Shown here: positions 1-64,000 of the stretch, piece after piece
Position numbering within the stretch: position 1 is the first letter of the stretch
Layout: every line of letters begins with the position of its first letter
Source of the DNA: Streptomyces sp. SN-593
Lineage (GTDB): Bacteria; Actinomycetota; Actinomycetes; Streptomycetales; Streptomycetaceae
Reading direction: 5' to 3'
Length of the DNA stretch: 64,000 nucleotides
NCBI RefSeq assembly: GCF_016756395.1
Contig: NZ_AP018365.1
Coordinates: forward strand, 7,134,001 to 7,198,000
Position numbers and translations under genes: made by a program
Notes under the pieces: model-generated
Told to the model about the DNA's origin: nothing
The model's input: only the letters and a program-made list of their open reading frames with translations
Databases searched by the model: none

Positions 1-363
1 CCGGCCTTCGTGGTGGAGGGCGACGCCAGCTTCCTGATGCACCTGTCGGAGTTCGAGACCGCCTGCCGGTACAACATCCCGGTGCTCGTCGTGGTGATGA
101 ACGACGAGGGGCTGGGCGCCGAGTTCCACAAGGCCAAGGCGAAGGGCCTGGACCCGGAGCTCGCGGTTATACCGAACCCCGACCTCGGGCCGGTCGCGAT
201 CGCGCTCGGCGGCGCCGGCGCGACCGTCCGCAGCACCGACGAACTGGTCGCGGCCCTCGCGGACTTCGTCCGCGACCCGCGCCCGATGGTGGTCGACGTG
301 CGGATCACCCGGAACGTGCTGAGCGTGCCCTACCGCCGGCTGCAGTACGGCGAGGACGTGTGA
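1..363 (+). CDS. Thiamine-diphosphate-dependent enzyme, C-terminal part (5' end cut off by window)
   Basis: The reading frame is open from base 1 and ends at a TGA at 361-363, so only the last 120 residues are present. They resemble the C-terminal, cofactor-binding domain of acetolactate synthase/benzoylformate decarboxylase-type enzymes. An acidic GDA stretch near residue 7 is followed about 25 residues later by an MNDEG stretch, which together look like the ThDP/Mg2+ site (GDG...N in most relatives; Ala replaces the second Gly here). The stop overlaps the next gene's ATG, so the two are probably translationally coupled, and this enzyme would belong to the same catabolic operon. Its substrate cannot be told from this fragment; a 2-keto acid decarboxylase or carboligase is the likely class. 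Confidence 0.8.
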   Translation, partial: PAFVVEGDASFLMHLSEFETACRYNIPVLVVVMNDEGLGAEFHKAKAKGLDPELAVIPNPDLGPVAIALGGAGATVRSTDELVAALADFVRDPRPMVVDVRITRNVLSVPYRRLQYGEDV

Positions 364-1256
364 TGACGGCCATGTCGGTCCTGCTGGGGGACTACCCGCA
401 CACCCGGCCGCTGAAGGACGGCACCGTCCCGGTCCCCGGGGTGGAGTGCGCCTACGCCCAGGCGTCGCCGCTGTACTCGGCGTTCGCCCGGATGGTCAGG
501 AGCCTGGAGTACGACGTCTGCGAGATGGCGCTGGCGACGTACTTCCAGGCCCGCGAGGCCGGGGTGCCGATCACGCTGCTGCCGGTCGCGATGATCGGCG
601 GTACCCACCACGGCTCGCTGACCCGCCTGCCGGACGGCCCGCGGATCACCCCGCGGGAGCTGGCCGGCGCCCGGGTCGGAGTGCGCTCCTACAGCCAGAC
701 CACCGGCCTGTGGGTGCGCGGCGTGCTGCGCGAGGACTACGGCGTCGAGTCGTCCGACGTCACCTGGGTCACCACCGAGGAGCCGCACGTCGCGCAGTAC
801 CGCGAGCCGGAGAACGTGTGCCGGTCCGGGGCGGCGAAGGTGGCCGACCTGCTGCGCGACGGCGAGGTGTCCGCGGCGGTGCTCGGCCCGAAGGCGATCG
901 GCAACCAGGGCGCGGGGCTGGTCCCGGTCCTCCCGGACGCGCAGGAGGCCGCGCTGGCCTGGATCGACCGGCACGGCACCGTGCCGGTGAACCACGTGGT
1001 CGTGGTCCGCGACGAGGTGCTGGCCGCCGCGCCGCAGGCCGTCGCCGCGCTGTACGAGGCGCTGGCGGCGTCGATCGCGGCCACCGCGGACCAGCGCGAC
1101 GCTTCGCCCGCCGGGCGGGCGGTGTCGGCCGGCTGGAGCGACCCGTTCGTCGCGTCGGTGCGGATCGCCGCCCGCTACGCGCAGGAGCAGCAGGTCGTGC
1201 GCGAGCCGATCGACCTCGACCGGATCGTGAAGGACGTGCCCTTCCTCGATGCGTAA
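363..1256 (+). CDS. 4,5-dihydroxyphthalate decarboxylase-like protein (paralogue 1)
   Basis: This 297-residue protein has the features of the 4,5-dihydroxyphthalate decarboxylase-like family, which has the type 2 periplasmic-binding-protein fold but no signal peptide here. It begins with a GDYPHTRPL strand, has a Y/F-D-V-C-E-M segment near residue 50, and carries the family core TTGLWVRG followed by an EDYGV and a Trp near residues 115-135. Known members decarboxylate 4,5-dihydroxyphthalate to protocatechuate, but many homologues are uncharacterised. ATG 363 is chosen because it overlaps the upstream stop and has GAGG about 8 bases before it; GTG 360 and ATG 372 are alternatives. It is one of four paralogues in this window. 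Cytoplasmic action is inferred from the lack of a leader. Confidence 0.8.
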   Translation: MTAMSVLLGDYPHTRPLKDGTVPVPGVECAYAQASPLYSAFARMVRSLEYDVCEMALATYFQAREAGVPITLLPVAMIGGTHHGSLTRLPDGPRITPRELAGARVGVRSYSQTTGLWVRGVLREDYGVESSDVTWVTTEEPHVAQYREPENVCRSGAAKVADLLRDGEVSAAVLGPKAIGNQGAGLVPVLPDAQEAALAWIDRHGTVPVNHVVVVRDEVLAAAPQAVAALYEALAASIAATADQRDASPAGRAVSAGWSDPFVASVRIAARYAQEQQVVREPIDLDRIVKDVPFLDA

Positions 1257-1301
1257 CGGACCCGAAGCAGTGGACGACCACGGAGACGGGGTGGAGCGAC
1301 G

Positions 1302-2522
1302 ATGAGTACGGGTGAACTGCGCTACCGGTCCAAGGCCCCCACCCGCAAGCCCGAGGTGTGGACCCCGGACCTGCTGGAACGGGTGGAGTGGCGCAGGCGC
1401 GCGGCCGACGAGCCGTTCCGCGGCGTCGCCGACGCGGCCGGAGTACGCCCCGGCCTGTTCCCGCTGCACGCCACCGGCGTCGACGTGTCGGGCGTGCGCG
1501 GTGCGGGGGAGCGCTACCTCGCCGCCCTCACACCGGGCCAACTGGCCGAGGGCCGGCTGCCGATGGACGACGTGAGCTGGCGGCACTGGGCGAACGGCGC
1601 CCGCTACTTCCTGCGGCACGGCGTGTGCGTGGAGGAACTCGACGACGCCACGCGCCAGCTCGCGCTGGACGTCATGCGCGCCAGCCTGAGCGACGCCGGC
1701 TTCACGCAGGTCGTGGACCTGATGCACCTGAACCTCACCATCGGCGAGCTGCGCGGTGAGGAGGACATGCTCAACGAGTGGCTGTACTGGTTCACCGTCT
1801 ACGGCGACCCCGGCAAGGGGTCCGAGCCGTGGGGCTGGCAGCTCGACGGGCACCACGTCAACGTCAACTGCGCGTTCGTCGGCGACCAGATGGTGCTCAC
1901 CCCGACCTTCCTCGGCGCGGAACCGGTGCACGCCACCTCCGGCAGGTTCGCCGGCACGCACGCCTTCCGGCACGAGGAGGCCGCCGGCCAGGAGCTGTTC
2001 GACAGCCTCACCGGGCAGCAGCGCTCCCGCGCCGTGATCGGCGACGTGCTGCCGCCCGACCTGTTCGTCGGCGCCTTCCGCGACAACTACGAACTCAACT
2101 ACCAGGGCATGCCCTTCACCGAGCTGACCGGCCACCAGTACACGCTGGCCACGCGGCTGCTCGGGCTGTACGTCGGCCGGGCCGGCGCGGGCCACGCCGA
2201 GGCGCGCACCGCCGAGGTGCTCGCGCACAAGCAGGACACGTACTTCTCCTGGATCGGCGACGGCGGCCCGGACAGCCCCTTCTACTACCGGGTGCACAGC
2301 CCGGTGATCCTCGTCGAGTTCGAGCACCAGGCCGGGGTCATGTTCGACAACGACGTGCCGACCCGGCGGCACATCCACACCGTCGTGCGCACCCCGAACG
2401 GCAACGACTACGGAGTCGACCTGCTGCGCCAGCACCACGAGCGCTTCCACCGGCACGGGCACGAGGGCGGGCACGAGGGCGGGCACGAGGGCGGGCACGG
2501 CGGCCGGGCGGACCGGCCGTGA
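1302..2522 (+). CDS. DUF3500 family protein with His/Gly-rich tail
   Basis: The 406-residue product matches my memory of the DUF3500 family: a WXYWF-like aromatic core, a GWQLDGHHVN motif and a PTFLGAEP stretch in the middle. The His pair and acidic residues suggest a metal-dependent hydrolase or redox fold, but no biochemical role is established that I can name. The last 18 residues are a His-Glu-Gly-Gly repeat ending in RADRP, coded by a 12-base DNA repeat; it could bind metal or be a harmless expansion. The start ATG 1302 has GGAG upstream. Its TGA at 2520-2522 overlaps a possible GTG of the next gene. Its place between two decarboxylase-like paralogues suggests a role in the same pathway. 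Confidence 0.75.
   Translation: MSTGELRYRSKAPTRKPEVWTPDLLERVEWRRRAADEPFRGVADAAGVRPGLFPLHATGVDVSGVRGAGERYLAALTPGQLAEGRLPMDDVSWRHWANGARYFLRHGVCVEELDDATRQLALDVMRASLSDAGFTQVVDLMHLNLTIGELRGEEDMLNEWLYWFTVYGDPGKGSEPWGWQLDGHHVNVNCAFVGDQMVLTPTFLGAEPVHATSGRFAGTHAFRHEEAAGQELFDSLTGQQRSRAVIGDVLPPDLFVGAFRDNYELNYQGMPFTELTGHQYTLATRLLGLYVGRAGAGHAEARTAEVLAHKQDTYFSWIGDGGPDSPFYYRVHSPVILVEFEHQAGVMFDNDVPTRRHIHTVVRTPNGNDYGVDLLRQHHERFHRHGHEGGHEGGHEGGHGGRADRP
2457..2504 (+). repeat. 12-bp tandem repeat encoding His-Glu-Gly-Gly tail
   Basis: About three to four copies of the 12-base unit GGGCACGAGGGC lie in frame at the 3' end of the DUF3500 gene. Each unit codes for Gly-His-Glu-Gly, and the last copy is degenerate (GGCACGGCGGC). 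Because the unit is a multiple of three, copy-number change would lengthen or shorten the tail without breaking the frame. Confidence 0.85.
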
Positions 2523-2539
2523 ACCAGAAGGAGTCGGAG

Positions 2540-3406
2540 ATGAAGTTGGTTGTGGGCCGGGACGACCTCGCGGAGGCGGCGCTGGGCGCGGTCTCGCAGC
2601 GCGGCACGGCCGTCGAGCGGGTCGACGTGAAGCCGGTGCACAAGGCCTCCCGGGGCTTCGTGAACGACCAGGCGGTCGACCTGTGCGAGCTGGCGGTGGT
2701 GACGCTGCTCCAGGCCGTCGCCCTGGGCAAGCCGGTCGTCCTGCTGCCGGTCACCACCCTGGGCCGCACCCAGCACCAGACCCTGGTGACCATGGGCGAC
2801 CTGACGGTGGCGGACGTGGGGGGCAGGAGCGTCGGCATCCGCTCCTGGAGCCAGACCACCGGCGTGTGGGTGCGCGGCTTCCTCACCGAGCAGTACGGCG
2901 TGGACCTGCGCTCGGTGGACTGGACGGTCTACGAGGGCGGGCACGTGGACGGCCACCAGGACCCGTCGTGGGTGCACCGGGCACCGGAGGGGGCCCGCCT
3001 CCAGGCGGACTTCCTCGAAGGACGCCTCGACTTCGGGGTCATGGGCAACGAACTGCCGGACGACGACCGCATCCGCACCGCCATCCCGGACGCCCGCGAG
3101 GTCGCCGAGCAGTGGACGAAGGAGCGCGGGTTCCTCCCGCTCAACCACGTGGTGGGCGTGACCGCGGAAGCCGCCGCGGAGCACTCGGCGGCGATCCTCG
3201 CCGCGTACGACGCGATGGGCGAGGTGGCCGCGAAGGACCCGGGCGGGACCAACCCGGTGGGCTTCGAGGCGCTGCGCGGACCGGTCTCCCTCGCGGCCCG
3301 GTACGCGCGGGAGCAGGAAGTCCTCTCGCGGCCGGTGGAGTTCGACGAGCTGCTGGAGCAGTCGTGCGCCGCCCTGGGCGTCACCCCCGCCCGCCTGGGC
3401 GGCTGA
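2540..3406 (+). CDS. 4,5-dihydroxyphthalate decarboxylase-like protein (paralogue 2)
   Basis: This 288-residue protein is a paralogue of the first decarboxylase-like gene. It keeps the core TTGVWVRG with EQYGV and Trp at about residues 110-130, and the downstream D-F-G-V-M-G-N-E-L segment. Its N-terminus is shorter and starts at a diverged strand, MKLVVGRDD, lacking the GDY opening of its sisters, so its active site may differ. ATG 2540 has a good ribosome site (AGAAGGAG, 2527-2533) about six bases upstream. An in-frame GTG at 2519 overlaps the preceding stop and is a less likely start. It shares an operon with DUF3500 and paralogue 3. Function is inferred from family only. Confidence 0.78.
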   Translation: MKLVVGRDDLAEAALGAVSQRGTAVERVDVKPVHKASRGFVNDQAVDLCELAVVTLLQAVALGKPVVLLPVTTLGRTQHQTLVTMGDLTVADVGGRSVGIRSWSQTTGVWVRGFLTEQYGVDLRSVDWTVYEGGHVDGHQDPSWVHRAPEGARLQADFLEGRLDFGVMGNELPDDDRIRTAIPDAREVAEQWTKERGFLPLNHVVGVTAEAAAEHSAAILAAYDAMGEVAAKDPGGTNPVGFEALRGPVSLAARYAREQEVLSRPVEFDELLEQSCAALGVTPARLGG

Positions 3407-3458
3407 CCCCCGCCCGGAACCCCACGTTCGCAGCACACACCCGACTGGAAGGCAGGTC

Positions 3459-4448
3459 ATGGCGAAGCTCACGGTGGCCCTCGGCAACTACCGACACGCC
3501 CAGGCGTTGATCGACGGCAGTGTCCCCGTGGAGGGGCACGGCGTGGAGGAGGTGCGGGTCAGGCCGATCATCGGCGCCTACCGGCGGATGATCAGGGACC
3601 TGGAGTTCGACGTGTGCGAACTCGCCCCGGTCTCCTACCTGATGGCGCTCCAGGAGGACGTGCCGCTGACCGGCGTCCCGGTGTTCCTCAACCGGCGCTT
3701 CCACCACGGCGACATCCAGTGCGCGGCCGGCTCCGGCATCCGCGTGCCGAAGGACCTCGAAGGGCGCCGGGTCGGGGTGCGCGCCTACACGGTGAGCACC
3801 GGCGTGTGGGTGCGCGGGGTCCTGAGCAACGAGTACGGCGTGGACGTCGACAAGATCACCTGGGTGGTCGACGACGACGACCACATCGAGGGCCGCACGC
3901 CCGGCAACGTGGAGCGGGTCACCGACGGGCGCTCGCTGGGCGAGTTGCTGCGCGCCGGGGAGATCGACGCGGCGTTCACCGGCAACGCCGGCACCGGCCG
4001 GGCAGGCGCGCCCACGGCCGGCTGGACCGCCGCGGCCGAACCGGCCGCCGCCGACGACGCGGACGCGGGACCGTACCCGCTCTTCGCGGAGGCCGACGTG
4101 CTCGGCGCCGACTGGTACCTGCGCACCGGGATCTACCCGCTGCACTCGGTGGTCGCGGTCCGCTCCGACCTGGTCAGGGAGGACCCCGGGCTGCCGACCG
4201 CGCTCTACACGGCGTTCGCCGACAGCAAGCGCCGGCAGGTCGCCACCGACCCGGAGTGGACCGAGCTGCCGCGGCTGGGCCGGCAGGCCCGGCAGGTCGG
4301 CGGCGACCCGATCCCCTACGGCCTGGAGGCGAACGAGGCATCCCTCAGGGCCCTGGTCCGCTACTCCCAGGAGCAGGGCCTGCTCGACTCCGACTTCCCC
4401 AGCGACCCCCGCCGGCTGTTCGCCGAGGGCGACTACCCCGGCGCCTGA
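3459..4448 (+). CDS. 4,5-dihydroxyphthalate decarboxylase-like protein (paralogue 3)
   Basis: This 329-residue member of the decarboxylase-like PBP2-fold family opens with VALGNYRHAQALIDG and has the core STGVWVRG, NEYGV and ITWV at about residues 110-130, like known 4,5-dihydroxyphthalate decarboxylases. An Ala/Asp-rich insertion around residues 180-205 makes it longer than its sisters. A GGAAGG ribosome site precedes ATG 3459. It is followed, after a strong hairpin, by an amidohydrolase gene. A homologous decarboxylase-like/amidohydrolase pair recurs at 17883-19689 in the opposite order, which suggests the two proteins act in consecutive steps or as partners. Substrate unknown. Confidence 0.8.
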   Translation: MAKLTVALGNYRHAQALIDGSVPVEGHGVEEVRVRPIIGAYRRMIRDLEFDVCELAPVSYLMALQEDVPLTGVPVFLNRRFHHGDIQCAAGSGIRVPKDLEGRRVGVRAYTVSTGVWVRGVLSNEYGVDVDKITWVVDDDDHIEGRTPGNVERVTDGRSLGELLRAGEIDAAFTGNAGTGRAGAPTAGWTAAAEPAAADDADAGPYPLFAEADVLGADWYLRTGIYPLHSVVAVRSDLVREDPGLPTALYTAFADSKRRQVATDPEWTELPRLGRQARQVGGDPIPYGLEANEASLRALVRYSQEQGLLDSDFPSDPRRLFAEGDYPGA

Positions 4449-4454
4449 GCCCGC

Positions 4455-4484
4455 GCCGCCCGGGCGCTCCGGCGCCCGGGCGGC
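4455..4484 (+). terminator. 13-bp perfect hairpin between paralogue 3 and amidohydrolase
   Basis: GCCGCCCGGGCGC at 4455-4467 is perfectly complementary to 4472-4484 across a 4-base loop. There is no T-run, as usual in actinomycetes. It may terminate or attenuate transcription into the amidohydrolase gene that starts 49 bases further on, or stabilise the upstream mRNA. Confidence 0.6.
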
Positions 4485-4532
4485 CCACCGCGACCGTCAG
4501 CACACCCAAGAGGCGAAGGAAAAGGCACGACC

Positions 4533-5393
4533 ATGGACATCGTCGACACGCACTGCCACATCATCTCGCAGGACCTGGCCGTCTACCCGCGCGCGCCGCT
4601 GGGCGGCAAGCAGTCCGAGTGGGCCGCCTCCCGCCCGCTCGACGCCGAGGAGATGGTCGCCCGCATGGACGAGGCCGGCATAGGCCAGTCCGTCCTGGTG
4701 CAGGCCACCACGGCCTACGGCTACGACAACTCCTACGTGCTGGCCAGCCGCCGCCGGTGGCCCGAGCGGTTCGTCGCCGTCGGCACGTTCGACCCGCTGG
4801 CGCCCGGCGCCGGCGCCCGTCTGGCGGACCTGGTCGGCGAGGGGGGCCTGGCCGGGGTGCGGCTGTTCACCAGCGGCAGCACCGTCCCGGAGCAGGGGCA
4901 GTGGTTCGCCACCCCGGAGACCTACGAGTTCTGGCGGGCGGCCGAGGAACTGGGCGTCACCGTCTGCCTCCAGATGCGGCTCGGGGCCGCGACCAAGCAC
5001 CTGATCTCGGTGCTGGTGCGCTTTCCCGGCGTGCGGGTCCTGCTCGACCACATGGGCTACCCCGACATCGCGTCCTCGCCCGAGGAGGCCGGCCAGGAGG
5101 TCGCCTCGCTCGCGAAGAACCCCGGGCTCCACCTCAAGCTCACCCACCGCAACCTGGAGCGGCTGCACGACGCCGGCGACAAGGCCGCCGACTTCCTCCG
5201 GCCGGTCGTCGAGTCCTTCGGCTCCGACCGGATCGCCTGGGGCTCCAACCTGCCGGCCGCGGAGCAGACGCTGCCCGAGTTGCGCGAACTCGCCGAGACC
5301 GTGCTGGCCGGCCTGCCCGAGCAGGAGCGGGCGGACATCTTCGCCGGCACGGCCCGCCGCCTCTACCCCGGCCTCGGCGTGGTCCAGGACTGA
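4533..5393 (+). CDS. Amidohydrolase family (PF04909-type) metal-dependent hydrolase
   Basis: This 286-residue TIM-barrel protein starts DTHCHI, giving the His-X-His metal site at residues 7 and 9. It has a VLVQATTAYGYDN strand, an LDHMGYPD motif and a terminal WGSNLPA, where Asn239 sits at the place usually held by the metal-binding Asp of GSD. The pattern resembles 2-pyrone-4,6-dicarboxylate hydrolase (LigI) and other lactone hydrolases of aromatic breakdown, so hydrolysis of a lactone-type ring-cleavage product is a reasonable guess. It is clearly paralogous to the product of 18781-19689, which shares the YG-DN strand, LKLTHR and the GSN ending. It lies between a decarboxylase-like gene and a GntR regulator. 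Confidence 0.8.
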   Translation: MDIVDTHCHIISQDLAVYPRAPLGGKQSEWAASRPLDAEEMVARMDEAGIGQSVLVQATTAYGYDNSYVLASRRRWPERFVAVGTFDPLAPGAGARLADLVGEGGLAGVRLFTSGSTVPEQGQWFATPETYEFWRAAEELGVTVCLQMRLGAATKHLISVLVRFPGVRVLLDHMGYPDIASSPEEAGQEVASLAKNPGLHLKLTHRNLERLHDAGDKAADFLRPVVESFGSDRIAWGSNLPAAEQTLPELRELAETVLAGLPEQERADIFAGTARRLYPGLGVVQD

Positions 5394-5409
5394 CCCGCGC
5401 GGTGCCCCC

Positions 5410-5432
5410 GCGGCCCGCCGAAGCGGGCCCGC
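5410..5432 (+). terminator. Imperfect GC hairpin after the amidohydrolase gene
   Basis: GCGGCCCGC (5410-5418) can pair with GCGGGCCCGC (5423-5432) with one bulged base and a CGAA loop, 17 bases after the amidohydrolase stop and before the GntR gene. A factor-independent terminator or mRNA-end structure is likely but not certain. Confidence 0.45.
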
Positions 5433-5467
5433 AGGGCGCCTCCCCCCTTCCAGACAAGGCGATCACG

Positions 5468-6136
5468 GTGCAGAGCGACAACGGCATCACCCACGAGACC
5501 GGCTCGTCCGCGACCCGGTACAGCCAGGCGTACGACGAACTGCGCTCGCTGCTGCTGTCGGGCAGCATCGAACCCAACACGCGGTTGACCGAGGCCGACC
5601 TGACCAGGTTGTGCAACGTCTCGCGCGGCACCATGCGGGCCGTACTGGTCCGGCTGGCGCAGGAGGGTTACCTCACCAGCGAGGTCAACCGCGGTGTCCG
5701 GACCCGGATCTTCTCACCGGAGGAGGCCCGGGACATCCTGGAGGCGCGCGAGACCGTCGAGTCCGCGCTCGCCGGGAAGGCCGCGGAGCGGGCCACCGAG
5801 GAGGAGATCCGGGAACTGCGCGCCACGCTGGAGGAGATGGCGGACGCCAGGGCCCGCGGCGACCAGTCGGCCTACTCCCAGGGCAACCGCCGCTTCCACC
5901 AGCAGGTGAAGGCGGCCGCCCACCAGGCGACGCTGGCCCGGGCCCTGGACACCCTGCTCTACCCGCTCGTGATGCGCCAGTACCGCAACGTCGCCGCCCA
6001 ACACCCCAGGACCGGGTCGTTCGAAGAGCACCAGGCCATCCTCCTCGGCATCGTGACCCGCAATCCCGAGGCGGCCACCGCGGCGATGCGCCACCACGTC
6101 GCCACCGCCCGGCACGCGCTCGTCCTCGGCCGGTGA
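5468..6136 (+). CDS. GntR family transcriptional regulator, FCD type
   Basis: The 222-residue protein has an N-terminal winged helix-turn-helix (about residues 18-80: LRSLLLSG, then LCNVSRGTMRAVLVRLAQEGYL) and an all-helical ligand-binding FCD domain. The FCD domain shows an Arg near residue 95 (ILEARETVE), the N-R-R-F-H segment near residue 145 and EEHQAI near residue 190, residues that normally frame a metal/carboxylate ligand. Such regulators usually repress catabolic genes for organic acids. GTG 5468 is used because the following residues are a plausible N-terminus; ribosome-site support is weak. It could control the upstream operon, the downstream ABC genes, or both. It is more distant from the two GntR proteins at 21.9 and 24.5 kb, which closely resemble each other. 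Confidence 0.85.
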   Translation: MQSDNGITHETGSSATRYSQAYDELRSLLLSGSIEPNTRLTEADLTRLCNVSRGTMRAVLVRLAQEGYLTSEVNRGVRTRIFSPEEARDILEARETVESALAGKAAERATEEEIRELRATLEEMADARARGDQSAYSQGNRRFHQQVKAAAHQATLARALDTLLYPLVMRQYRNVAAQHPRTGSFEEHQAILLGIVTRNPEAATAAMRHHVATARHALVLGR

Positions 6137-6228
6137 CCGGCCCACCCACCCGGGGCAGTGCCGTACGCGGCGCGGGGCACTGCCTCCCCATCAGTTGTCC
6201 ACGGTTATCCACGGTGACAGGAGACTCA

Positions 6229-7338
6229 ATGATCCACCACGACACGCAGGCACGCGGGCCGAGAACCCCGGCGGCCGCCCGGCGCGGCCGAGCGGCGTTC
6301 ACCCGGCCGGGGGTCAGGGCCGGCGCACGGTTCGTCGCCGCCGGAAGCACCGTCGCGCTGTGCGCGGTGGTGCTGACCGCCTGCGGCGGGAGCGGCTCGG
6401 GCAAGAACGCGGACGGCACGACCACGGTCACCGTCGGGGTCGCGGGCAACATCTTCGACATGCCGATCCGGCTGGCCGAGGCGAACGGCTACTTCAGCAA
6501 GCAGAAGCTGAAGGTCAAGTACGTCACCACGACCGCGGCCACCGGCACCTCCGCCCTGGAGTCGGGCTCGATCCAGTTCCTCAACGACAGCCCCACCGAC
6601 TTCCTGTCCGCGATCGGCAAGAACGTGCCCGAGACGGCGATCGCCGCCGACGGCGGCGGCAACCCCCTCGGGCTGATCGTCAGCACCAAGTTCGCCAAGG
6701 CCCACCAGCTCACCGCCGCCACCCCCGCCGCCCAGGTCGCCAAGGCCCTCGACGGCTCGACCGGCGGCTCCAGCTCGGCGAACACCAAGGGCGAGGCGAG
6801 TGTCTACCTCAAGGCGTTCGGCGTCGACCCCGGCAAGGTGAAGTGGGTGTCGCTGCCCAGCCCCGCCGCGGACAAGGCCGCCCTCAAGAGCAACCAGATC
6901 GACTGGTTCGTCACTTCTCAGCCGACGCCGCTGGCCATCCAGGGCACCGGGGACGGCGTGGTCGTGGCCGACTCGACCAAGGTCACGGCCTGGTCGGAGG
7001 AGGCGGCCGGATACGGCCAGGCGGTGGTGGCGCGCAACAGCTACCTGTCCCAGCACGCCGACGTGGCGAAGAAGTTCGCCACCGCGGTGCAGCAGGCCAC
7101 CGCGTACATGAACGCCAACATCGACTCCGCCACCGTCCAGAACGTGGCGGCGGGGGCCCTGCCCGGAGTCTCCGCCTCCGTCATCAAGGCCAGCCTCCCC
7201 CAGGTCGGATGGCCCAAGAGCGACGCGATGACCGCCGCCGACTGGACCAAGACCGTGACCTTCATCAACTCCCTGGGGGCGTTGACCAAGGACGCCGAGA
7301 TCACTCCCGACAACTACACGAACAAGTACCTGCCGTAG
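6229..7338 (+). CDS. ABC transporter substrate-binding lipoprotein (NMT1/SsuA-like)
   Basis: This 369-residue exported lipoprotein has an Arg-rich leader, a hydrophobic stretch and a lipobox ending LTAC near residue 52, after which Gly/Ser-rich linker leads into the mature domain. The mature part (GVAGNIFDMPIRLAEANGYF, then a GSIQFLNDSPTDF segment) is typical of the nitrate/sulfonate/taurine and thiamine-precursor binding proteins. It would capture a small organic anion outside the membrane. ATG 6229 is preceded by ACAGGAGA. The permease gene follows after 42 bases, but no ATPase gene is next to them; the ATPase at 12149-12967 could serve. The ligand is unknown and may be the substrate of the surrounding catabolic genes. 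Confidence 0.88.
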   Translation: MIHHDTQARGPRTPAAARRGRAAFTRPGVRAGARFVAAGSTVALCAVVLTACGGSGSGKNADGTTTVTVGVAGNIFDMPIRLAEANGYFSKQKLKVKYVTTTAATGTSALESGSIQFLNDSPTDFLSAIGKNVPETAIAADGGGNPLGLIVSTKFAKAHQLTAATPAAQVAKALDGSTGGSSSANTKGEASVYLKAFGVDPGKVKWVSLPSPAADKAALKSNQIDWFVTSQPTPLAIQGTGDGVVVADSTKVTAWSEEAAGYGQAVVARNSYLSQHADVAKKFATAVQQATAYMNANIDSATVQNVAAGALPGVSASVIKASLPQVGWPKSDAMTAADWTKTVTFINSLGALTKDAEITPDNYTNKYLP

Positions 7339-7380
7339 CACTGCCCGCTCACGGCTGATGAGACTGGAAAGGAGCAGACG

Positions 7381-8250
7381 GTGGTGGCTGCTACCCGTGA
7401 GATAGCGGAAAAGAAGGTCGGGACCGAGGTTCCGGCGGCAACCGGAGCGAAGAAGGACCACCGGTGGCGGGGCGCGGCCCTGGTGATCGTGCTGCGCCTG
7501 GCCGTGATCGCGCTCTGCCTGGTGCTGTGGCAGGTGATGAGCGGCCCGGTGATCCCGGAGTACGCGGTGAGCAAGCCGACCGACGTGTGGACGGCGCTGC
7601 ACCACCTGCTCGGCTCGTCGCAGGGCTGGACCGACATCAAGACCACCTCCTTCGAGGTGGTGGTGGGGTTCGGCATCGGGGTGGCGATCGGCACCGTGAT
7701 GGGCCTGGTGCTGGGCTCCTTCCCGCTCGCCGGGCGGGTGATGGAGCCGCTGGTCGCCGCGATCAACGGCGTCCCGAAGATCGCGCTGGCCCCGCTGTTC
7801 GTGCTGTTCTTCGGGATCGGCGACTGGTCGAAGATCTACATCGCCGCCACCGGGGTGGCCTTCGTGGTCTTCTACAACCTCTATCTCGGCCTGCGGCTGC
7901 GCGACCGCGAACTCATCGAGATCATCCAGGTGATGGGCGGCCGCCGCAGCCACGTGCTCAGCTACGTCACGCTGCCCACGCTGGCGGCGCCGTTCTTCGC
8001 GGCGCTCAAGACCGGCGGGCCGCTGGCCATTCTCGGCGTCATCGGCGGTGAGTTCATCGCCTCCTCCGAGGGCGTGGGCCACGAACTGTTCACCTCCGCG
8101 ATGAACCTGGACGCCGCGACCGAGTTCGCCGGGCTCATCGTCCTGATGGCGATCACGCTGATCCTCAACAGCATCCTGACCCAGCTCGACAAGTTCGCCC
8201 TCAAGAAACTGGGCCTCGCCAAGCGCCGCACCTCGGGGCAGAGCGCGTAG
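7381..8250 (+). CDS. ABC transporter permease (SsuC/TauC type)
   Basis: The 289-residue protein has a charged cytoplasmic N-terminus, about six membrane-spanning helices and the permease (BPD_transp_1) signature. The cytoplasmic EAA loop shows as IIQVMGGRRSHVLSYVTLPT near residues 180-200, which docks on the ATPase. Start GTG 7381 follows a good GGAAAGGAG site. It forms an operon with the upstream binding lipoprotein. The absence of an adjacent ATPase is unusual for this transporter class. Confidence 0.9.
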   Translation: MVAATREIAEKKVGTEVPAATGAKKDHRWRGAALVIVLRLAVIALCLVLWQVMSGPVIPEYAVSKPTDVWTALHHLLGSSQGWTDIKTTSFEVVVGFGIGVAIGTVMGLVLGSFPLAGRVMEPLVAAINGVPKIALAPLFVLFFGIGDWSKIYIAATGVAFVVFYNLYLGLRLRDRELIEIIQVMGGRRSHVLSYVTLPTLAAPFFAALKTGGPLAILGVIGGEFIASSEGVGHELFTSAMNLDAATEFAGLIVLMAITLILNSILTQLDKFALKKLGLAKRRTSGQSA

Positions 8251-8256
8251 TCCGGA

Positions 8257-8279
8257 GAATTCCGCCTACCAGGGAATTC
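8257..8279. other. EcoRI-like dyad in the permease/lactonase gap
   Basis: GAATTCC (8257-8263) and GGAATTC (8273-8279) form a 7-bp inverted repeat nine bases apart just after the permease stop. It could be a weak regulatory site or chance. No obvious promoter elements accompany it. Confidence 0.25.
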
Positions 8280-8358
8280 ACTCCTCCCGCCCAGCGCGGC
8301 ATCGGCCGCCGGGCATTCCTTTCCTTGTACATTCGAGATGCAAAGGAGCACTCTCGAC

Positions 8359-9615
8359 ATGTCAGACTCACGACCCGCCTCCACCGGGCGTTCCCCGGAC
8401 GGGCCGGCCGCCGGTCAGGACCGGCGCCCCACCCGTAGACGGCTGCTGGGCTCGGTGGTCGCCGCCGCGGCCGTGCCGCTGCTCGGCGCCGTGCCCTCCG
8501 CGGCGGCCGCGACCCGCGCTCAGGGGGAGCCCGCGGCCCTGCGGCCGCGCGGGTCCACCCGGGAACTCGTCTACTTCAACACCTGGAAGGGCACCGAGAT
8601 CTACGGTGCCTGGTTCGACGCCGGCACCGGCGCCCTGACACCGCTGGGACCGGTGGGCGAGGCGACCGCCGACTGGGCCGTCACCCACCCGACGCTGCCG
8701 ATCATGTACGTGGCCACCATGGCGGTCGGCGGGGTCGTCGACACCTTCCGGATCGACCCGGCGACCGGCGCCCTGACGAAGACCGGGGAGCTGTCCACCG
8801 GCGGCACCGGCCTGAACGGCGGCGGGGTCTCGTACATCGGCATCGACCCGGCTTCGGACACCCTGCTGGCCACGAACTTCGAGGACGGCTTCACCGCGGC
8901 CGTGCCGATCACCCGGACGGGAGAGCTGGCCCCGCCCGCCTCGCTCGCGCAGGACACCGGCTCCGGCCCCAACCCCCGCCAGGCCGGCCCGCATCCGCAC
9001 CACGCGGAGGTGGACCCGAGCGGCAGGTTCGTCCTCGTCGCGGACTTCGGCGCCGACCGCGTCTTCGCCTACCGCTTCGACCGCCGCAGCCGCACGCTGT
9101 CCGCCGCCGGCCCGACCGCCGGATACACGACGGCGCCCGGTTCCGGCCCGCGCCGGGTCGCCTTCCACCCGGACGGCCGCACCGTGTACCTGCTGAGCGA
9201 GCTGAGCTCCGACCTCCAGGCGCTGCGGTGGGCGCCGGACACCGGCGAGCTGACGAACCGCCAGACCCTGCCGCTGTCCACCCCGGACTTCACCGGCACC
9301 AAGAGCGCCTCGGACCTGGCGATCAGCGCCGACGGCCGCTTCGTGTACGCCGGCAACCGTGCGGAGAACTCCCTGGTCGTCTTCGCGGTCGACCCGCGCA
9401 CCGACCTGCTCGGCGTGCTCCAACGGGTCCCGTGCGGGGGGACCACGCCCTGGGGCTTCACGCTCCACCCGAGCGGGCGGTGGCTGCTCGTCGCCAACGA
9501 GGCCAGCAGCACCGTGAACGTGTTCGCCGTCGACCAGGGCTCCGGCCGGCTCACCGACACCGGCACGTCCCTGGCCGTGCCCAACCCGGACTCCATCACC
9601 TTCTACCGGAGCTGA
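8359..9615 (+). CDS. Tat-exported lactonase, seven-bladed beta-propeller (PF10282-like)
   Basis: The 418-residue product has a twin-Arg leader (TRRRLLGS, then an Ala-rich hydrophobic stretch ending PSAAAA) and so should be folded in the cytoplasm and exported by Tat. The mature part has repeated propeller blades with the signatures HPTLPIMYV, HHAEVDPSG, RRVAFHPDG and FTLHPSGRWLLVANEAS. These are typical of the 6-phosphogluconolactonase/carboxymuconate cyclase-like lactonase family, some of which act on lactones in aromatic catabolism. ATG 8359 is preferred to ATG 8338, because AAAGGAG lies 10 bases upstream of it. The actual lactone is not predictable. Confidence 0.85.
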   Translation: MSDSRPASTGRSPDGPAAGQDRRPTRRRLLGSVVAAAAVPLLGAVPSAAAATRAQGEPAALRPRGSTRELVYFNTWKGTEIYGAWFDAGTGALTPLGPVGEATADWAVTHPTLPIMYVATMAVGGVVDTFRIDPATGALTKTGELSTGGTGLNGGGVSYIGIDPASDTLLATNFEDGFTAAVPITRTGELAPPASLAQDTGSGPNPRQAGPHPHHAEVDPSGRFVLVADFGADRVFAYRFDRRSRTLSAAGPTAGYTTAPGSGPRRVAFHPDGRTVYLLSELSSDLQALRWAPDTGELTNRQTLPLSTPDFTGTKSASDLAISADGRFVYAGNRAENSLVVFAVDPRTDLLGVLQRVPCGGTTPWGFTLHPSGRWLLVANEASSTVNVFAVDQGSGRLTDTGTSLAVPNPDSITFYRS

Positions 9616-9622
9616 CACCGCT

Positions 9623-9662
9623 CTCCCGGGCGCCCGCGCGGTCTCGCGCCGGCGCCCGGGAG
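9623..9662 (+). terminator. 12-bp perfect hairpin after lactonase gene
   Basis: CTCCCGGGCGCC (9623-9634) pairs perfectly with 9651-9662, and the loop contains a second 5-bp stem (GCGCG/CGCGC). It starts seven bases after the lactonase stop and probably ends the transcript. Confidence 0.75.
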
Positions 9663-10076
9663 GCTCATCCCCCCACCCTTCATCCCCCCCGCTCCCGGCC
9701 CCCCACCCGTCCGCCCGCGGTGCCGTGAACCCGCCGGCCGGACACGCCACCGCCCCCCCGGGCCCTTCCCGCGCCGGCCGCCCGCGCGGAATCCGCTTTT
9801 CCGCCAGCCTGTGCACCCCGCCTTCTCGCGGTGGTCGCAGGCGGCTTTCGCATGCCCGCGGACGGAATTCCGCGAAATCCTGTCGAGGAATAAGAAGTTC
9901 CGCCAACTAATTGACGGTGGATCAGGCGCGGAGTAGCGTCCGGCACGGCCTCCAGGAAACACGCGGCGGCGCGGCACCGGAATTCGACGGATGTCCGAGC
10001 CGTTCGTGTCCACCCTGCCCCTGAACGTCCGCACGAGAAAAACTCGATGACCCACTCGACGGGAGCTGGAAGAGAA
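9663..10076 (+). other. Non-coding gap between the two propeller genes
   Basis: I see no credible gene in this stretch. The first part is a C-rich tract after the lactonase terminator. A lower-GC segment around 9840-9920 carries the promoter listed separately, followed by about 140 bases of leader before the next ATG. Confidence 0.7.
9911..9939 (+). promoter_or_regulatory. Probable housekeeping promoter of the TolB-like gene
   Basis: TTGACG (9911-9916) and TAGCGT (9934-9939) are separated by exactly 17 bases and lie in locally A/T-richer DNA. This fits the vegetative sigma factor consensus of streptomycetes well. The start codon of the next gene is about 138 bases downstream. Confidence 0.6.
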
Positions 10077-12035
10077 ATGGGATCCGAGAAAAAGGGGATA
10101 GGCCGTCGGGCCTTCCTGGTGGCCGGTGCGGCCACCGCAGGCGCCGCGCTGCTGCCCTCCTTCGCCGTGGCGGCCGCGGCCGCCGGCAAGAAGGGGGTGA
10201 TGCTGATGAACCGGATCGGCCCCTCGAAGTCCACCCTGTACATCGCGAACGCCGACGGCTCGAACGAGCGCCCCCTGCTCACGGGCACCGCCGCGGCGTT
10301 CGACCGGCACGCCAACTACGCGCCCGACGGCAAGTCGGTCTACTTCACCTCCGAGCGCACCGGCGACGGCAACTCCAACCTGTACTCGGCCACGCTGAAC
10401 GGCTCGGGCCAGAGCTCCACCGTCACCTCCGTGGTCGGCGGCCCCGCGGTGTACGACAGCGCCACGCTGTCGCCGGACAAGCGGACGCTGGCCTTCTCCT
10501 CCACCCGCTCCGGCGACCACCTGTCGCAGATCTGGCTGATGGACACCAAGACCGGTGCTCTCACCAACCTCAGCGGCACCGCGGCGCTCGCCGGCGACCC
10601 CAGCAGCCCCGACGGCCACTTCCGCCCGGTCTGGTCGCCCGACGGCCAGTGGATCGCCTTCTCCAGCGACCGCAACACCCAGTGGATGGGCCACGACAAC
10701 GGCACCGGCTGGGAGCACACCCAGGAGCTGAGCATCTACGTCATCAAGCCCGACGGCACCGGCTTCCGCCAGTTGGCGACGAAGCCGGGCTACTGCCTGG
10801 GCTCGCCCAAGTGGTCCCCGGACGGCAAGCGGATCGTCTACTACGAGATCACCGTCGAGGGCACCTGGCAGGCCCACCGCCCGGAGGACATCGGGGTCGT
10901 GGAGTCGCAGATCGTCTCGGTCGACCTCGCCACCGGCACCAACCGCGTCCAGCACACCTCCGGCCCGAACCTCAAGGTCTCGCCGCAGTACGTGACCAGC
11001 ACGGAGATCGGCTACCTGGTCAAGAACGGCCAGGACGAGGGGCTGGCCTACGTCAGCGGCTCGATCCCGGACGTCACCCGCGCCGGAGTGCGTTCGCCCT
11101 GCTGGTCGCCCGACGGGAAGTCGGTGGTCTACGAGAAGCAGAGCTTCACCAACCGCACCCTCGACACGCCGCTGTACAGCTGGGACGCGAACTGGGACTA
11201 CCGGTTCTGCGACGTCTTCCCGATCCTGTCGCTCCAGGGCCGGTTGGCCATCACCGAGAAGCAGACCGGCCCGGCCATGTCCGACATCGCCACCATGAAC
11301 CCGGACGGGAGCGGCCTGAAGGTGGTCTTCGACACGACCACCTCCGGGCTGGACACGACCCTGGTCGCGGAGGGCCTGGCCGGGGCCTTCCGGCCGGCCT
11401 GGTCGCCGGACGGCGCGTGGATCGCGTTCGGCCTGGGCGGCTGGTTCCAGGAGCGGGCGGTGATGACCGCGGCGATCTGGCGGGTGCGCAGCGACGGCAC
11501 GGGCGCGGAGGCGCTGACCGACAACTCCACCAACTCCGGCTTCCCCAGCTACTCCGCCGACGGGACGAAGATCGTCTACCGGGTGTGGGGCGCGCAGAGC
11601 GGTCTGCGCGTCCTGGACCTCGCCACCAGGACGACGACGGTCCTCACCACCGCGTCCGACAACCTGCCCGACTGGTCCCCGGACGGCAGCCTCATCGTCT
11701 TCACCCGCAAGACCGGCCCGACCAACTTCGACGTGTGCACCATCAAGCCGGACGGCACCGGACTGAAGGTCCTCACCAGCAGCGGCGCCAACGACGGCCA
11801 CGCCGTGTGGCACCCCGACGGCCGCATCCTCTACAACACCGGCATGTACGGCTTCCGCGAGGAGGCGGCGCTGTACGACAACACCTTCCAGCCGTACGGC
11901 ATGATCATGGCGATGAACGCCGACGGATCCGGCAAGACGATGCTCACCGACAGCCAGTGGGAGGACTCGATGCCGCTCTACCTCACGCAGGCGGTCCTCA
12001 CCGGCGCCGGCAAGGCGGCCGCCGCCCGCGGCTGA
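10077..12035 (+). CDS. Tat-exported TolB/PD40-type beta-propeller protein
   Basis: This 652-residue protein begins with a Tat leader (GIGRRAFLVAG, hydrophobic Ala-rich core, cleavage likely after AVAAAAA). The mature part contains many PD40/WD40-like blades, recognisable from repeated W-S-P-D-G-x-W/K motifs (for example WSPDGQWIAFSSDR, WSPDGKRIVYYE and WSPDGSLIVFTRK). Such propellers usually bind proteins or carbohydrates, and some are associated with hydrolases; no catalytic residues can be assigned. ATG 10077 is chosen because a GGAAGAG ribosome site sits just upstream; ATG 10047 is in frame but has a poor site. It has its own promoter and appears to be monocistronic. Confidence 0.8.
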   Translation: MGSEKKGIGRRAFLVAGAATAGAALLPSFAVAAAAAGKKGVMLMNRIGPSKSTLYIANADGSNERPLLTGTAAAFDRHANYAPDGKSVYFTSERTGDGNSNLYSATLNGSGQSSTVTSVVGGPAVYDSATLSPDKRTLAFSSTRSGDHLSQIWLMDTKTGALTNLSGTAALAGDPSSPDGHFRPVWSPDGQWIAFSSDRNTQWMGHDNGTGWEHTQELSIYVIKPDGTGFRQLATKPGYCLGSPKWSPDGKRIVYYEITVEGTWQAHRPEDIGVVESQIVSVDLATGTNRVQHTSGPNLKVSPQYVTSTEIGYLVKNGQDEGLAYVSGSIPDVTRAGVRSPCWSPDGKSVVYEKQSFTNRTLDTPLYSWDANWDYRFCDVFPILSLQGRLAITEKQTGPAMSDIATMNPDGSGLKVVFDTTTSGLDTTLVAEGLAGAFRPAWSPDGAWIAFGLGGWFQERAVMTAAIWRVRSDGTGAEALTDNSTNSGFPSYSADGTKIVYRVWGAQSGLRVLDLATRTTTVLTTASDNLPDWSPDGSLIVFTRKTGPTNFDVCTIKPDGTGLKVLTSSGANDGHAVWHPDGRILYNTGMYGFREEAALYDNTFQPYGMIMAMNADGSGKTMLTDSQWEDSMPLYLTQAVLTGAGKAAAARG

Positions 12036-12077
12036 GGACGCTGTGGCGCACGCCGTCGCTCCGTGACGTCCCCCGGC

Positions 12078-12134
12078 ACCCGCGGGACCGCTTCCCCTCC
12101 CCGACGCGGCGGAGGGGAAAGCGGCCCCGCGGGT
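12078..12134. terminator. Bidirectional terminator between convergent genes
   Basis: A long stem starts ACCCGCGGG at 12078 and CTTCCCCTCC at 12091-12100, and pairs with GGAGGGGAA...CCCGCGGGT at 12111-12134, with small bulges and a 10-base loop. It lies between the rightward TolB-like gene (ends 12035) and the leftward ABC ATPase gene (ends 12149), so it can stop transcription from both sides. Confidence 0.8.
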
Positions 12135-12148
12135 CCGGGCCGACCCGC

Positions 12149-12967
12149 TCAGCGGACCTCGTCAGGGGCCCGCTGGGCCCGCACCACCTCCCAGATCTCC
12201 TCCTCCAGGTCGCGGTGCTCCCGGCTGTGCTTGAGTTCGAGCGGGCGCGGCCGCGGGAAGGGGACTCGCCACTGCGACACCACCCGGGCCGGCCGCGCGC
12301 TGAACGCCACCACCCGGTCGGCGAGGTAGACCGCCTCGTCGATCTGGTGCGTCACGAAGACCGCCGTCTTCTTGCGGGCGTCCCAGATCTTGAGCAGTTC
12401 CGCCTGCATGCTCTCGCGGGTCTGCGCGTCCAACCCGGAGAACGGCTCGTCCAGCAGCAGGATCTGCGGGTCCGCGGCCAGTGCCCGGGCGATGTTCACC
12501 CGCTGCTTCATGCCCCCGGACAACTGGTCGGGGTAGAACCCCTCGAAACCTCCCAGCCCGGTCAGGGCGAGCAGTCGGGCCGCCACGCGCAGCCGCTCCT
12601 TCCGGCCGGCCCCGGCGAGCTCCAGACCGTAGGCCACGTTGTCGATCACCGTGCGCCACGGCAGCAGGCACGCGTCCTGGAACACCACGGCGCGGTCCGG
12701 CCCGGGGCGGTCGACCGGCCTGCCGTCCACCCGGATGCGCCCGCCGGACAGCGGGACCAGGCCGTCCAGCGCCATCAGGAAGGTGCTCTTGCCGGAACCG
12801 CTGGGGCCGACGATCGCGACGAACTCGCCGTCGGCGACGTCGAGGTCGATCCCGTCCACGGCGAGGACGTTCCCGGCGCGGGACCGGTAGGTGACGCGTG
12901 CGGACTCCACCCGCAGCTTCGCGCCGTCCTCGGTGTCCGGCTGCCGCGCCTGCTGGTGGGTGGCCAT
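12149..12967 (-). CDS. ABC transporter ATP-binding protein (SsuB/TauB type)
   Basis: The 272-residue ATPase has all nucleotide-binding motifs: Walker A GPSGSGKST near residue 55, Q-loop VVFQD, signature LSGGMKQR, Walker B ILLLDEP and switch His in FVTHQ. It powers import together with the permease and lipoprotein encoded just upstream on the same strand. ATG 12967 (MATHQQ) is chosen because AGGGAAG lies before it; an in-frame ATG further upstream at 13039 would overlap the permease gene and lacks support. It may also energise the ATPase-less transporter at 6229-8250. Confidence 0.92.
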   Translation of the reverse strand: MATHQQARQPDTEDGAKLRVESARVTYRSRAGNVLAVDGIDLDVADGEFVAIVGPSGSGKSTFLMALDGLVPLSGGRIRVDGRPVDRPGPDRAVVFQDACLLPWRTVIDNVAYGLELAGAGRKERLRVAARLLALTGLGGFEGFYPDQLSGGMKQRVNIARALAADPQILLLDEPFSGLDAQTRESMQAELLKIWDARKKTAVFVTHQIDEAVYLADRVVAFSARPARVVSQWRVPFPRPRPLELKHSREHRDLEEEIWEVVRAQRAPDEVR

Positions 12968-13026
12968 GGCTTCCCTCCGGTCGGTGTGCGGTACTCCTGT
13001 GGCGCGCGGGCCGGGCGCGGGGGCGC

Positions 13027-13812
13027 TCACCGGCGCCACCGCTGCATCCGGCGTTCGAGCAGCGCCGCGACCTGCGTCAGCGCGATGCCCAGGAAGGTGA
13101 TGACGGCGACGGTCGCGTACATGACCGGCATGTTGAACGAGTTGCTGGCCGAGATGAGGACGTTGCCGATCCCCGCCTTCGACGCGAAGATCTCGCCCAC
13201 CACGACGCCGATCATGGCCCGCCCGATGGAGATGCGCAGCCCGGTCATGAAGAAGGGCACCAGCGTGGGCAGCACGATCGTCCGGATGACCTTGAGGTCG
13301 CTGCCGCCGAAGCTGCGGGCCAGCCGGCGCAGTTGCCAGTCCACGTTGCCGACGCCGGCCGCGGTGTTCATCAGGATGACCGTGGTGCAGCTCAGCACCA
13401 CGACCACGATCTTCGGCGTCATGCCGATGCCGAAGATCAGGATCAGCACCGGCACGACGGCGACCTGGGGCATCGAGTTGATGCCGACGACCAGGGGCTT
13501 CAGGAACTCGTCGGCCGCCCGGTACCAGCCGGTGAGCAGCCCGAGCAGGGCGCCGAGGACGACCGAGACGCCCAGGCCGATCGCGAACTCCTCACCCGAG
13601 ACCCGCAGGTTCGACCAGATCTCGCCGTCGGAGAAGAGCGTGCCCAGGGCGTGCACGACCTTCGACGGACCGGGCAGGAACAGCGGTTTGACCCAGTGCT
13701 CCTCGACCGCGAGCTGCCACAGGCCGACCAGCAGCAGCAGGCACAGCGCGCCCAGCAGGACCGGGCGGACCGCCGTCCACACCTCCCTCGCCGTCCGGCG
13801 CGGCGCCGTCAC
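13027..13812 (-). CDS. ABC transporter permease (SsuC/TauC type)
   Basis: This 261-residue inner-membrane permease has about six hydrophobic helices and the permease EAA loop (RRLARSFGGSDLKVIRTIVLP, about residues 160-180). Its GTG start at 13812 overlaps the TGA of the binding-protein gene (GTGA), showing translational coupling; an in-frame open frame continues upstream but is not a gene. It is the middle gene of an SBP-permease-ATPase operon driven from about 15.1 kb. Confidence 0.9.
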   Translation of the reverse strand: MTAPRRTAREVWTAVRPVLLGALCLLLLVGLWQLAVEEHWVKPLFLPGPSKVVHALGTLFSDGEIWSNLRVSGEEFAIGLGVSVVLGALLGLLTGWYRAADEFLKPLVVGINSMPQVAVVPVLILIFGIGMTPKIVVVVLSCTTVILMNTAAGVGNVDWQLRRLARSFGGSDLKVIRTIVLPTLVPFFMTGLRISIGRAMIGVVVGEIFASKAGIGNVLISASNSFNMPVMYATVAVITFLGIALTQVAALLERRMQRWRR

Positions 13813-14858
13813 GGCCGCGTCCCGGTGAGCGAGGTGTCCACGACGTCCGCGACGGACAGCCCCTTGGCGTCGGGGATCACCTGGGCGGTCGCGCTGATCG
13901 CCTTGGCGATGCCGGCGGTGTCCACCGCCCAGGTCGAGGACCAGGTCCACCTGCCGGCCCGCGCGGGGTCGGTGTTGACGGCGAGCGTCTCCTCGCAGCT
14001 CTCCGCGGTCGCTCCGCTGCCCTTCTCGCAGTCGGCCACGGCCGCCTTCCGGTGCGCGGGCTGCGCGGCCCACCTGGCGGAGGAGACCAGGACGCCCACC
14101 AGCTTCCGCAACGCCGCCGGACGGGACCTGAGCGCGTCGTCGGACGCCCAGAACGTCACGTTGGGGACCTGCACGGCACTGTCCTCGGCCTTGAGCACGA
14201 CGGTGCCCACCCGCTGCTCCACCGAGCGCTGGGTGTTGAGTTCCGCGGTGGCCTTGACGGTGCCTCCGGAGACGGCGCCGAAGCGCTGGGCGAGCGTGCC
14301 CGCGGTGACGAAGGTGACGTCGTCGGGGTCCACGCCGTAGTGGGACAGCACCGCCATCAGGTAGATCTCGTCGGCCGAGTTGCCGCCCGACACCCCGATG
14401 GTCCGGCCCTTGAGCTGGGCGATCGAGGTGATGCCCTTGGCCGCGAGGACGTCGTACTGGGCCCCCGCCGCCTGGGCGAAGATCCTGCCGGAGACGGCCT
14501 TCTCGGCGATGTCGCCGATGAAGTTGGTGGGGCCGCCGGAGGCGACGTCCACGGCGCCGGTGGCCAGCGCGGCGACCGAGGAGGAGCCGCCGCCGGTGAA
14601 CTTCTCGACCGAGACGTCGAGTCCGGCCTTCTTGAAGAACCCCTCGTACTCCGCCGCGTAGAACGGCGTCAGGGTCGTGGTGGGGCTCAGGTCGCCGAAG
14701 GTGATCCGGTCGGCGGACGCTCCCCCCGACGACGATCCGGAGGACGTCCCCGACGAGCCGCAGGCGGCCAGGCCGAGGGACGCGGTCACGGTGAGCAGGA
14801 CGGGCAGGAGCAGGGCGCGCCTGCGCGGGAAACGGTCGGTCGTGTGGCGTGATCCCAT
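13809..14858 (-). CDS. ABC transporter substrate-binding lipoprotein (NMT1/SsuA-like)
   Basis: This 349-residue exported lipoprotein has an Arg-rich leader, hydrophobic core and lipobox LAAC near residue 30, then a Gly/Ser linker. The mature domain (PFYAAEYEGFFKKAGLDV, then VAALATGAVDVASGGPTNF) is typical of aliphatic sulfonate/nitrate/taurine-type binding proteins. ATG 14858 is preceded by AAAGGGA. The gene is the first of an operon whose promoter region carries the GACAATATTGTC palindrome also found at the ligJ and symporter genes, so its ligand is probably related to that pathway. Confidence 0.9.
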   Translation of the reverse strand: MGSRHTTDRFPRRRALLLPVLLTVTASLGLAACGSSGTSSGSSSGGASADRITFGDLSPTTTLTPFYAAEYEGFFKKAGLDVSVEKFTGGGSSSVAALATGAVDVASGGPTNFIGDIAEKAVSGRIFAQAAGAQYDVLAAKGITSIAQLKGRTIGVSGGNSADEIYLMAVLSHYGVDPDDVTFVTAGTLAQRFGAVSGGTVKATAELNTQRSVEQRVGTVVLKAEDSAVQVPNVTFWASDDALRSRPAALRKLVGVLVSSARWAAQPAHRKAAVADCEKGSGATAESCEETLAVNTDPARAGRWTWSSTWAVDTAGIAKAISATAQVIPDAKGLSVADVVDTSLTGTRP

Positions 14859-15291
14859 GGTCGTGATCCCTTTCTCCGCGTGCGTGTGAGGACGCTGAGC
14901 AACTTCGGGAGTCGTTCGGACGGGATGGGGCGCGGTCGCACCGATGCGTGGGCACGTGCCGGTCGATCGCGGACGGGACATCGGCGGACGGGCGGGGCGG
15001 TACCGGCGGGACGTCGTCGTCGGGTGCGGACGGTCGGTCGGTCAACGGGCCGGCCGAGGCGGGATTGTGTGACCAGACCCGCCGTGATGCCTCATGGAAC
15101 GTAGCACCAGGGAAACAACTTGACAATATTGTCGGACAATTGACCTGTCGAGGTGGGCAGTCGGACCGCGGCGGCGTACGTGTCGGGGTCGGCCGACAGC
15201 TCCGGCGGCAGCGTGGGGACCGTGTCTCGGCCGGTCGTAGACGCTCAGCCGGAGATCCCGACCGCCCCGGGGAACCCGACGTGGGCCGCGG
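14859..15291. other. Intergenic leader/promoter region of the ABC operon
   Basis: No gene is credible here. From right to left it holds the 3' flank of the PmoA-like gene, the operator-promoter at 15098-15133, and a leader of roughly 230 bases of GC-rich sequence before the lipoprotein ATG at 14858. Confidence 0.7.
15098..15133 (-). promoter_or_regulatory. Promoter of ABC operon with palindromic operator GACAATATTGTC
   Basis: On the minus strand TTGTCA (15126-15121) and TACGTT (15103-15098) are 17 bases apart, a good vegetative promoter. The perfect 12-bp palindrome GACAATATTGTC at 15122-15133 overlaps the -35 box, the classical position for a repressor site, and a further half site GGACAATTGACC follows at 15134-15145. 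The same core is at 21781 and 22940. Confidence 0.7.
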
Positions 15292-16230
15292 TCACCACGG
15301 GTGCCGGGCCAGGTGGGCGGTGACCGCGGCCCGGTCCCAGACGCCGTCGGCGACGTGCACGCGGTAGGCGCGGGACAGGGTCTCGCCGGGTGCCAGGACC
15401 AGTTCCTCGTGGAAGGCGAAGGAGGGCGCCACGGCGGCGAACGGGTCGGTGCGCACGAACCAGTGCGCGGGGTGCGTGCCCTGCGCGCCGGAGTGGTCGT
15501 TGCCGGGCGCGTGCTCGAAGACGAGGGTGGCGTGCCCGTCGCGGCCGTCGTGCTCGCCGCGGTAGGCGAGCCAGGGCGCCTGCGCGCCCATCAGGTCGCG
15601 CTCGGCACTGTCGGCGCGGTCGGTGAAGGCGTGCCCGCCGCGGAAGGCGCGGGGCCCGCGCCAGAACAGCCCGGTGTAGCCGGCGTCGGGGCGCCCGGCG
15701 GTGGTGGGGCTGCCGAACCGCAGCGGCCCGGCGCGGCGGTTGGTGACCGCGGATGACCAGGTCAGGGTCCAACTGCCGGTCCCGGCCCCTGCGTCGGCGT
15801 CGGCCCGGACCTCGATCCGGCGGTCCTCCTCGGCCCACAGCGAGCCGTCGTACGGGTGCCAGGTCAGGCGCTCGGCGATCACCGCGCCGCCCGGGCCGGC
15901 GGACACCTCGTCGAAGCCGGCGTGCGCCATCGAGCCGATCCGCTCGGGCAGCGCGAGGTAGCCCTCGCCGTGGACGTAGGTGTTGCCGCCCCACAGGTTC
16001 TGGCCCGACAGGTGCGAGGCGGTGAACTGGAGGCCCTTGTGCCAGCGGTGGTCGTGGGGGCGGTAGTCGGTGACCAGGCCGCCGCCGAGGGTGCGGATCG
16101 GGTGGAGGTAGGGCTTGGGCGCCTCCCAGGCGGCCTCCGGGCGGTAGACGTAGGCGAACAGTTCGGTACCGGTGGGCCGGTGGGTCACGGTGATCCGGTC
16201 GTCGTGGACGTGGGTCAGCGACAACGTCAT
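15292..16230 (-). CDS. PmoA-like / DUF6807 family protein
   Basis: The 312-residue product matches the PmoA-like (DUF6807) family: it has LHPIRTLGGGLVTDYRPHDHRWHKGL near residues 40-65 with clustered His residues, a NLWGGNTY motif and an HWFVRTDPF stretch near the C-terminus. The family is not a methane monooxygenase despite its name; it is usually found beside Gfo/Idh oxidoreductases in sugar or glycoside catabolism, and its reaction is unknown to me. Its ATG overlaps the stop of the Gfo/Idh gene (ATGA), so the two are made together. Confidence 0.8.
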   Translation of the reverse strand: MTLSLTHVHDDRITVTHRPTGTELFAYVYRPEAAWEAPKPYLHPIRTLGGGLVTDYRPHDHRWHKGLQFTASHLSGQNLWGGNTYVHGEGYLALPERIGSMAHAGFDEVSAGPGGAVIAERLTWHPYDGSLWAEEDRRIEVRADADAGAGTGSWTLTWSSAVTNRRAGPLRFGSPTTAGRPDAGYTGLFWRGPRAFRGGHAFTDRADSAERDLMGAQAPWLAYRGEHDGRDGHATLVFEHAPGNDHSGAQGTHPAHWFVRTDPFAAVAPSFAFHEELVLAPGETLSRAYRVHVADGVWDRAAVTAHLARHPW

Positions 16231-17375
16231 GCGGGCTGGTCCTCCTCGCGGGCGTCGACCGGCAGCCGGTCGGGGGCACCGCCGTGCATGGCGGCGTAGA
16301 ACGGGTCGCCCGGGCCGATCTCGCCGGCCCGGACGGTGGCGTCGGTGAAGGCGGACTTGTAGAGCGCGGCGGTGAACTCCACCACCCGCCGGCCGCCTTC
16401 GCCGCTGGTCGGGTGGAGGACACCGGTCCTGATGTCCGCGACGAGGGCGCGCAGTTGGGCCAGGTGGGAGCTGGGCTCGTCGGGGCCGAAGTCGTTCCAG
16501 GCCGCGGCGGTCGCCGCCGGGACGCCGGGCGCGGGGGTGATCCGCCAGTCGGCGTTGCGGTAGCCGTACAGGTGGGTGAGCTCGATCGTGGCGCGCTCGC
16601 AGTCGATCCGGATGCGGCTGACCTCGTCGGGGCTGAGCACGCTGTTGACGACGGTGGCGACCGCGCCGCCCGCGAACCGGACCTGGGCGGTGGAGACGTC
16701 CTCGGTCTGCACGTCGTGCACCAGCCGGGCGGCCATCGCGCGGACCTCGCGCCACGGACCCATCAGGTCCAGCAGCAGGTCGGTCTGGTGGATGCCGTGG
16801 CCCATGGCGGGGCCGCCGCCCTCGGTCTCCCAGCGGCCGCGCCACGGCACCGCGTAGTAGGCGGCGTCCCGGTACCAGGTGGTCTGGCAGTGGGCGACCA
16901 GCGGCCGGCCGAACGCACCCGCGCGCAGCAGCCGCCGCACGTGCCGGGCGCCGGAGCCGAACCGGTGCTGGAAGACGAACGAGGTCGCGGGGGAGCCGGG
17001 GGCCGGATCGGCGGCGGCGGTCACCGCGTCGTAGTCCGCGAGCGAGGGGCACGGCGGCTTCTCGCACCACACGTGCGCACCGGCCCGCACCGCGGCGATC
17101 GCCTGCTCCCGGTGCAGCGACGGCGGGGTGCACAGCACCACCAGGTCGGGGCGTGCCCGGGCGAGCAGGGTGTCGAGATCGGTGAGGGCGTCCGCCACGG
17201 CGAACTCCTCGGCGGCGGCGCGGGCCGCCTCCTCGGCGACGTCGGCGACGGCGACGATCCGCACCGCGCCCTCCGCCGCCAGGGTGGCGAGCGCGGGCAG
17301 GTGCGCTCCTCGGGCGATGGAACCGGTTCCCACCACGGCGGTGCGCAGCGGGGTGTTCGGGTCGTACGGCGACAT
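16227..17375 (-). CDS. Gfo/Idh/MocA family oxidoreductase
   Basis: This 382-residue NAD(P)-dependent dehydrogenase has an N-terminal Rossmann fold (VVGTGSIARGAH near residue 12), the family signature CEKPPCPS near residue 100 (Lys of EKP is catalytic/cofactor binding), and the C-terminal sheet domain with GGGPAMGHGIHQTDLLLDLMG, containing the usual catalytic HxxD. ATG 17375 is preceded by AGGAGAGGG. The coupled partner is the DUF6807 protein, a common pairing. LigC of the protocatechuate 4,5-cleavage pathway is also of this superfamily, but the partner argues for a sugar- or polyol-like substrate, so I leave the reaction open. Confidence 0.88.
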   Translation of the reverse strand: MSPYDPNTPLRTAVVGTGSIARGAHLPALATLAAEGAVRIVAVADVAEEAARAAAEEFAVADALTDLDTLLARARPDLVVLCTPPSLHREQAIAAVRAGAHVWCEKPPCPSLADYDAVTAAADPAPGSPATSFVFQHRFGSGARHVRRLLRAGAFGRPLVAHCQTTWYRDAAYYAVPWRGRWETEGGGPAMGHGIHQTDLLLDLMGPWREVRAMAARLVHDVQTEDVSTAQVRFAGGAVATVVNSVLSPDEVSRIRIDCERATIELTHLYGYRNADWRITPAPGVPAATAAAWNDFGPDEPSSHLAQLRALVADIRTGVLHPTSGEGGRRVVEFTAALYKSAFTDATVRAGEIGPGDPFYAAMHGGAPDRLPVDAREEDQPA

Positions 17376-17548
17376 AGGGGCCCTCTCCTGCGGCTGGCGG
17401 TACTCCGCGAGCGGCCCGGAGGCGGGGTCCCGCTCCGGCGCTCGGTCGCCGGGGCGTGGCGGCGGTCCGCCACGGGCCCACGGCATGCGGGCGCACGAAA
17501 CCCCCGGGAGGGGTGTGCCGACGGCTCCTTCGCCCAGTTGTTCCCACG

Positions 17549-17577
17549 TTGTAACCACCGCGCGCACGGGTGGTCAA
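17549..17577 (-). promoter_or_regulatory. Putative promoter of Gfo/Idh-DUF6807 operon
   Basis: On the minus strand TTGACC (17577-17572) and TTACAA (17554-17549) are 17 bases apart, about 175 bases upstream of the ATG. Two GTTGT direct repeats about 10 bases apart (17537 and 17548, plus strand) overlap the -10 and could bind a regulator. Confidence 0.4.
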
Positions 17578-17782
17578 CATGGCCGCGGTGAGCGAGCCGG
17601 GGTATCGCCCGAACCCGTCGGCGGTGCGGCTGCGCACCGGACGCTGCGGGCTGATCGCCCTGGCGGTGCCCTTCGGATCGGCGCGGCGACCCCGCCGCGG
17701 CACGCGGTGCACGTGGCTCCGTACCGGCTGGAGGTGGGGGAGTCCACGACCGGGGTGCGCACGCCCCTCGCCGACTGAGCGC

Positions 17783-17814
17783 CGGTACGTCCGCGGACTT
17801 CCGCGGACGTACCG
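17783..17814 (-). terminator. 15-bp perfect hairpin after decarboxylase-like paralogue 4
   Basis: CGGTACGTCCGCGGA (17783-17797) is the exact reverse complement of 17800-17814, leaving only a 2-base centre. It lies about 70 bases past the stop of the leftward gene at 17883 and is well placed to end the ligJ operon. The very short centre also suits a protein-binding palindrome, so a regulatory role is possible. Confidence 0.6.
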
Positions 17815-17882
17815 TTCGGCGGGTTTCCCGGGCCGACCGGGATGCGGGACGGGCCCCGGGCCGCTCCTGGTCCCGCTGTGGT

Positions 17883-18788
17883 TCAGCTTGTGGCGGGGGT
17901 GGTGTCGAGGAGTTGGTGGGCGGGGGTGAGGAGTTCGTCGGCGGTGAGGCGGCGGGGGAGGAGGCCCTGGGCGTGGCAGGCGTCGGCGATCTCGTTGAGG
18001 GGGGTGGTGAGGTGGTCGATGCCGGAGCGGGTGAGGTGGGGGGTGTGGGGGGGTTGGTGGGCGGTGGTGTCGTGTTCGGCGCGGGTGAGGAGGGTGTAGG
18101 CGGCGCGGACGGCGTCGGGGTGGTGGTGGAGGGTGGTGTTGGCGACGGCGACGAGGTGGTTGACGGGGGCGTAGCCGTGGGTGGTGTACCAGGTGTGGTC
18201 GCGTTCGGTGGGGTGGTCGAAGACGGGGCGGAATTCGTCGCCTTCGGGGAGGTCGTTGCCGAGGACGGCGGCGTCGATGGTGCCGTTGCGGAGGGCGTCG
18301 GTGAGGCTGCCGGTGAGGGTGCGGTGGACGTAGGGGGGGTCGTGGTGTTCGGGGACGTGGGCTTCGTCCTGGGTGATCCAGTGGGATTCTTCGGCGGTGA
18401 TGCCGTAGTCCTCGGTGAGGTGGCTGCGGATCCACATGCCGGTGGTCTGGGTGTAGGAGCGGACGCCGATGCGGAGGCCGCGGAGTTGGGTGGGGTGGGT
18501 GAGGGGGTGGTCGCGGTGGGTGATGAGGCATTTGCGTTGGAAGCGTGCGGCGACCACGACGGGTAGGAGGGTGAGGGGGTGGCCGTGGGCGATGGCTTGG
18601 AGGGCGGTGACGACGGCGAGTTCGCTGAGGTCGTAGGTCTGGGTGCGGACCATGGGGGCGAAGGCGTGGTGGATGGGGGTGACGTCGGCGAAGTCGAGGG
18701 TGACGTCGGGGTGGGTGAGGGTGCCGGTGCGCAGGAGGGTGCCGATGGGGTGGGTGTCCAGGGCGGTGCGCAGGTGGGTGTCAGGCAT
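17883..18788 (-). CDS. 4,5-dihydroxyphthalate decarboxylase-like protein (paralogue 4)
   Basis: This 301-residue protein carries the family core QTTGMWIRS, EDYGI and HWIT at about residues 120-145 and the preceding YDLSELAVVTALQAI segment, so it is the fourth member of the decarboxylase-like PBP2-fold family here. Codon use is strikingly different from most of the window: CTC, CCC, ACC, CAA and GAA prevail where neighbours use CTG, CCG, CAG and GAG, and the protein is rich in Thr, His and Pro. Its ATG overlaps the end of the amidohydrolase gene by 8 bases. The pair mirrors the one at 3459-5393. Function inferred from family only. Confidence 0.78.
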   Translation of the reverse strand: MPDTHLRTALDTHPIGTLLRTGTLTHPDVTLDFADVTPIHHAFAPMVRTQTYDLSELAVVTALQAIAHGHPLTLLPVVVAARFQRKCLITHRDHPLTHPTQLRGLRIGVRSYTQTTGMWIRSHLTEDYGITAEESHWITQDEAHVPEHHDPPYVHRTLTGSLTDALRNGTIDAAVLGNDLPEGDEFRPVFDHPTERDHTWYTTHGYAPVNHLVAVANTTLHHHPDAVRAAYTLLTRAEHDTTAHQPPHTPHLTRSGIDHLTTPLNEIADACHAQGLLPRRLTADELLTPAHQLLDTTPATS

Positions 18789-19689
18789 GGTGGGCCCCGG
18801 GGGTGGCGGTTGCGGGGGTTGCCGGGGTGGGGGTTGCGGGGGTTGCGGGGGTGTGGAAGTAGAAGGTGTTGGCGGTGCCGCCGAGGATGGCGGTGGTGGC
18901 GGTTTCGGGGAGGGTGGTGAGGTGGGTGCGGGCTTGGGTGAGGAGGTTGGTGAGGGGGCCTTGGGCGGCGGGGTAGTTGGATCCCCACATGATGCGGGAG
19001 GGTCCGTAGGTGGTGTGGAGGGTGGTGAGGAAGTCGGGGATGGTGGAGGCGCCTTGGGTGGCGGCGTCGAGGGCGCGGTGGGTGAGTTTGAGGTGGACGC
19101 CGGGGTATTGGGCGAGGTCGAGGAGGGCTTGGGAGGTGTGGTAGGGGGGTCCGTCGGTGAGGTCGGGGCGGGCGCAGTGGTCGAGGAGGACGCGGGTGCG
19201 GGGGTAGTGGTCGAGGGTGGTGCGTAGGGCGGGGATGCCGTGGATGGTCATCTGGAGGCAGATGGGGATGTCGTGTTTTTCGGCGTGTTCCCAGGCGGGG
19301 TAGCTGTCGGGGTGGCCGAGCCAGTCGGCTTGTCCGGGCATGGTGGTGCCGGTGGTGAACAGGCGGAAGCCGTTGAGGCCGCGGGATTGCCAGTGGTTGA
19401 TGCGGTCGACGGCGTCGGGTGCGGTGGCGTCGAGGGAGTAGACGCCGGTGAGGCGGTCGGGGTGGGCGGCGACGGAGTCGGCGAGGTAGCGGTTGTCGTG
19501 TCCGTAGACGGTGGAGGCTTGGACGACGACGGCGCGGTCGATGCCGGCGTCGTCGAGGGCGTGCAGGAGTCCGTCGAGGTCGACGGGGTGGTCTTGTGAC
19601 CAGGTGGAGCGGTGTCCGCCGATCGGGTCGGTGGGGTAGCGGTCCTCGTCGGGCGAGATGACGTGGGTGTGGGTGTCGATCACCAGCAT
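18781..19689 (-). CDS. Amidohydrolase family protein with Thr-Pro-Ala tail
   Basis: The 302-residue TIM-barrel hydrolase has the His-X-His metal motif DTHTHVIS near its start, VVVQASTVYGHDN, VLLDHCARPD, LKLTHR and a terminal MWGSNYPAAQG, where Asn replaces the common Asp. It is paralogous to the amidohydrolase at 4533-5393 and probably acts on a related lactone or carboxylate. The last ~25 residues are a Pro/Ala/Thr repeat that looks dispensable for the fold. Codon use shares the CTC/CCC/ACC/CAA bias of the following gene. ATG 19689 has only a weak ribosome site (AAGGA). It sits in the ligJ-ligK operon. Confidence 0.8.
   Translation of the reverse strand: MLVIDTHTHVISPDEDRYPTDPIGGHRSTWSQDHPVDLDGLLHALDDAGIDRAVVVQASTVYGHDNRYLADSVAAHPDRLTGVYSLDATAPDAVDRINHWQSRGLNGFRLFTTGTTMPGQADWLGHPDSYPAWEHAEKHDIPICLQMTIHGIPALRTTLDHYPRTRVLLDHCARPDLTDGPPYHTSQALLDLAQYPGVHLKLTHRALDAATQGASTIPDFLTTLHTTYGPSRIMWGSNYPAAQGPLTNLLTQARTHLTTLPETATTAILGGTANTFYFHTPATPATPTPATPATATPGAHHA
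18793..18853 (-). repeat. Short tandem repeats coding Thr-Pro-Ala tail
   Basis: Degenerate copies of a 9-12 base motif (plus strand GGGGGTTGCGG) recur about five times and encode the Thr-Pro-Ala repeats at the end of the amidohydrolase. Slippage here would change tail length. Confidence 0.7.
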
Positions 19690-19733
19690 GAGCGGCGTCG
19701 GGTCCTTTCGGTCGGTGCGGCGCGGGCGGTGCG

Positions 19734-20417
19734 TCAGTCGGTGTAGCGCAGGCCGCGCGCCCGCAGCTCGTCGCGCATCTGGTAGATGTCCAGGCCGAGT
19801 TCGCCGGCCGCGAGCCGCCGGCGCTTGGTCTCCTCGTTGGCCTCGCGGGCCTCCCCGGCGTCGGCCGTCGCGGCCGCCTTGGCGGCGGGTACGACGACCA
19901 CGCCGTCCGCGTCCGCGAGCACCACGTCGCCGGGGGTGACCAGCGCCCCCGCGCAGACGACCGGCACGTTGACCGAGCCGGGGGTGGCCTTGACCGTGCC
20001 CTTGGCGTGGATCGCCGCGCTGAAGACGGGGAAGTCCATCCGCTCCAGGTCGGCGACGTCGCGGCAGCCGCCGTCGATCACCAGGCCGCGGGCGCCGCGC
20101 GCCCGGTAGGAGGTGGCCAGCAGCTCGCCGAAGAAGCCGTCGTGGCTCTCGGACGTGCAGGCCGCGACCACCACGTCACCCGGCCGGATCTGTTCGGCGG
20201 CGACGTGCAGCATCCAGTTGTCGCCGGGCTGGAGCAGCACCGTCACCGCGGTGCCGCACAGGCGGGCGCCGGAGTAGACCGGCCGGATGGAGGGGCGCAT
20301 CAGGCCGAGCCGGCCCATCGCCTCGTGCACGGTCGCCACGCCCAGCGCGGACAGCCGCGCCACTGCGTCGGGATCGGCCCGCTCGATCGTCGTGTGGACG
20401 ACGCCGAGTTCGTGCAT
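19734..20417 (-). CDS. ligK: RraA-fold aldolase, 4-carboxy-4-hydroxy-2-oxoadipate aldolase/oxaloacetate decarboxylase-like
   Basis: This 227-residue protein shows the RraA/HMG-aldolase-type pattern: STVHEAMGRLG-like N-terminus, GTAVTVLLQPGDN, IRPGDVVV, the phosphate/pyruvate-binding GELLATSYRARGARGLVIDGGCRD with Arg and Asp metal/pyruvate ligands, and PGDVVLADADGVVVVP. In this context it most likely cleaves 4-carboxy-4-hydroxy-2-oxoadipate to pyruvate and oxaloacetate, the step after the LigJ hydratase encoded just upstream. RraA (RNase E inhibitor) homologues share the fold, but the longer C-terminus and the ligJ neighbour favour the aldolase. ATG 20417 with AAGGAAAC upstream. Confidence 0.82.
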   Translation of the reverse strand: MHELGVVHTTIERADPDAVARLSALGVATVHEAMGRLGLMRPSIRPVYSGARLCGTAVTVLLQPGDNWMLHVAAEQIRPGDVVVAACTSESHDGFFGELLATSYRARGARGLVIDGGCRDVADLERMDFPVFSAAIHAKGTVKATPGSVNVPVVCAGALVTPGDVVLADADGVVVVPAAKAAATADAGEAREANEETKRRRLAAGELGLDIYQMRDELRARGLRYTD

Positions 20418-20470
20418 GGTGTTTCCTTCCTCGGGTGCTTCGGTGACGGGACTCCGCCACGCGCTGTCGT

Positions 20471-20505
20471 GGTGCTCGGTGCTCGGTGCTCGGTGCTCGG
20501 TGCTC
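20471..20505. repeat. 7-bp tandem repeat (GGTGCTC x5)
   Basis: Five perfect copies of GGTGCTC occupy the gap between the ligJ-like and ligK-like genes. No gene crosses it. Such a short repeat could vary in number by slippage and alter spacing or mRNA structure ahead of the aldolase gene. Confidence 0.9.
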
Positions 20506-20653
20506 GCTGCCCGGCGGCCGGTGCACGGTGCCCGGCGGCCGCCGGCCGTGCCGGACCGCGTTGCCGTACGCCCCGCCGGCTCCCGCCGCCCCGCGCCGTG
20601 CCGCCCTGCCGGGTCGTGCGCGGGGGGAGGGGGCGCGGCTCAGCCGGCGCGAC

Positions 20654-21679
20654 TCAGCGGCCGGACGCCCGCAGGCGCGCGTCGAGCCGGGGGTAGACGG
20701 CGCGGGCGTTGCCCTCGGTGATCGCCGCGAGGTCCGCGGCGGACAGGCCCGCCTGCTCGACGTAGCGGCGGGTGTCGTCGAAGTGGTGCCCGGTGTCGGG
20801 GTCGATGCCGCGCACCGCGCCGATCATCTCCGAGGCGAAGAGCACGTTGGCGTGCGGGATCACCTTCAACAGCAGGTCGATCCCGGGCTGGTGGTAGACG
20901 CAGGTGTCGAAGTAGACGTTGCCCAGCACGTGTTCGGCCGGCTCCGGCCTGCCGAGCGCCTGGGCGAGGCCGCGGAAGCGCCCCCAGTGATAGGGGACGG
21001 TGCCGCCGCCGTGCGGGATGACCATCCGCAGGGTGGGGAAGTCGGCGAACAGGTCGCCCTGGAGCAACTGCATGAAGGCGGTGGTGTCGGCGTTGAGGTA
21101 GTGCGCGCCGGTGGTGTGGAACGCGGGGTTCGCACTGGTGCTCACGTGCACCATCACGGGGACGTCGAGTTCGACGATCTTCTCGTACAGCGGGTACCAG
21201 GAGCGGTCGGTCAGCGGCGGGGCGCTCCAGTGGCCGCCGGAGGGGTCCGGGTTGAGGTTGACCGCCACGGCGCCGAGCTCCTCGACCGCGCGGACCAGCT
21301 CCGGCACGCAGGTCGCCGGATCGACCCCGGGCGACTGCGGCAGCATCGCGGCCGGCGCGAACCGGTCGGGGAACAGCTCGCCGACCCGGGCGCACAGGTC
21401 GTTGCAGCACCGTGCCCACGCCTCCGACACGGCGAAGTCGCCGACGTGGTGGGCCATGAACGACGCGCGCGGGGAGAAGACCGTCAGGTCGATGCCGCGC
21501 TCGTCCATCTGCCGGAGCTGGTTGGCCTCGATGGTCTCGCGGATCTCGTCGTCGCCGATCCGCAGGTCGGCGGGTCGCGGCGGTTCGCCGTCGCCGGCCA
21601 GGGCCCGGACCTGGCGGTCGCGCCAGTCGCCCAGAGCCGCGGGTGCGGTCGTGTAGTGGCCGTGGCAGTCGATGATCAA
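20654..21679 (-). CDS. ligJ: 4-oxalomesaconate hydratase, amidohydrolase superfamily (LigJ type)
   Basis: The 341-residue product starts IIDCHGHY, the hallmark of LigJ-type hydratases, with His6 and His8. His178 (VMVHVST) and Glu284 (FASEM) fall exactly at the positions I recall as metal ligands in characterised LigJ, and His188 is also present. LigJ adds water to 4-oxalomesaconate to give 4-carboxy-4-hydroxy-2-oxoadipate, which the neighbouring LigK-type aldolase then cleaves. The start is TTG at 21679: GAGGAG lies five bases upstream and the next residues match the family N-terminus. It heads a leftward operon driven from the operator-promoter at 21757-21792. Confidence 0.87.
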   Translation of the reverse strand: MIIDCHGHYTTAPAALGDWRDRQVRALAGDGEPPRPADLRIGDDEIRETIEANQLRQMDERGIDLTVFSPRASFMAHHVGDFAVSEAWARCCNDLCARVGELFPDRFAPAAMLPQSPGVDPATCVPELVRAVEELGAVAVNLNPDPSGGHWSAPPLTDRSWYPLYEKIVELDVPVMVHVSTSANPAFHTTGAHYLNADTTAFMQLLQGDLFADFPTLRMVIPHGGGTVPYHWGRFRGLAQALGRPEPAEHVLGNVYFDTCVYHQPGIDLLLKVIPHANVLFASEMIGAVRGIDPDTGHHFDDTRRYVEQAGLSAADLAAITEGNARAVYPRLDARLRASGR

Positions 21680-21756
21680 CGGATCTCCTCGCCGGTCGTG
21701 GGGGCTGGTCCTGACGGGCGGCCGGGGCGGCCTGCGCCCGCCGTACCGTGCTCGGC

Positions 21757-21792
21757 ATCGTAGTCGTCAATCATATTGCTGACAATATTGCC
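21757..21792 (-). promoter_or_regulatory. Divergent promoter/operator region of ligJ operon and GntR gene
   Basis: On the minus strand TTGTCA (21785-21780) and TACGAT (21762-21757) are 17 bases apart, the same layout as at 15.1 kb. GACAATATTGCC (21781-21792) is a one-mismatch copy of the 12-bp palindrome and overlaps the -35 box. On the plus strand TTGCTG (21776) and TAAGGT (21798) could drive the GntR gene, so one operator may control both directions. Confidence 0.68.
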
Positions 21793-21898
21793 AATGGTAA
21801 GGTTGGCGACCAGTCGGCGATCCGCCGGAGGCGGCCCAGGGGGCCCGGCGCCGACCGCCGCGACCCGTGCGGGAGCCCGTCAGGAGAGGGAGCAGCAG

Positions 21899-22573
21899 GT
21901 GACCAGCACGCGCATGAAGGGAGTCGCCGCGCGGCTCCACGTCGGCGCCCGGATCCGCCACGCCCTGTGGGTCGGCGAGATCGTCCCCGGGCAGCGGCTG
22001 GTGGAACAGGACCTGGCCGACCGGCTGGAGGTCACCCGCAGCTCCGTCCGCGAGGCGCTGCTCGACCTCGCCTCGGACGACCTGGTGGAGCTGGTGCCCA
22101 ACCGCGGCGCCCGGATCAGGGTGGTCTCGGTCGAGGAGGCCGTCCAGATCACCGAGTGCCGCTCCGCGCTGGAGCGGCTGTGCGCGCGCAAGGCGGCCGA
22201 GCGCGTCACCCCGGAGCAGCGCGCCGCGCTGGCCGAGGTCGGCGAGCAACTGCGCACGGCGGTCGCGGAAGGAGCGCTGGAGGCGTACTCCACCCTCAAC
22301 CGCAGGCTGCACGACCTGATCATCGAGTTCAGCGGCCAGGCCGTCGCCCGGCGCCAGCTCGAACGGCTCAACACGCAGATGGTGCGCTTCCAGTTCCGGC
22401 TGGCCATGCGGCCCGGCCGGCCTCAGGAGTCGCTGCCGCAACTGCTGGCCATCGTGGACGCCGTCGGCTCCGGCGACCCCGACGCCGCCGACAAGGCCGC
22501 CGAGGCGCAGCTGGCCGGCGTCATCGCGCAGTTGCGGGCGAGCGATCCCCCGGCCGCCCTGAGCGGATGGTAG
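21899..22573 (+). CDS. GntR/FCD transcriptional regulator (paralogue A)
   Basis: This 224-residue regulator has a winged helix-turn-helix at about residues 15-80 (GQRLVEQDLADRLEVTRSSVREALLDLASDDLVEL) and an FCD ligand domain with TECRSALERLCARKAA, LNRRLHDLI and HxxI-like segments. GTG 21899 follows a strong GGAGAGGGAG site. It is divergent from ligJ across the shared operator and closely resembles the GntR protein of 24505-25179 (same length, same TRSSVREAL and NRGAR motifs). I infer that it represses or activates the ligJ operon, the ABC operon and the symporter in response to a pathway acid. Confidence 0.9.
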   Translation: MTSTRMKGVAARLHVGARIRHALWVGEIVPGQRLVEQDLADRLEVTRSSVREALLDLASDDLVELVPNRGARIRVVSVEEAVQITECRSALERLCARKAAERVTPEQRAALAEVGEQLRTAVAEGALEAYSTLNRRLHDLIIEFSGQAVARRQLERLNTQMVRFQFRLAMRPGRPQESLPQLLAIVDAVGSGDPDAADKAAEAQLAGVIAQLRASDPPAALSGW

Positions 22574-22594
22574 GGGGACGGGCGACGCCCGCGA

Positions 22595-22631
22595 ACGCCG
22601 GTGCGGCGGGTTTCGCGGTACGCACCGGCGT
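22595..22631 (+). terminator. 11-bp perfect hairpin after GntR paralogue A
   Basis: ACGCCGGTGCG (22595-22605) pairs perfectly with 22621-22631 around a 15-base loop, 22 bases past the GntR stop. Confidence 0.65.
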
Positions 22632-22760
22632 GTTACGGGCGGCGCGGCGAAGACCGCGGGTTTCGGCCGAAAGGCCGCCGACGGCGTGACCCGCCGACCC
22701 TGCCGTCCTGCCGGCCGCGTGCGGGCGCGCCGCGCCCGCGTCCGGCCGCTCTTCGGCGCG

Positions 22761-22821
22761 GGGCCTTTCTCCCGTGCCGGGTGCCGTGGTCGGGCGCCGG
22801 GGGCCTTTCTCCCGTGCCGGG
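22761..22821. repeat. 21-bp direct repeat, 40-bp period
   Basis: The 21-base element beginning GGGCCTTTCTCCC is present exactly at 22761-22781 and 22801-22821. A related GGGTCTTTCTC occurs near 22902. It may be duplicated regulatory DNA; two copies are far too few for a CRISPR array. Confidence 0.8.
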
Positions 22822-22937
22822 CGGGCCATCGTGCCTGCTCACGCCGCTGCCGGGGCCACGATCGGCACGCCGCGGACCGGATGCAGGATCTCCTGTCGGC
22901 GGGTCTTTCTCGGTGGACCATATCTTCAGCAGGATTA

Positions 22938-22966
22938 TTGACAATAACGTCGACATGGGATTCAGT
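22938..22966 (+). promoter_or_regulatory. Promoter/operator of the dicarboxylate symporter gene
   Basis: TTGACA (22938-22943) is a perfect -35; TTCAGT (22961-22966) at 17 bases is a weak -10, typical of a regulated promoter. GACAATAACGTC (22940-22951) overlaps the -35 and matches the 15.1 and 21.8 kb palindromes in ten of twelve positions. An untranslated leader of about 180 bases follows. Confidence 0.6.
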
Positions 22967-23154
22967 CGGGGCAGCAACGGGCCCGCCGAGGCGCCAGAGC
23001 GCCACCACCCCCCGCGCCTGGCGGGGCACCGCCCCACCGGCCATCGCCCCCCGCCCCTGCCGTCTTCGCCGCCGGCCGCCCCTGGAGGGCCCTGCCGGCA
23101 CCCACCGCTTTCGACCGAATCCGACCGGCCTTCAACGGAGAATCCGGAACCACG

Positions 23155-24456
23155 ATGAGCGAGACCGTCACGATAGACGCGCCGCCCGCGGCGCCCAAAC
23201 CCCCTACCCCGTTCTACCGGGACCTGGCCGTCCAGGTCCTCGCAGGCGTCGCGCTGGGCGTCCTGGTGGGCAACTACGCCCCCTCTGTCGGGCGGCACAC
23301 GCAGTTCCTCGGCGACATCTTCATCCACCTGATCCAGATGGTCGTCGGGCTGATCATCTTCTGCACGGTGACCCACGGCATCGCGAGCGTGCGGGACCTG
23401 GGGAAGGTCGGCCGGATCGCGGTCCGGGCGCTGGTGTACTTCGAGGTGATCACCACCGCGGCCCTGATCATCGGGCTGGTCGTGGTCAACGTGCTGCACC
23501 CGGGCTCGGGAGTGCACATCGACCTGTCGCACAACGGCGGGGCCGGCACCGCGCCGGCCAAGTCCGAGGGCTTCGACGACTTCCTGGTCGGCCTGGTCCC
23601 CACCTCGGCGGTGCAGGCGTTCGCCCAGGGCGACATCCTCCAGGTGCTGGTGTTCTCGGTGCTGTTCGCCTGCGGACTGGCCTCGCTGGGCGAGCGGAGC
23701 GCGCCGGTGCTGGAACTGGTCGGCACCGTCCAGAAGACGCTGTTCTGGATCATCGGCAAGGTGATGCGGATCGCGCCCCTGGCGGCCTTCGGCGCCATCG
23801 GCTACACCGTCTCCAAGTACGGCCTGGGCACGCTCACTTCGCTGGGCAAGCTGATCGGCGTCTTCTACCTGATCGTGCTCCTCTTCTTCCTCCTCGTCCT
23901 GTGGCCGGTCTCCCGGTACGCCGGGGTCAGCCTGCTGAAGGTGCTGCGCTACTTCCGCGCGGAACTGCTGCTGGTGCTGGGCACCAGCTCGTCGGAGAGC
24001 GTCTTCCCGCAGCTCACGTCGAAGCTGGAGCGGCTGGGCGTCGAGCAGTCGGTGGTCGGCCTGGTGCTGCCGACCGCGTACAGCTTCAACCACGACGGCA
24101 CGTGCCTGTACTTCGCCTCGGTGAGCGTCTTCCTCGCCCAGGCCACCGGTACCGACCTGGGCTGGCAGGCGCAGATCGGCCTGCTGCTCATCCTGCTGCT
24201 CACGTCCAAGGGCGGGGCGGGGGTCTCCGGCTCGGCGATCGCCGTGCTGGCGCTGACGCTCAGCTCCACGCACAAGATCCCCGTGGACAGCATCGCGCTG
24301 GTGCTGGGCATCCACAGCATCCTGTCGGCCGCGTTCGTGTTCACCAACATCGCGGGGAACTGCGTGGCCACGCTGGTGGTCGGCAAGTGGGAGAACGCCA
24401 TCGACCGGGTCCGGCTGCACAAGGAACTCGACGCCGGGTTCACGACCGCCGCGTGA
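23155..24456 (+). CDS. Dicarboxylate/amino acid:cation symporter (DAACS family, DctA/GltP-like)
   Basis: The 433-residue membrane protein has about eight hydrophobic helices plus the two re-entrant hairpins of this family: the serine-rich LLVLGTSSSESVFPQL (about residues 280-295) and the substrate/ion motif YSFNHDGTCLYFASV (about 310-325), close to the NxDGT signature of DctA and glutamate carriers. SKGGAGVSGSA near residue 355 is the second hairpin tip. It imports C4- or related di/tricarboxylates with H+ or Na+. The operator upstream and flanking GntR genes imply that it feeds the ligJ/ligK pathway or takes up its inducer. ATG 23155; ribosome site weak (CGGAG). Confidence 0.92.
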   Translation: MSETVTIDAPPAAPKPPTPFYRDLAVQVLAGVALGVLVGNYAPSVGRHTQFLGDIFIHLIQMVVGLIIFCTVTHGIASVRDLGKVGRIAVRALVYFEVITTAALIIGLVVVNVLHPGSGVHIDLSHNGGAGTAPAKSEGFDDFLVGLVPTSAVQAFAQGDILQVLVFSVLFACGLASLGERSAPVLELVGTVQKTLFWIIGKVMRIAPLAAFGAIGYTVSKYGLGTLTSLGKLIGVFYLIVLLFFLLVLWPVSRYAGVSLLKVLRYFRAELLLVLGTSSSESVFPQLTSKLERLGVEQSVVGLVLPTAYSFNHDGTCLYFASVSVFLAQATGTDLGWQAQIGLLLILLLTSKGGAGVSGSAIAVLALTLSSTHKIPVDSIALVLGIHSILSAAFVFTNIAGNCVATLVVGKWENAIDRVRLHKELDAGFTTAA

Positions 24457-24504
24457 CGCCGGCGCCCCCGCCCCGCCCCCGGCCCGCCGGCATCCGCCGA
24501 CGGG

Positions 24505-25179
24505 TCAGGGGACGAGGGAGGGGGCGCCGCCGGCGGTGGCGCGCACCTGTTCCAGGACGCTGTCGAGGTGTGCCCGCGTCGCCTTCTCGGCGGCGTCCGG
24601 GTCCCCGGCCACGATCGCGTCGATGATCGCCAGGTGCTGGGGGAGCGACTGGGCGGGCCGGCCCGCGCGGGCGGCCAACCGGAACTGGTGGCGCACCATC
24701 TGGGCGTTGAGCCGGTCGAGCAGCGACTCGGCCACCGTCTGGCCGCTCGCGGCGGCCACCCGCTCGTGCAGGCGGCGATTGAGGGCGGAGTAGGTGTCCA
24801 GGGCGCCTTCCGCGACGGCCGCGCGCATGCCCTCCCCGATCCCGCCGAGCGCCTGCCGGTCGTCGTCCGTCGCGTGGACGGCCGCCCGCCGCGCACACAG
24901 GACTTCGAGGGCGGAGCGGCACTCCGTGATCAGCACGGCGTCCTCGATCGAGACCACGCGGACCCGCGCGCCCCGGTTCGGGACCAGTTCCACCAGCCCC
25001 TCGGCGGCCAGTTCCTGGAGGGCCTCGCGGACCGAACTGCGGGTGACGCCGAAGCCGTCCGACAACTCCTGCTCCACCAGCCGCTGGCCGGGAACCATGT
25101 CCCCGGCCGCGAGCGCCTGGCGGACGCCCTGCTGCACCGCGCTCCGCCCCGCCCGCCCCGACTTCCGGTCCTGCGCCAC
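24505..25179 (-). CDS. GntR/FCD transcriptional regulator (paralogue B)
   Basis: This 224-residue protein has the same arrangement and length as GntR paralogue A: winged helix-turn-helix with GQRLVEQELSDGFGVTRSSVREALQELAAEGL, NRGARVRVVS, then an FCD domain (TECRSALEVLCARRAA, LNRRLHERV). GTG 25179 is chosen since it aligns with the start of paralogue A; the open frame extends upstream to 25311 but without homology. It is convergent with the symporter gene, from which it is separated by 48 bases. It may regulate the symporter or cross-talk with paralogue A at the same operator. Confidence 0.88.
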   Translation of the reverse strand: MAQDRKSGRAGRSAVQQGVRQALAAGDMVPGQRLVEQELSDGFGVTRSSVREALQELAAEGLVELVPNRGARVRVVSIEDAVLITECRSALEVLCARRAAVHATDDDRQALGGIGEGMRAAVAEGALDTYSALNRRLHERVAAASGQTVAESLLDRLNAQMVRHQFRLAARAGRPAQSLPQHLAIIDAIVAGDPDAAEKATRAHLDSVLEQVRATAGGAPSLVP

Positions 25180-25274
25180 TGCGACCGCCTCGTTGAGTTC
25201 CGCTGTTGTCCGCCGGGAAAATATATCCGGCCGACCCGCGGTCGCACGCGCTGTTCGGCAGGGTCCGCCGGACG

Positions 25275-25331
25275 CGCGGTGACGTGGTGGGGCGGTGGCC
25301 GACCCGGCCACCGCCCCACCACGTCACCGCG
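25275..25331 (-). terminator. 26-bp perfect hairpin after SARP gene
   Basis: Bases 25275-25300 are the exact reverse complement of 25306-25331, with the 5-base loop GACCC. It lies 40 bases past the stop of the leftward SARP gene and upstream of the GntR B promoter, so it most likely isolates the polyketide region's regulator from the catabolic region. Confidence 0.8.
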
Positions 25332-25370
25332 GGACGCGCCCTGCGGGCCCCCGCACGGTGGCCCGCGGCC

Positions 25371-26216
25371 TCACCCCGCCGGCCGCGAGGGGGCCGTCAG
25401 TTGCTGGAGGAACAGCTTGGACTCCTCGACGGCCTCCAACGACGAGTCCCGGCGCAGAATTCCCTGCTGGACCGTCCGGATACGCGGCGACGGCTCCATT
25501 CCCAATTCGTCGCGCAGGTTCTGGTGAAGCTGCTGGAAAGTCGCCAGCGCCTGCCCCGGCCGGCCCGACCGGTACAGCGCGACCATCAATAGCGAGTGGA
25601 TATTCTCGTGCAGCGGGTGCTGCACCACGAGGCCGGACAGTTCGCCTATCACTTCGTGATGGCGCCCCAGCCGCAGATCGGCCTCAATACGCTGCTCCAC
25701 GGTGCCCATGCGCTGTTCCTCGAGCGACACCTGATGGGCCAGCAGGTGCGGGCCGGTGCGCACGTCCACCAGTGCCGGTCCGCGCCAGCGGGCGAGTGCC
25801 TCGCGCAACGCCGCCGAGGCCCGGCCGTTGTCGCCTTCGGCCAGTGCACGGCGCCCGAGAGCGGCGTGCCGGGCGAAGTCCGTGGCGTCGTGGGTGCCTT
25901 CGTCCGCCGACAACTGGTATCCCCAGCCGGTGTACGTTAGCACCTCCTGGGCCACCGCGGCGCTGCTCACCCGGAGGCATTTCGCCAGCAGCCGCCGCAG
26001 CAGCACGATGTAGGTCTGCACCGTGGTGAGCGCGCTCGGCGGGGGAGAGCTTTCCCACAGTTCCTCGACCAGCAGGTCGACGGGGACGACGCGGCCGGCC
26101 CGAACCGCGAGTAACGCCAGTAATTGCCGGGGCTTTGGTGCGCTCGGTGCCGCGTCCCGGTCGCTGGCGCCGACGACCAGGGGCCCGAGAATCCCGATGT
26201 CCAATGCTTCCCCCAC
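25371..26216 (-). CDS. SARP family pathway activator (AfsR/DnrI/RedD type) with two TTA codons
   Basis: The 281-residue protein has the SARP layout: an OmpR-like winged helix DNA-binding domain (GILGPLVV at the start, RQLLALLAVRAGRVVPVDLLVEELW near residues 30-55) and a bacterial transcriptional activation domain from about residue 100 (LGRRALAEGDNGRASAALREALARWRG, and RLGRHHEVIGELSGLV...HPLHENI). Such proteins activate antibiotic biosynthesis promoters through direct repeats. Codons 32 and 35 are TTA (26121-26123 and 26112-26114, minus strand), so translation should depend on the bldA leucyl-tRNA and be late in development. GTG 26216 is the best start though its ribosome site is poor. Likely activates the neighbouring PKS and extender-unit genes. 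Confidence 0.9.
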   Translation of the reverse strand: MGEALDIGILGPLVVGASDRDAAPSAPKPRQLLALLAVRAGRVVPVDLLVEELWESSPPPSALTTVQTYIVLLRRLLAKCLRVSSAAVAQEVLTYTGWGYQLSADEGTHDATDFARHAALGRRALAEGDNGRASAALREALARWRGPALVDVRTGPHLLAHQVSLEEQRMGTVEQRIEADLRLGRHHEVIGELSGLVVQHPLHENIHSLLMVALYRSGRPGQALATFQQLHQNLRDELGMEPSPRIRTVQQGILRRDSSLEAVEESKLFLQQLTAPSRPAG

Positions 26217-26247
26217 GGAAAACGCGTGCGAACAGGGAGTGGATTCG

Positions 26248-26274
26248 AGTATATCCGGTGCGAGTGAATGTGAA
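26248..26274 (-). promoter_or_regulatory. Possible SARP gene promoter
   Basis: On the minus strand TATACT (26253-26248) is a strong -10 match 32 bases before the GTG. TTCACA (26274-26269) lies upstream at a short spacing of 15 bases, so the -35 assignment is uncertain and an activator may be needed. Confidence 0.35.
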
Positions 26275-26660
26275 TTCTAAAGTGGTCTTCCGCAGCATAC
26301 GGCAGGCGACGCATCGGCTGTCAAGGGCACCAAGTTTTGCGCCGGAGTGGCCCGTTCTTGACTTCCGCTTGGTCGTGTCCCCGTTGACGATCTTCGCCGT
26401 GGACTTCGGAGCCGATGGCGAATGCCGGGCCGCGGTGTTTCCGGCCTGAGCTGGTCCGGATTGGGGGAAGCGTGCCGTATACGCGATTGATGCGCATCCC
26501 TGACGGTATTCGAGCTTCAGGGTTCTGTGGCCGGATTCCGGTGAGAATATTCGCCACGGTATACGAACATGTGTGGCCCTCGCCAGGGGTATGACACCGG
26601 AAAACGCGGGGCCCGCCGGAGCGTCGTCCGACGGGCCGTGCGCAGGTGCGCCGCCGACCG

Positions 26661-26696
26661 GTGAGGGCGGCCGGCGTGTGCGCCGACCGCCCTCAC
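26661..26696 (-). terminator. Hairpin after the KAS III-like gene
   Basis: GTGAGGGCGGCCGGCG (26661-26676) pairs with 26681-26696 with one mismatch and a TGTG loop, 25 bases past the stop of the leftward KAS III-like gene. It probably ends the extender-unit operon. Confidence 0.7.
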
Positions 26697-26720
26697 GGGT
26701 GCGGGAGTTGCCGCGATCGT

Positions 26721-27722
26721 TCAGGGCAGGGCGACCACCATCGCGGCGTGCGTCAGCCCGGCTCCGAAGCCGACGAGCAGGGCGAGGTCGCCGCTGCCGG
26801 CCCGGCCCTGGGCCACCATGCGTTCCATCGCCAGCGGGATGGAGGCGGCCGAGGTGTTGCCGGTGTCCGTCACGTCCCGGGACACCGCCACATGGGGAGG
26901 CAGTCCGAGGGCGGCCACCGCGGCGTCGACGATGCGCAGGTTGGCCTGGTGCGGGATGAACGCGCCCAGTTCCGCGGGGTCGGTCCCTGCCGCGGCGAGC
27001 GCCCGGCGGCAGACCTGCGGGACGGTCCCTATCGCCCACCGGTAGACGCTGGGGCCGTTCATCCGCAGGGTCGGCCAGGCGGCCTGGCCGTCCCGCAGTT
27101 CCAACCACGAACCGGAGTGCGCGATGGCCTCCCGGTGTCCGCCGTCGGACCCCCAGACCACCGGGCCGATCCCCGGGGTGTCGGCGGGCCCGACCACGAC
27201 CGCTCCGGCGCCGTCGCCGAACAGGAACGCGGTCGCCCGGTCCCGCAGGTCGATGATGTCGGTCATCTTCTCCGAGCCGACCACCAGCACCCGCCGGGCG
27301 GCCCCCGTCCTGATCAGCGCGTCGGCCACCGCCAGCGCGTGCACGAAGCCGGCGCAGGCCGCGCTCACGTCCATCGCGCCGGCCGACGAGGCACCCGTCA
27401 GGTGGGCGATCTGCGGCGCGGCGGCGGGGGACTGCTCCAGGTGGGACATGGTCGCCAGCAGGACCATGTCCACCTCCTCGGCGGCCACCCCGGCCTGGGC
27501 GAGCGCCTTGAGCGACGCGGCGACCGCCATGCCGACCACGGTCTCCTCCGCGTCGCCGAAGCGGCGCGAGACGATCCCGGAGTGCCGGCGGATCCACTCG
27601 TCGCTGGAGTCGATCAGCTCCACGAGTTCGTCGTTCGGCACCACCCGGCCGGGCCGGTACGCGCCGACGCCCAGGATGCGCGAGCCGGCGGCCCCGGCGG
27701 CCGTGCCGATCGTGCCCGCCAT
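26721..27722 (-). CDS. 3-oxoacyl-ACP synthase III-like protein (FabH/RevR type)
   Basis: This 333-residue thiolase-fold enzyme has the complete KAS III triad: Cys123 (SAACAGF), His258 (PHQANLR) and Asn289 (GNTSAAS). It condenses an acyl-CoA or acyl-ACP with malonyl-ACP. In the reveromycin pathway the homologue RevR works with a ligase (RevS) and a crotonyl-CoA carboxylase/reductase (RevT) to make 2-alkylmalonyl-CoA. The same three genes, in the order CCR-ligase-KAS III, form this operon, so I infer the same role. ATG 27722 overlaps the stop of the ligase gene (ATGA). A starter-unit function for the PKS is an alternative. Confidence 0.9.
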   Translation of the reverse strand: MAGTIGTAAGAAGSRILGVGAYRPGRVVPNDELVELIDSSDEWIRRHSGIVSRRFGDAEETVVGMAVAASLKALAQAGVAAEEVDMVLLATMSHLEQSPAAAPQIAHLTGASSAGAMDVSAACAGFVHALAVADALIRTGAARRVLVVGSEKMTDIIDLRDRATAFLFGDGAGAVVVGPADTPGIGPVVWGSDGGHREAIAHSGSWLELRDGQAAWPTLRMNGPSVYRWAIGTVPQVCRRALAAAGTDPAELGAFIPHQANLRIVDAAVAALGLPPHVAVSRDVTDTGNTSAASIPLAMERMVAQGRAGSGDLALLVGFGAGLTHAAMVVALP

Positions 27723-29470
27723 CACGCCTCCCGCGCCGGTGCCGGGCCGAACTCGCCGTCCAGGTAGCGGCTGCGGGCCAGCCGGCGCTGCACCTTGCCG
27801 CTGGAGGTCTTCGGCAGCGCCCCGCGGCGCAGCAGCACTATCTCGTCGATCCGCAGCCGCTGCCGGTCCCAGACCGCGTCGTGCACCCGCGCCCGCAGCG
27901 CGTCGGCGCCGCCGTTGCGCAGCGCCCGGCCGTCGGCCTCGACCAGGAGCACCAGCCGCTCGGTCCGCCCGTCGTCCAGGGCGAAGGCCGCGGCGCAGTT
28001 GGGGTGCAGCGCCCGGTCCGACACCTCCGCCGACAGCTCTATGTCCTGCGGGTAGAAGTTGCGGCCCTGGTGGATGACCACGTCCTTCAGGCGGCCGGCG
28101 ACGAAGACCTCGCCGTCGTGCAGGAAGCCCAGGTCGCCGGTCCGCAGCCAGGTGCCGCGCGCCTCCTGCCCGGCGATCCGGGCGCCGAAGGACTCGGCGC
28201 TCTCCGCCGGCCGCCCGTGGTAACCGCGGGCCACGCAGGGGCCGTTGATCCAGATCTCGCCGACCCGGCCGGCCGGCTGCTCCGTGCCGGTGCCGGGGTC
28301 CACGACGGCCACCCGCGAGGAGGGCACGGTCACCCCGGACCCCACCAGCCGCACACCGTCCGTCCCCGGCCCGGTCAGCGGCACCACCCGGCCGTCCTGG
28401 AGCGCGGCGGCGTCGGCGCGCAGCAGGGTGGGCGGGCGGTCCTCCGGGCTGCCGCTGAGCTTCAGGGTGTTCTCGGCCAGGCCGTACCCCGGGCACATCG
28501 CCTGCGGGCGGAAGCCGGCCGGGGCGTACGCCTCGGTGAAGTCCGCCACGGCCGTCCAGCGCACCGGTTCGGCGCCGTTGACCGCCACCCGCCAGGAGGA
28601 CAGGTCCAGCCCGGCGGGCAGGCCGGTGTCGGCGACCGAGCGCACGCACAGCTCGTAGGCGAAGCTGGGCGCGGCGGCGTGGGTGCCGCGGAACCGGGAG
28701 ATCGCCTCCAGCCAGCGCGCCGGCCGCCGGATGAACGACTGCGGGGCCATCAGGTAGGCGGGGACGCCGGTGAACAGCGGCATCACCACGCCGAACATCA
28801 GGCCCATGTCGTGGAAGAGCGGCAGCCAGTTGACCACCGTCCCGTCGGAGCGCACGGGCCACAGCTCCACGGTCTCCGCCACGTTGGCGCGGAAGTTGGC
28901 GTGCGTGACCTCGACGCCCTTGGGGTCCCCGGTGGAGCCCGAGGTGTACTGGAGCAGCGCGACGTCGTCCGGGCCGGGGAGGCGCACGGCCGGGGCGTCG
29001 TCCGGGACGTCCGGCAGCGACTCGGTGTCGATCACCGTCAGCCCGGTCAGCAGGTCGGCGAAGTGCTCCTCCACCTCCCGCTTGACGGCGGTCGTGGTGA
29101 GGATCGTCTTCGCGCCCGCGTCGTCGGCGATGCGGCGCGCGCGCTCCATGCCGCGGCGCCGGGTCGGCACCTGCACGGGCGCGCCCGCGGTCCCGGCGTA
29201 CATGCACCCGAGCAGCGCGGCGACGAACTCCAGGCCGGACGGGTACAGCAGGACGGCGGTGCCGCCGGCCAGCCCCGCCGCCTCCAGCGCGGCCGCCCGG
29301 GCCCGGGCCGCCCGGTCGAGCCGTCCGTAGGTCAGGGTCTCCTCGGGGGTCTCGCCGTCGCGCAGGAAGACGTACGCGACGGTGTCCGGCTGCTGCTCGC
29401 TCCGCAGCCGCAACGCCTCGGGCAGGGTGGGGGCCAACTCGGCCGGCAGGGCGAGTTCCATGGCGGTCAC
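27722..29470 (-). CDS. Acyl-AMP/acyl-CoA ligase (FAAL-like, RevS type)
   Basis: The 582-residue adenylate-forming enzyme shows the AMP-binding core YTSGSTGDPKGV (from Tyr175), PLFHDMGL, GYGLAENTL, the TGDLGF hinge region and a C-terminal lysine in PKTSSGKVQRR. The NWLPLFHDMG and GAEPVR motifs are typical of fatty acyl-AMP ligases, which load ACPs, but RevS-type enzymes make acyl-CoA; the two cannot be told apart here. It would activate a medium-chain fatty acid destined for 2-alkylmalonyl-CoA formation. GTG 29470 is preferred, with GGAGGA ten bases upstream; ATG 29461 is alternative. It lies 28 bases after CCR and overlaps the KAS III-like gene. Confidence 0.9.
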   Translation of the reverse strand: MTAMELALPAELAPTLPEALRLRSEQQPDTVAYVFLRDGETPEETLTYGRLDRAARARAAALEAAGLAGGTAVLLYPSGLEFVAALLGCMYAGTAGAPVQVPTRRRGMERARRIADDAGAKTILTTTAVKREVEEHFADLLTGLTVIDTESLPDVPDDAPAVRLPGPDDVALLQYTSGSTGDPKGVEVTHANFRANVAETVELWPVRSDGTVVNWLPLFHDMGLMFGVVMPLFTGVPAYLMAPQSFIRRPARWLEAISRFRGTHAAAPSFAYELCVRSVADTGLPAGLDLSSWRVAVNGAEPVRWTAVADFTEAYAPAGFRPQAMCPGYGLAENTLKLSGSPEDRPPTLLRADAAALQDGRVVPLTGPGTDGVRLVGSGVTVPSSRVAVVDPGTGTEQPAGRVGEIWINGPCVARGYHGRPAESAESFGARIAGQEARGTWLRTGDLGFLHDGEVFVAGRLKDVVIHQGRNFYPQDIELSAEVSDRALHPNCAAAFALDDGRTERLVLLVEADGRALRNGGADALRARVHDAVWDRQRLRIDEIVLLRRGALPKTSSGKVQRRLARSRYLDGEFGPAPAREA

Positions 29471-29498
29471 GTGGGCTAACTCCTCCTGATGGGCCCGG

Positions 29499-30830
29499 TT
29501 ACACGGACCGGAGCGGGTTGAGCTTCTGCTCACCCAGCCGGGCGCGTAGCTGGGGGTCGGTGACGCCGAGTCCCTCCTCGGGTGCCATGCACAGCACGCC
29601 GACCTTGCCGGTGTGCGCGTTCGTCTGCACCAGCCGGGTCGCCTCGCCGGCCTCGGCGAGCGGGTACACCGCGGACAGGACCGGGGAGAGCTTGCCGAGC
29701 TTGCTCAGCCGCATCGTCTCGGTCGCCTCGCTGAGGTTCATCCCGTGGCTGCCGATGATGCGCTTGAGGTTCATCCACAGGTAGCGGTTGTCGTAGTTGT
29801 GCTCGAAGCCGGAGCTCGACCCGCAGGTGACGACGGCGCCGCCGCGGCGGACCACGATGACCGACATGCCGAAGGTGGCCTTGCCGATGTAGTCGAAGAC
29901 GATGTGCGGGTCCTCGCCCACCTCCTGGCGGATCGCGCGGCCCAGCCGCTTGGCGAGTTTCACCGTCGCCGGCCCGGGCTCCGGCTGCGTGCCGATGCCG
30001 ATCTCCTGGCGGTTGATCACGACGTCGCAGCCGAGCTTGCGGGCGATCTCCGCCTTGCGCTCCGAGCTGACCACGCCGATCGGAACGCCGCCGCCGTTCT
30101 TGACCATCTGGACGGCGAACGAGCCGAGCCCGCCGGTCGCGCCCCAGATCAGCACGATGTCGCCCTGCTTCATCCGGGCGCCGTGCTCGCCGATCAGCAT
30201 CCGGTAGGAGGTGCCGCCGCACAGCGGGATGCAGGCGGCCTCCTCCCAGCTCAGGTGGGCGGGCTTGGGCATGAGCTGGGCGGAGCGGACCACCGAGTAG
30301 TGCGCCAGGCCGCCGAAGTTGGTCTCGTAGCCCCACGCCCACATGTCGGAGAGCAGGCTGTCGTTGTGGGTGCGGGGGTCCTCGGTGTCCGCCACCACGG
30401 GGGAGACGGAGACCCGGTCGCCCACCTTCCAGCGGCGCACCCCGGAGCCGGTCCGCACGATGACGCCGGACGCGTCCGAGCCGAGCACGTGGTACGGCTG
30501 GTCGTGCCGCGCGTCCCAACCGCCGCCGCGGCCCAGCCGCTTCAGCGCGTCGAAGGTCGAGATGGGCTCGAACATCGCCGACCACACGGTGTTGTAGTTG
30601 ATGGAGCTGGCCATCACGGCCACCAGCACCTCGTCGGGCGCCAGTTCCGGCATCGGCACCCGGCCCACCCGCACCGACTTGCGCACGTCCTTGCTGGCGC
30701 TGTCCATGCCGATGAACGCGTCGGCGTCCTCGGCCCGCAGATGCGCGGCGACGAAGTCCTCGGGGACCGGAATTCGGCTCAACTCGTCCGGGTCGGCGCC
30801 CCGGAGCACTGCCTCGGTCATGGGTTCCAT
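29499..30830 (-). CDS. ccr: Crotonyl-CoA carboxylase/reductase (alkylmalonyl-CoA supply, RevT type)
   Basis: The 443-residue MDR-fold enzyme has the typical CCR features: VMASSINYNTVWSA near residue 72, SDASGVIVRTG, the WGYETNFGG segment, the NADPH-binding ATGGLGSFAVQ, and FEHNYDNRYLWMNLKRIIGSH near residue 350. CCRs reductively carboxylate 2-enoyl-CoA to ethylmalonyl-CoA or longer alkylmalonyl-CoA. With the coupled ligase and KAS III-like genes it should supply the branch-bearing extender unit for the PKS, whose first AT domain has an atypical motif. ATG 30830 has GGTGAGG just upstream. It is transcribed away from the PKS genes across a 630-base shared control region. Confidence 0.95.
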   Translation of the reverse strand: MEPMTEAVLRGADPDELSRIPVPEDFVAAHLRAEDADAFIGMDSASKDVRKSVRVGRVPMPELAPDEVLVAVMASSINYNTVWSAMFEPISTFDALKRLGRGGGWDARHDQPYHVLGSDASGVIVRTGSGVRRWKVGDRVSVSPVVADTEDPRTHNDSLLSDMWAWGYETNFGGLAHYSVVRSAQLMPKPAHLSWEEAACIPLCGGTSYRMLIGEHGARMKQGDIVLIWGATGGLGSFAVQMVKNGGGVPIGVVSSERKAEIARKLGCDVVINRQEIGIGTQPEPGPATVKLAKRLGRAIRQEVGEDPHIVFDYIGKATFGMSVIVVRRGGAVVTCGSSSGFEHNYDNRYLWMNLKRIIGSHGMNLSEATETMRLSKLGKLSPVLSAVYPLAEAGEATRLVQTNAHTGKVGVLCMAPEEGLGVTDPQLRARLGEQKLNPLRSV

Positions 30831-31463
30831 GTAGCCTCACCTCGGGCCGGACGAAATTCCTGACATGCAGGATGACGAGGACGAAGCTACGGGAGTACGT
30901 TTGCGATAGACACCCCTAACCTTCGGCCCCGCGCACGGCGCGGTGAGCGCCACCGGCATTGCGGTGCCGCCTTTTCCCGGGGTTCGGCGCCGATAGCGGC
31001 CCGGTGTCGCGGTGCCTACTGTTCAGTACGGCGTAACCGATCATCCCGTGCCCGGGTCTTCGGCCGGAACCCCTAACTCCGTGCCCGAGGTTCACCCCTA
31101 GTCCGGGATTCACCCCTAGCGGGACCCGACCCCCCGCGACCTGCTTCCGTGCAGCTCAGGCGGCATATCAGAGCCGCGTCCAACCCCCTTCGCGGGACCC
31201 CGCGCAGCGGCCCGGGCGGTCCTTGGCGGTGCGGCTGCCCGGGGTGGGAAAGCGGCCCCGCGAGGGCCCCGACAACGACCGCACATTACTAGGGGCCGAT
31301 AGGGGGACCGGGGCGGTTGGGGGCTTGGGTAGCCTACCTGGAAACGGGGTGCTGCGTACGCCTGGCAATTGAGATCGATGACGGGTTCTTCGAAGATCTC
31401 CAGTTCTCTTGATATGCCGACCTTGTATCGGACGTCGACCAGCTCGGGGCCGTGGGAGCGATA
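30831..31463. promoter_or_regulatory. Divergent control region of the extender-unit operon and PKS genes
   Basis: The 633-base gap contains no credible gene. The heptamer CCCCTAA/G occurs at 30913-30919, 31070-31076, 31095-31101 and 31113-31119, and inverted (CTAGGGG) at 31289-31295. Two of the copies sit in an 11-bp direct repeat, TTCACCCCTAG. This arrangement between the two main biosynthetic operons marks it as the target of a pathway activator, the SARP upstream or a regulator outside the window. Confidence 0.6.
31091..31119 (+). repeat. TTCACCCCTAG direct repeat, 18-bp period
   Basis: TTCACCCCTAG is present exactly at 31091-31101 and 31109-31119; a third, partial copy AACCCCTAA precedes it at 31068-31076. 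Short direct repeats spaced by about two helical turns or less are typical activator sites of antibiotic clusters. Confidence 0.7.
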
Positions 31464-34400
31464 GTGAGTGACGACAAGTCCTTCGAGTATCTGAAGAAAG
31501 TGACTTCGGAGCTCAAGCGTACCCGGAACCGACTCTCGGAAATCGAGTCGAAATCCAGGGAGCCGCTCGCCGTCGTCGGGATGGCGTGCCGCTTCCCCGG
31601 CGGGGTCGCCGGCCCCGACGACCTGTGGCACCTGGTCGCCTCGGGCACCGACGCGGTGTCGCTCTTCCCCGCCGACCGCGGCTGGGACGTCGAGCAGCTC
31701 TACGACCCCACCGGCGACCGCCCCCACACCTCGCTCACCCGCGAGGGCGGATTCCTGGCCGCCGCCGCCGACTTCGACGCCGGGTTCTTCGGGATCTCCC
31801 CGCGCGAGGCGCAGGCGATGGACCCGCAGCAGCGGCTGCTGCTGGAGGTGTCGTGGGAGGCGCTGGAGCACGCCGGCATCGACCCGCGCACCCTCGCCGG
31901 CACCTCCACCGGCGTGTTCACCGGCCTGATGTACCACGACTACCCGGCCTCCGACCAACCGGACGCCGCCGAGGGCACCGGCTCGGCCGGCCTCGGCGCC
32001 AACGGCGCCGTCGCCTCCGGCCGGGTCTCCTACGTGCTGGGCCTGGAGGGCCCGGCCATCACCGTGGACACCGCCTGCTCCTCGTCGCTGGTCGCCATGC
32101 ACTGGGCCGGGCAGGCGCTGCGCTCGGGCGAGTGCTCGCTCGCCCTGGCCGGCGGCGTGACCGTGATGGCGACCCCCAGCACGTACGTGGAGTTCAGCCG
32201 CCAGGGCGGCGCCGTGTCACCCGACGGCCGCTGCCGGGCGTTCTCCGAGGCGGCCGACGGCACCGGGTTCAGCGAGGGCGTCGGCATCCTCGTGCTGGAG
32301 CGGTTGTCGGACGCGCGGCGCAACGGGCACGAGGTGCTGGCCGTGGTCCGGTCGAGTGCGGTGAACCAGGACGGCGCGTCCAACGGCCTGACGGCGCCGA
32401 ACGGTCCGTCGCAGCAGCGCGTGATCCGCCAGGCGCTGGCGTCGGCCGGACTGTCGCCGGCCGACGTGGACGCCGTGGAGGCGCACGGCACGGGCACGAC
32501 CCTGGGCGACCCGATCGAGGCGCAGGCGCTGCTGTCCACCTACGGCCAGGGCCGCCCCGACGACCAGCCGCTGTGGCTCGGCTCGATCAAGTCCAACATC
32601 GGCCACACCCAGGCCGCCGCCGGCGTCGCCGGCGTCATCAAGATGGTGCAGGCGATGCGGCACGGCGTGCTGCCCCCCACCCTGCACGCCGACCTGCCCA
32701 GCTCGCACGTCGACTGGACGGCCGGCCAGGTCCGGCTGCTCACCGAGCCGCAGCCCTGGCCCGACGCCGGCCGCCCGCGCCGGGCCGGCGTGTCCTCCTT
32801 CGGCGTGTCCGGCACCAACGCGCACGTCATCATCGAAGCCGCCCCCGAGACCGAGGCCGAACCCCCCGCCGCGGACCGGCCCGGCGACGAGGACCCCGGA
32901 CTGTTCGCCCCGCACACCGCGATGGCGTGGACCCTGTCCGCACGCAGCGCCAAGGCACTGGCCGGCCAGGCGGGACGCCTGCTGGAGCGTGTGCAGGACG
33001 CCCCGGAACTCGACCCCGCCGACGTGGGCTGGTCGCTGCTGCGCTCCCGCGCGCTGTTCGAGCACCGCGCCGTCGTCGTCGGCGCCGACCGGGCCGAGCT
33101 GACGGCCGGCCTGGCCGCGCTCGCCGCGGGCGAACCCGCCGCGAACGTCGTCACCGGCGCCGCCCGCTCCGGCGGCCGGGCCGTCTTCGTCTTCCCCGGC
33201 CAGGGCTCGCACTGGGAGGGCATGGCCAAGGAACTCCTCGCCACCTCACCGGTCTTCGCCGCGAAGGTCCAGGAGTGCGCCGAGGCGCTCGACCCGCTCG
33301 TCGACTGGTCGCTGCTGGAAGTGCTGCGCCACCCCGAGGAGTCCGCGGAGCTGCTGAGCCGCATCGACGTCTACCACCCGGTCTTCTTCACCATGATGGT
33401 GGCGCTGGCCGAGGTCTGGCGCGCCCTGGGCGTCGAGCCCGCGGCCGTCGTCGGGCACTCCCAGGGCGAGGTCGCCGCCGCCCACGTGGCCGGCGCGCTG
33501 TCCCTCAGCGACGCCTACCGCGTGGTCCTGGTGCGCGGCAACATCTTCGAGAACGTGCTGCTCGGCAAGGGCGCCATCGCCTCGGTCAAGCTGGGCCAGG
33601 AAGCGGTCGAGGAACAGATCGCCGGGTACGAACGGCTCTCCGTCGCCGGCGTCAACTCCCGCTCCGGGGTGACCGTCTCCGGCAGCATGGAGGACGTCAA
33701 GGCGTACCTCGCCGAGTGCGAGGCCGCCGGCGTCCCCGCCCGCATCCTCGGCATGGCCGCCTCCCACTCGCCCGCCCTGGAACCGCTGCGCGAGCGGCTG
33801 CTCGGCGAGCTGTCCTTCGTCCGCCCCCGGGCCGGCACCATCCCCATGTACTCCACCGTCGACGCCGCCCTGGTCGACACCGCCACCCTGGACGCCGAGT
33901 ACTGGTACCGCAACCTGCGCTCACCGGTGCTGTTCGAGCAGACCACGCGCGTCCTGGTCGACGCCGGCTTCAGCGCCTTCGTCGAGGCCAGCTCGCACCC
34001 GGTGCTGACCGTGCCGCTCCAGGAGACCCTCGACACCTTCTACCCCGACCTCGCGGCCGACGCGGCGGTCACCGGGACGCTGCGCCGCAACGAGGGCGGC
34101 CCGGCCCGGATGCTGGCGTCCGCGGCCCACCTGTTCGCGCACGGCGTGCCGGTCGTCTGGGACGGCCTGTTCGCGGGCCGCCCGCCGCGCCGGGTCGAGC
34201 TGCCCACCTACGCCTTCCAGCACCGGCGGTTCTGGAACGCGCTCCCGGAGCCCGCGGCCGGCCGCGACCCGCTGGACACCCTGTTCTGGGAGTCCGTCGA
34301 GGGCGGACGGCTGGCCCAGTCCCTGGGTGTGGACGACGCGGTCGTCTCCGAGGTCGTGCCGGCCCTGCTGAGCTGGCGCGAGCGCCGGCAGCGGGAGGCG

Positions 34401-37400
34401 GCCGCCGACGACTGGACCTACCGCCAGTCCTGGGTGCCGGTCGACGGACTGCGGCAGGGCCCGCCCGCCGGCCGCTGGCTGGCCGTCGCGGACCGCGCCG
34501 ACGACCCCTGGACCACCGGCGTCGCCGAGGCCCTCGGCCCCGACACGACCGTCCTCGCCCGGGCCGACGCGACCGCCGAACGGCTCGCCGCCCCCGGCTA
34601 CGACGGCGTCGTCTGGCTGCCGCCCGCCGGTGCGGACGGCCCGGCGGCGACCCTCGCCCTGGTCCAGGCGCTGCGCGCGTCCGGGCAGGGCGCGCCGCTG
34701 TGGGTGCTCACCCGGGCCGCGGTGTCCGCCCGGCCCGGCGAACCCGTCAGCGGCATGTGGCAGGGCGGCATCTGGGGCCTCGGCCGCGTCGCCGCCCTGG
34801 AACTGCCGGACCTGTGGGGCGGGTTGGTCGACCTGCCCGAGGAGTTCGACGCCGCCGTCGCGGCCCGCCTGGGCGGCGCGCTGTCCACCGCCCACGGCGA
34901 GGACCAGCTCGCGGTCCGCGCCTCGGGCGTCGTGGCCCGCCGCCTCGTGCGCGCCGCCGTCCACGGCACCGGCGAGCCCTGGCACACCGGCGGGACCGCC
35001 CTGGTCACCGGCGGCACCGGCGGCCTCGGGGCGCACGTCGCCCGCTGGCTGGCGGAGCGCGGCGCCGAGCACCTGGTGCTGCTGTCGCGCCGCGGCCCGG
35101 ACGCCCCGGGCGCGGCCGAACTGCGGGCCGAACTGGAACAGGCCGGCGCGCGTGTCAGCGTGCACGCCTGCGACGTGGCCGACCGCGAGGCCATGACCGC
35201 GATCGTCACCGGTCTGCCGGACGACCTGCCGCTGCGCACGGTGGTGCACGCCGCCGGCGTCGGCAGCGCACTCGTGCCGGTCGAGTCCCTGGACGCCGGC
35301 CAGTTGGAGTTCGAGCTGCGGGTCAAGGCCGAGGGCGCCCTGCTGCTGGACGAGTTGACCGAGGGCATGGACCTGGACGCGTTCGTGCTGTTCTCGTCGG
35401 GGGCGGCGTCCTGGGGCGGCAGCGGGCAGGGCGGTTACGCGGCGGGCAACGCCTGCCTGGACAGCCTGGCCGAGTACCGCCGGGCGCGGGGGCGTACCGC
35501 CACCTCCCTCGCCTGGGGCGGCTGGGCCGGCCCTGGCCTGACCGACATCGACGCCACCTTCGTGGACTACCTGCGGCGCATGGGCGTGCTCGCCATGCAG
35601 CCCGACCTCGCCGTCGCGGCCATGCAACGCGTCCTGGAACAGGACGAGACCACCGTCACCGTCTCCGACATGGACTGGACGAAGTTCGTCCCCGCGTTCA
35701 CCCTGGCCCGCCCCAGCCGCCTGTTCGCCCTGCTCCCCGAAGCGGCCCCGGCCGCCGCCGAGCCGGCCGACGACGACGGCGGCGACTTCGCCGCCCGGGT
35801 GGCCGCCATGTCCGCGGCCGAGCGGCGCGCCTACCTGACCACCCTGGTCCGCGACCACGCCGCCGCCGTCCTCGGGCACGGCGGCGGCGACGAGATCGAC
35901 CCCGGCCAGGCGTTCCGCGAGGTCGGCTTCGACTCGCTGACGGCGGTGGAACTGCGCAACCGGCTCCAGACCGCGACCGGCACCGGCCTGCCCGCCACCC
36001 TGGTCTTCGACTACCCGAGTGCGGCCCGGCTGGCCGGTTACCTCGCCGAGCGGTTCGGCGACGGCGCGGCGGCGCAACCGGACCTGCCCGCGCTGGTGCA
36101 GGCCACCGACGACCCGATCGCCGTGGTCGGCATGGCCTGCCGCTACCCCGGCGGGGTGACCGGCCCCGACGAGCTGTGGAACCTGGTCGCCACCGGCACG
36201 GACGCGATGAGCACCTTCCCGGACGACCGCGGCTGGGACCTGGAGGCGCTGTACGACCCGGCGGGCTACCGGCCGGGCGCGTCGGTCACCCGCGAGGGCG
36301 GCTTCGTGGACTCCGCGGTGGAGTTCGACGCGGGGTTCTTCGGGATCTCCCCGCGTGAGGCGCTGGCGATGGACCCGCAGCAGCGGCTGCTGCTGGAGGT
36401 GGCCTGGGAGTCGCTGGAGCACGCCGGCATCGATCCGGCGGGGCTCGCCGGGACGGCCACCGGCGTCTTCGTCGGCGCCGCGTCGTCCGGCTACCTGGAG
36501 GCCATCGACGGCCTGCCCGAGACCGAGAGCCACCGGATGACCAGCGGGCTGCTGTCCGTCATCTCCGGCCGGCTCTCCTACAGCCTGGGCCTGGAGGGCC
36601 CGGCGGTGACGGTGGACACCGCGTGCTCGTCGTCGCTGGTGGCCATGCACTGGGCCGGCCAGGCGCTGCGCTCGGGCGAGTGCTCGCTCGCCATCGCCGG
36701 CGGCGTGAACGTGCTCGTCAGCCCGGTCGGGTTCACCGAGTTCAGCAAGCAGGGCGGCCTCGCCGCCGACGGCCGCGTCAAGGCGTTCGCCGAGGCCGCC
36801 GACGGGACCAGTTGGTCCGAGGGCGCCGGCGTCGTGGTGCTGGAGCGGTTGTCGGACGCGCGCCGCAACGGGCACGAGGTGCTGGCCGTGGTCCGGTCGA
36901 GTGCGGTGAACCAGGACGGCGCGTCGAACGGGTTGACGGCGCCGAACGGTCCGTCGCAGCAGCGGGTGATCCGCCAGGCGCTGGCGGCGGCCTCCCTGGC
37001 ACCGTCCGACGTGGACGTGGTGGAGGCGCACGGCACGGGCACGACACTGGGCGACCCGATCGAGGCGCAGGCGCTGCTGGCGACCTACGGCCAGGGCCGC
37101 CCCGAGGACCGGCCGTTGTGGCTGGGCACGATCAAGTCCAACATCGGCCACTCGCAGGCCGCCGCCGGTGCGGCCGGCGTCATCAAGATGGTGCAGGCCA
37201 TCCGCCACGGCTCGCTGCCGCCCACCCTCAACGTGGACGAGCCGAGCACGAACGTGGACTGGAGCGAGGGCCGGGTGCGGCTGCTGACCGAGGAGCAGCC
37301 GTGGCCGGAGACCGGCCGCCCGCGCCGCGCGGGCGTGTCCTCCTTCGGCGTGTCCGGCACCAACGCGCACGTCATCATCGAGGCCGCGCCCGAGGTTGAG

Positions 37401-40400
37401 GTCGAGGCCGCCGCCGAGGACACGGACACGGACCCGGGCCCGGGAACGGGCGCGGAGGCGGGCCCCGGGACTGCCGCGGGAACGGGCGAGCACCCGGACG
37501 GCGGGAACGCCGGGCACCCGCGGGGCGCCGCACTCGGCACGGACGACACCGTGTGGGTCGTCTCCGGGCGCTCGGCGGACGCCGTGGCCGGCCAGGCGGA
37601 ACGGCTGCTGGAGCGCGTCGAGCAGGACACGGGTCCGGACCCCGTGGACGTGGCCCACTCGCTGCTGACGTCCCGTTCCCTCTTCGAGCACCGTGCGGTG
37701 GTGGTGGGTGCGGATCGCTCGGAACTCGTCTCCGGGTTGCGGGCGTTGGCGGCCGGTGAGGCGGCGGGGAACGCGGTGGAGGGTGTGGCGCGGAGCGGCC
37801 GCCGGGTGGCGGTGTTGTTCACCGGTCAGGGTGCGCAGCGGCTGGGGATGGGGCGGGAGTTGTATGAAGAGTCGCCGGTGTTCGCGGCGGCCTTCGACGA
37901 GGTGGTGGCGGAGTTGGACCGGCATCTTGAGGTGCCGTTGCGGGAGGTGGTGTGGGGTGAGGACGCCGACGCGTTGAACTCCACCGGTTGGGCGCAGCCG
38001 GCGTTGTTCGCGGTCGAGGTGGCGTTGTTCCGGCTGTTGGAGTCGTTCGGGGTGAGGCCGGATTACCTGTTGGGGCACTCCATTGGTGAGGTGGCTGCGG
38101 CTTACGTTGCCGGGGTTTTCGATCTGGTGGATGCGTGCCGGTTGGTGGGGGCGCGGGCGCGTTTGATGCAGGCGCTTCCCTCGGGTGGGGCGATGGTGGC
38201 CATCGCCGCTTCCGAGGACGACGTGCTGCCGCATCTGTCCGACGGGGTGTCGGTGGCGGCGGTGAACGCGCCGGGTTCGGTGGTGGTCTCCGGTGAGGAG
38301 TCCGCTGTGCTCGCGGTCGGTGAGCATTTCAAGGCGGTGGGGGTGAAGACGACCCGGCTGCGCGTCTCGCACGCCTTCCACTCGGTCCTGATGGAGCCGA
38401 TGCTGGACGACTTCCTGGCCGCGATCGCGGATGTGTCGTTCTCCGAGCCTCGGATCCCGGTGGTGTCGAACCTGACGGGTGAGCCGGCGGACATGACGTC
38501 GCCGAAGTACTGGGCACAGCAGGTGCGTTCGGCGGTCCGCTTCGCGGACGGACTGGCATGGCTGACGGCGCAGGGCGTGGACGCCTTCGTCGAGGCGGGA
38601 CCGGACGCGGTGCTGGCCGGACTGGTGGAGTCCGACGGCGCCACCGCGGTGGCCGTGCAGCGCCGCGACCGCACCGGGGCCCGGACCGTCCTCCAGGCGC
38701 TGGCACGGTTGTTCGCGGAGGGCGTGCCGGTCGACTGGGACGGCCTGTTCGCGGGCCGCCCGCCGCGCCGGGTCGAGCTGCCCACGTACGCCTTCCAGCG
38801 GCGCCGTTACTGGCCGGAGGGCGGCACGGCCGCCGCCGACGTGGCGGCCGCCGGCCTGATGGCGGTCGAACACCCGCTGCTGGGCGCGGTGGTGCCGTCG
38901 CCCGAGGGCGGCGGGGTGGTGTTCACCTCGCGGCTGTCGGTCGCGTCGCAGCCGTGGCTGGCCGACCACGCCGTGCAGGGTGTGGTGCTCTTCCCGGGCA
39001 CCGGTTTCGTGGAACTCGCGGTGCACGCCGCGGACGCGGTCGGCTGCGGCCGGGTCCGCGAGGTGATCGTGGAGGCGCCGCTGGTGCTGCCGGAGCGCGG
39101 CGGCGTGCAGGTCCAGGTGGTCGTCGGCGAACCCGAGGACGGCCGGCGCCCGTTCACGGTGTACGCGCGCCCCGACACGGGCGGCGAGCAGCCCTGGGTC
39201 CGGCAGGCCAGCGGTGCCGTGGACGACGCGGCCGGGGCCGACGCGGCCGGGTTCGAGGCGCTGGCCGGCGTGTGGCCCCCGGCGGGCGCGGACGTGCTGG
39301 AGACCGACGGGATCTACGAGCGGATCGCCGAGCAGGGCTTCGTGTACGGCCCCTCGTTCCGCGGCCTGGCCCGCGCCTGGCGCCGCGACGGGCAGGTCTT
39401 CGCCGAAGTGGCGCTGCCCGAGGCGCAGTCGGGCCGGGCGGGCGCTTTCGGCCTGCACCCGGCGCTGCTGGACGCGGTGATGCACGCGCTGGCCTTCGTG
39501 GACCTGGAGCCGGCGGAGTTCGGCCGGCTGCCGTTCAGCTTCGGCGACGTGGCGCTGCACGCCTCCGGCGCGGGGCGGGTGCGCGCCTGCCTGACGCGGA
39601 CCGGACCCGACTCGGTGGCGATCGCCGTGGCCGACGAGGCCGGTGACGCGGTGCTGTCGCTGGGCTCGCTGGTGGTACGCCCGCTGACCCCGCAGGCGCT
39701 GAGCGCCGCGGGCGGCGGCCGGGACGAGGCCGTCCTGGCCCCGCGGTGGACTGCGCTGGACACGCAGGACCCGGCGCTGGACGACTGGGAGAGCGTGGCC
39801 GCCGCAGTCGTGGCGGGGCCCGGCCAGCGCGTGGACTGGCTGCCGGGCGCGGTGCTGCACCCGCACGCCGGGGACGTGGTGTCGGACGCGGCACTGCCGC
39901 TGGTGATCGCCGTGACCGGTGGCGACCGCCCGGTCGAGGGGGCCCACGAGGCCACCCGGTGGATGCTGGACCAGCTCCAGACCTGGCAGTCCGGGGCCCG
40001 GGAGCTCGTCGTGGTGACCTCGGGCGCGGTGGCCGCCGGCCCCGACGAGTCGGTCACCGACCTGGGCGCCGCCGCGGTATGGGGCCTGGTGCGTTCGGCG
40101 CAGGCGGAGAACCCCGGCCGGATCACCCTGGTCGACACCGACGCCGCCACCGGCATGACGGCCGGCCTGCTGGCCGCCGCGCGCGCCACCGGGGAGCCGC
40201 AACTCGCGGTACGGGCGGGCCGGTTGCACGCGGCGCGGTTGGCGCGTGCGGATGTCGGGCTGGTGGCGCCGGAGTCGGGTGCCTGGCACCTGGACTCCAT
40301 GGCGAAGGGGACGTTGGAGAACCTGCGGTTGGTGCCGTTCCCGGAGGCGGAGCGGGCGTTGTCCGACGGTGAGGTGCGGATCGAGGTGCGGGCGGCGGGG

Positions 40401-43400
40401 TTGAACTTCCGCGACGTCCTCAACGCCCTGGGCATGTACCCGGGCGAGGCGGGCCCGTTGGGCGGCGAGGTGGCCGGCGTGGTGACCGAGGTCGGCGCGG
40501 GCGTGTCCGACCTGCGGGTCGGCGACCGCGTCATGGGCCTGAGCGACGGCGGTCTCGGCTCCGTCACCGTGACCGACCGGCGGCTGGTCGCGCCGATCCC
40601 GTCGGGCTGGTCGTACACGACGGCCGCGTCGGTGCCGACGGTCTTCCTGACCGCGTACTACGGACTGGTGGACCTGGCCGGGGTGCGGTCGGGCGAGCGG
40701 GTGCTGGTGCACGCGGGCGCCGGCGGCGTCGGCATGGCCGCGCTGCAACTCGTCGCGCACCTGGGCGCCGAGGCGTACACGACCGCGAGCGAGGGCAAGT
40801 GGCCGGCGCTGCGGGAGCGGGGGGTGGAGGCGGCGCGTCTGGCGTCGTCGCGGACGCTGGACTTCGAGGAGGCGTTCCTGCGGGAGACCGGGGGGCGCGG
40901 GGTGGACGTGGTGCTGAACTCCCTGACGGGGGAGTTCATCGACGCGTCGCTGCGGTTGATGCCGGGTGGCGGCCGCTTCGTCGAGATGGGCAAGGCCGAC
41001 CTCCGCACCGACGAGCAGATCGGCGCCGTGCACCCGGGCATCAGCTACCACACCTACGACCTGGTGCAGGCCGGGCCCGACCGGGTCCAGCAGATGTTGC
41101 TGGAGTTGGTGGGGTTGTTCGAGTCGGGTGTGTTGGTGCCGTTGCCGGTGGTGGAGTGGGATGTGCGGCGGGCGCCGGAGGCGTTCCGGTTCATGAGTCA
41201 GGCGCGGCATGTGGGCAAGATCGTGTTGACGGTGGGTCGGCGGGTGGTGGGTGAGGGGGCGGTTCTGGTCACTGGGGGGACTGGTGGTCTGGGGGGTGTG
41301 GTGGCGAGGCATCTGGTGGTGGAGCACGGGGTGCGGGATCTGGTGTTGGTGTCGCGTCGGGGGTTGGGGGCGCCGGGTGCGGAGGAGTTGGTGGCGGAGC
41401 TTTCGGGTCGGGGTGCTCGGGTGGAGGTGGTGGCGTGTGATGTGAGTGATCGTGAGGCGTTGGCGGGGGTGGTGGCGGGGATGTGTGCGTCGGGTGTGTT
41501 GGCGGGTGTGGTGCATACGGCGGGTGTGGTGGATGACGGGTTGGTGTCGTCGTTGTCGGGGGAGCGGTTGGGTCCGGTGTTGGCGCCGAAGGTGGATGCG
41601 GGGTGGTGGCTGCATGAGTTGACGCGGGGGTTGGATCTGTCGTTGTTCGCGGTGTTCTCGTCGATGTCGGGTCTGGTGGGGGCTCCGGGGCAGGGCAACT
41701 ACGCGGCGGCGAACGTGTTCCTGGACGCGTTGGTGGAGCGGCGTCGGAGTGAGGGGCTGCCGGGCGTGTCGATGGTCTGGGGTCCGTGGACCCCCGAGGT
41801 CGGCCTCACCGGCGCCCTGTCCGAGGCCGATCTCCGCCGGCTGCACAGCTCCGGTACGCCGCCGTTGTCGGTGGAGCAGGGCATGCGGCTGTTCGACCAG
41901 GCCGTGCTCGCGGACGCGCCCGTCCTCGCGCTCACCCGCCTCGACGCCGCCGTGCTGCGCGGCCAGGCCGACCTGCCCGTGATGCTCCGGGAACTGGTCG
42001 GGGCCAGGCCGCGGCGGGCCGCGGCCGGCGCACGGCAGCAGTCCGGGGGCCTCGCGGGGCAGTTGGCCGGGCTCAGTGCCCAGCAGCGCGACCAGCACCT
42101 GCTGGCCCTGGTCCGCGACAACGTCGCGGTCGTCCTCGGCCACGGCGGCGGTCAGGACGTCGATCCCGGCCAGGCGTTCCGGGAGGCGGGCTTCGACTCG
42201 CTGACGGCCGTGGAACTGCGCAACCGCCTCCAGAGCGCGACCGGCCTCGCACTGCCGGCCACGCTCGTCTTCGACTACCCCAACGCGACCCGGCTCGCCG
42301 CCTTCCTCGCCGAGCAGTTCGGCGACGCCGCCGAGCCCGCCGCCCGGCCGGACCTGCCCGCGCTGGTCTCGGTGACCGACGACCCGATCGTCGTCGTGGG
42401 CATGGCCTGCCGCTTCCCCGGCGGTGTGACCGGCCCCGACGACCTGTGGGACCTGGTCGCCTCCGGCACGGACGCGATGTCCCCCTTCCCGGCGGACCGC
42501 GGCTGGGACCTGGACGGCCTCCACGACCCGACGGGCACCCGCCCGAACACGTCCGTGGCCGACGAGGGCGGGTTCCTGGCCTCCGCCGCCGACTTCGACG
42601 CCGGGTTCTTCGGGATCTCCCCGCGCGAGGCGCTGGCGATGGACCCGCAGCAGCGCATGGTCCTCGAAGTGGCCTGGGAGGCGCTGGAGCACGCGGGCAT
42701 CGACCCGACCGGACTCGGCGGCACCCCGGCCGGCGTCTTCGTCGGCAGCTACCACTCCGGCTACAGCGACCTCGTCGTGGAGTCCGGCGGCGACGCGCAG
42801 GCCCAACTGCTCACCGGCGCCGCGCAGAGCGTGCTGTCCGGGCGGGTCTCCTACGTCCTCGGGCTGGAGGGCCCGGCGGTGACGGTGGACACCGCGTGCT
42901 CGTCGTCGCTCGTCGCGATGCACCTGGCGAGCCAGTCGCTGCGCTCGGGCGAGAGCACGCTCGCGCTGGCGGGCGGCGTGACCGTGATGGCCACCCCCGG
43001 GACGTTCGTGGAGTTCAGCCGGCAGGGCGGGCTCGCGGCCGACGGGCGCTGCAAGGCGTTCGCCGAGTCCGCCGACGGCACCGGCTGGTCCGAGGGCGCG
43101 GGCATCGTGGTGCTGGAGCGGTTGTCGGACGCGGAGCGGAACGGGCATCGGGTGCTGGCGGTCATGCGCTCCAGCGCGGTGAACCAGGACGGTGCGTCGA
43201 ACGGGTTGACGGCGCCGAACGGTCCGTCGCAGCAGCGGGTGATCCGCCAGGCGCTGGCCGCCGCGGGGCTCTCACCGGCCGACGTGGACGCCGTGGAGGC
43301 GCACGGCACCGGCACCTCGCTGGGCGACCCGATCGAGGCACAGGCGGTGCTGGCCGCCTACGGACAGGACCGCCCCGAGGACCGGCCGCTCTGGCTCGGC

Positions 43401-46400
43401 TCGGTCAAGTCCAACCTGGGCCACACGCAGGCGGCGGCCGGTGTCGTGGGCGCCATCAAGATGGTGCAGGCGCTGCGTCACGGGGTGCTGCCCCGGACCC
43501 TGCACGTGGACGAGCCGAGCACGCACGTGGACTGGGGCCAGGGCCGGGTGCGGTTGCTGACGGAGTCGGTGCCGTGGCCGGAGAACGGGCACCCGCGGCG
43601 GGCGGGTGTCTCCTCGTTCGGGATCTCGGGGACGAACGCGCACGTGATCTTGGAGGCGGCTCCCGCGGTGGAGTCCGAGGTCGAGGCGCGGGTCGAGGTC
43701 GCGGGAGAGGCTGGGGCCGAGTCCGAGTCCGGGTCGGGGTCGGTGTGGGTGGTGTCGGGTCGTTCGGAGGGGGCGTTGCGGGCGCAGGCGGAGCGGTTGT
43801 TGTCTGTGGCCGAGGGGCTGGATCCGGTGGATGTGGGTGGGGCGTTGTTGTCGCGGTCGGTGTTCGAGCACCGTGCGGTGGTGGTGGGCAGTGGGCGTGA
43901 GGAACTGACGGCGGGGTTGCGGGCGTTGGCGGCCGGTGAGGTGGCGGGCAACGCGGTGGAGGGTGTGGCGCGGAGCGGCCGCCGGGTGGCGGTGTTGTTC
44001 GCGGGTCAGGGTGCGCAGCGGCTGGGAATGGGCCGCCGGCTGCACGAGGAGTCGCCGGTGTTCGCGGCGGCCTTCGACGAGGTGGTGGCGGAGTTGGACC
44101 GGCACCTCGAGGCGCCGTTGCGGGAGGTGCTGTGGGGCGAGGACGCCGAGGCGTTGAACTCCACCGGTTGGGCGCAGCCGGCGTTGTTCGCCGTGGAAGT
44201 GGCGCTGTTCCGGCTGCTCGAATCCTTCGGCGTCACACCGGATTACCTGCTGGGGCACTCCATCGGTGAGGTGGCCGCGGCTTACGTCGCCGGGGTGTTC
44301 GATCTGGTGGATGCGTGCCGGTTGGTGGCCGCGCGGGCCCGTTTGATGCAGCAGCTTCCCTCGGGTGGGGCGATGGTGGCCATCGCCGCTTCCGAGGACG
44401 ACGTGCTGCCGCTCTTGTCGGACGGGGTCTCTGTCGCGGCGGTGAACGCGCCGGGTTCGGTGGTGGTCTCCGGTGAGGAGGGCGCTGTGCTCGCGGTCGG
44501 TGAGCATTTCAAGGCGTTGGGGGTGAAGACGACCCGGCTGCGGGTGTCGCACGCCTTCCATTCGGCGTTGATGGAGCCGATGGTGGACGACTTCCTGGCG
44601 GCGATCGCGGAGGTGTCGTTCTCCGAGCCGCGGATCCCGGTGGTGTCGAATCTGACGGGTGAGCCGGCGGACATGACGTCGCCGAAGTACTGGGCGCAGC
44701 AGGTGCGTTCGGCGGTCCGCTTCGCGGACGGACTGGCGTGGCTGACCGCGCAGGGTGTGGACGTGTTCGTGGATGCGGGTCCTGATGGTGTGGTGGCGGG
44801 TCTGGCGCAGGCGAACGCGTCGGATGCGGTGGCGGTGGCGTTGATGCGCAAGGACCGTGGGGGTCTGGACACGGCGTTGCTGGCCGCTGGTGACCTGTTC
44901 GTGCACGGGGTGCCGGTGGAGTGGGCGGGTCTGGTCGGTGGGCGGGGGGCGGAGTGGGTCGAGCTGCCGACGTACGCCTTCCAGCGCCGCCGCTACTGGC
45001 CCGACGCGGCTGTTCCGACGACGGGTCAGGAGCCGGGCCGCGACCCGCTGGACGCGCTGTTCTGGGAATCCGTCGAGCACGGGCGGCTGGCCGAGTCGCT
45101 GGGTGTCGACGACGCCGCGGTCTCGGGCGTCGTGCCCGCCCTGCTGGACTGGCGCGAGCGGCGCCGCCGCGAGATGGCGGCCGACGACTGGCGCTACGAC
45201 CAGCGCTGGGTCCCGGTCGACGGTGTCCCGCGCGGCGCCACGGCGGACCGCCGGCTGGTGGTCGTGCCCGCCGGGGCGGACGCCTGGACCCGCGGAGTCG
45301 TGGACGCGCTGGGCGACGGCGTGACCGTCCTGGAGGCCGAGGCGGCGGACGCGGACCGGCTGGCCGCCGAGGGCGCGGAGTGCACCGCCGTGGTGTGGCT
45401 GCCGCCCGCCGAGGAGTCCGGGGTCGCGGCGACGCTGCGCCTGGTCCAGGAACTGCGCGGGGCCGGGGTGCCGGCTCCCCTGTGGGTGGTCACCCGCGGC
45501 GCGGTCGCCGCCCGGCCGGACGACCGGGTCGACGGCGTCTGGCACGGCGGTGTCTGGGGCCTCGGCCGTGTCGCGGCCCTCGAACTGCCCGACCTGTGGG
45601 GCGGGTTGGTGGACCTGCCCGAGGAGGTGGACGGGACGGTGGCAGCCCGGCTGTCGGGCGTGCTGTCCGGCGGCCACGGCGAGGACCAGCTCGCCGTCCG
45701 TGCCTCGGGCGTCCTCGCCCGCCGACTGGTCCACGCGACCGGCCGGGACGGCGCCGCGGAGCCGTGGCGTACCGGCGGGACGGCGATCGTCACCGGCGGG
45801 ACCGGCGGTCTGGGCGGCCGCGTGGCCCGCTGGCTGGTGGACCGCGGCGCCGAGCACCTGGTGCTGCTCTCGCGCCGGGGCGCCGACGCCCCCGGGACCG
45901 CGGACCTCACGGCGGGGCTCGAAGCCGCGGGCGCCCGGGTCACGGTGGTCGCCGGCGACGTGGCCGACCGGGCGGTGCTGGCCGAGGCGTTCGCCGCGGT
46001 GCCGGCGGACCTGCCGCTGCGGACGGTGGTGCACGCCGCGGGCGTGGGCAACGCGTTCACGCCGTTGGAGTCCATGACGCCCGAGCGGCTCGCGGACGAG
46101 CTGCGGGTCAAGGCCGGCGGCGCGCTGCTGCTGGACGAGTTGACCGAGGGCATGGACCTGGACGCGTTCGTGCTGTTCTCGTCGGGTGCGGCGTCCTGGG
46201 GCGGCAGCGGGCAGGGCGGTTACGCGGCGGGCAACGCCTGCCTGGACAGCCTGGCCGAGTACCGGCGGGCCCGGGGCCGTACCGCCACGTCGGTGGCCTG
46301 GGGCACCTGGGCCGAGGTCGGGATGGCCGCGGGCAGTTCCGACGGCCACGACCACCTGGCGCGCCTGGGCGTCTCCGCCATGGCGCCCGACCTCGCGATC

Positions 46401-47084
46401 ATCGCTCTGCAACGGGTGATCGAGGACGACGCGGCCACGGCCACCGTCTCCGCCATGGACTGGTCCACCTTCGCCCCGGCGTTCACCCTGGCGCGCCCCA
46501 GCAACCTCTTCGCCCTGCTTCCCGAGGCCGTCCCGGCGGCCCCGGACGCGGCCGAGGCGGACACCGGGTTCGCTCAGCACCTCGCGGCGCTGCCGGACGA
46601 GGAGCGGCGCGAGGAACTGCTCGCCCTGGTCCGGGAGCACACCGCGGCCGTGCTCGGCCACGACAGCGCCAGGGACGTCGATCCCGCCCAGGCGTTCCGC
46701 GACGCCGGGTTCGACTCGCTCACCGCGGTCGAGCTGCGCAACCGGTTGCAGCGGCGTACCGGGCTCGCGCTCCCCGCGACGCTCGTCTTCGACCACCCGA
46801 ACCCGAACCGGCTCGTCGACCACCTGGCCGGGGAACTGGTCGGCGGCGGGGACGCGGCGGGCGGACTGGACGAGCTGAGGGACCGGTTGCAGACGTTCGC
46901 CGCCGACCCGGCGGTCCGCGAGGACCTGGAGGCGATGCTGCGCCAGGTGCTCGGCGCCGTCGAGGACGCGACCGCCGCGCAGCGCGGCGACATCGACGCC
47001 GCCTCCGACGAGGAGCTGTTCTCCATGGTCGACCAGGGGAGCAGTTGGATGTCCGATTCTTCGTCGACCGCCGACCACGAGTGA
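31464..47084 (+). CDS. Type I modular polyketide synthase, three extension modules
   Basis: This 5,206-residue protein starts at GTG 31464, with GGGAG five bases upstream. Residues 1-32 form a Lys/Arg-rich coiled coil of the N-terminal docking type, so it should receive its chain from another, unseen PKS rather than start synthesis. Three modules follow: KS-AT-KR-ACP (about 33-1525), KS-AT-DH-ER-KR-ACP (1551-3613) and KS-AT-KR-ACP (3641-5125). All KS cysteines and HGTGT/NxGH histidines, KR tyrosines and ACP serines are present, so every domain looks active. The end (about 5132-5206) has the [11 protein letters not shown] pattern of a C-terminal docking domain that would meet the N-terminal coiled coil of the next PKS, 27 bases downstream. 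No loading domain or thioesterase. Confidence 0.97.
31560..36060 (+). other. PKS module 1: KS-AT(unusual)-KR-ACP
   Basis: KS about residues 33-460 with active Cys205 (DTACSSS). AT about 574-925 with Ser666 in GHSQG, but the specificity loop reads MAASH (Ala765 where methylmalonyl ATs have Tyr of YASH), and the helix after GHSQG reads [13 protein letters not shown] instead of the usual RS-x-A pattern. I infer a larger alkylmalonyl unit from the CCR operon. KR about 1178-1354 with Tyr1325; it lacks the LDD motif and has Trp in GAASWGG, so it is A-type (L-hydroxyl). ACP Ser1491 in GFDSL. Predicted result: alpha-alkyl, beta-hydroxy unit. Confidence 0.85.
40235..40441 (+). repeat. 207-bp exact repeat, copy 1 (DH-ER junction, module 2)
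   Basis: Identical base for base to 51404-51610 in module 4. It codes for the linker into ER and the ER N-terminus (to ALGMYP). The flanks on both sides diverge at once. Confidence 0.9.
41093..41775 (+). repeat. 683-bp exact repeat, copy 1 (ER end and KR, module 2)
   Basis: I find no difference between this stretch and 52262-52944 in module 4. It encodes the last part of ER and nearly the whole KR. It uses TTG for Leu and GTG/GGT/GCG codons far more than the surrounding PKS, which prefers CTG/CTC and GTC/GGC. Confidence 0.9.
42372..46840 (+). other. PKS module 3: KS-AT(malonyl)-KR-ACP
   Basis: KS about 3641-4069, Cys3812. AT about 4175-4510, Ser4266 in GHSIG and HAFH from 4363, a malonyl pattern and nearly identical to the AT of module 2 over most of its length. 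KR from about 4773, Tyr4920, no LDD, Trp in GAASWGG: A-type. ACP Ser5085. Predicted product: beta-hydroxy acetate unit. Confidence 0.92.
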
Positions 47085-47111
47085 CAACGGGAATTCGAGG
47101 ACTCTCCTTCA

Positions 47112-50100
47112 ATGGCCACTGAAGAACAGCTGCGTTCCTATCTGAAGACGGCCGTGGCGAACTCGCGCGAGGCGCAGCGGCAGCTGAACGAGATCAAGGG
47201 CAGGCGGGACGAGCCGCTCGCCATCGTGGGCATGGCCTGCCGCTACCCCGGCGGCGTGACCGGCCCCGACGGCCTCTGGGACCTGGTCGCCTCGGGCACC
47301 GACGCGGTGTCGGTGTTCCCCGCCGACCGCGGCTGGGACGCCGACGCGCTCTACGACCCGGAGGGCGCCCCCGGCACGACGTCCACCCGCGAGGGCGGCT
47401 TCGTGGACGCGGTGGCGGACTTCGACGCGGGGTTCTTCGGGATCTCCCCGCGTGAGGCGTTGGCGATGGACCCGCAGCAGCGGCTGCTGCTGGAGGTGGC
47501 CTGGGAGTCGCTGGAGCACGCCGGCATCGATCCGGCGGGGCTCGCCGGGACGGCCACCGGCGTCTTCGTCGGGGCGTCCTCCTCGGGGTACATGGAGGCG
47601 ATCGGGGGCATGCCCGAGACCGAGAGCCACCGGATGACCAGCGGGCTGCTGTCCGTCATCTCCGGCCGGCTGTCCTACGTCCTCGGGCTGGAGGGCCCGG
47701 CGGTGACCGTGGACACCGCGTGCTCGTCGTCGCTGGTGGCCATGCACTGGGCCGGCCAGGCGCTGCGCTCGGACGAGTGCTCGCTCGCCATCGCCGGCGG
47801 CGTGAACGTGGCGGTGAGCCCGGCGGGGTTCGTGGAGTTCACCCGGCAGGGCGGCCTCGCGCCCGACGGCCGCTGCAAGGCGTTCGCCGAGGCGGCCGAC
47901 GGCACGGGCTGGTCCGAGGGCGCCGGCGTCGTGGTGCTGGAGCGGTTGTCGGACGCGCGGCGCAACGGGCACCGGGTGCTGGCCGTGGTGCGGTCCAGCG
48001 CGGTGAACCAGGACGGCGCGTCGAACGGGCTGACGGCGCCGAACGGTCCGTCGCAGCGCCGGGTGATCCGCCAGGCCCTGGCGTCCGTCGGGCTCGCGCC
48101 CACCGAGGTCGACGCGGTCGAGGCGCACGGCACCGGCACCGTGCTGGGCGACCCGATCGAGGCGCAGGCGCTGCTGGCGACCTACGGCCAGGGCCGCCCC
48201 GAGGACCGGCCGTTGTGGCTGGGCACGATCAAGTCCAACATCGGCCACTCGCAGGCCGCCGCCGGTGTCGCGAGTGTGATCAAGATGGTGCAGGCGATAC
48301 GCCACGGCGTGCTCCCGCGCACCCTGCACGTGGACGAGCCGAGCAAGCGGGTGGACTGGAGCCGCGGCCGGGTGCGGCTGCTGACCGAGGAGCAGCCGTG
48401 GCCGGAGACCGGCCGCCCGCGCCGCGCGGGCGTGTCCTCCTTCGGCGTGTCCGGCACCAACGCGCACCTCATCCTCGAAGCCGCGCCCGCGCTTGCACCC
48501 GCGCTCGAACCCGCGCCTGCTCCCGCTCCCGGGTCCGCGGAGACCGCCGCTTCCGCGTCCGGGAACACGGCCGCCGCGGCCGCCCCCGGCGCGGCCGCCC
48601 GGACCGCCGACGACACCCCGGAGAGCGGGGCCGCCGTCTCCGGAGCCCTGCCGTGGGTGCTCTCCGCCCGGTCCCCGCAGGCGCTCGCCGCGCAGGCCGG
48701 ACGGCTGCTGGAGCACGTCGAGCAGGACCCGCGGCCGGACCCCGCCGACGTGGCGTACTCGCTGCTGCGCTCCCGTTCCCTGTTCGACCACCGCGCCGTG
48801 GTCGTCGGCGCCGACCGGGAGGAACTGACCGCCGGGCTGCGCGCGCTGGCCGCCGGGGAGCCGGCCGCCGCCGTCGCCGAGGGCGTCGCCGAGGCCGGCC
48901 GGCACAAACCGGTGTTCGTCTTCCCCGGTCAGGGCTCCCAGTGGGTCGGCATGGCCGGCGAACTGCGTGCGGCCTCACCGGTGTTCGCCCAGGCACTCGA
49001 CGCGTGCGCGGACGCGCTCGCCGAGTTCGTGGACTGGTCGCTGCTGGACGCCCTGGACGACGAGGACCTGCTCGCCCGCGTCGACGTCGTGCAACCCGCC
49101 CTGTGGGCGGTCATGGTGTCGCTGGCCCGGGTGTGGGAGTCGCTCGGCGTGCGCCCCGCCGCAGTGGTGGGCCACTCCCAGGGCGAGATCGCCGCGGCCT
49201 GCGTGGCCGGCGCGCTGTCGCTGTCCGACGGCGCCCGGGTCGTCGCCCTGCGCAGCCGCGCCATCGCCGAGGAACTGGCCGGCGACGGCGGCATGGTCGC
49301 CGTCCCGCTGCCGGTGGCACAGGCGGAGGAACTCCTCGCCCGCTGGGGCGACCGCGTCTCCGTCGCCGCGATCAACGGCCCCGGGTCCGTGGTCGTCTCC
49401 GGCGTCCCGGACGCCCTCGACGAACTCCTCGCCCACTGCGAGGACACCGGGGTGCGGGCGAAGCGGGTCCCGGTGGACTACGCCTCGCACTCCGCCGCGG
49501 TCGAGCGGATCGAACGGCGGCTCGCGGCGGACCTCGCCGCCGTCGCCCCCCGGTCCGGCGCGGTGCCGATGTACTCGACCGTCACCGCGGAGCCGATCGA
49601 CACCGCCGGGCTCGACGCCGCCTACTGGTACCGCAACCTGCGCCGGACCGTCCGCTTCGAGGACGCCAACCGCGCGCTGGCCGAGGCCGGCTACACGGTG
49701 TTCGTCGAGATCAGCCCGCACCCGGTGCTCACGATGCCGGTGCAGGACACGCTCGGCGACGAGGCCGTGGTCACCGGCACGCTGCGCCGCCACGAGGGCG
49801 GTCCGGCCCGCTTGCTGCTGTCCGCGGCCCACCTGTACGCCCACGGCGTGCCGGTCGCGTGGGACGGACTGTTCGCCGGTGCCGCGCCGGCCGTGGTGGA
49901 CCTGCCGACGTACGCCTTCCAGCGGCGCCGCTACTGGCCCGAGGGCGGCACCGCCGCGGCCGACGTGACGGCCGCCGGCCTGGAGGAGGTGCGGCACCCG
50001 TTGCTCGGCGCGGTGCTCTCCTCGCCCGAGGGCGGCGGGGCGGTGTTCACCTCGCGGCTGTCGGTCGCGTCGCAGCCCTGGCTGGCCGACCACGCCGTGC

Positions 50101-53100
50101 GGGGTGTGGTGCTCTTCCCTGGCACCGGCTTCGTCGAACTGGTCGTCCACGCCGCGGACGTGGTCGGCTGCGGCCGGGTCCGCGAGCTGATCGTGGAGGC
50201 GCCCCTGGTGCTGCCCGAGAGCGGCGGGATGCAGGTCCAGGTCGTCATGGGCGCGCCCGAGGACGGCCGGCGCACGTTCACGGTGTACGCGCGCCCCGAC
50301 GGCGGCGGGGACCGGTCCTGGGTCCGGCACGCCGCCGGCGTGGTGGAGGGCGCGGAGGCACCGGAGGCCGCCGGGTTCGAGCCGCTGGCCGGCGCGTGGC
50401 CGCCCCCGGGCGCCGAGGCGCTGGAGACCGGCGACGTGTACGAGCGGACCGCCGGCGGCGGCTTCGCCTACGGCCCCACCTTCCAGGGCCTGACCCGCGC
50501 ATGGCGCCAGGACGGCCGGGTCTTCGCCGAAGTGGCGCTGCCCGAGCAGCAGTGGGGCCGGGCCGGGGCGTTCGGCCTGCACCCGGCGCTGCTGGACTCG
50601 GTGCTGCACGCCTCGCTGTTCGCGGGGCTGGCACCCGCCGAGTTCGGCCGGCTGCCGTTCAGCTTCGAGGACGTGGTGCTGCACGCCTCCGGCGCCACCG
50701 AGGTGCGCGCCTGCCTGACGCCGACCGGGCCCGACTCGCTGTCGGTCCTGGTGACCGACCCGGCGGGCGGCCCGGTGCTGTCGGTGGGCTCGCTGGTGAT
50801 GCGCCCGCTGACCCCGCAGACGCTGACGGCCGCCGGGCGCCGCGACGAGGCCGTCCTGTCCGTGGAGTGGACCGAACTGCCCGCCGGGGCCGAGGAGTCC
50901 GCGGGCCCGGGCGCGGGCTCCGGCGCGGGCCTCGACGCGGTGCTCGGCCCGGTGGCGGCGGGCCCGGACGCGGAGGTGCCGTGGCTGCCGGGGGTGCCGG
51001 TCCACCGGGACCTGGCGGACGTGCGGCCGGAGGCGGGCCGCCCCGTGGTGCTGGCCGTGGCGGCGCAGGACGGTCCGGTCGTGGCGGCCGCCCACGCGGC
51101 TGCCCGCTGGGTCCTGGAGCAGGTGCAGACCTGGCTGCGGGACGCGGCGTTCGCCGGTTCCTCGCTGCTGGTGCTGACCCGCGGCGCGGTCGCCGCCGGG
51201 GCCACCGGGGCCGGCGGGGAGGTGGCCGACCTGGCCGCCGCCACGGCCTGGGGCCTGGTGCGTTCGGCGCAGGCGGAGAACCCCGGCCGGATCACCCTGG
51301 TCGACACCGACCCGTCCGCCGCCGTGGCTGCGGGCCCCCTCGCCGCGGCACTGGCCGGCGGCGAGCCGCAACTCGCGCTGCGGGCGGGCCGGTTGCGCGC
51401 ACCGCGGTTGGCGCGTGCGGATGTCGGGCTGGTGGCGCCGGAGTCGGGTGCCTGGCACCTGGACTCCATGGCGAAGGGGACGTTGGAGAACCTGCGGTTG
51501 GTGCCGTTCCCGGAGGCGGAGCGGGCGTTGTCCGACGGTGAGGTGCGGATCGAGGTGCGGGCGGCGGGGTTGAACTTCCGCGACGTCCTCAACGCCCTGG
51601 GCATGTACCCCGACCCGGACGAGCCGATGGGCAGCGACGTGGCCGGCGTGGTCACCGAGGTCGGCGCGGGCGTGACCGACCTGCGGGCCGGCGACCGCGT
51701 CATGGGCATCACCAACGGCGGCCTCGGCTCGGCCGTGGTGGTCGACCGGCGGCTGGTCGCGCCGGTCCCCGCGGGCTGGTCCTTCGCCACCGCCGCCTCC
51801 GTGCCGACGGCGTTCCTGACCGCGTACTACGCGCTGGTGGACCTGGCCGAACTGCGGTCGGGCGAGCGGGTGCTGGTGCACGCGGGCGCCGGCGGCGTCG
51901 GCATGGCCGCGCTCCAGATCGCCGGACACCTCGGCGCCGAGGTCTACAGCACCGCCAGCGACGGCAAGCGCGACCTGCTGCGGGAGCGGGGGGTGGAGGC
52001 GGCGCGTCTGGCGTCGTCGCGGACGCTGGACTTCGAGGAGGCGTTCCTGCGGGAGACCGGGGGGTGCGGGGTGGACGTGGTGTTGAACTCCCTGACGGGG
52101 GAGTTCATCGACGCGTCGCTGCGGTTGATGCCGGGCGGGGGTCGCTTCGTCGAGATGGGCAAGGCCGACCTGAGGCGGAGCGAGGAGGTCGCGGCACTCC
52201 ACGAGGGGGTCCGCTACCGCTCCTTCGACCTCGTCGAGGCGCACCCTGACCGCCTCCAGCGGATGTTGCTGGAGTTGGTGGGGTTGTTCGAGTCGGGTGT
52301 GTTGGTGCCGTTGCCGGTGGTGGAGTGGGATGTGCGGCGGGCGCCGGAGGCGTTCCGGTTCATGAGTCAGGCGCGGCATGTGGGCAAGATCGTGTTGACG
52401 GTGGGTCGGCGGGTGGTGGGTGAGGGGGCGGTTCTGGTCACTGGGGGGACTGGTGGTCTGGGGGGTGTGGTGGCGAGGCATCTGGTGGTGGAGCACGGGG
52501 TGCGGGATCTGGTGTTGGTGTCGCGTCGGGGGTTGGGGGCGCCGGGTGCGGAGGAGTTGGTGGCGGAGCTTTCGGGTCGGGGTGCTCGGGTGGAGGTGGT
52601 GGCGTGTGATGTGAGTGATCGTGAGGCGTTGGCGGGGGTGGTGGCGGGGATGTGTGCGTCGGGTGTGTTGGCGGGTGTGGTGCATACGGCGGGTGTGGTG
52701 GATGACGGGTTGGTGTCGTCGTTGTCGGGGGAGCGGTTGGGTCCGGTGTTGGCGCCGAAGGTGGATGCGGGGTGGTGGCTGCATGAGTTGACGCGGGGGT
52801 TGGATCTGTCGTTGTTCGCGGTGTTCTCGTCGATGTCGGGTCTGGTGGGGGCTCCGGGGCAGGGCAACTACGCGGCGGCGAACGTGTTCCTGGACGCGTT
52901 GGTGGAGCGGCGTCGGAGTGAGGGGCTGCCGGGCGTGTCGATGGCGTGGGGTCCGTGGACCCCCGAGGTCGGCCTCACCGGCGCCCTGTCCGAGGCCGAC
53001 ATGCGTCGCCTGGAGCGGTCCGGCATGCCGCCGTTGTCGGTGGAGCAGGGCATGCGGCTGTTCGACCAGGCCGCAACAGCGGGCATCGCGCTGGTGGGAC

Positions 53101-56100
53101 TCGGCCGGGTGGACGCCGCCGTGCTGCGCGGCCGCGCCGACCTGCCCCTGATGCTCCGCGCGCTGGTCGGCGGCCGGGCCCCCCGCGCCGTGGCCGGCCG
53201 CCAGCAGCAGTCCGGGGGCCTCGCGGGGCAGTTGGCCGGGCTCAGTGCCCAGCAGCGCGACCAGCACCTGCTGGCCCTGGTCCGCGACAACGTCGCGGTC
53301 GTCCTCGGCCACGGCGGCGGTCAGGACGTCGATCCCGGCCAGGCGTTCCGCGACTCCGGCTTCGACTCGCTCACCGCGGTCGAACTGCGCAACCGCCTCC
53401 AGAGCGCGACCGGCCTCACACTGCCGGCCACGCTCGTCTTCGACTACCCCAACGCGACCCGGCTCGCCGCCTTCCTGGGCGAGCGGTTCGGCGACACCGG
53501 CGCCTCCGCCGCCGGGCCGGAGCTGCCCGCGCTCGTCTCGGTGACCGACGACCCGATCGCGGTCGTGGGCATGGCCTGCCGCTACCCGGGCGGCGTGGAG
53601 AGCCCGGAGGACCTGTGGAACCTGGTGGTCGCCGGCGGCGACGCCATGACGCCGTTCCCGCTGGACCGCGGCTGGGACGTGGAGGGCATCTACGACCCGA
53701 CGGGCACCCGCCCGAACACCGCGGTGGCCAACGAGGGCGGGTTCCTGGCCTCCGCCGCCGACTTCGACGCCGGGTTCTTCGGGATCTCCCCGCGCGAGGC
53801 GCTGGCCATGGATCCGCAGCAGCGGCTCCTGCTGGAGGTCGTCTGGGAGGCCCTGGAACGCGCCGAGATCGACCCGGCCGACCTCGCCGGCACCCCGGCC
53901 GGCGTCTTCGTCGGCAGCTACCACTCCAGCTACGGGGACCTGGTCGCCCGCGCGGGTGACGCGCAGGCCCAGATGATGACCGGGGGCGCGCAGAGCGTGC
54001 TGTCCGGGCGGGTCTCCTACGTCCTCGGGCTGGAGGGCCCGGCGGTGACGGTGGACACCGCGTGCTCGTCGTCGCTCGTCGCGATGCACCTGGCGAGCCA
54101 GTCGCTGCGCTCGGGCGAGAGCTCGCTCGCGCTCGCGGGCGGCGTCACCATCCTCGCCACCCCCGGCACGTTCGTGGAGTTCAGCCGGCAGGGCGGGCTC
54201 GCGGCCGACGGGCGCTGCAAGGCGTTCGCCGAGTCCGCCGACGGCACCGGCTTCGGCGAGGGCGTCGGGATCATGGTGCTGGAGCGGCTCTCGGACGCCC
54301 GCCGCAACGGGCACCCCGTCCTCGCCGTCCTGCGCTCCAGCGCCGTCAACCAGGACGGCGCGTCCAACGGCCTGACCGCCCCCAACGGCCCGTCCCAGCA
54401 GCGGGTCATCCGCCAGGCCCTGGCCGCCGGCGGGCTCGCCCCGACCGACGTCGACGCGGTGGAGGCGCACGGCACCGGCACGACGCTGGGCGACCCGATC
54501 GAGGCGCAGGCGCTGCTGGTCGCGTACGGCCAGGACCGCCCCGAGGACCGGCCGCTGTGGCTGGGCACCGTGAAGTCCAACATCGGGCACACCCAGGCCG
54601 CCGCCGGTGTCGCCGGGGCGATCAAGATGGTGCAGGCCATCCGGCACGGCGTGCTGCCGAGCACCCGGTACGCCGACGAGCCCACCTCGCACGTCGACTG
54701 GGACCAGGGCCGGGTGCGGCTGCTGACCGAGGACCAGCCCTGGCCCGAGACCGGACACCCGCGCCGGGCCGGCGTCTCCTCGTTCGGCATCTCCGGCACC
54801 AACGCGCACGTCATCCTGGAGGCCGCCCCCGACACCGACGCCGACGCCGCGGCCGAGCCCGGCACCGGCGCTGCGTCCGACGCCGACGCCGACACTGCGG
54901 CCGAGCCCGGCACCGCGCCCGCCGCGGACAGCACGGACGGCACGGACGGCGGCGGCGACGCCGAGACGGTCTGGGTGGTCTCCGGCCGCTCGGAACAGGC
55001 GCTGGCCGCGCAGGCCGGACGGCTGCTGCCGGCCGTGGCGGCGCACCACCCGGCGGACGTGGGCGCCGCGCTGCTGGGCACCCGCTCGCTGTTCGAGCAC
55101 CGGGCGGTCGTCGTGGGCAGGGACCGCGAGGAACTGACCGCCGGACTGCGCGCGCTGGCCACCGGCGCGCCGGCCGCCCACGTGGTCGAGGGCGTGGCCC
55201 GCACCCGCCGCGGGCTCGCGGTGCTCTTCACCGGCCAGGGCGCGCAGCGCCTCGGCATGGGCCGCCTGCTCCACGCCCAGTCTCCGGTGTTCGCCGCCGC
55301 CTTCGACGAGGTGGCCGACGAGTTGGACCGGCACCTGGAGTCCCCGCTGCGGGACGTGGTCTGGGGCGGGGACCAGGAGCTGCTGGACCGCACCGGCTGG
55401 ACGCAGCCCGCCCTGTTCGCGGTCGAGGTCGCGCTGTACCGGGTGCTGCTGTCCTGGGGCATCCGCCCGGACTACCTGCTCGGCCACTCCATCGGCGAGG
55501 TGGCCGCCGCCCACGTGGCCGGGGTCTTCTCGCTGCCGGACGCGTGCCGGCTGGTGGCCGCGCGCTCCCGCCTGATGCAGGCGCTGCCGGCCGGCGGGGC
55601 GATGGCCGCCGTCGAGGCGACCGAGGAGGAGGTGACCGACCGGCTCACCGGCGGGGTGTCCGTCGCGGCGGTCAACGCCGCCGAGTCGATCGTCGTCGCC
55701 GGACCCGAGGACGAAGTGGCCGCGGTGCAGGGGCACTTCACCGCGCTCGGTCGGCGGACCCGCCGGCTGCGGGTCTCGCACGCCTTCCACTCCGCGCTCA
55801 TGGAGCCGATGCTCGACGCCTTCGCGGCGGAACTGGAGCAACTGGCCTACGCCGAGCCCGCCCTGCCCGTCGTGTCGAACGTGACCGGCGCGCCGGCGGA
55901 CCTGGCCAACCCGGCCTACTGGGTCGAGCAGGTCCGCTCCGCGGTCCGGTTCGCCGACGGGCTGAGCTGGCTGGTCGACCACGGCGTGGACACCTTCGTG
56001 GAAGCGGGCCCGGACGCGGTGCTGTCCGGTCTGGCCGGCGCGCTGCCCGGGGCGGCCTCGGTGGCGCTCCAGCGCGGCGACCGCGCCGGCCGCCCGGTCC

Positions 56101-58286
56101 TGCTGCACGCCCTGGCCCGGCTCCACGTGCGGGGCGTGGCCGTCGACTGGACCCCGCTGTTCGCCGGGCGCGGCCGGCGCCGGGTGGAGCTGCCGACGTA
56201 CGCCTTCCAACGCCGCCGCTACTGGCCGCAGGCCGTACCGGAGCAGGCGGCCGGCCGCGACCCGGTGGACGCCCTGTTCTGGGAGTCCGTGGAGAGCGGC
56301 ACGGGCGAGCTGGCCCGCTCGCTCGGCGTCGCGGACGACGCCCTGTCGCACGTGGTGCCGGCCCTGCTGCGCTGGCGTGAGCGCAGGCTGCGGGACGCGG
56401 CGGCCGACGACTGGTGCTACCGCCAGTCCTGGGTGCCCGTCGACGGCCCGCGCGCCGACCCGGCGGCGCCGGCGCGCTGGCTGGCGGTCGTCCCCGAGGG
56501 CGACGACCCCTGGACCGGCGCCGTCCTGAAGGCACTCGGCCCCGACGTCACCGTGCTCAGCCCCGAGGCCGCCGACGCCGAGGCGCTGGCGCGGGCCGGC
56601 GCCGACCGCACCGGCGTGGTGGCGCTGGCCGCCGACGGCACGTCCGGACTCACCGCGGTCCTGCGGCTGGTCCAGGAGGTGCGGCGCGCGGAGCTGGCCG
56701 TCCCGCTGTGGGTGGCCACCCGCGCCGCGGTCGCGGCCCGTCCCGGTGAGCGGGTCGAGACCGTGTGGCAGGGCGGAATCTGGGGGCTCGGACGCGTCGC
56801 GGCCCTGGAACTTCCCGACCTGTGGGGCGGGTTGATCGACCTGCCCGGCGAGCCCGACCCGGTGGCCCTGGACCGGCTGGCGGGCGTGCTGTCCGGCGGC
56901 CACGGCGAGGACCAGCTCGCGGTGCGCGCCTCCGGCGTGCTGGCCCGCCGGCTGGTGCGCGCGCCGGGCCGCGGCACCGGAGAGGCGTGGACGACCGGCG
57001 GCACGGCCCTGGTCACCGGCGGCACCGGCGGCCTGGGCGGATACGTGGCCCGGTGGCTGGTCGAGCGGGGCGCGCAGCACCTGGTGCTGATGTCCCGGCG
57101 CGGCCCGGACGCCCCCGGCGCCGACGGGCTGCGGGCCGAACTGGAGGCCGCCGGCGCCAAGGTGAGCGTCGTCGCGGGCGACGTCACCGACCGGGCGACG
57201 ATGGCCGAACTGCTCGCCGGCCTGCCCGCCGACCTGCCGCTGCGGTCGGTGTTCCACACCGCCGGCGTCCTGCACGAGCCGACACCCGTCGAGGCGCTCA
57301 GCCTGGAGACGCTGCACGACAGTCTCGGGGCGAAGGTCGAAGGCGCCCTGCTGCTGGACGAGTTGACCGGCGAGACGGACCTGGACGCGTTCGTGCTGTT
57401 CTCGTCGGGCGCGGCGTCCTGGGGCGGCAGCGGCCAGGGCGGTTACGCGGCGGGCAACGCCTGCCTGGACAGCCTCGCGGAGTACCGCCGGGCCCGCGGG
57501 CGTACCGCCACCTCCATCGCCTGGGGCACCTGGGCCGAGGCGGGGATGGCCGCGGCGAACACCGACGAGCACGACTACCTGGTGCGGCTGGGCGTGCTGC
57601 CCATGCAGCCCGAACCGGCCGTCGCCGCCATGCAGCGCGTCCTGGAGGAGGACGCGACCACGGTCACCGTCTCCGACATGGACTGGTCGAGGTTCGCGCC
57701 CGCGTTCTCGCTGGCCCGGCCGAGCCGGCTGCTCGCCCTGCTCCAGGACACCGGCCCCGCCGCGGCCGAACCCGAGGCCGACGCCACCGCGTTCGCCGGG
57801 CAGTTGGCGGCGGTGCCCGCGGCCGAGCGGCGCGAGTACCTCGTCACCCTGGTGTGCGACCACGCCGCCGCCGTGCTGGGCCACGGCAGTGGCGACGAAC
57901 TGGACCCCGAGACCGCCTTCCGGGACGCCGGGTTCGACTCGCTGACCGCGGTCGAACTGCGCGACCGGCTCCAGGCGATGACCGGGCTGACCCTGCCCGC
58001 CACGCTCGTCTTCGACTACCCCAACCCGCTCAAGCTCGCGGCCCTGCTGGACGAGACGGCCGGCGGCACCGCGGGGGAGGGCGACGAGGAGGAGCTGCGC
58101 CGCGTGCTGGCGTCCGTCCCGCCGGCCAAACTCCGGGCCGCCGGCCTGCTCGACGCCGTCCTCGCCCTGGCCGAGGAGGCGGGCCAGGACACCGGCGAGG
58201 CGGACGGGGCCGACGAGCCGGACGAGACCGACCTGATGACCGCCGACGCCGACGACCTCGTCCGCATCGCGCTCGGATCCGCGTGA
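47112..58286 (+). CDS. Type I modular polyketide synthase, two extension modules
   Basis: This 3,724-residue protein begins 27 bases after the first PKS; ATG 47112 has GAGGA about 12 bases upstream. Residues 1-33 ([15 protein letters not shown]...) form an N-terminal docking coiled coil, the natural partner of the first PKS tail. Modules: KS-AT-DH-ER-KR-ACP (about 34-2120) and KS-AT-KR-ACP (2148-3640). All catalytic residues I checked are present. Residues from about 3645 form a C-terminal docking region ending [17 protein letters not shown], so the chain is passed to another PKS outside the window; there is no thioesterase. An alcohol dehydrogenase gene follows 14 bases after the stop. Confidence 0.97.
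51404..51610 (+). repeat. 207-bp exact repeat, copy 2 (DH-ER junction, module 4)
   Basis: Copy of 40235-40441, exactly 11,169 bases away. Confidence 0.9.
52262..52944 (+). repeat. 683-bp exact repeat, copy 2 (ER end and KR, module 4)
   Basis: Copy of 41093-41775, at the same 11,169-base offset as the 207-bp repeat, so the two ER-KR segments are colinear without gaps while the DNA between the identical patches differs. Confidence 0.9.
53550..58050 (+). other. PKS module 5: KS-AT(malonyl)-KR-ACP
   Basis: KS about 2148-2573, Cys2318. The KS-AT linker (about 2574-2620) is a low-complexity Asp/Ala/Glu-rich stretch. AT about 2703-3038, Ser2793 in GHSIG and HAFH from 2890, malonyl pattern. KR from about 3298, Tyr3445, no LDD and Trp in GAASWGG: A-type. 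ACP Ser3610. Predicted product: beta-hydroxy acetate unit. Confidence 0.92.
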
Positions 58287-58300
58287 AGGAGCTGTACGAC

Positions 58301-59404
58301 ATGGACATCACCGCAGCAGTGATCGAGGAGGCCGGGTCCCCCTTCGTCCTGAAGCAGGTCGAACTGGCCGACCCCGGCCCGGACGAGGTGCTGGTCGAGC
58401 TGCACGCCACCGGGCTGTGCCACACCGACCTGGCCGTCCAGCACGGGTTCACGCCCTTCCCGCTGCCCGGCGTGCTGGGCCACGAGGGCAGCGGCGTGGT
58501 GCGCGCGGTGGGGCCGGGCGTCCTCGGCCTCGCGGCCGGCGACCACGTGGCGCTGTCGTTCGCGAGCTGCGGCGAGTGCGGCAACTGCCGGGACAAGGTG
58601 CCCTCCTACTGCGACACCTTCGTCGCCCGGAACTTCATGGGCGCCCGCATCGACGGCACCCGGCCGCTGTCGCTGGACGGCGCGGGACTCGGCTCGAACT
58701 TCTTCGGCCAGTCGAGCTTCGCCTCGCACACCGTGGCGCACACCCGCTCCGTGGTGAAGATCCCCGCCGAGGTCCCGCTGCCGCTGGCCGCGCCCCTGGG
58801 CTGCGGTGTGCAGACCGGCGCCGGGGCGGTGCTCAACTCGCTCCAGGTCACCGCGGGCAGCTCGGTGCTGGTGCTCGGCGGCGGCTCGGTCGGCCTCAGC
58901 GCCGTGATGGGCGCGGTGCTCGCCGGCGCCGAGACCGTCATCGTCGTCGAGCCGCTGGAGTCGCGGCGGCTGGTCGCCAAGGACCTCGGCGCGACCCACG
59001 TCCTGGACCCCGAGGACGGCGGGATCGCCGAGCAGGTCCGCGGCATCGTGCCGCAGGGCGTGCGGTACGCGGTGGACACCACCGCCAAGTCCGCGGTGCT
59101 CGCCGAGGTCGTCCAGGCCATGGCCAAGCGGGGCCGCGTCGCCCTGCTGGGCATCCCCTCCGAACCCACCGCCGTGCTCCCGCTGAGCCTCGGGCTGAGC
59201 CAGATCCTCGGGCTGAGCGTCGTCGGCGTCGTCGAGGGCGACAGCGACCCGCACACGTTCATCCCCTGGCTGCTCGACCAGTACCTCCAGGGCCGGTTCC
59301 CCCTCGACCGCCTCGTCACCACGCTGCCGTTCGCCGACATCAACGAGGCGGCCGCGGCGCAGGTGCGCGGGGACGCGATCAAGGTGGTGCTCACGCACCG
59401 GTGA
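58301..59404 (+). CDS. Zinc-dependent alcohol dehydrogenase (MDR family)
   Basis: The 367-residue protein has the catalytic zinc residues Cys40 (GLCHTD) and His/Glu in GHEGSG near residue 62, four closely spaced cysteines of the structural zinc loop (CGECGNC...C), and the NAD-binding LVLGGGSVGLSAVMG near residue 190. It oxidises a primary, possibly benzylic or allylic, alcohol to the aldehyde. ATG 58301 has GAAGGAG nine bases upstream, 14 bases after the PKS stop, so it is very likely in the PKS transcript. The following aldehyde dehydrogenase would complete oxidation to the acid. Confidence 0.9.
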   Translation: MDITAAVIEEAGSPFVLKQVELADPGPDEVLVELHATGLCHTDLAVQHGFTPFPLPGVLGHEGSGVVRAVGPGVLGLAAGDHVALSFASCGECGNCRDKVPSYCDTFVARNFMGARIDGTRPLSLDGAGLGSNFFGQSSFASHTVAHTRSVVKIPAEVPLPLAAPLGCGVQTGAGAVLNSLQVTAGSSVLVLGGGSVGLSAVMGAVLAGAETVIVVEPLESRRLVAKDLGATHVLDPEDGGIAEQVRGIVPQGVRYAVDTTAKSAVLAEVVQAMAKRGRVALLGIPSEPTAVLPLSLGLSQILGLSVVGVVEGDSDPHTFIPWLLDQYLQGRFPLDRLVTTLPFADINEAAAAQVRGDAIKVVLTHR

Positions 59405-59472
59405 CCGGGCCCGCCCCGGCGCGCACGAGTTGGCAACCCCCGACGAGGACAGGCTAAGGACAGGCGAGGCCC

Positions 59473-60924
59473 ATGCCCATCGACCACCACCACTTCTACA
59501 TCGGCGGCGACCGGGTCGCACCCGGCACCGGGCACCGCATCCAGGTGCACGCCGCCGCCACCGGAGAACTCGTCGGCAGCGTGCCGGAGGCCCACCCGGC
59601 GGACGTGGACGCGGCCGTCGCCGCCGCCCGCGCCGCCTTCGACGACCCCTCGGGGTGGCGGCAGTGGACCCCGCAGGCCCGCGCGGAGACGCTGACCCGT
59701 TTCGCGGCGGCTCTCAAGGAGCGTGCTCCCGAGATCGCCCGGCTGGTCAGCGTGCAGAACGGCATGCCGATCAGCCTGGCCGGCCTGCTGGAGGGCACCG
59801 CGCCCTCGGCGCTGCTGCGCTACTACGCCGCGGTGGCCGCCGCGAAGACGGGCGACGACCGCCGCCCCGGCCTGTTCGGCGGGCACGCGGTCGTCGTCCC
59901 CGAACCGGTGGGCGTCGTCGCCGCGATCGTCCCCTGGAACGTGCCCCAGGGCATCACCTTCATGAAGCTCGCCCCCGCCCTGGCCGCGGGCTGCTCCGTG
60001 GTGCTCAAGCCGTCCCCGGAGACCGTGCTCGACGCCTACCAGGTCGCCGAGGCCGCCGCGGAGGCCGGACTGCCCGCGGGGCTGCTCAACATCGTGCCCG
60101 GCGGCGCGGAGACCGGCCGCTACCTCGTCGGCCACCCCGGCGTGGACAAGGTGTCCTTCACCGGCTCCACCGCCACCGGCCGGAGCATCGCCGAGACCTG
60201 CGGGCGGCTGCTGCGGCCGGTCTCCCTGGAGCTGGGCGGCAAGTCCGCCGCGGTCGTCCTGGACGACGCGGACCTCAGCGGCGTGATGGACCGCTTCTTC
60301 CGGGCCACGCTGCTGAACAACGGGCAGGTCTGCTGGCTGGGCACCAGGATCCTGGCGCCCCGCTCCCGCTACGCCGAACTGGTCGACGCCGTCACCGAGA
60401 TGGCGCGCGCGCTCAAGGTCGGCGACCCGCTCGACCCCGCGACCCAGCTCGGCCCGCTGGTCTCCGAGCGGCAGCGGGACCGGGTGGAGTCCTACATCGC
60501 CAAGGGCGTCAGCGACGGCGCCCGCCTCACCGTCGGCGGCGGCCGCCCCGCGTGGGCCGACCGCGGCTGGTACGTCGACGCGACCGTCTTCGCCGACGTG
60601 GACAACAGGTCCGCCATCGCGCAGGAGGAGATCTTCGGCCCGGTGCTGTCGGTCATCCCCTACACCGACGAGGACGAGGCCCTGGCACTCGCCAACGACA
60701 GCGACTACGGGCTCGGCGGCTCGGTGTGGACCACCGACGCCGACCGCGGCCTGGACTTCGCCCGCCGGGTGCAGACCGGCTCGATCGGGGTCAACAGCTA
60801 CGCCAACGACCCGGTCGCGCCCTTCGGGGGCCGCAAGGCGAGCGGCCTCGGCTACGAACTGGGCCCCGAGGGCCTCGCCCAGTACCAGGTCCTGAAGTCG
60901 ATCTACGTCGACCAGCAGGTCTGA
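59473..60924 (+). CDS. Aldehyde dehydrogenase (NAD(P)-dependent)
   Basis: The 483-residue enzyme has the family hallmarks: PWNVPQGITFMKLAPALAAGC near residue 155, the NAD-binding FTGSTATGRSIA, catalytic Glu253 (LELGGKS), nucleophile Cys287 (NNGQVCWLG) and EEIFGPVLSVIPY near residue 390. It oxidises an aldehyde to an acid, plausibly the product of the alcohol dehydrogenase upstream. ATG 59473 has AAGGACAGGCGAGG before it. The true substrate may be a polyketide side chain or a catabolite. Confidence 0.93.
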   Translation: MPIDHHHFYIGGDRVAPGTGHRIQVHAAATGELVGSVPEAHPADVDAAVAAARAAFDDPSGWRQWTPQARAETLTRFAAALKERAPEIARLVSVQNGMPISLAGLLEGTAPSALLRYYAAVAAAKTGDDRRPGLFGGHAVVVPEPVGVVAAIVPWNVPQGITFMKLAPALAAGCSVVLKPSPETVLDAYQVAEAAAEAGLPAGLLNIVPGGAETGRYLVGHPGVDKVSFTGSTATGRSIAETCGRLLRPVSLELGGKSAAVVLDDADLSGVMDRFFRATLLNNGQVCWLGTRILAPRSRYAELVDAVTEMARALKVGDPLDPATQLGPLVSERQRDRVESYIAKGVSDGARLTVGGGRPAWADRGWYVDATVFADVDNRSAIAQEEIFGPVLSVIPYTDEDEALALANDSDYGLGGSVWTTDADRGLDFARRVQTGSIGVNSYANDPVAPFGGRKASGLGYELGPEGLAQYQVLKSIYVDQQV

Positions 60925-61006
60925 GTGGCGCCCGGTGCCCCTTTCCCGGCACCGGGCGGCCACCCCACAGGTAGTGACATGCAGTGAGAAACGGAGTGGA
61001 CGACTC

Positions 61007-61828
61007 ATGACGCGACGACTCGACGGTAAGGTGGCCATGATCACGGGTGCGGCCCGTGGCCAGGGCCGGGGCCACGCCCTGCGGCTGGCCGAGGAGGGCG
61101 CCGACCTGATCCTGGTGGACATCTGCCAGAACATCGACACGCTGGCCTACTCCCTCGGCTCCGAGGACGAGCTCGCCGAGACCGCCGCCCAGGTGGAGAA
61201 GCTGGGCCGCCGCGTGGTGACGGCGCAGGCCGACACCCGGGACGCGGCGGCGCTGCGGGAGGCCGTCGAGCGCGGCACCTCGGAGCTGGGCGGCCTGGAC
61301 ATCCTCGTCGCCAACGCCGGCGTGGGCATGGCGCACCCCTCGACCAGCCAGGAGCAGGCGTTCCGCGACCAGTTGGAGATCAACACCATCGGCGCATGGA
61401 ACACCGTGCACGCCGCGGCGCCGAAGATCATCGAGGGCGGCAAGGGCGGCGCGGTCGTCGTCATCAGCTCGGTGATGGGCCTGAGCGGCAAGATCGGCAG
61501 CCCGACCGGCGGCGCGGAGGGCTACGTCGCCGCCAAGCACGCGCTGCTGGGCCTGTCCCGGGCGTGGACCCGGTGGCTGGGCCCGCACAACATCCGGGTC
61601 AACTCCATCCACACCACCGGGGTGCGCACCCCGCTGCTCATCAACGACGCCGTCAAGAAGGTGCACACCAAGCCCCCCACCACCGGCGCCGAGGTGGGCC
61701 ACATCCTCGACGTCACGATGCTGGACGTCAGCGACGTCACCGGCGCGGTGTCCTGGCTGGTCTCGGACGAGGCCCGCTACGTCACCGGTATCGCGCTGCC
61801 GATCGACGCCGGCTTCACCACCCCGTAA
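61007..61828 (+). CDS. Mycofactocin-coupled type SDR oxidoreductase
   Basis: This 273-residue short-chain dehydrogenase has TGAARGQGRGHA (residues 13-24), a DICQNIDTLAYSL insertion after the second strand, NAGVG, and the catalytic Tyr173/Lys177 (YVAAKHA). The insertion and the ADTRD segment are typical of the SDR subfamily that keeps its nicotinamide bound and passes electrons to the peptide-derived cofactor mycofactocin. No mycofactocin biosynthesis genes are in the window. ATG 61007 has GGAG ten bases upstream. It is the last rightward gene before a strong hairpin, 82 bases after the aldehyde dehydrogenase. Confidence 0.88.
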   Translation: MTRRLDGKVAMITGAARGQGRGHALRLAEEGADLILVDICQNIDTLAYSLGSEDELAETAAQVEKLGRRVVTAQADTRDAAALREAVERGTSELGGLDILVANAGVGMAHPSTSQEQAFRDQLEINTIGAWNTVHAAAPKIIEGGKGGAVVVISSVMGLSGKIGSPTGGAEGYVAAKHALLGLSRAWTRWLGPHNIRVNSIHTTGVRTPLLINDAVKKVHTKPPTTGAEVGHILDVTMLDVSDVTGAVSWLVSDEARYVTGIALPIDAGFTTP

Positions 61829-61835
61829 GACCCCC

Positions 61836-61882
61836 ACGGCGAACCGCCCCCCGAGCCGACGGCTCGGGGGGCGGTTCGCCGT
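61836..61882. terminator. 22-bp perfect hairpin, bidirectional terminator
   Basis: Bases 61836-61857 are the exact reverse complement of 61861-61882 with a 3-base loop. It lies 7 bases after the SDR stop and 15 bases before the stop of the convergent monooxygenase gene. Confidence 0.92.
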
Positions 61883-61897
61883 ACGGGCGGCGGCCGG

Positions 61898-63421
61898 TCA
61901 GGAACTCGTCTCCGGCACCGGACGCGCCGGGGCGTCCCCGGAGCCGGCGGCCCGGGCGCCGGAGGGCGCCGGGGCGAACTCCACGGCGTCGTCCACCGGA
62001 CCGCGCCAAAGCAGCCGGACGTCCTGCCGGTAGTTCTGCTCCAGGGTCCACGGCGCGCGCGTGCCCCGCTTCGGCATGGTGTCCGCGCCGCGCAGCACGT
62101 AGCCGGACCGCAGGTCCAGGATCGGCAGCACTTCGTCCCCGGCCGGCGGGGCCAGCGGCCGCACCACGGCGTGGCCGCGCTCGGCCATGTGCGCCAGCAG
62201 CCGGGACACGTACTGCGCGACGAGGTCGGCCTTCAGCGTCCACGAGCTGTTGGTGTAGCCCAGCGTCCAGGCGAAGTTCGGCACCCCGGAGAGCATCATG
62301 CCCTTGTAGGCGACCGTCGCGCCCGGGTCGACCGGCCGGCCGGCCACGCTCAGCCGGATGCCGCCAAGCGGCAGCAGGTTCAGACCGGTCGCCGTGACGA
62401 CCACGTCCGCGGGCACCTCCTTGCCCGAGCGCAGCAGGAGGCCCCTCTCGGTGAAGGACTCCACGTGGTCGGTGACGACCGACGCCTCCCCGGCGCTGAT
62501 CGCCTTGAACAGGTCCCCGTCCGGCACGTAGCACACCCGCTGGTCCCACGGCGCGTACCGCGGGGTGAAGTGGGTGTCGACGTCGTAGCCGTCCGGGAGC
62601 TGCTTGACGACGCCCTTGCGCAGCATCGCCTTCACCTTCTCGGGGCGCTTGCGGCTGAACCGGTAGAAGCCCAGCGCCAGCGTCGCGTTCTTCCACCGGA
62701 TCGCGGCCAGCGCGGTGCGCTCGGGCAGCACCCGGCGCAGCGCGCCCGCGATGCCGTCCCGGGAGGGCAGCGACATCACGTAGGAGGGCGAGCGCTGGAG
62801 CATCGTGACGTGCGCGGCCCGTGCGGCCATCGCGGGCACCAGGGTGACCGCCGTGGCGCCGCTGCCGATGACGACGACGCGCTTGCCGGTGTAGTCCAGG
62901 TCCGCGGGCCAGTGCTGGGGGTGCACGATCCGCCCCCCGAACCGGTCGGCGTCCTTGAACTGCGGGCTGTAGCCCTCGTCGTAGCGGTAGTAGCCCGAGC
63001 ACAGGTAGAGGAAGGAGCAGGTCAGCGTGATCTCCTCGGCCTCGCCCTCCGCGCCCCGCTCCACCCGCACGTTCCAGCGGGCGTGCGCCTCGTCCCAGTC
63101 CGCGCCGACCACCCGGTGCCGGAAGCGGACGTGGTCCAGCAGGCCGTCCTCCCGGGCGGTCTCCCGGATGTAGGACAGGATGCTCTCCCCGTCGGCGATC
63201 GCCTTCGGGTCCTTCCACGGGCGCTGCTGGTAGCCCAGGGTGTGCATGTCCGAGTCCGACCGCACCCCCGGGTACCGGAACAGGTCCCACGTCCCGCCGA
63301 CGGCGTCCCGCGCCTCCAGGATCGCCAGCGTCCGCCGCGGGTCCGCGCGCCGCAACCGGCCGGCGGCGCCGATCCCGGACAGTCCCGCCCCGACGACGAG
63401 GACATCGACGTGCTCAGCCAC
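61898..63421 (-). CDS. Baeyer-Villiger-type flavin monooxygenase (class B FMO)
   Basis: The 507-residue protein has an N-terminal FAD Rossmann motif (VVGAGLSGIGAAG), the GTWDLFRYPGVRSDSDMHTLGY segment common in EthA-like enzymes, a second NADPH Rossmann motif (VVVIGSGATAVTL), and the type I Baeyer-Villiger fingerprint FxGxxxHxxxWP at Phe161-Pro172. It uses NADPH, FAD and O2 to insert oxygen next to a ketone, making esters or lactones, or to oxidise N/S atoms. Start is GTG 63421 with GGGGAGGG upstream. It follows the P450 gene after 42 bases in one leftward unit. Confidence 0.93.
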   Translation of the reverse strand: MAEHVDVLVVGAGLSGIGAAGRLRRADPRRTLAILEARDAVGGTWDLFRYPGVRSDSDMHTLGYQQRPWKDPKAIADGESILSYIRETAREDGLLDHVRFRHRVVGADWDEAHARWNVRVERGAEGEAEEITLTCSFLYLCSGYYRYDEGYSPQFKDADRFGGRIVHPQHWPADLDYTGKRVVVIGSGATAVTLVPAMAARAAHVTMLQRSPSYVMSLPSRDGIAGALRRVLPERTALAAIRWKNATLALGFYRFSRKRPEKVKAMLRKGVVKQLPDGYDVDTHFTPRYAPWDQRVCYVPDGDLFKAISAGEASVVTDHVESFTERGLLLRSGKEVPADVVVTATGLNLLPLGGIRLSVAGRPVDPGATVAYKGMMLSGVPNFAWTLGYTNSSWTLKADLVAQYVSRLLAHMAERGHAVVRPLAPPAGDEVLPILDLRSGYVLRGADTMPKRGTRAPWTLEQNYRQDVRLLWRGPVDDAVEFAPAPSGARAAGSGDAPARPVPETSS

Positions 63422-63463
63422 GGACCCTCCCCGCCTGCACCGGCCGGCCGGCCGTGCGCGCCG

Positions 63464-64000
63464 TCACCATCCCACCGGCATGGACCGCGGACCGCGGACC
63501 ATCATCTCGCTCTTCCAGGCGATGTCGCCCGCCACCTTGAGGGTCGGCAGCCGCTCCAGGAGCGCGCGCAGCGCCTCCTGCAACTCCAGCCGGGCCAGCG
63601 GGGCGCCGAGGCAGTGGTGGATGCCGTGGCCGAAGCCGATGTGGTGGTTGCTCGGGCGGTCGAGCTTGATCTCCTCGGGGTCCTCGAAGCGCAGCCCGTC
63701 GCGGTTGGCCGCGCCGAGGGCCACCAGGACCGGTTCGCCGGCGCGCACCAGCGTCCCGCCGACCTCGATGTCCTCCCGGGCGTAGCGCGGGGCGGCCGAG
63801 CCGCTGCCCAGCGGCACGAAGCGGAACAGCTCCTCGACGGCCGACGGGATCAGCTCCGGGTCGTCCAGCAGCCGCTTCCAGTGCTGCGGCTGGTCCAGCA
63901 GGGCGTAGACGAAGCTGGGGATCTGGGAGGCGGTGGTCTCGTGCCCGGCGATGAGCAGGCCGATGCAGTGGTCCAGCAACTCCTGCTCGGTGAGCTTGTC
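63464..64000 (-). CDS. Cytochrome P450, C-terminal part (5' end beyond window)
   Basis: The frame is open to the window edge, so only the last 178 residues are seen. They include the I-helix oxygen-activation motif AGHETTAS, the ELFR of the ExxR motif, and the heme loop FGHGIHHCLGAPLAR with the cysteine ligand. It is a bacterial class I P450 that needs a ferredoxin and reductase, neither of which is visible here. It probably hydroxylates or epoxidises the polyketide, or a catabolic substrate shared with the monooxygenase that follows it. Confidence 0.95.
   Translation of the reverse strand, partial: DKLTEQELLDHCIGLLIAGHETTASQIPSFVYALLDQPQHWKRLLDDPELIPSAVEELFRFVPLGSGSAAPRYAREDIEVGGTLVRAGEPVLVALGAANRDGLRFEDPEEIKLDRPSNHHIGFGHGIHHCLGAPLARLELQEALRALLERLPTLKVAGDIAWKSEMMVRGPRSMPVGW

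Follow-up and report, generated by a model that had tools for sequence, protein, structure and literature searches.

The acyltransferase (AT) domain considered here belongs to a large polyketide synthase of Streptomyces sp. SN-593, and the question raised by its locus is which extender unit this AT selects and where in the product the resulting branch is placed. The window, that is, the whole stretch of 64,000 nucleotides that was analysed, covers positions 7134001-7198000 of the largest contig of a genome of 8,972,903 bases in three contigs, and the domain is complete (351 residues within an open reading frame of 5210 residues). Our reading of the sequence, to which we give a probability of about 0.97, is that this is the AT of RevB extension module 4, which would select 2-alkylmalonyl-CoAs supplied by RevR, RevS and RevT and set the branch at C18 (the features are collected in Table 1).

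For Streptomyces sp. SN-593, primers and DNA fragments of the rev locus are in print (PMC7311520), and 10 of the 10 rev stretches taken from the available text of that paper, with added tails removed, match exactly, nine of them at one place and one at two. At 7,784 bp, the amplicon for the revU knockout agrees with the printed length. The other amplicon in print, of 4,249 bp, stems from a disrupted allele, and the 3,770 bp of the present sequence therefore do not bear on the match (PMC7311520). The genes revR, revS and revT are all present, in one row that is divergent from RevB. The P450 gene at the end of the window is presumably revI, where we take PDB 3wvs to be P450revI. Production of reveromycin by SN-593 has been published (PMC5187497; PMC7311520), and within the reveromycin cluster the domain is the first of the ATs of RevB; the side chain, the supply pathway and the module number have all been published.

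Table 1. Features of the rev locus and of the related locus in Streptantibioticus ferralitis, in window coordinates unless another record is given
Feature	Position	Strand	Basis or remark
SARP-type regulator	25371-26216	-	match below cutoff
revR, FabH-type beta-ketoacyl-ACP synthase III	26721..27722	-	PRK09352 366 bits (cutoff 249); TIGR00747 330 bits (cutoff 292)
revS, fatty acyl ligase, FAAL-like by sequence	27722..29533	-	family models, PDB match
revT, CinF-like enoyl-CoA carboxylase/reductase (CCR)	29499..30830	-	TIGR01751 527 bits (cutoff 379)
RevB, modules 4-6: KS-AT-KR-ACP; KS-AT-DH-ER-KR-ACP; KS-AT-KR-ACP	31452..47084	+	start probably GTG 31464
AT domain, first module of RevB (extension module 4)	33183..34235	+	motifs, domain order
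LSM-equivalent RIDVYHP	33360..33380	+	His where EryAT6-type RVDVVQP has Gln
GHSQG	33453..33467	+	catalytic Ser codon 33459-33461
18-residue segment from conserved Arg (Ser+25)	33534..33587	+	GxGA-type, as in VASH-loop ATs
Specificity loop ILGMAASH	33744..33767	+	one residue short against the YASH/VASH ATs compared
RevC, modules 7-8: KS-AT-DH-ER-KR-ACP; KS-AT-KR-ACP	47112..58286	+	motifs, Pfam
Zinc alcohol dehydrogenase frame	about 58318-59404	+	by eye, no NCBIfam match
Aldehyde dehydrogenase	59473-60924	+	match below cutoff
SDR family oxidoreductase, candidate RevG	60935..61828	+	TIGR03971 330 bits (cutoff 300); assignment inferred
Flavin monooxygenase-like protein	61898-63421	-	match below cutoff
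P450	63464..64000, on past the window to 64657	-	397/397 identical to PDB 3wvs
RevA, KSQ loading module and three extension modules	70938-89819, downstream, outside the window		
RevD, four extension modules and thioesterase-like end	89896-110988, outside the window		thioesterase-like end by eye
S. ferralitis revR remnant	NZ_JARHTQ010000057.1:13216-26455 (L010), 3963-4430		

The original prediction placed this AT in module 1, which is wrong, as RevA, which carries the KSQ loading module together with modules 1-3, is encoded downstream of it. The module 1 reading is ruled out by RevB itself, which opens with an N-terminal docking stretch, and by the KSQ loading module and three modules found 12 kb past RevC. 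Read by the general rules on which docking types pair, the head and tail stretches of the synthases suggest the order RevA - RevB - RevC - RevD, and on this order the first AT of RevB would be that of extension module 4. Domains were called with Pfam on nine of the 12 modules and from motifs alone in M2, M3 and M12; the calls of an M10 without DH and an M11 without KR, made from motifs alone, were overturned by Pfam, which places DH and KR in M10 and KR in M11. Counted from the acid end, the domain order predicts a 2,3-ene, 4-methyl, 5-OH, 6,8-diene with 8-methyl, 11-OH and 12-methyl, followed by 15-OH, an alkyl group at 18, 19-OH and a 20,22-diene with 22-methyl, which we take to be the reveromycin skeleton. 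The predicted double bonds, methyls and hydroxyls match reveromycin, and it is the module 4 AT that is predicted to set C18. The KSQ-propionate start and module 1 (DH-KR) predict three extra carbons (C25-C27) against the C24 acid that we assume as the end of reveromycin, which implies that the end of the chain is trimmed or oxidised. Some of the carbon numbers used here are given for reveromycin and spirofungin in the available text of PMC6245485.

Within the domain, the GHSQG serine, the MAASH loop and the retained carboxylate-binding Arg of the original prediction can all be read in the sequence, with the Arg at Ser+25 and the AASH of the loop beginning at 33756, and the earlier numbering of Ser666 and Ala765 is consistent with a GTG start four codons inside the ORF. 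The methylmalonyl-type YASH loop and RVDVVQP large-subunit motif (LSM) are absent from this AT, which has ILGMAASH and RIDVYHP instead, and so is the malonyl-type HAFH loop, where MAASH is found. As had been claimed, the loop is neither YASH nor HAFH, and among the 13 ATs in this assembly line that is true of the RevB module 4 AT alone. The statement that Ala765 replaces the Tyr holds insofar as the Tyr is absent, but not as a plain Tyr-to-Ala swap, since the loop is also shorter by a residue. The stretch that starts at the conserved Gly and ends at the catalytic His has 29 residues in 101 of 109 aligned ATs, 30 in six and 28 in two, and the 28-residue loop is found among these 109 only in the RevB module 4 AT and its 79% identical relative from S. 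ferralitis. HMMER and MAFFT place the gap in the loop at neighbouring positions, so that either the Asp or the Tyr of PVDYASH may be called missing.

The helix after the active site (GKGAIASV) had been regarded as an altered one peculiar to this AT, a view that was not borne out, as the GxGA helix is common to VASH-type ATs, for example that of salinomycin module 14. The GxGA type was found in 10 of the 205 unique ATs of a survey (233 AT matches, 25 of them dropped at under 300 columns; two of the unique ATs had no readable helix), and eight of these 10 carry a VASH or AASH loop, against one of the 193 remaining ATs with a readable helix lacking the GxGA type. The surveyed loci include the rev cluster and that of S. 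ferralitis and were gathered by similarity to the module 4 AT, not as random or independent ones, and the Fisher p of 6e-12 for helix against loop overstates independence, since the rows are related and similarity-picked. The helix spacing of 12 residues, seen in nine of nine VASH/AASH rows, occurs also in 42 of 73 YASH rows, and an inserted helix residue as a special feature was ruled out because the same spacing is frequent in YASH ATs. The module 4 AT has the GxGA helix that is a trait of VASH-type ATs and does not have their 29-residue Gly-to-His loop ending in VASH, its own 28 residues ending in AASH.

The small-subunit motif of EryAT6 has been described as extending from Thr739 to His747, YASH included, and its LSM VDVVQP as Arg611-Pro617, where a Q616H change increases promiscuity (PMC8044089). 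VASH has been named the ethylmalonyl motif, and a CPTH-to-VASH change left the activity of its AT unaltered (PMC6090053); the isobutyl-type AT4 of divergolide carries VASH, and smaller residues in the motif at the YASH position are said to be typical of exotic extenders (PMC6490886). An AGH motif proposed for hexylmalonyl-CoA in the available text of PMC10888640 is absent from the RevB module 4 AT. Because the CPTH-to-VASH change was without effect, VASH occurs in an isobutyl-type AT and AGH is absent here, these loop motifs are taken as hints and not as proof. A literature search for MAASH in connection with reveromycin gave no match.

The original prediction of a bulky 2-alkylmalonyl-CoA extender, supplied by the divergent CCR operon and leaving one unusual alkyl branch in the product, agrees with published work. 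In the available text of PMC5187497, the C-18 side chains differ among reveromycins A, C, D and E and derive from various unusual extenders of module 4 (n-butyl-, isobutyl-, n-pentyl- and n-hexylmalonyl-CoA), and revR, revS and revT, all in place here, are implicated in extender supply, with deletion of revT abolishing production and deletion of revR suppressing reveromycin A relative to the others. The text available from PMC6273641 has isopentyl- where PMC5187497 has isobutyl-, and the RevB AT is already part of its alignment of bulky-extender ATs, placed in the legend under butyl-, isopentyl-, pentyl- and hexylmalonyl-CoA and named RevA in the discussion. The best PDB match of RevT is 4a0s, an octenoyl-CoA enzyme, at 638 bits, where crotonyl-CoA enzymes reach at most 473, and at the equivalents of 4a0s positions 163 and 362 RevT has Ala and Gly, against Ile and Phe in the crotonyl enzymes. 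We take 4a0s to be CinF and presume that A163 and G362 play a role in it; a literature search for the two together gave no match. RevS has been described as a medium-chain acyl-CoA ligase (PMC5187497), whereas at family level it scores best with models of fatty acyl-AMP ligases, without reaching their cutoffs, and its alignment with 7r7g, the best PDB match, spans almost the full length and has no large gap.

In the mechanism that we propose, RevS would activate medium-chain fatty acids and RevT would reductively carboxylate 2-enoyl-CoAs to give 2-alkylmalonyl-CoAs, with the FabH-type RevR favouring the n-butyl unit, possibly by making its short precursor. In the AT, the Ser would attack the bound extender and the Arg at Ser+25 would hold its carboxylate, and the shortened, Tyr-free loop together with the VASH-type helix may leave space for C4-C6 side chains, the short loop being the putative cause of this tolerance of the pocket. 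The AT would load the module 4 ACP, and the KS would join the unit to the triene chain received from RevA, leading to the alkyl branch at C18. An AT reported for C4-C6 and branched extenders with a loop that is shorter, and not just Tyr-free, could serve as a template for AT engineering.

The nearness of this AT to the rev-line YASH ATs in the whole-domain tree, and the grouping of its C-terminal part with the same ATs (support 92), would fit an AT for methylmalonyl-CoA whose loop has degenerated, in which case the bulky branch would arise elsewhere. Such an AT is nevertheless highly improbable, as the module 4 assignment and the C-18 variation are published (PMC5187497), the loop is shortened, the LSM has His for Gln, the helix is of the VASH type, and the other 12 of the 13 ATs of the line have canonical YASH or HAFH loops. 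Still less credence can be given to an ordinary VASH-type AT for ethylmalonyl-CoA, against which stand a loop that falls short of the compared VASH ATs by one residue and a neighbouring CCR that is CinF-like and not crotonyl-type. The GxGA helix and the general similarity to the AT of salinomycin module 14, which we assume to be specific for ethylmalonyl-CoA, do speak for it. So does the designation of VASH as the ethylmalonyl motif (PMC6090053), although the reveromycin extenders run from butyl to hexyl, with none ethyl in the available text of PMC5187497. The preferred reading is that of a RevB module 4 AT for bulky 2-alkylmalonyl-CoAs.

For this bulky-extender AT, clustering with methylmalonyl ATs had been named as a point that would speak against it, and the whole-domain tree gives an unresolved fork beside the rev-line YASH ATs, with a published product whose side chains are nonetheless bulky; whole-domain clustering with methylmalonyl ATs is a poor refutation test. 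Mean whole-domain identity is 0.553 to six rev-line YASH ATs and 0.520 to six VASH ATs, and in a sliding comparison residues 106-150 and 181-210 are nearer to the VASH ATs and residues 286-345 nearer to the rev-line YASH ATs. In trees of 51 rows, the core (residues 91-210) places the module 4 AT with the VASH ATs at a support of 96, the rival placement being kept at a p-AU of 0.09, the C-terminal part is placed with the rev YASH ATs at a support of 92 (the rival likewise not rejected by the AU test, p 0.06), and the N-terminal part does not resolve and leans slightly to the rev line. On the set of 109 rows, no clade of the core tree is starred apart from the pair that includes the module 4 AT, with the VASH rows still nearest by path, and when the helix and loop columns are removed both groupings fit. 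Only two HAFH ATs were included in the trees, and removal of near-copies among the YASH rows reduced 130 rows to 107; for the 51-row trees every third global YASH row was kept and global rows with unclassified ('other') loops were dropped.

A mosaic AT is possible on these comparisons, and convergence in the pocket is no less so. A fuller account would be that the core (about 91-210) came from a VASH-type AT and was later shortened by one loop residue, admitting C4-C6 units, that the C-terminal part was homogenised with the ATs of the line, and that S. ferralitis, with its revR remnant, is a reveromycin producer shifted off the n-butyl congener; the weak tree results make this combined account rather doubtful. 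As a separate observation, three YASH ATs, those of modules 2, 9 and 11 (L002:16973, L003:7621, L003:18055), are near-identical, with end branches of 0.008-0.028 in the tree, and look as if recently homogenised.

The second cluster, in S. ferralitis JCM 14344, has counterparts of the AT (79%), RevT (84%) and RevS (81%), with the P450 (84%) and the SDR (83%) on other contigs. In this one draft assembly, what is left of revR is two fragments (82% and 85% identical in DNA) that lie directly against each other; about 650 inner bases are gone and the stretch contains no N. A full-length FabH paralogue at 55% is present elsewhere in the genome. The loss of revR predicts few n-butyl congeners unless the FabH paralogue substitutes, and a reveromycin-type cluster in a second genus with a broken revR therefore offers a testable prediction on congeners. 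No match was obtained in a literature search for ferralitis in connection with reveromycin.

Among the other genes of the locus, RevG has been described as the enzyme that forms the spiroacetal ketone by oxidising a hydroxyl group (PMC6490886), and the step of the candidate SDR may depend on mycofactocin, as TIGR03971 is the mycofactocin-coupled SDR family. Amidohydrolase and LigK-type aldolase genes are seen at 18781-21679 and 4533-5393, with look-alike starts near 4533 and in the flanking locus L001, which suggests that a pathway for aromatic catabolism is present in two sets upstream of the rev cluster. Elsewhere on the largest contig, about 244 kb near one end (8460989-8705048) is dense in AT domains and a second AT-rich block is found at 7354269-7420031, with 83 AT matches genome-wide. 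The small contigs, compared over 6 kb each with a plasmid collection from which records of this genome may be excluded, matched one record each, covering 5% and 8%.

Close relatives of the AT are few: at E <= 1e-110 they were found in one of 35 genomes of the genus (its own), and at E <= 1e-111 in two of 394 genomes of the family (its own and one other, with five candidates scored per genome), and on named genome contigs the best 80 of 466 relatives gave 71 loci, with one at 79% and the others at 55% or less. The nearest known system is RevB of the reveromycin cluster of Streptomyces sp. SN-593 (AP018365), which is alike in the 10 DNA stretches, in the P450 compared with 3wvs and in revR-revS-revT beside revB, and no difference from it was found in the published stretches and P450 compared. 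In a fold search with an AlphaFold2 model of the AT (mean pLDDT 91.6), the salinomycin module 14 AT (6iyt) comes first by E-value, followed by those of modules 8 and 9, and the leading structures scarcely differ in fold score (TM-score by query between 0.87 and 0.91 over the first 14 rows). The closest solved structures by sequence are salinomycin ATs as well, again module 14 first, with the module 8 AT, which has a YASH loop, almost equally close (331 against 337 bits). The salinomycin ATs of modules 14 (6iyt) and 9 (7vt1/7vrs) are like that of RevB in their GxGA helix, their Tyr-free xASH loop and an identity of about 50%, but differ in a loop that is one residue longer (STVASH against GMAASH) and in the LSM (RIEILQP against RIDVYHP). 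On the side of supply, CinF (4a0s) is the closest solved relative of RevT and has the same Ala and Gly at the two equivalent positions, whereas RevT, judging from the congeners, would also have to serve shorter and branched chains, 4a0s being named for octenoyl-CoA. Thailandin AT13 (butylmalonyl-CoA) and cinnabaramide AT1 (hexylmalonyl-CoA) resemble the RevB AT in taking a bulky extender with the YASH Tyr replaced, as described in the available text of PMC8044089, but ThaAT13 has an AAGH loop with an extra residue where RevB has one fewer, and the loop of CinAT1 bears an Arg (PMC8044089).
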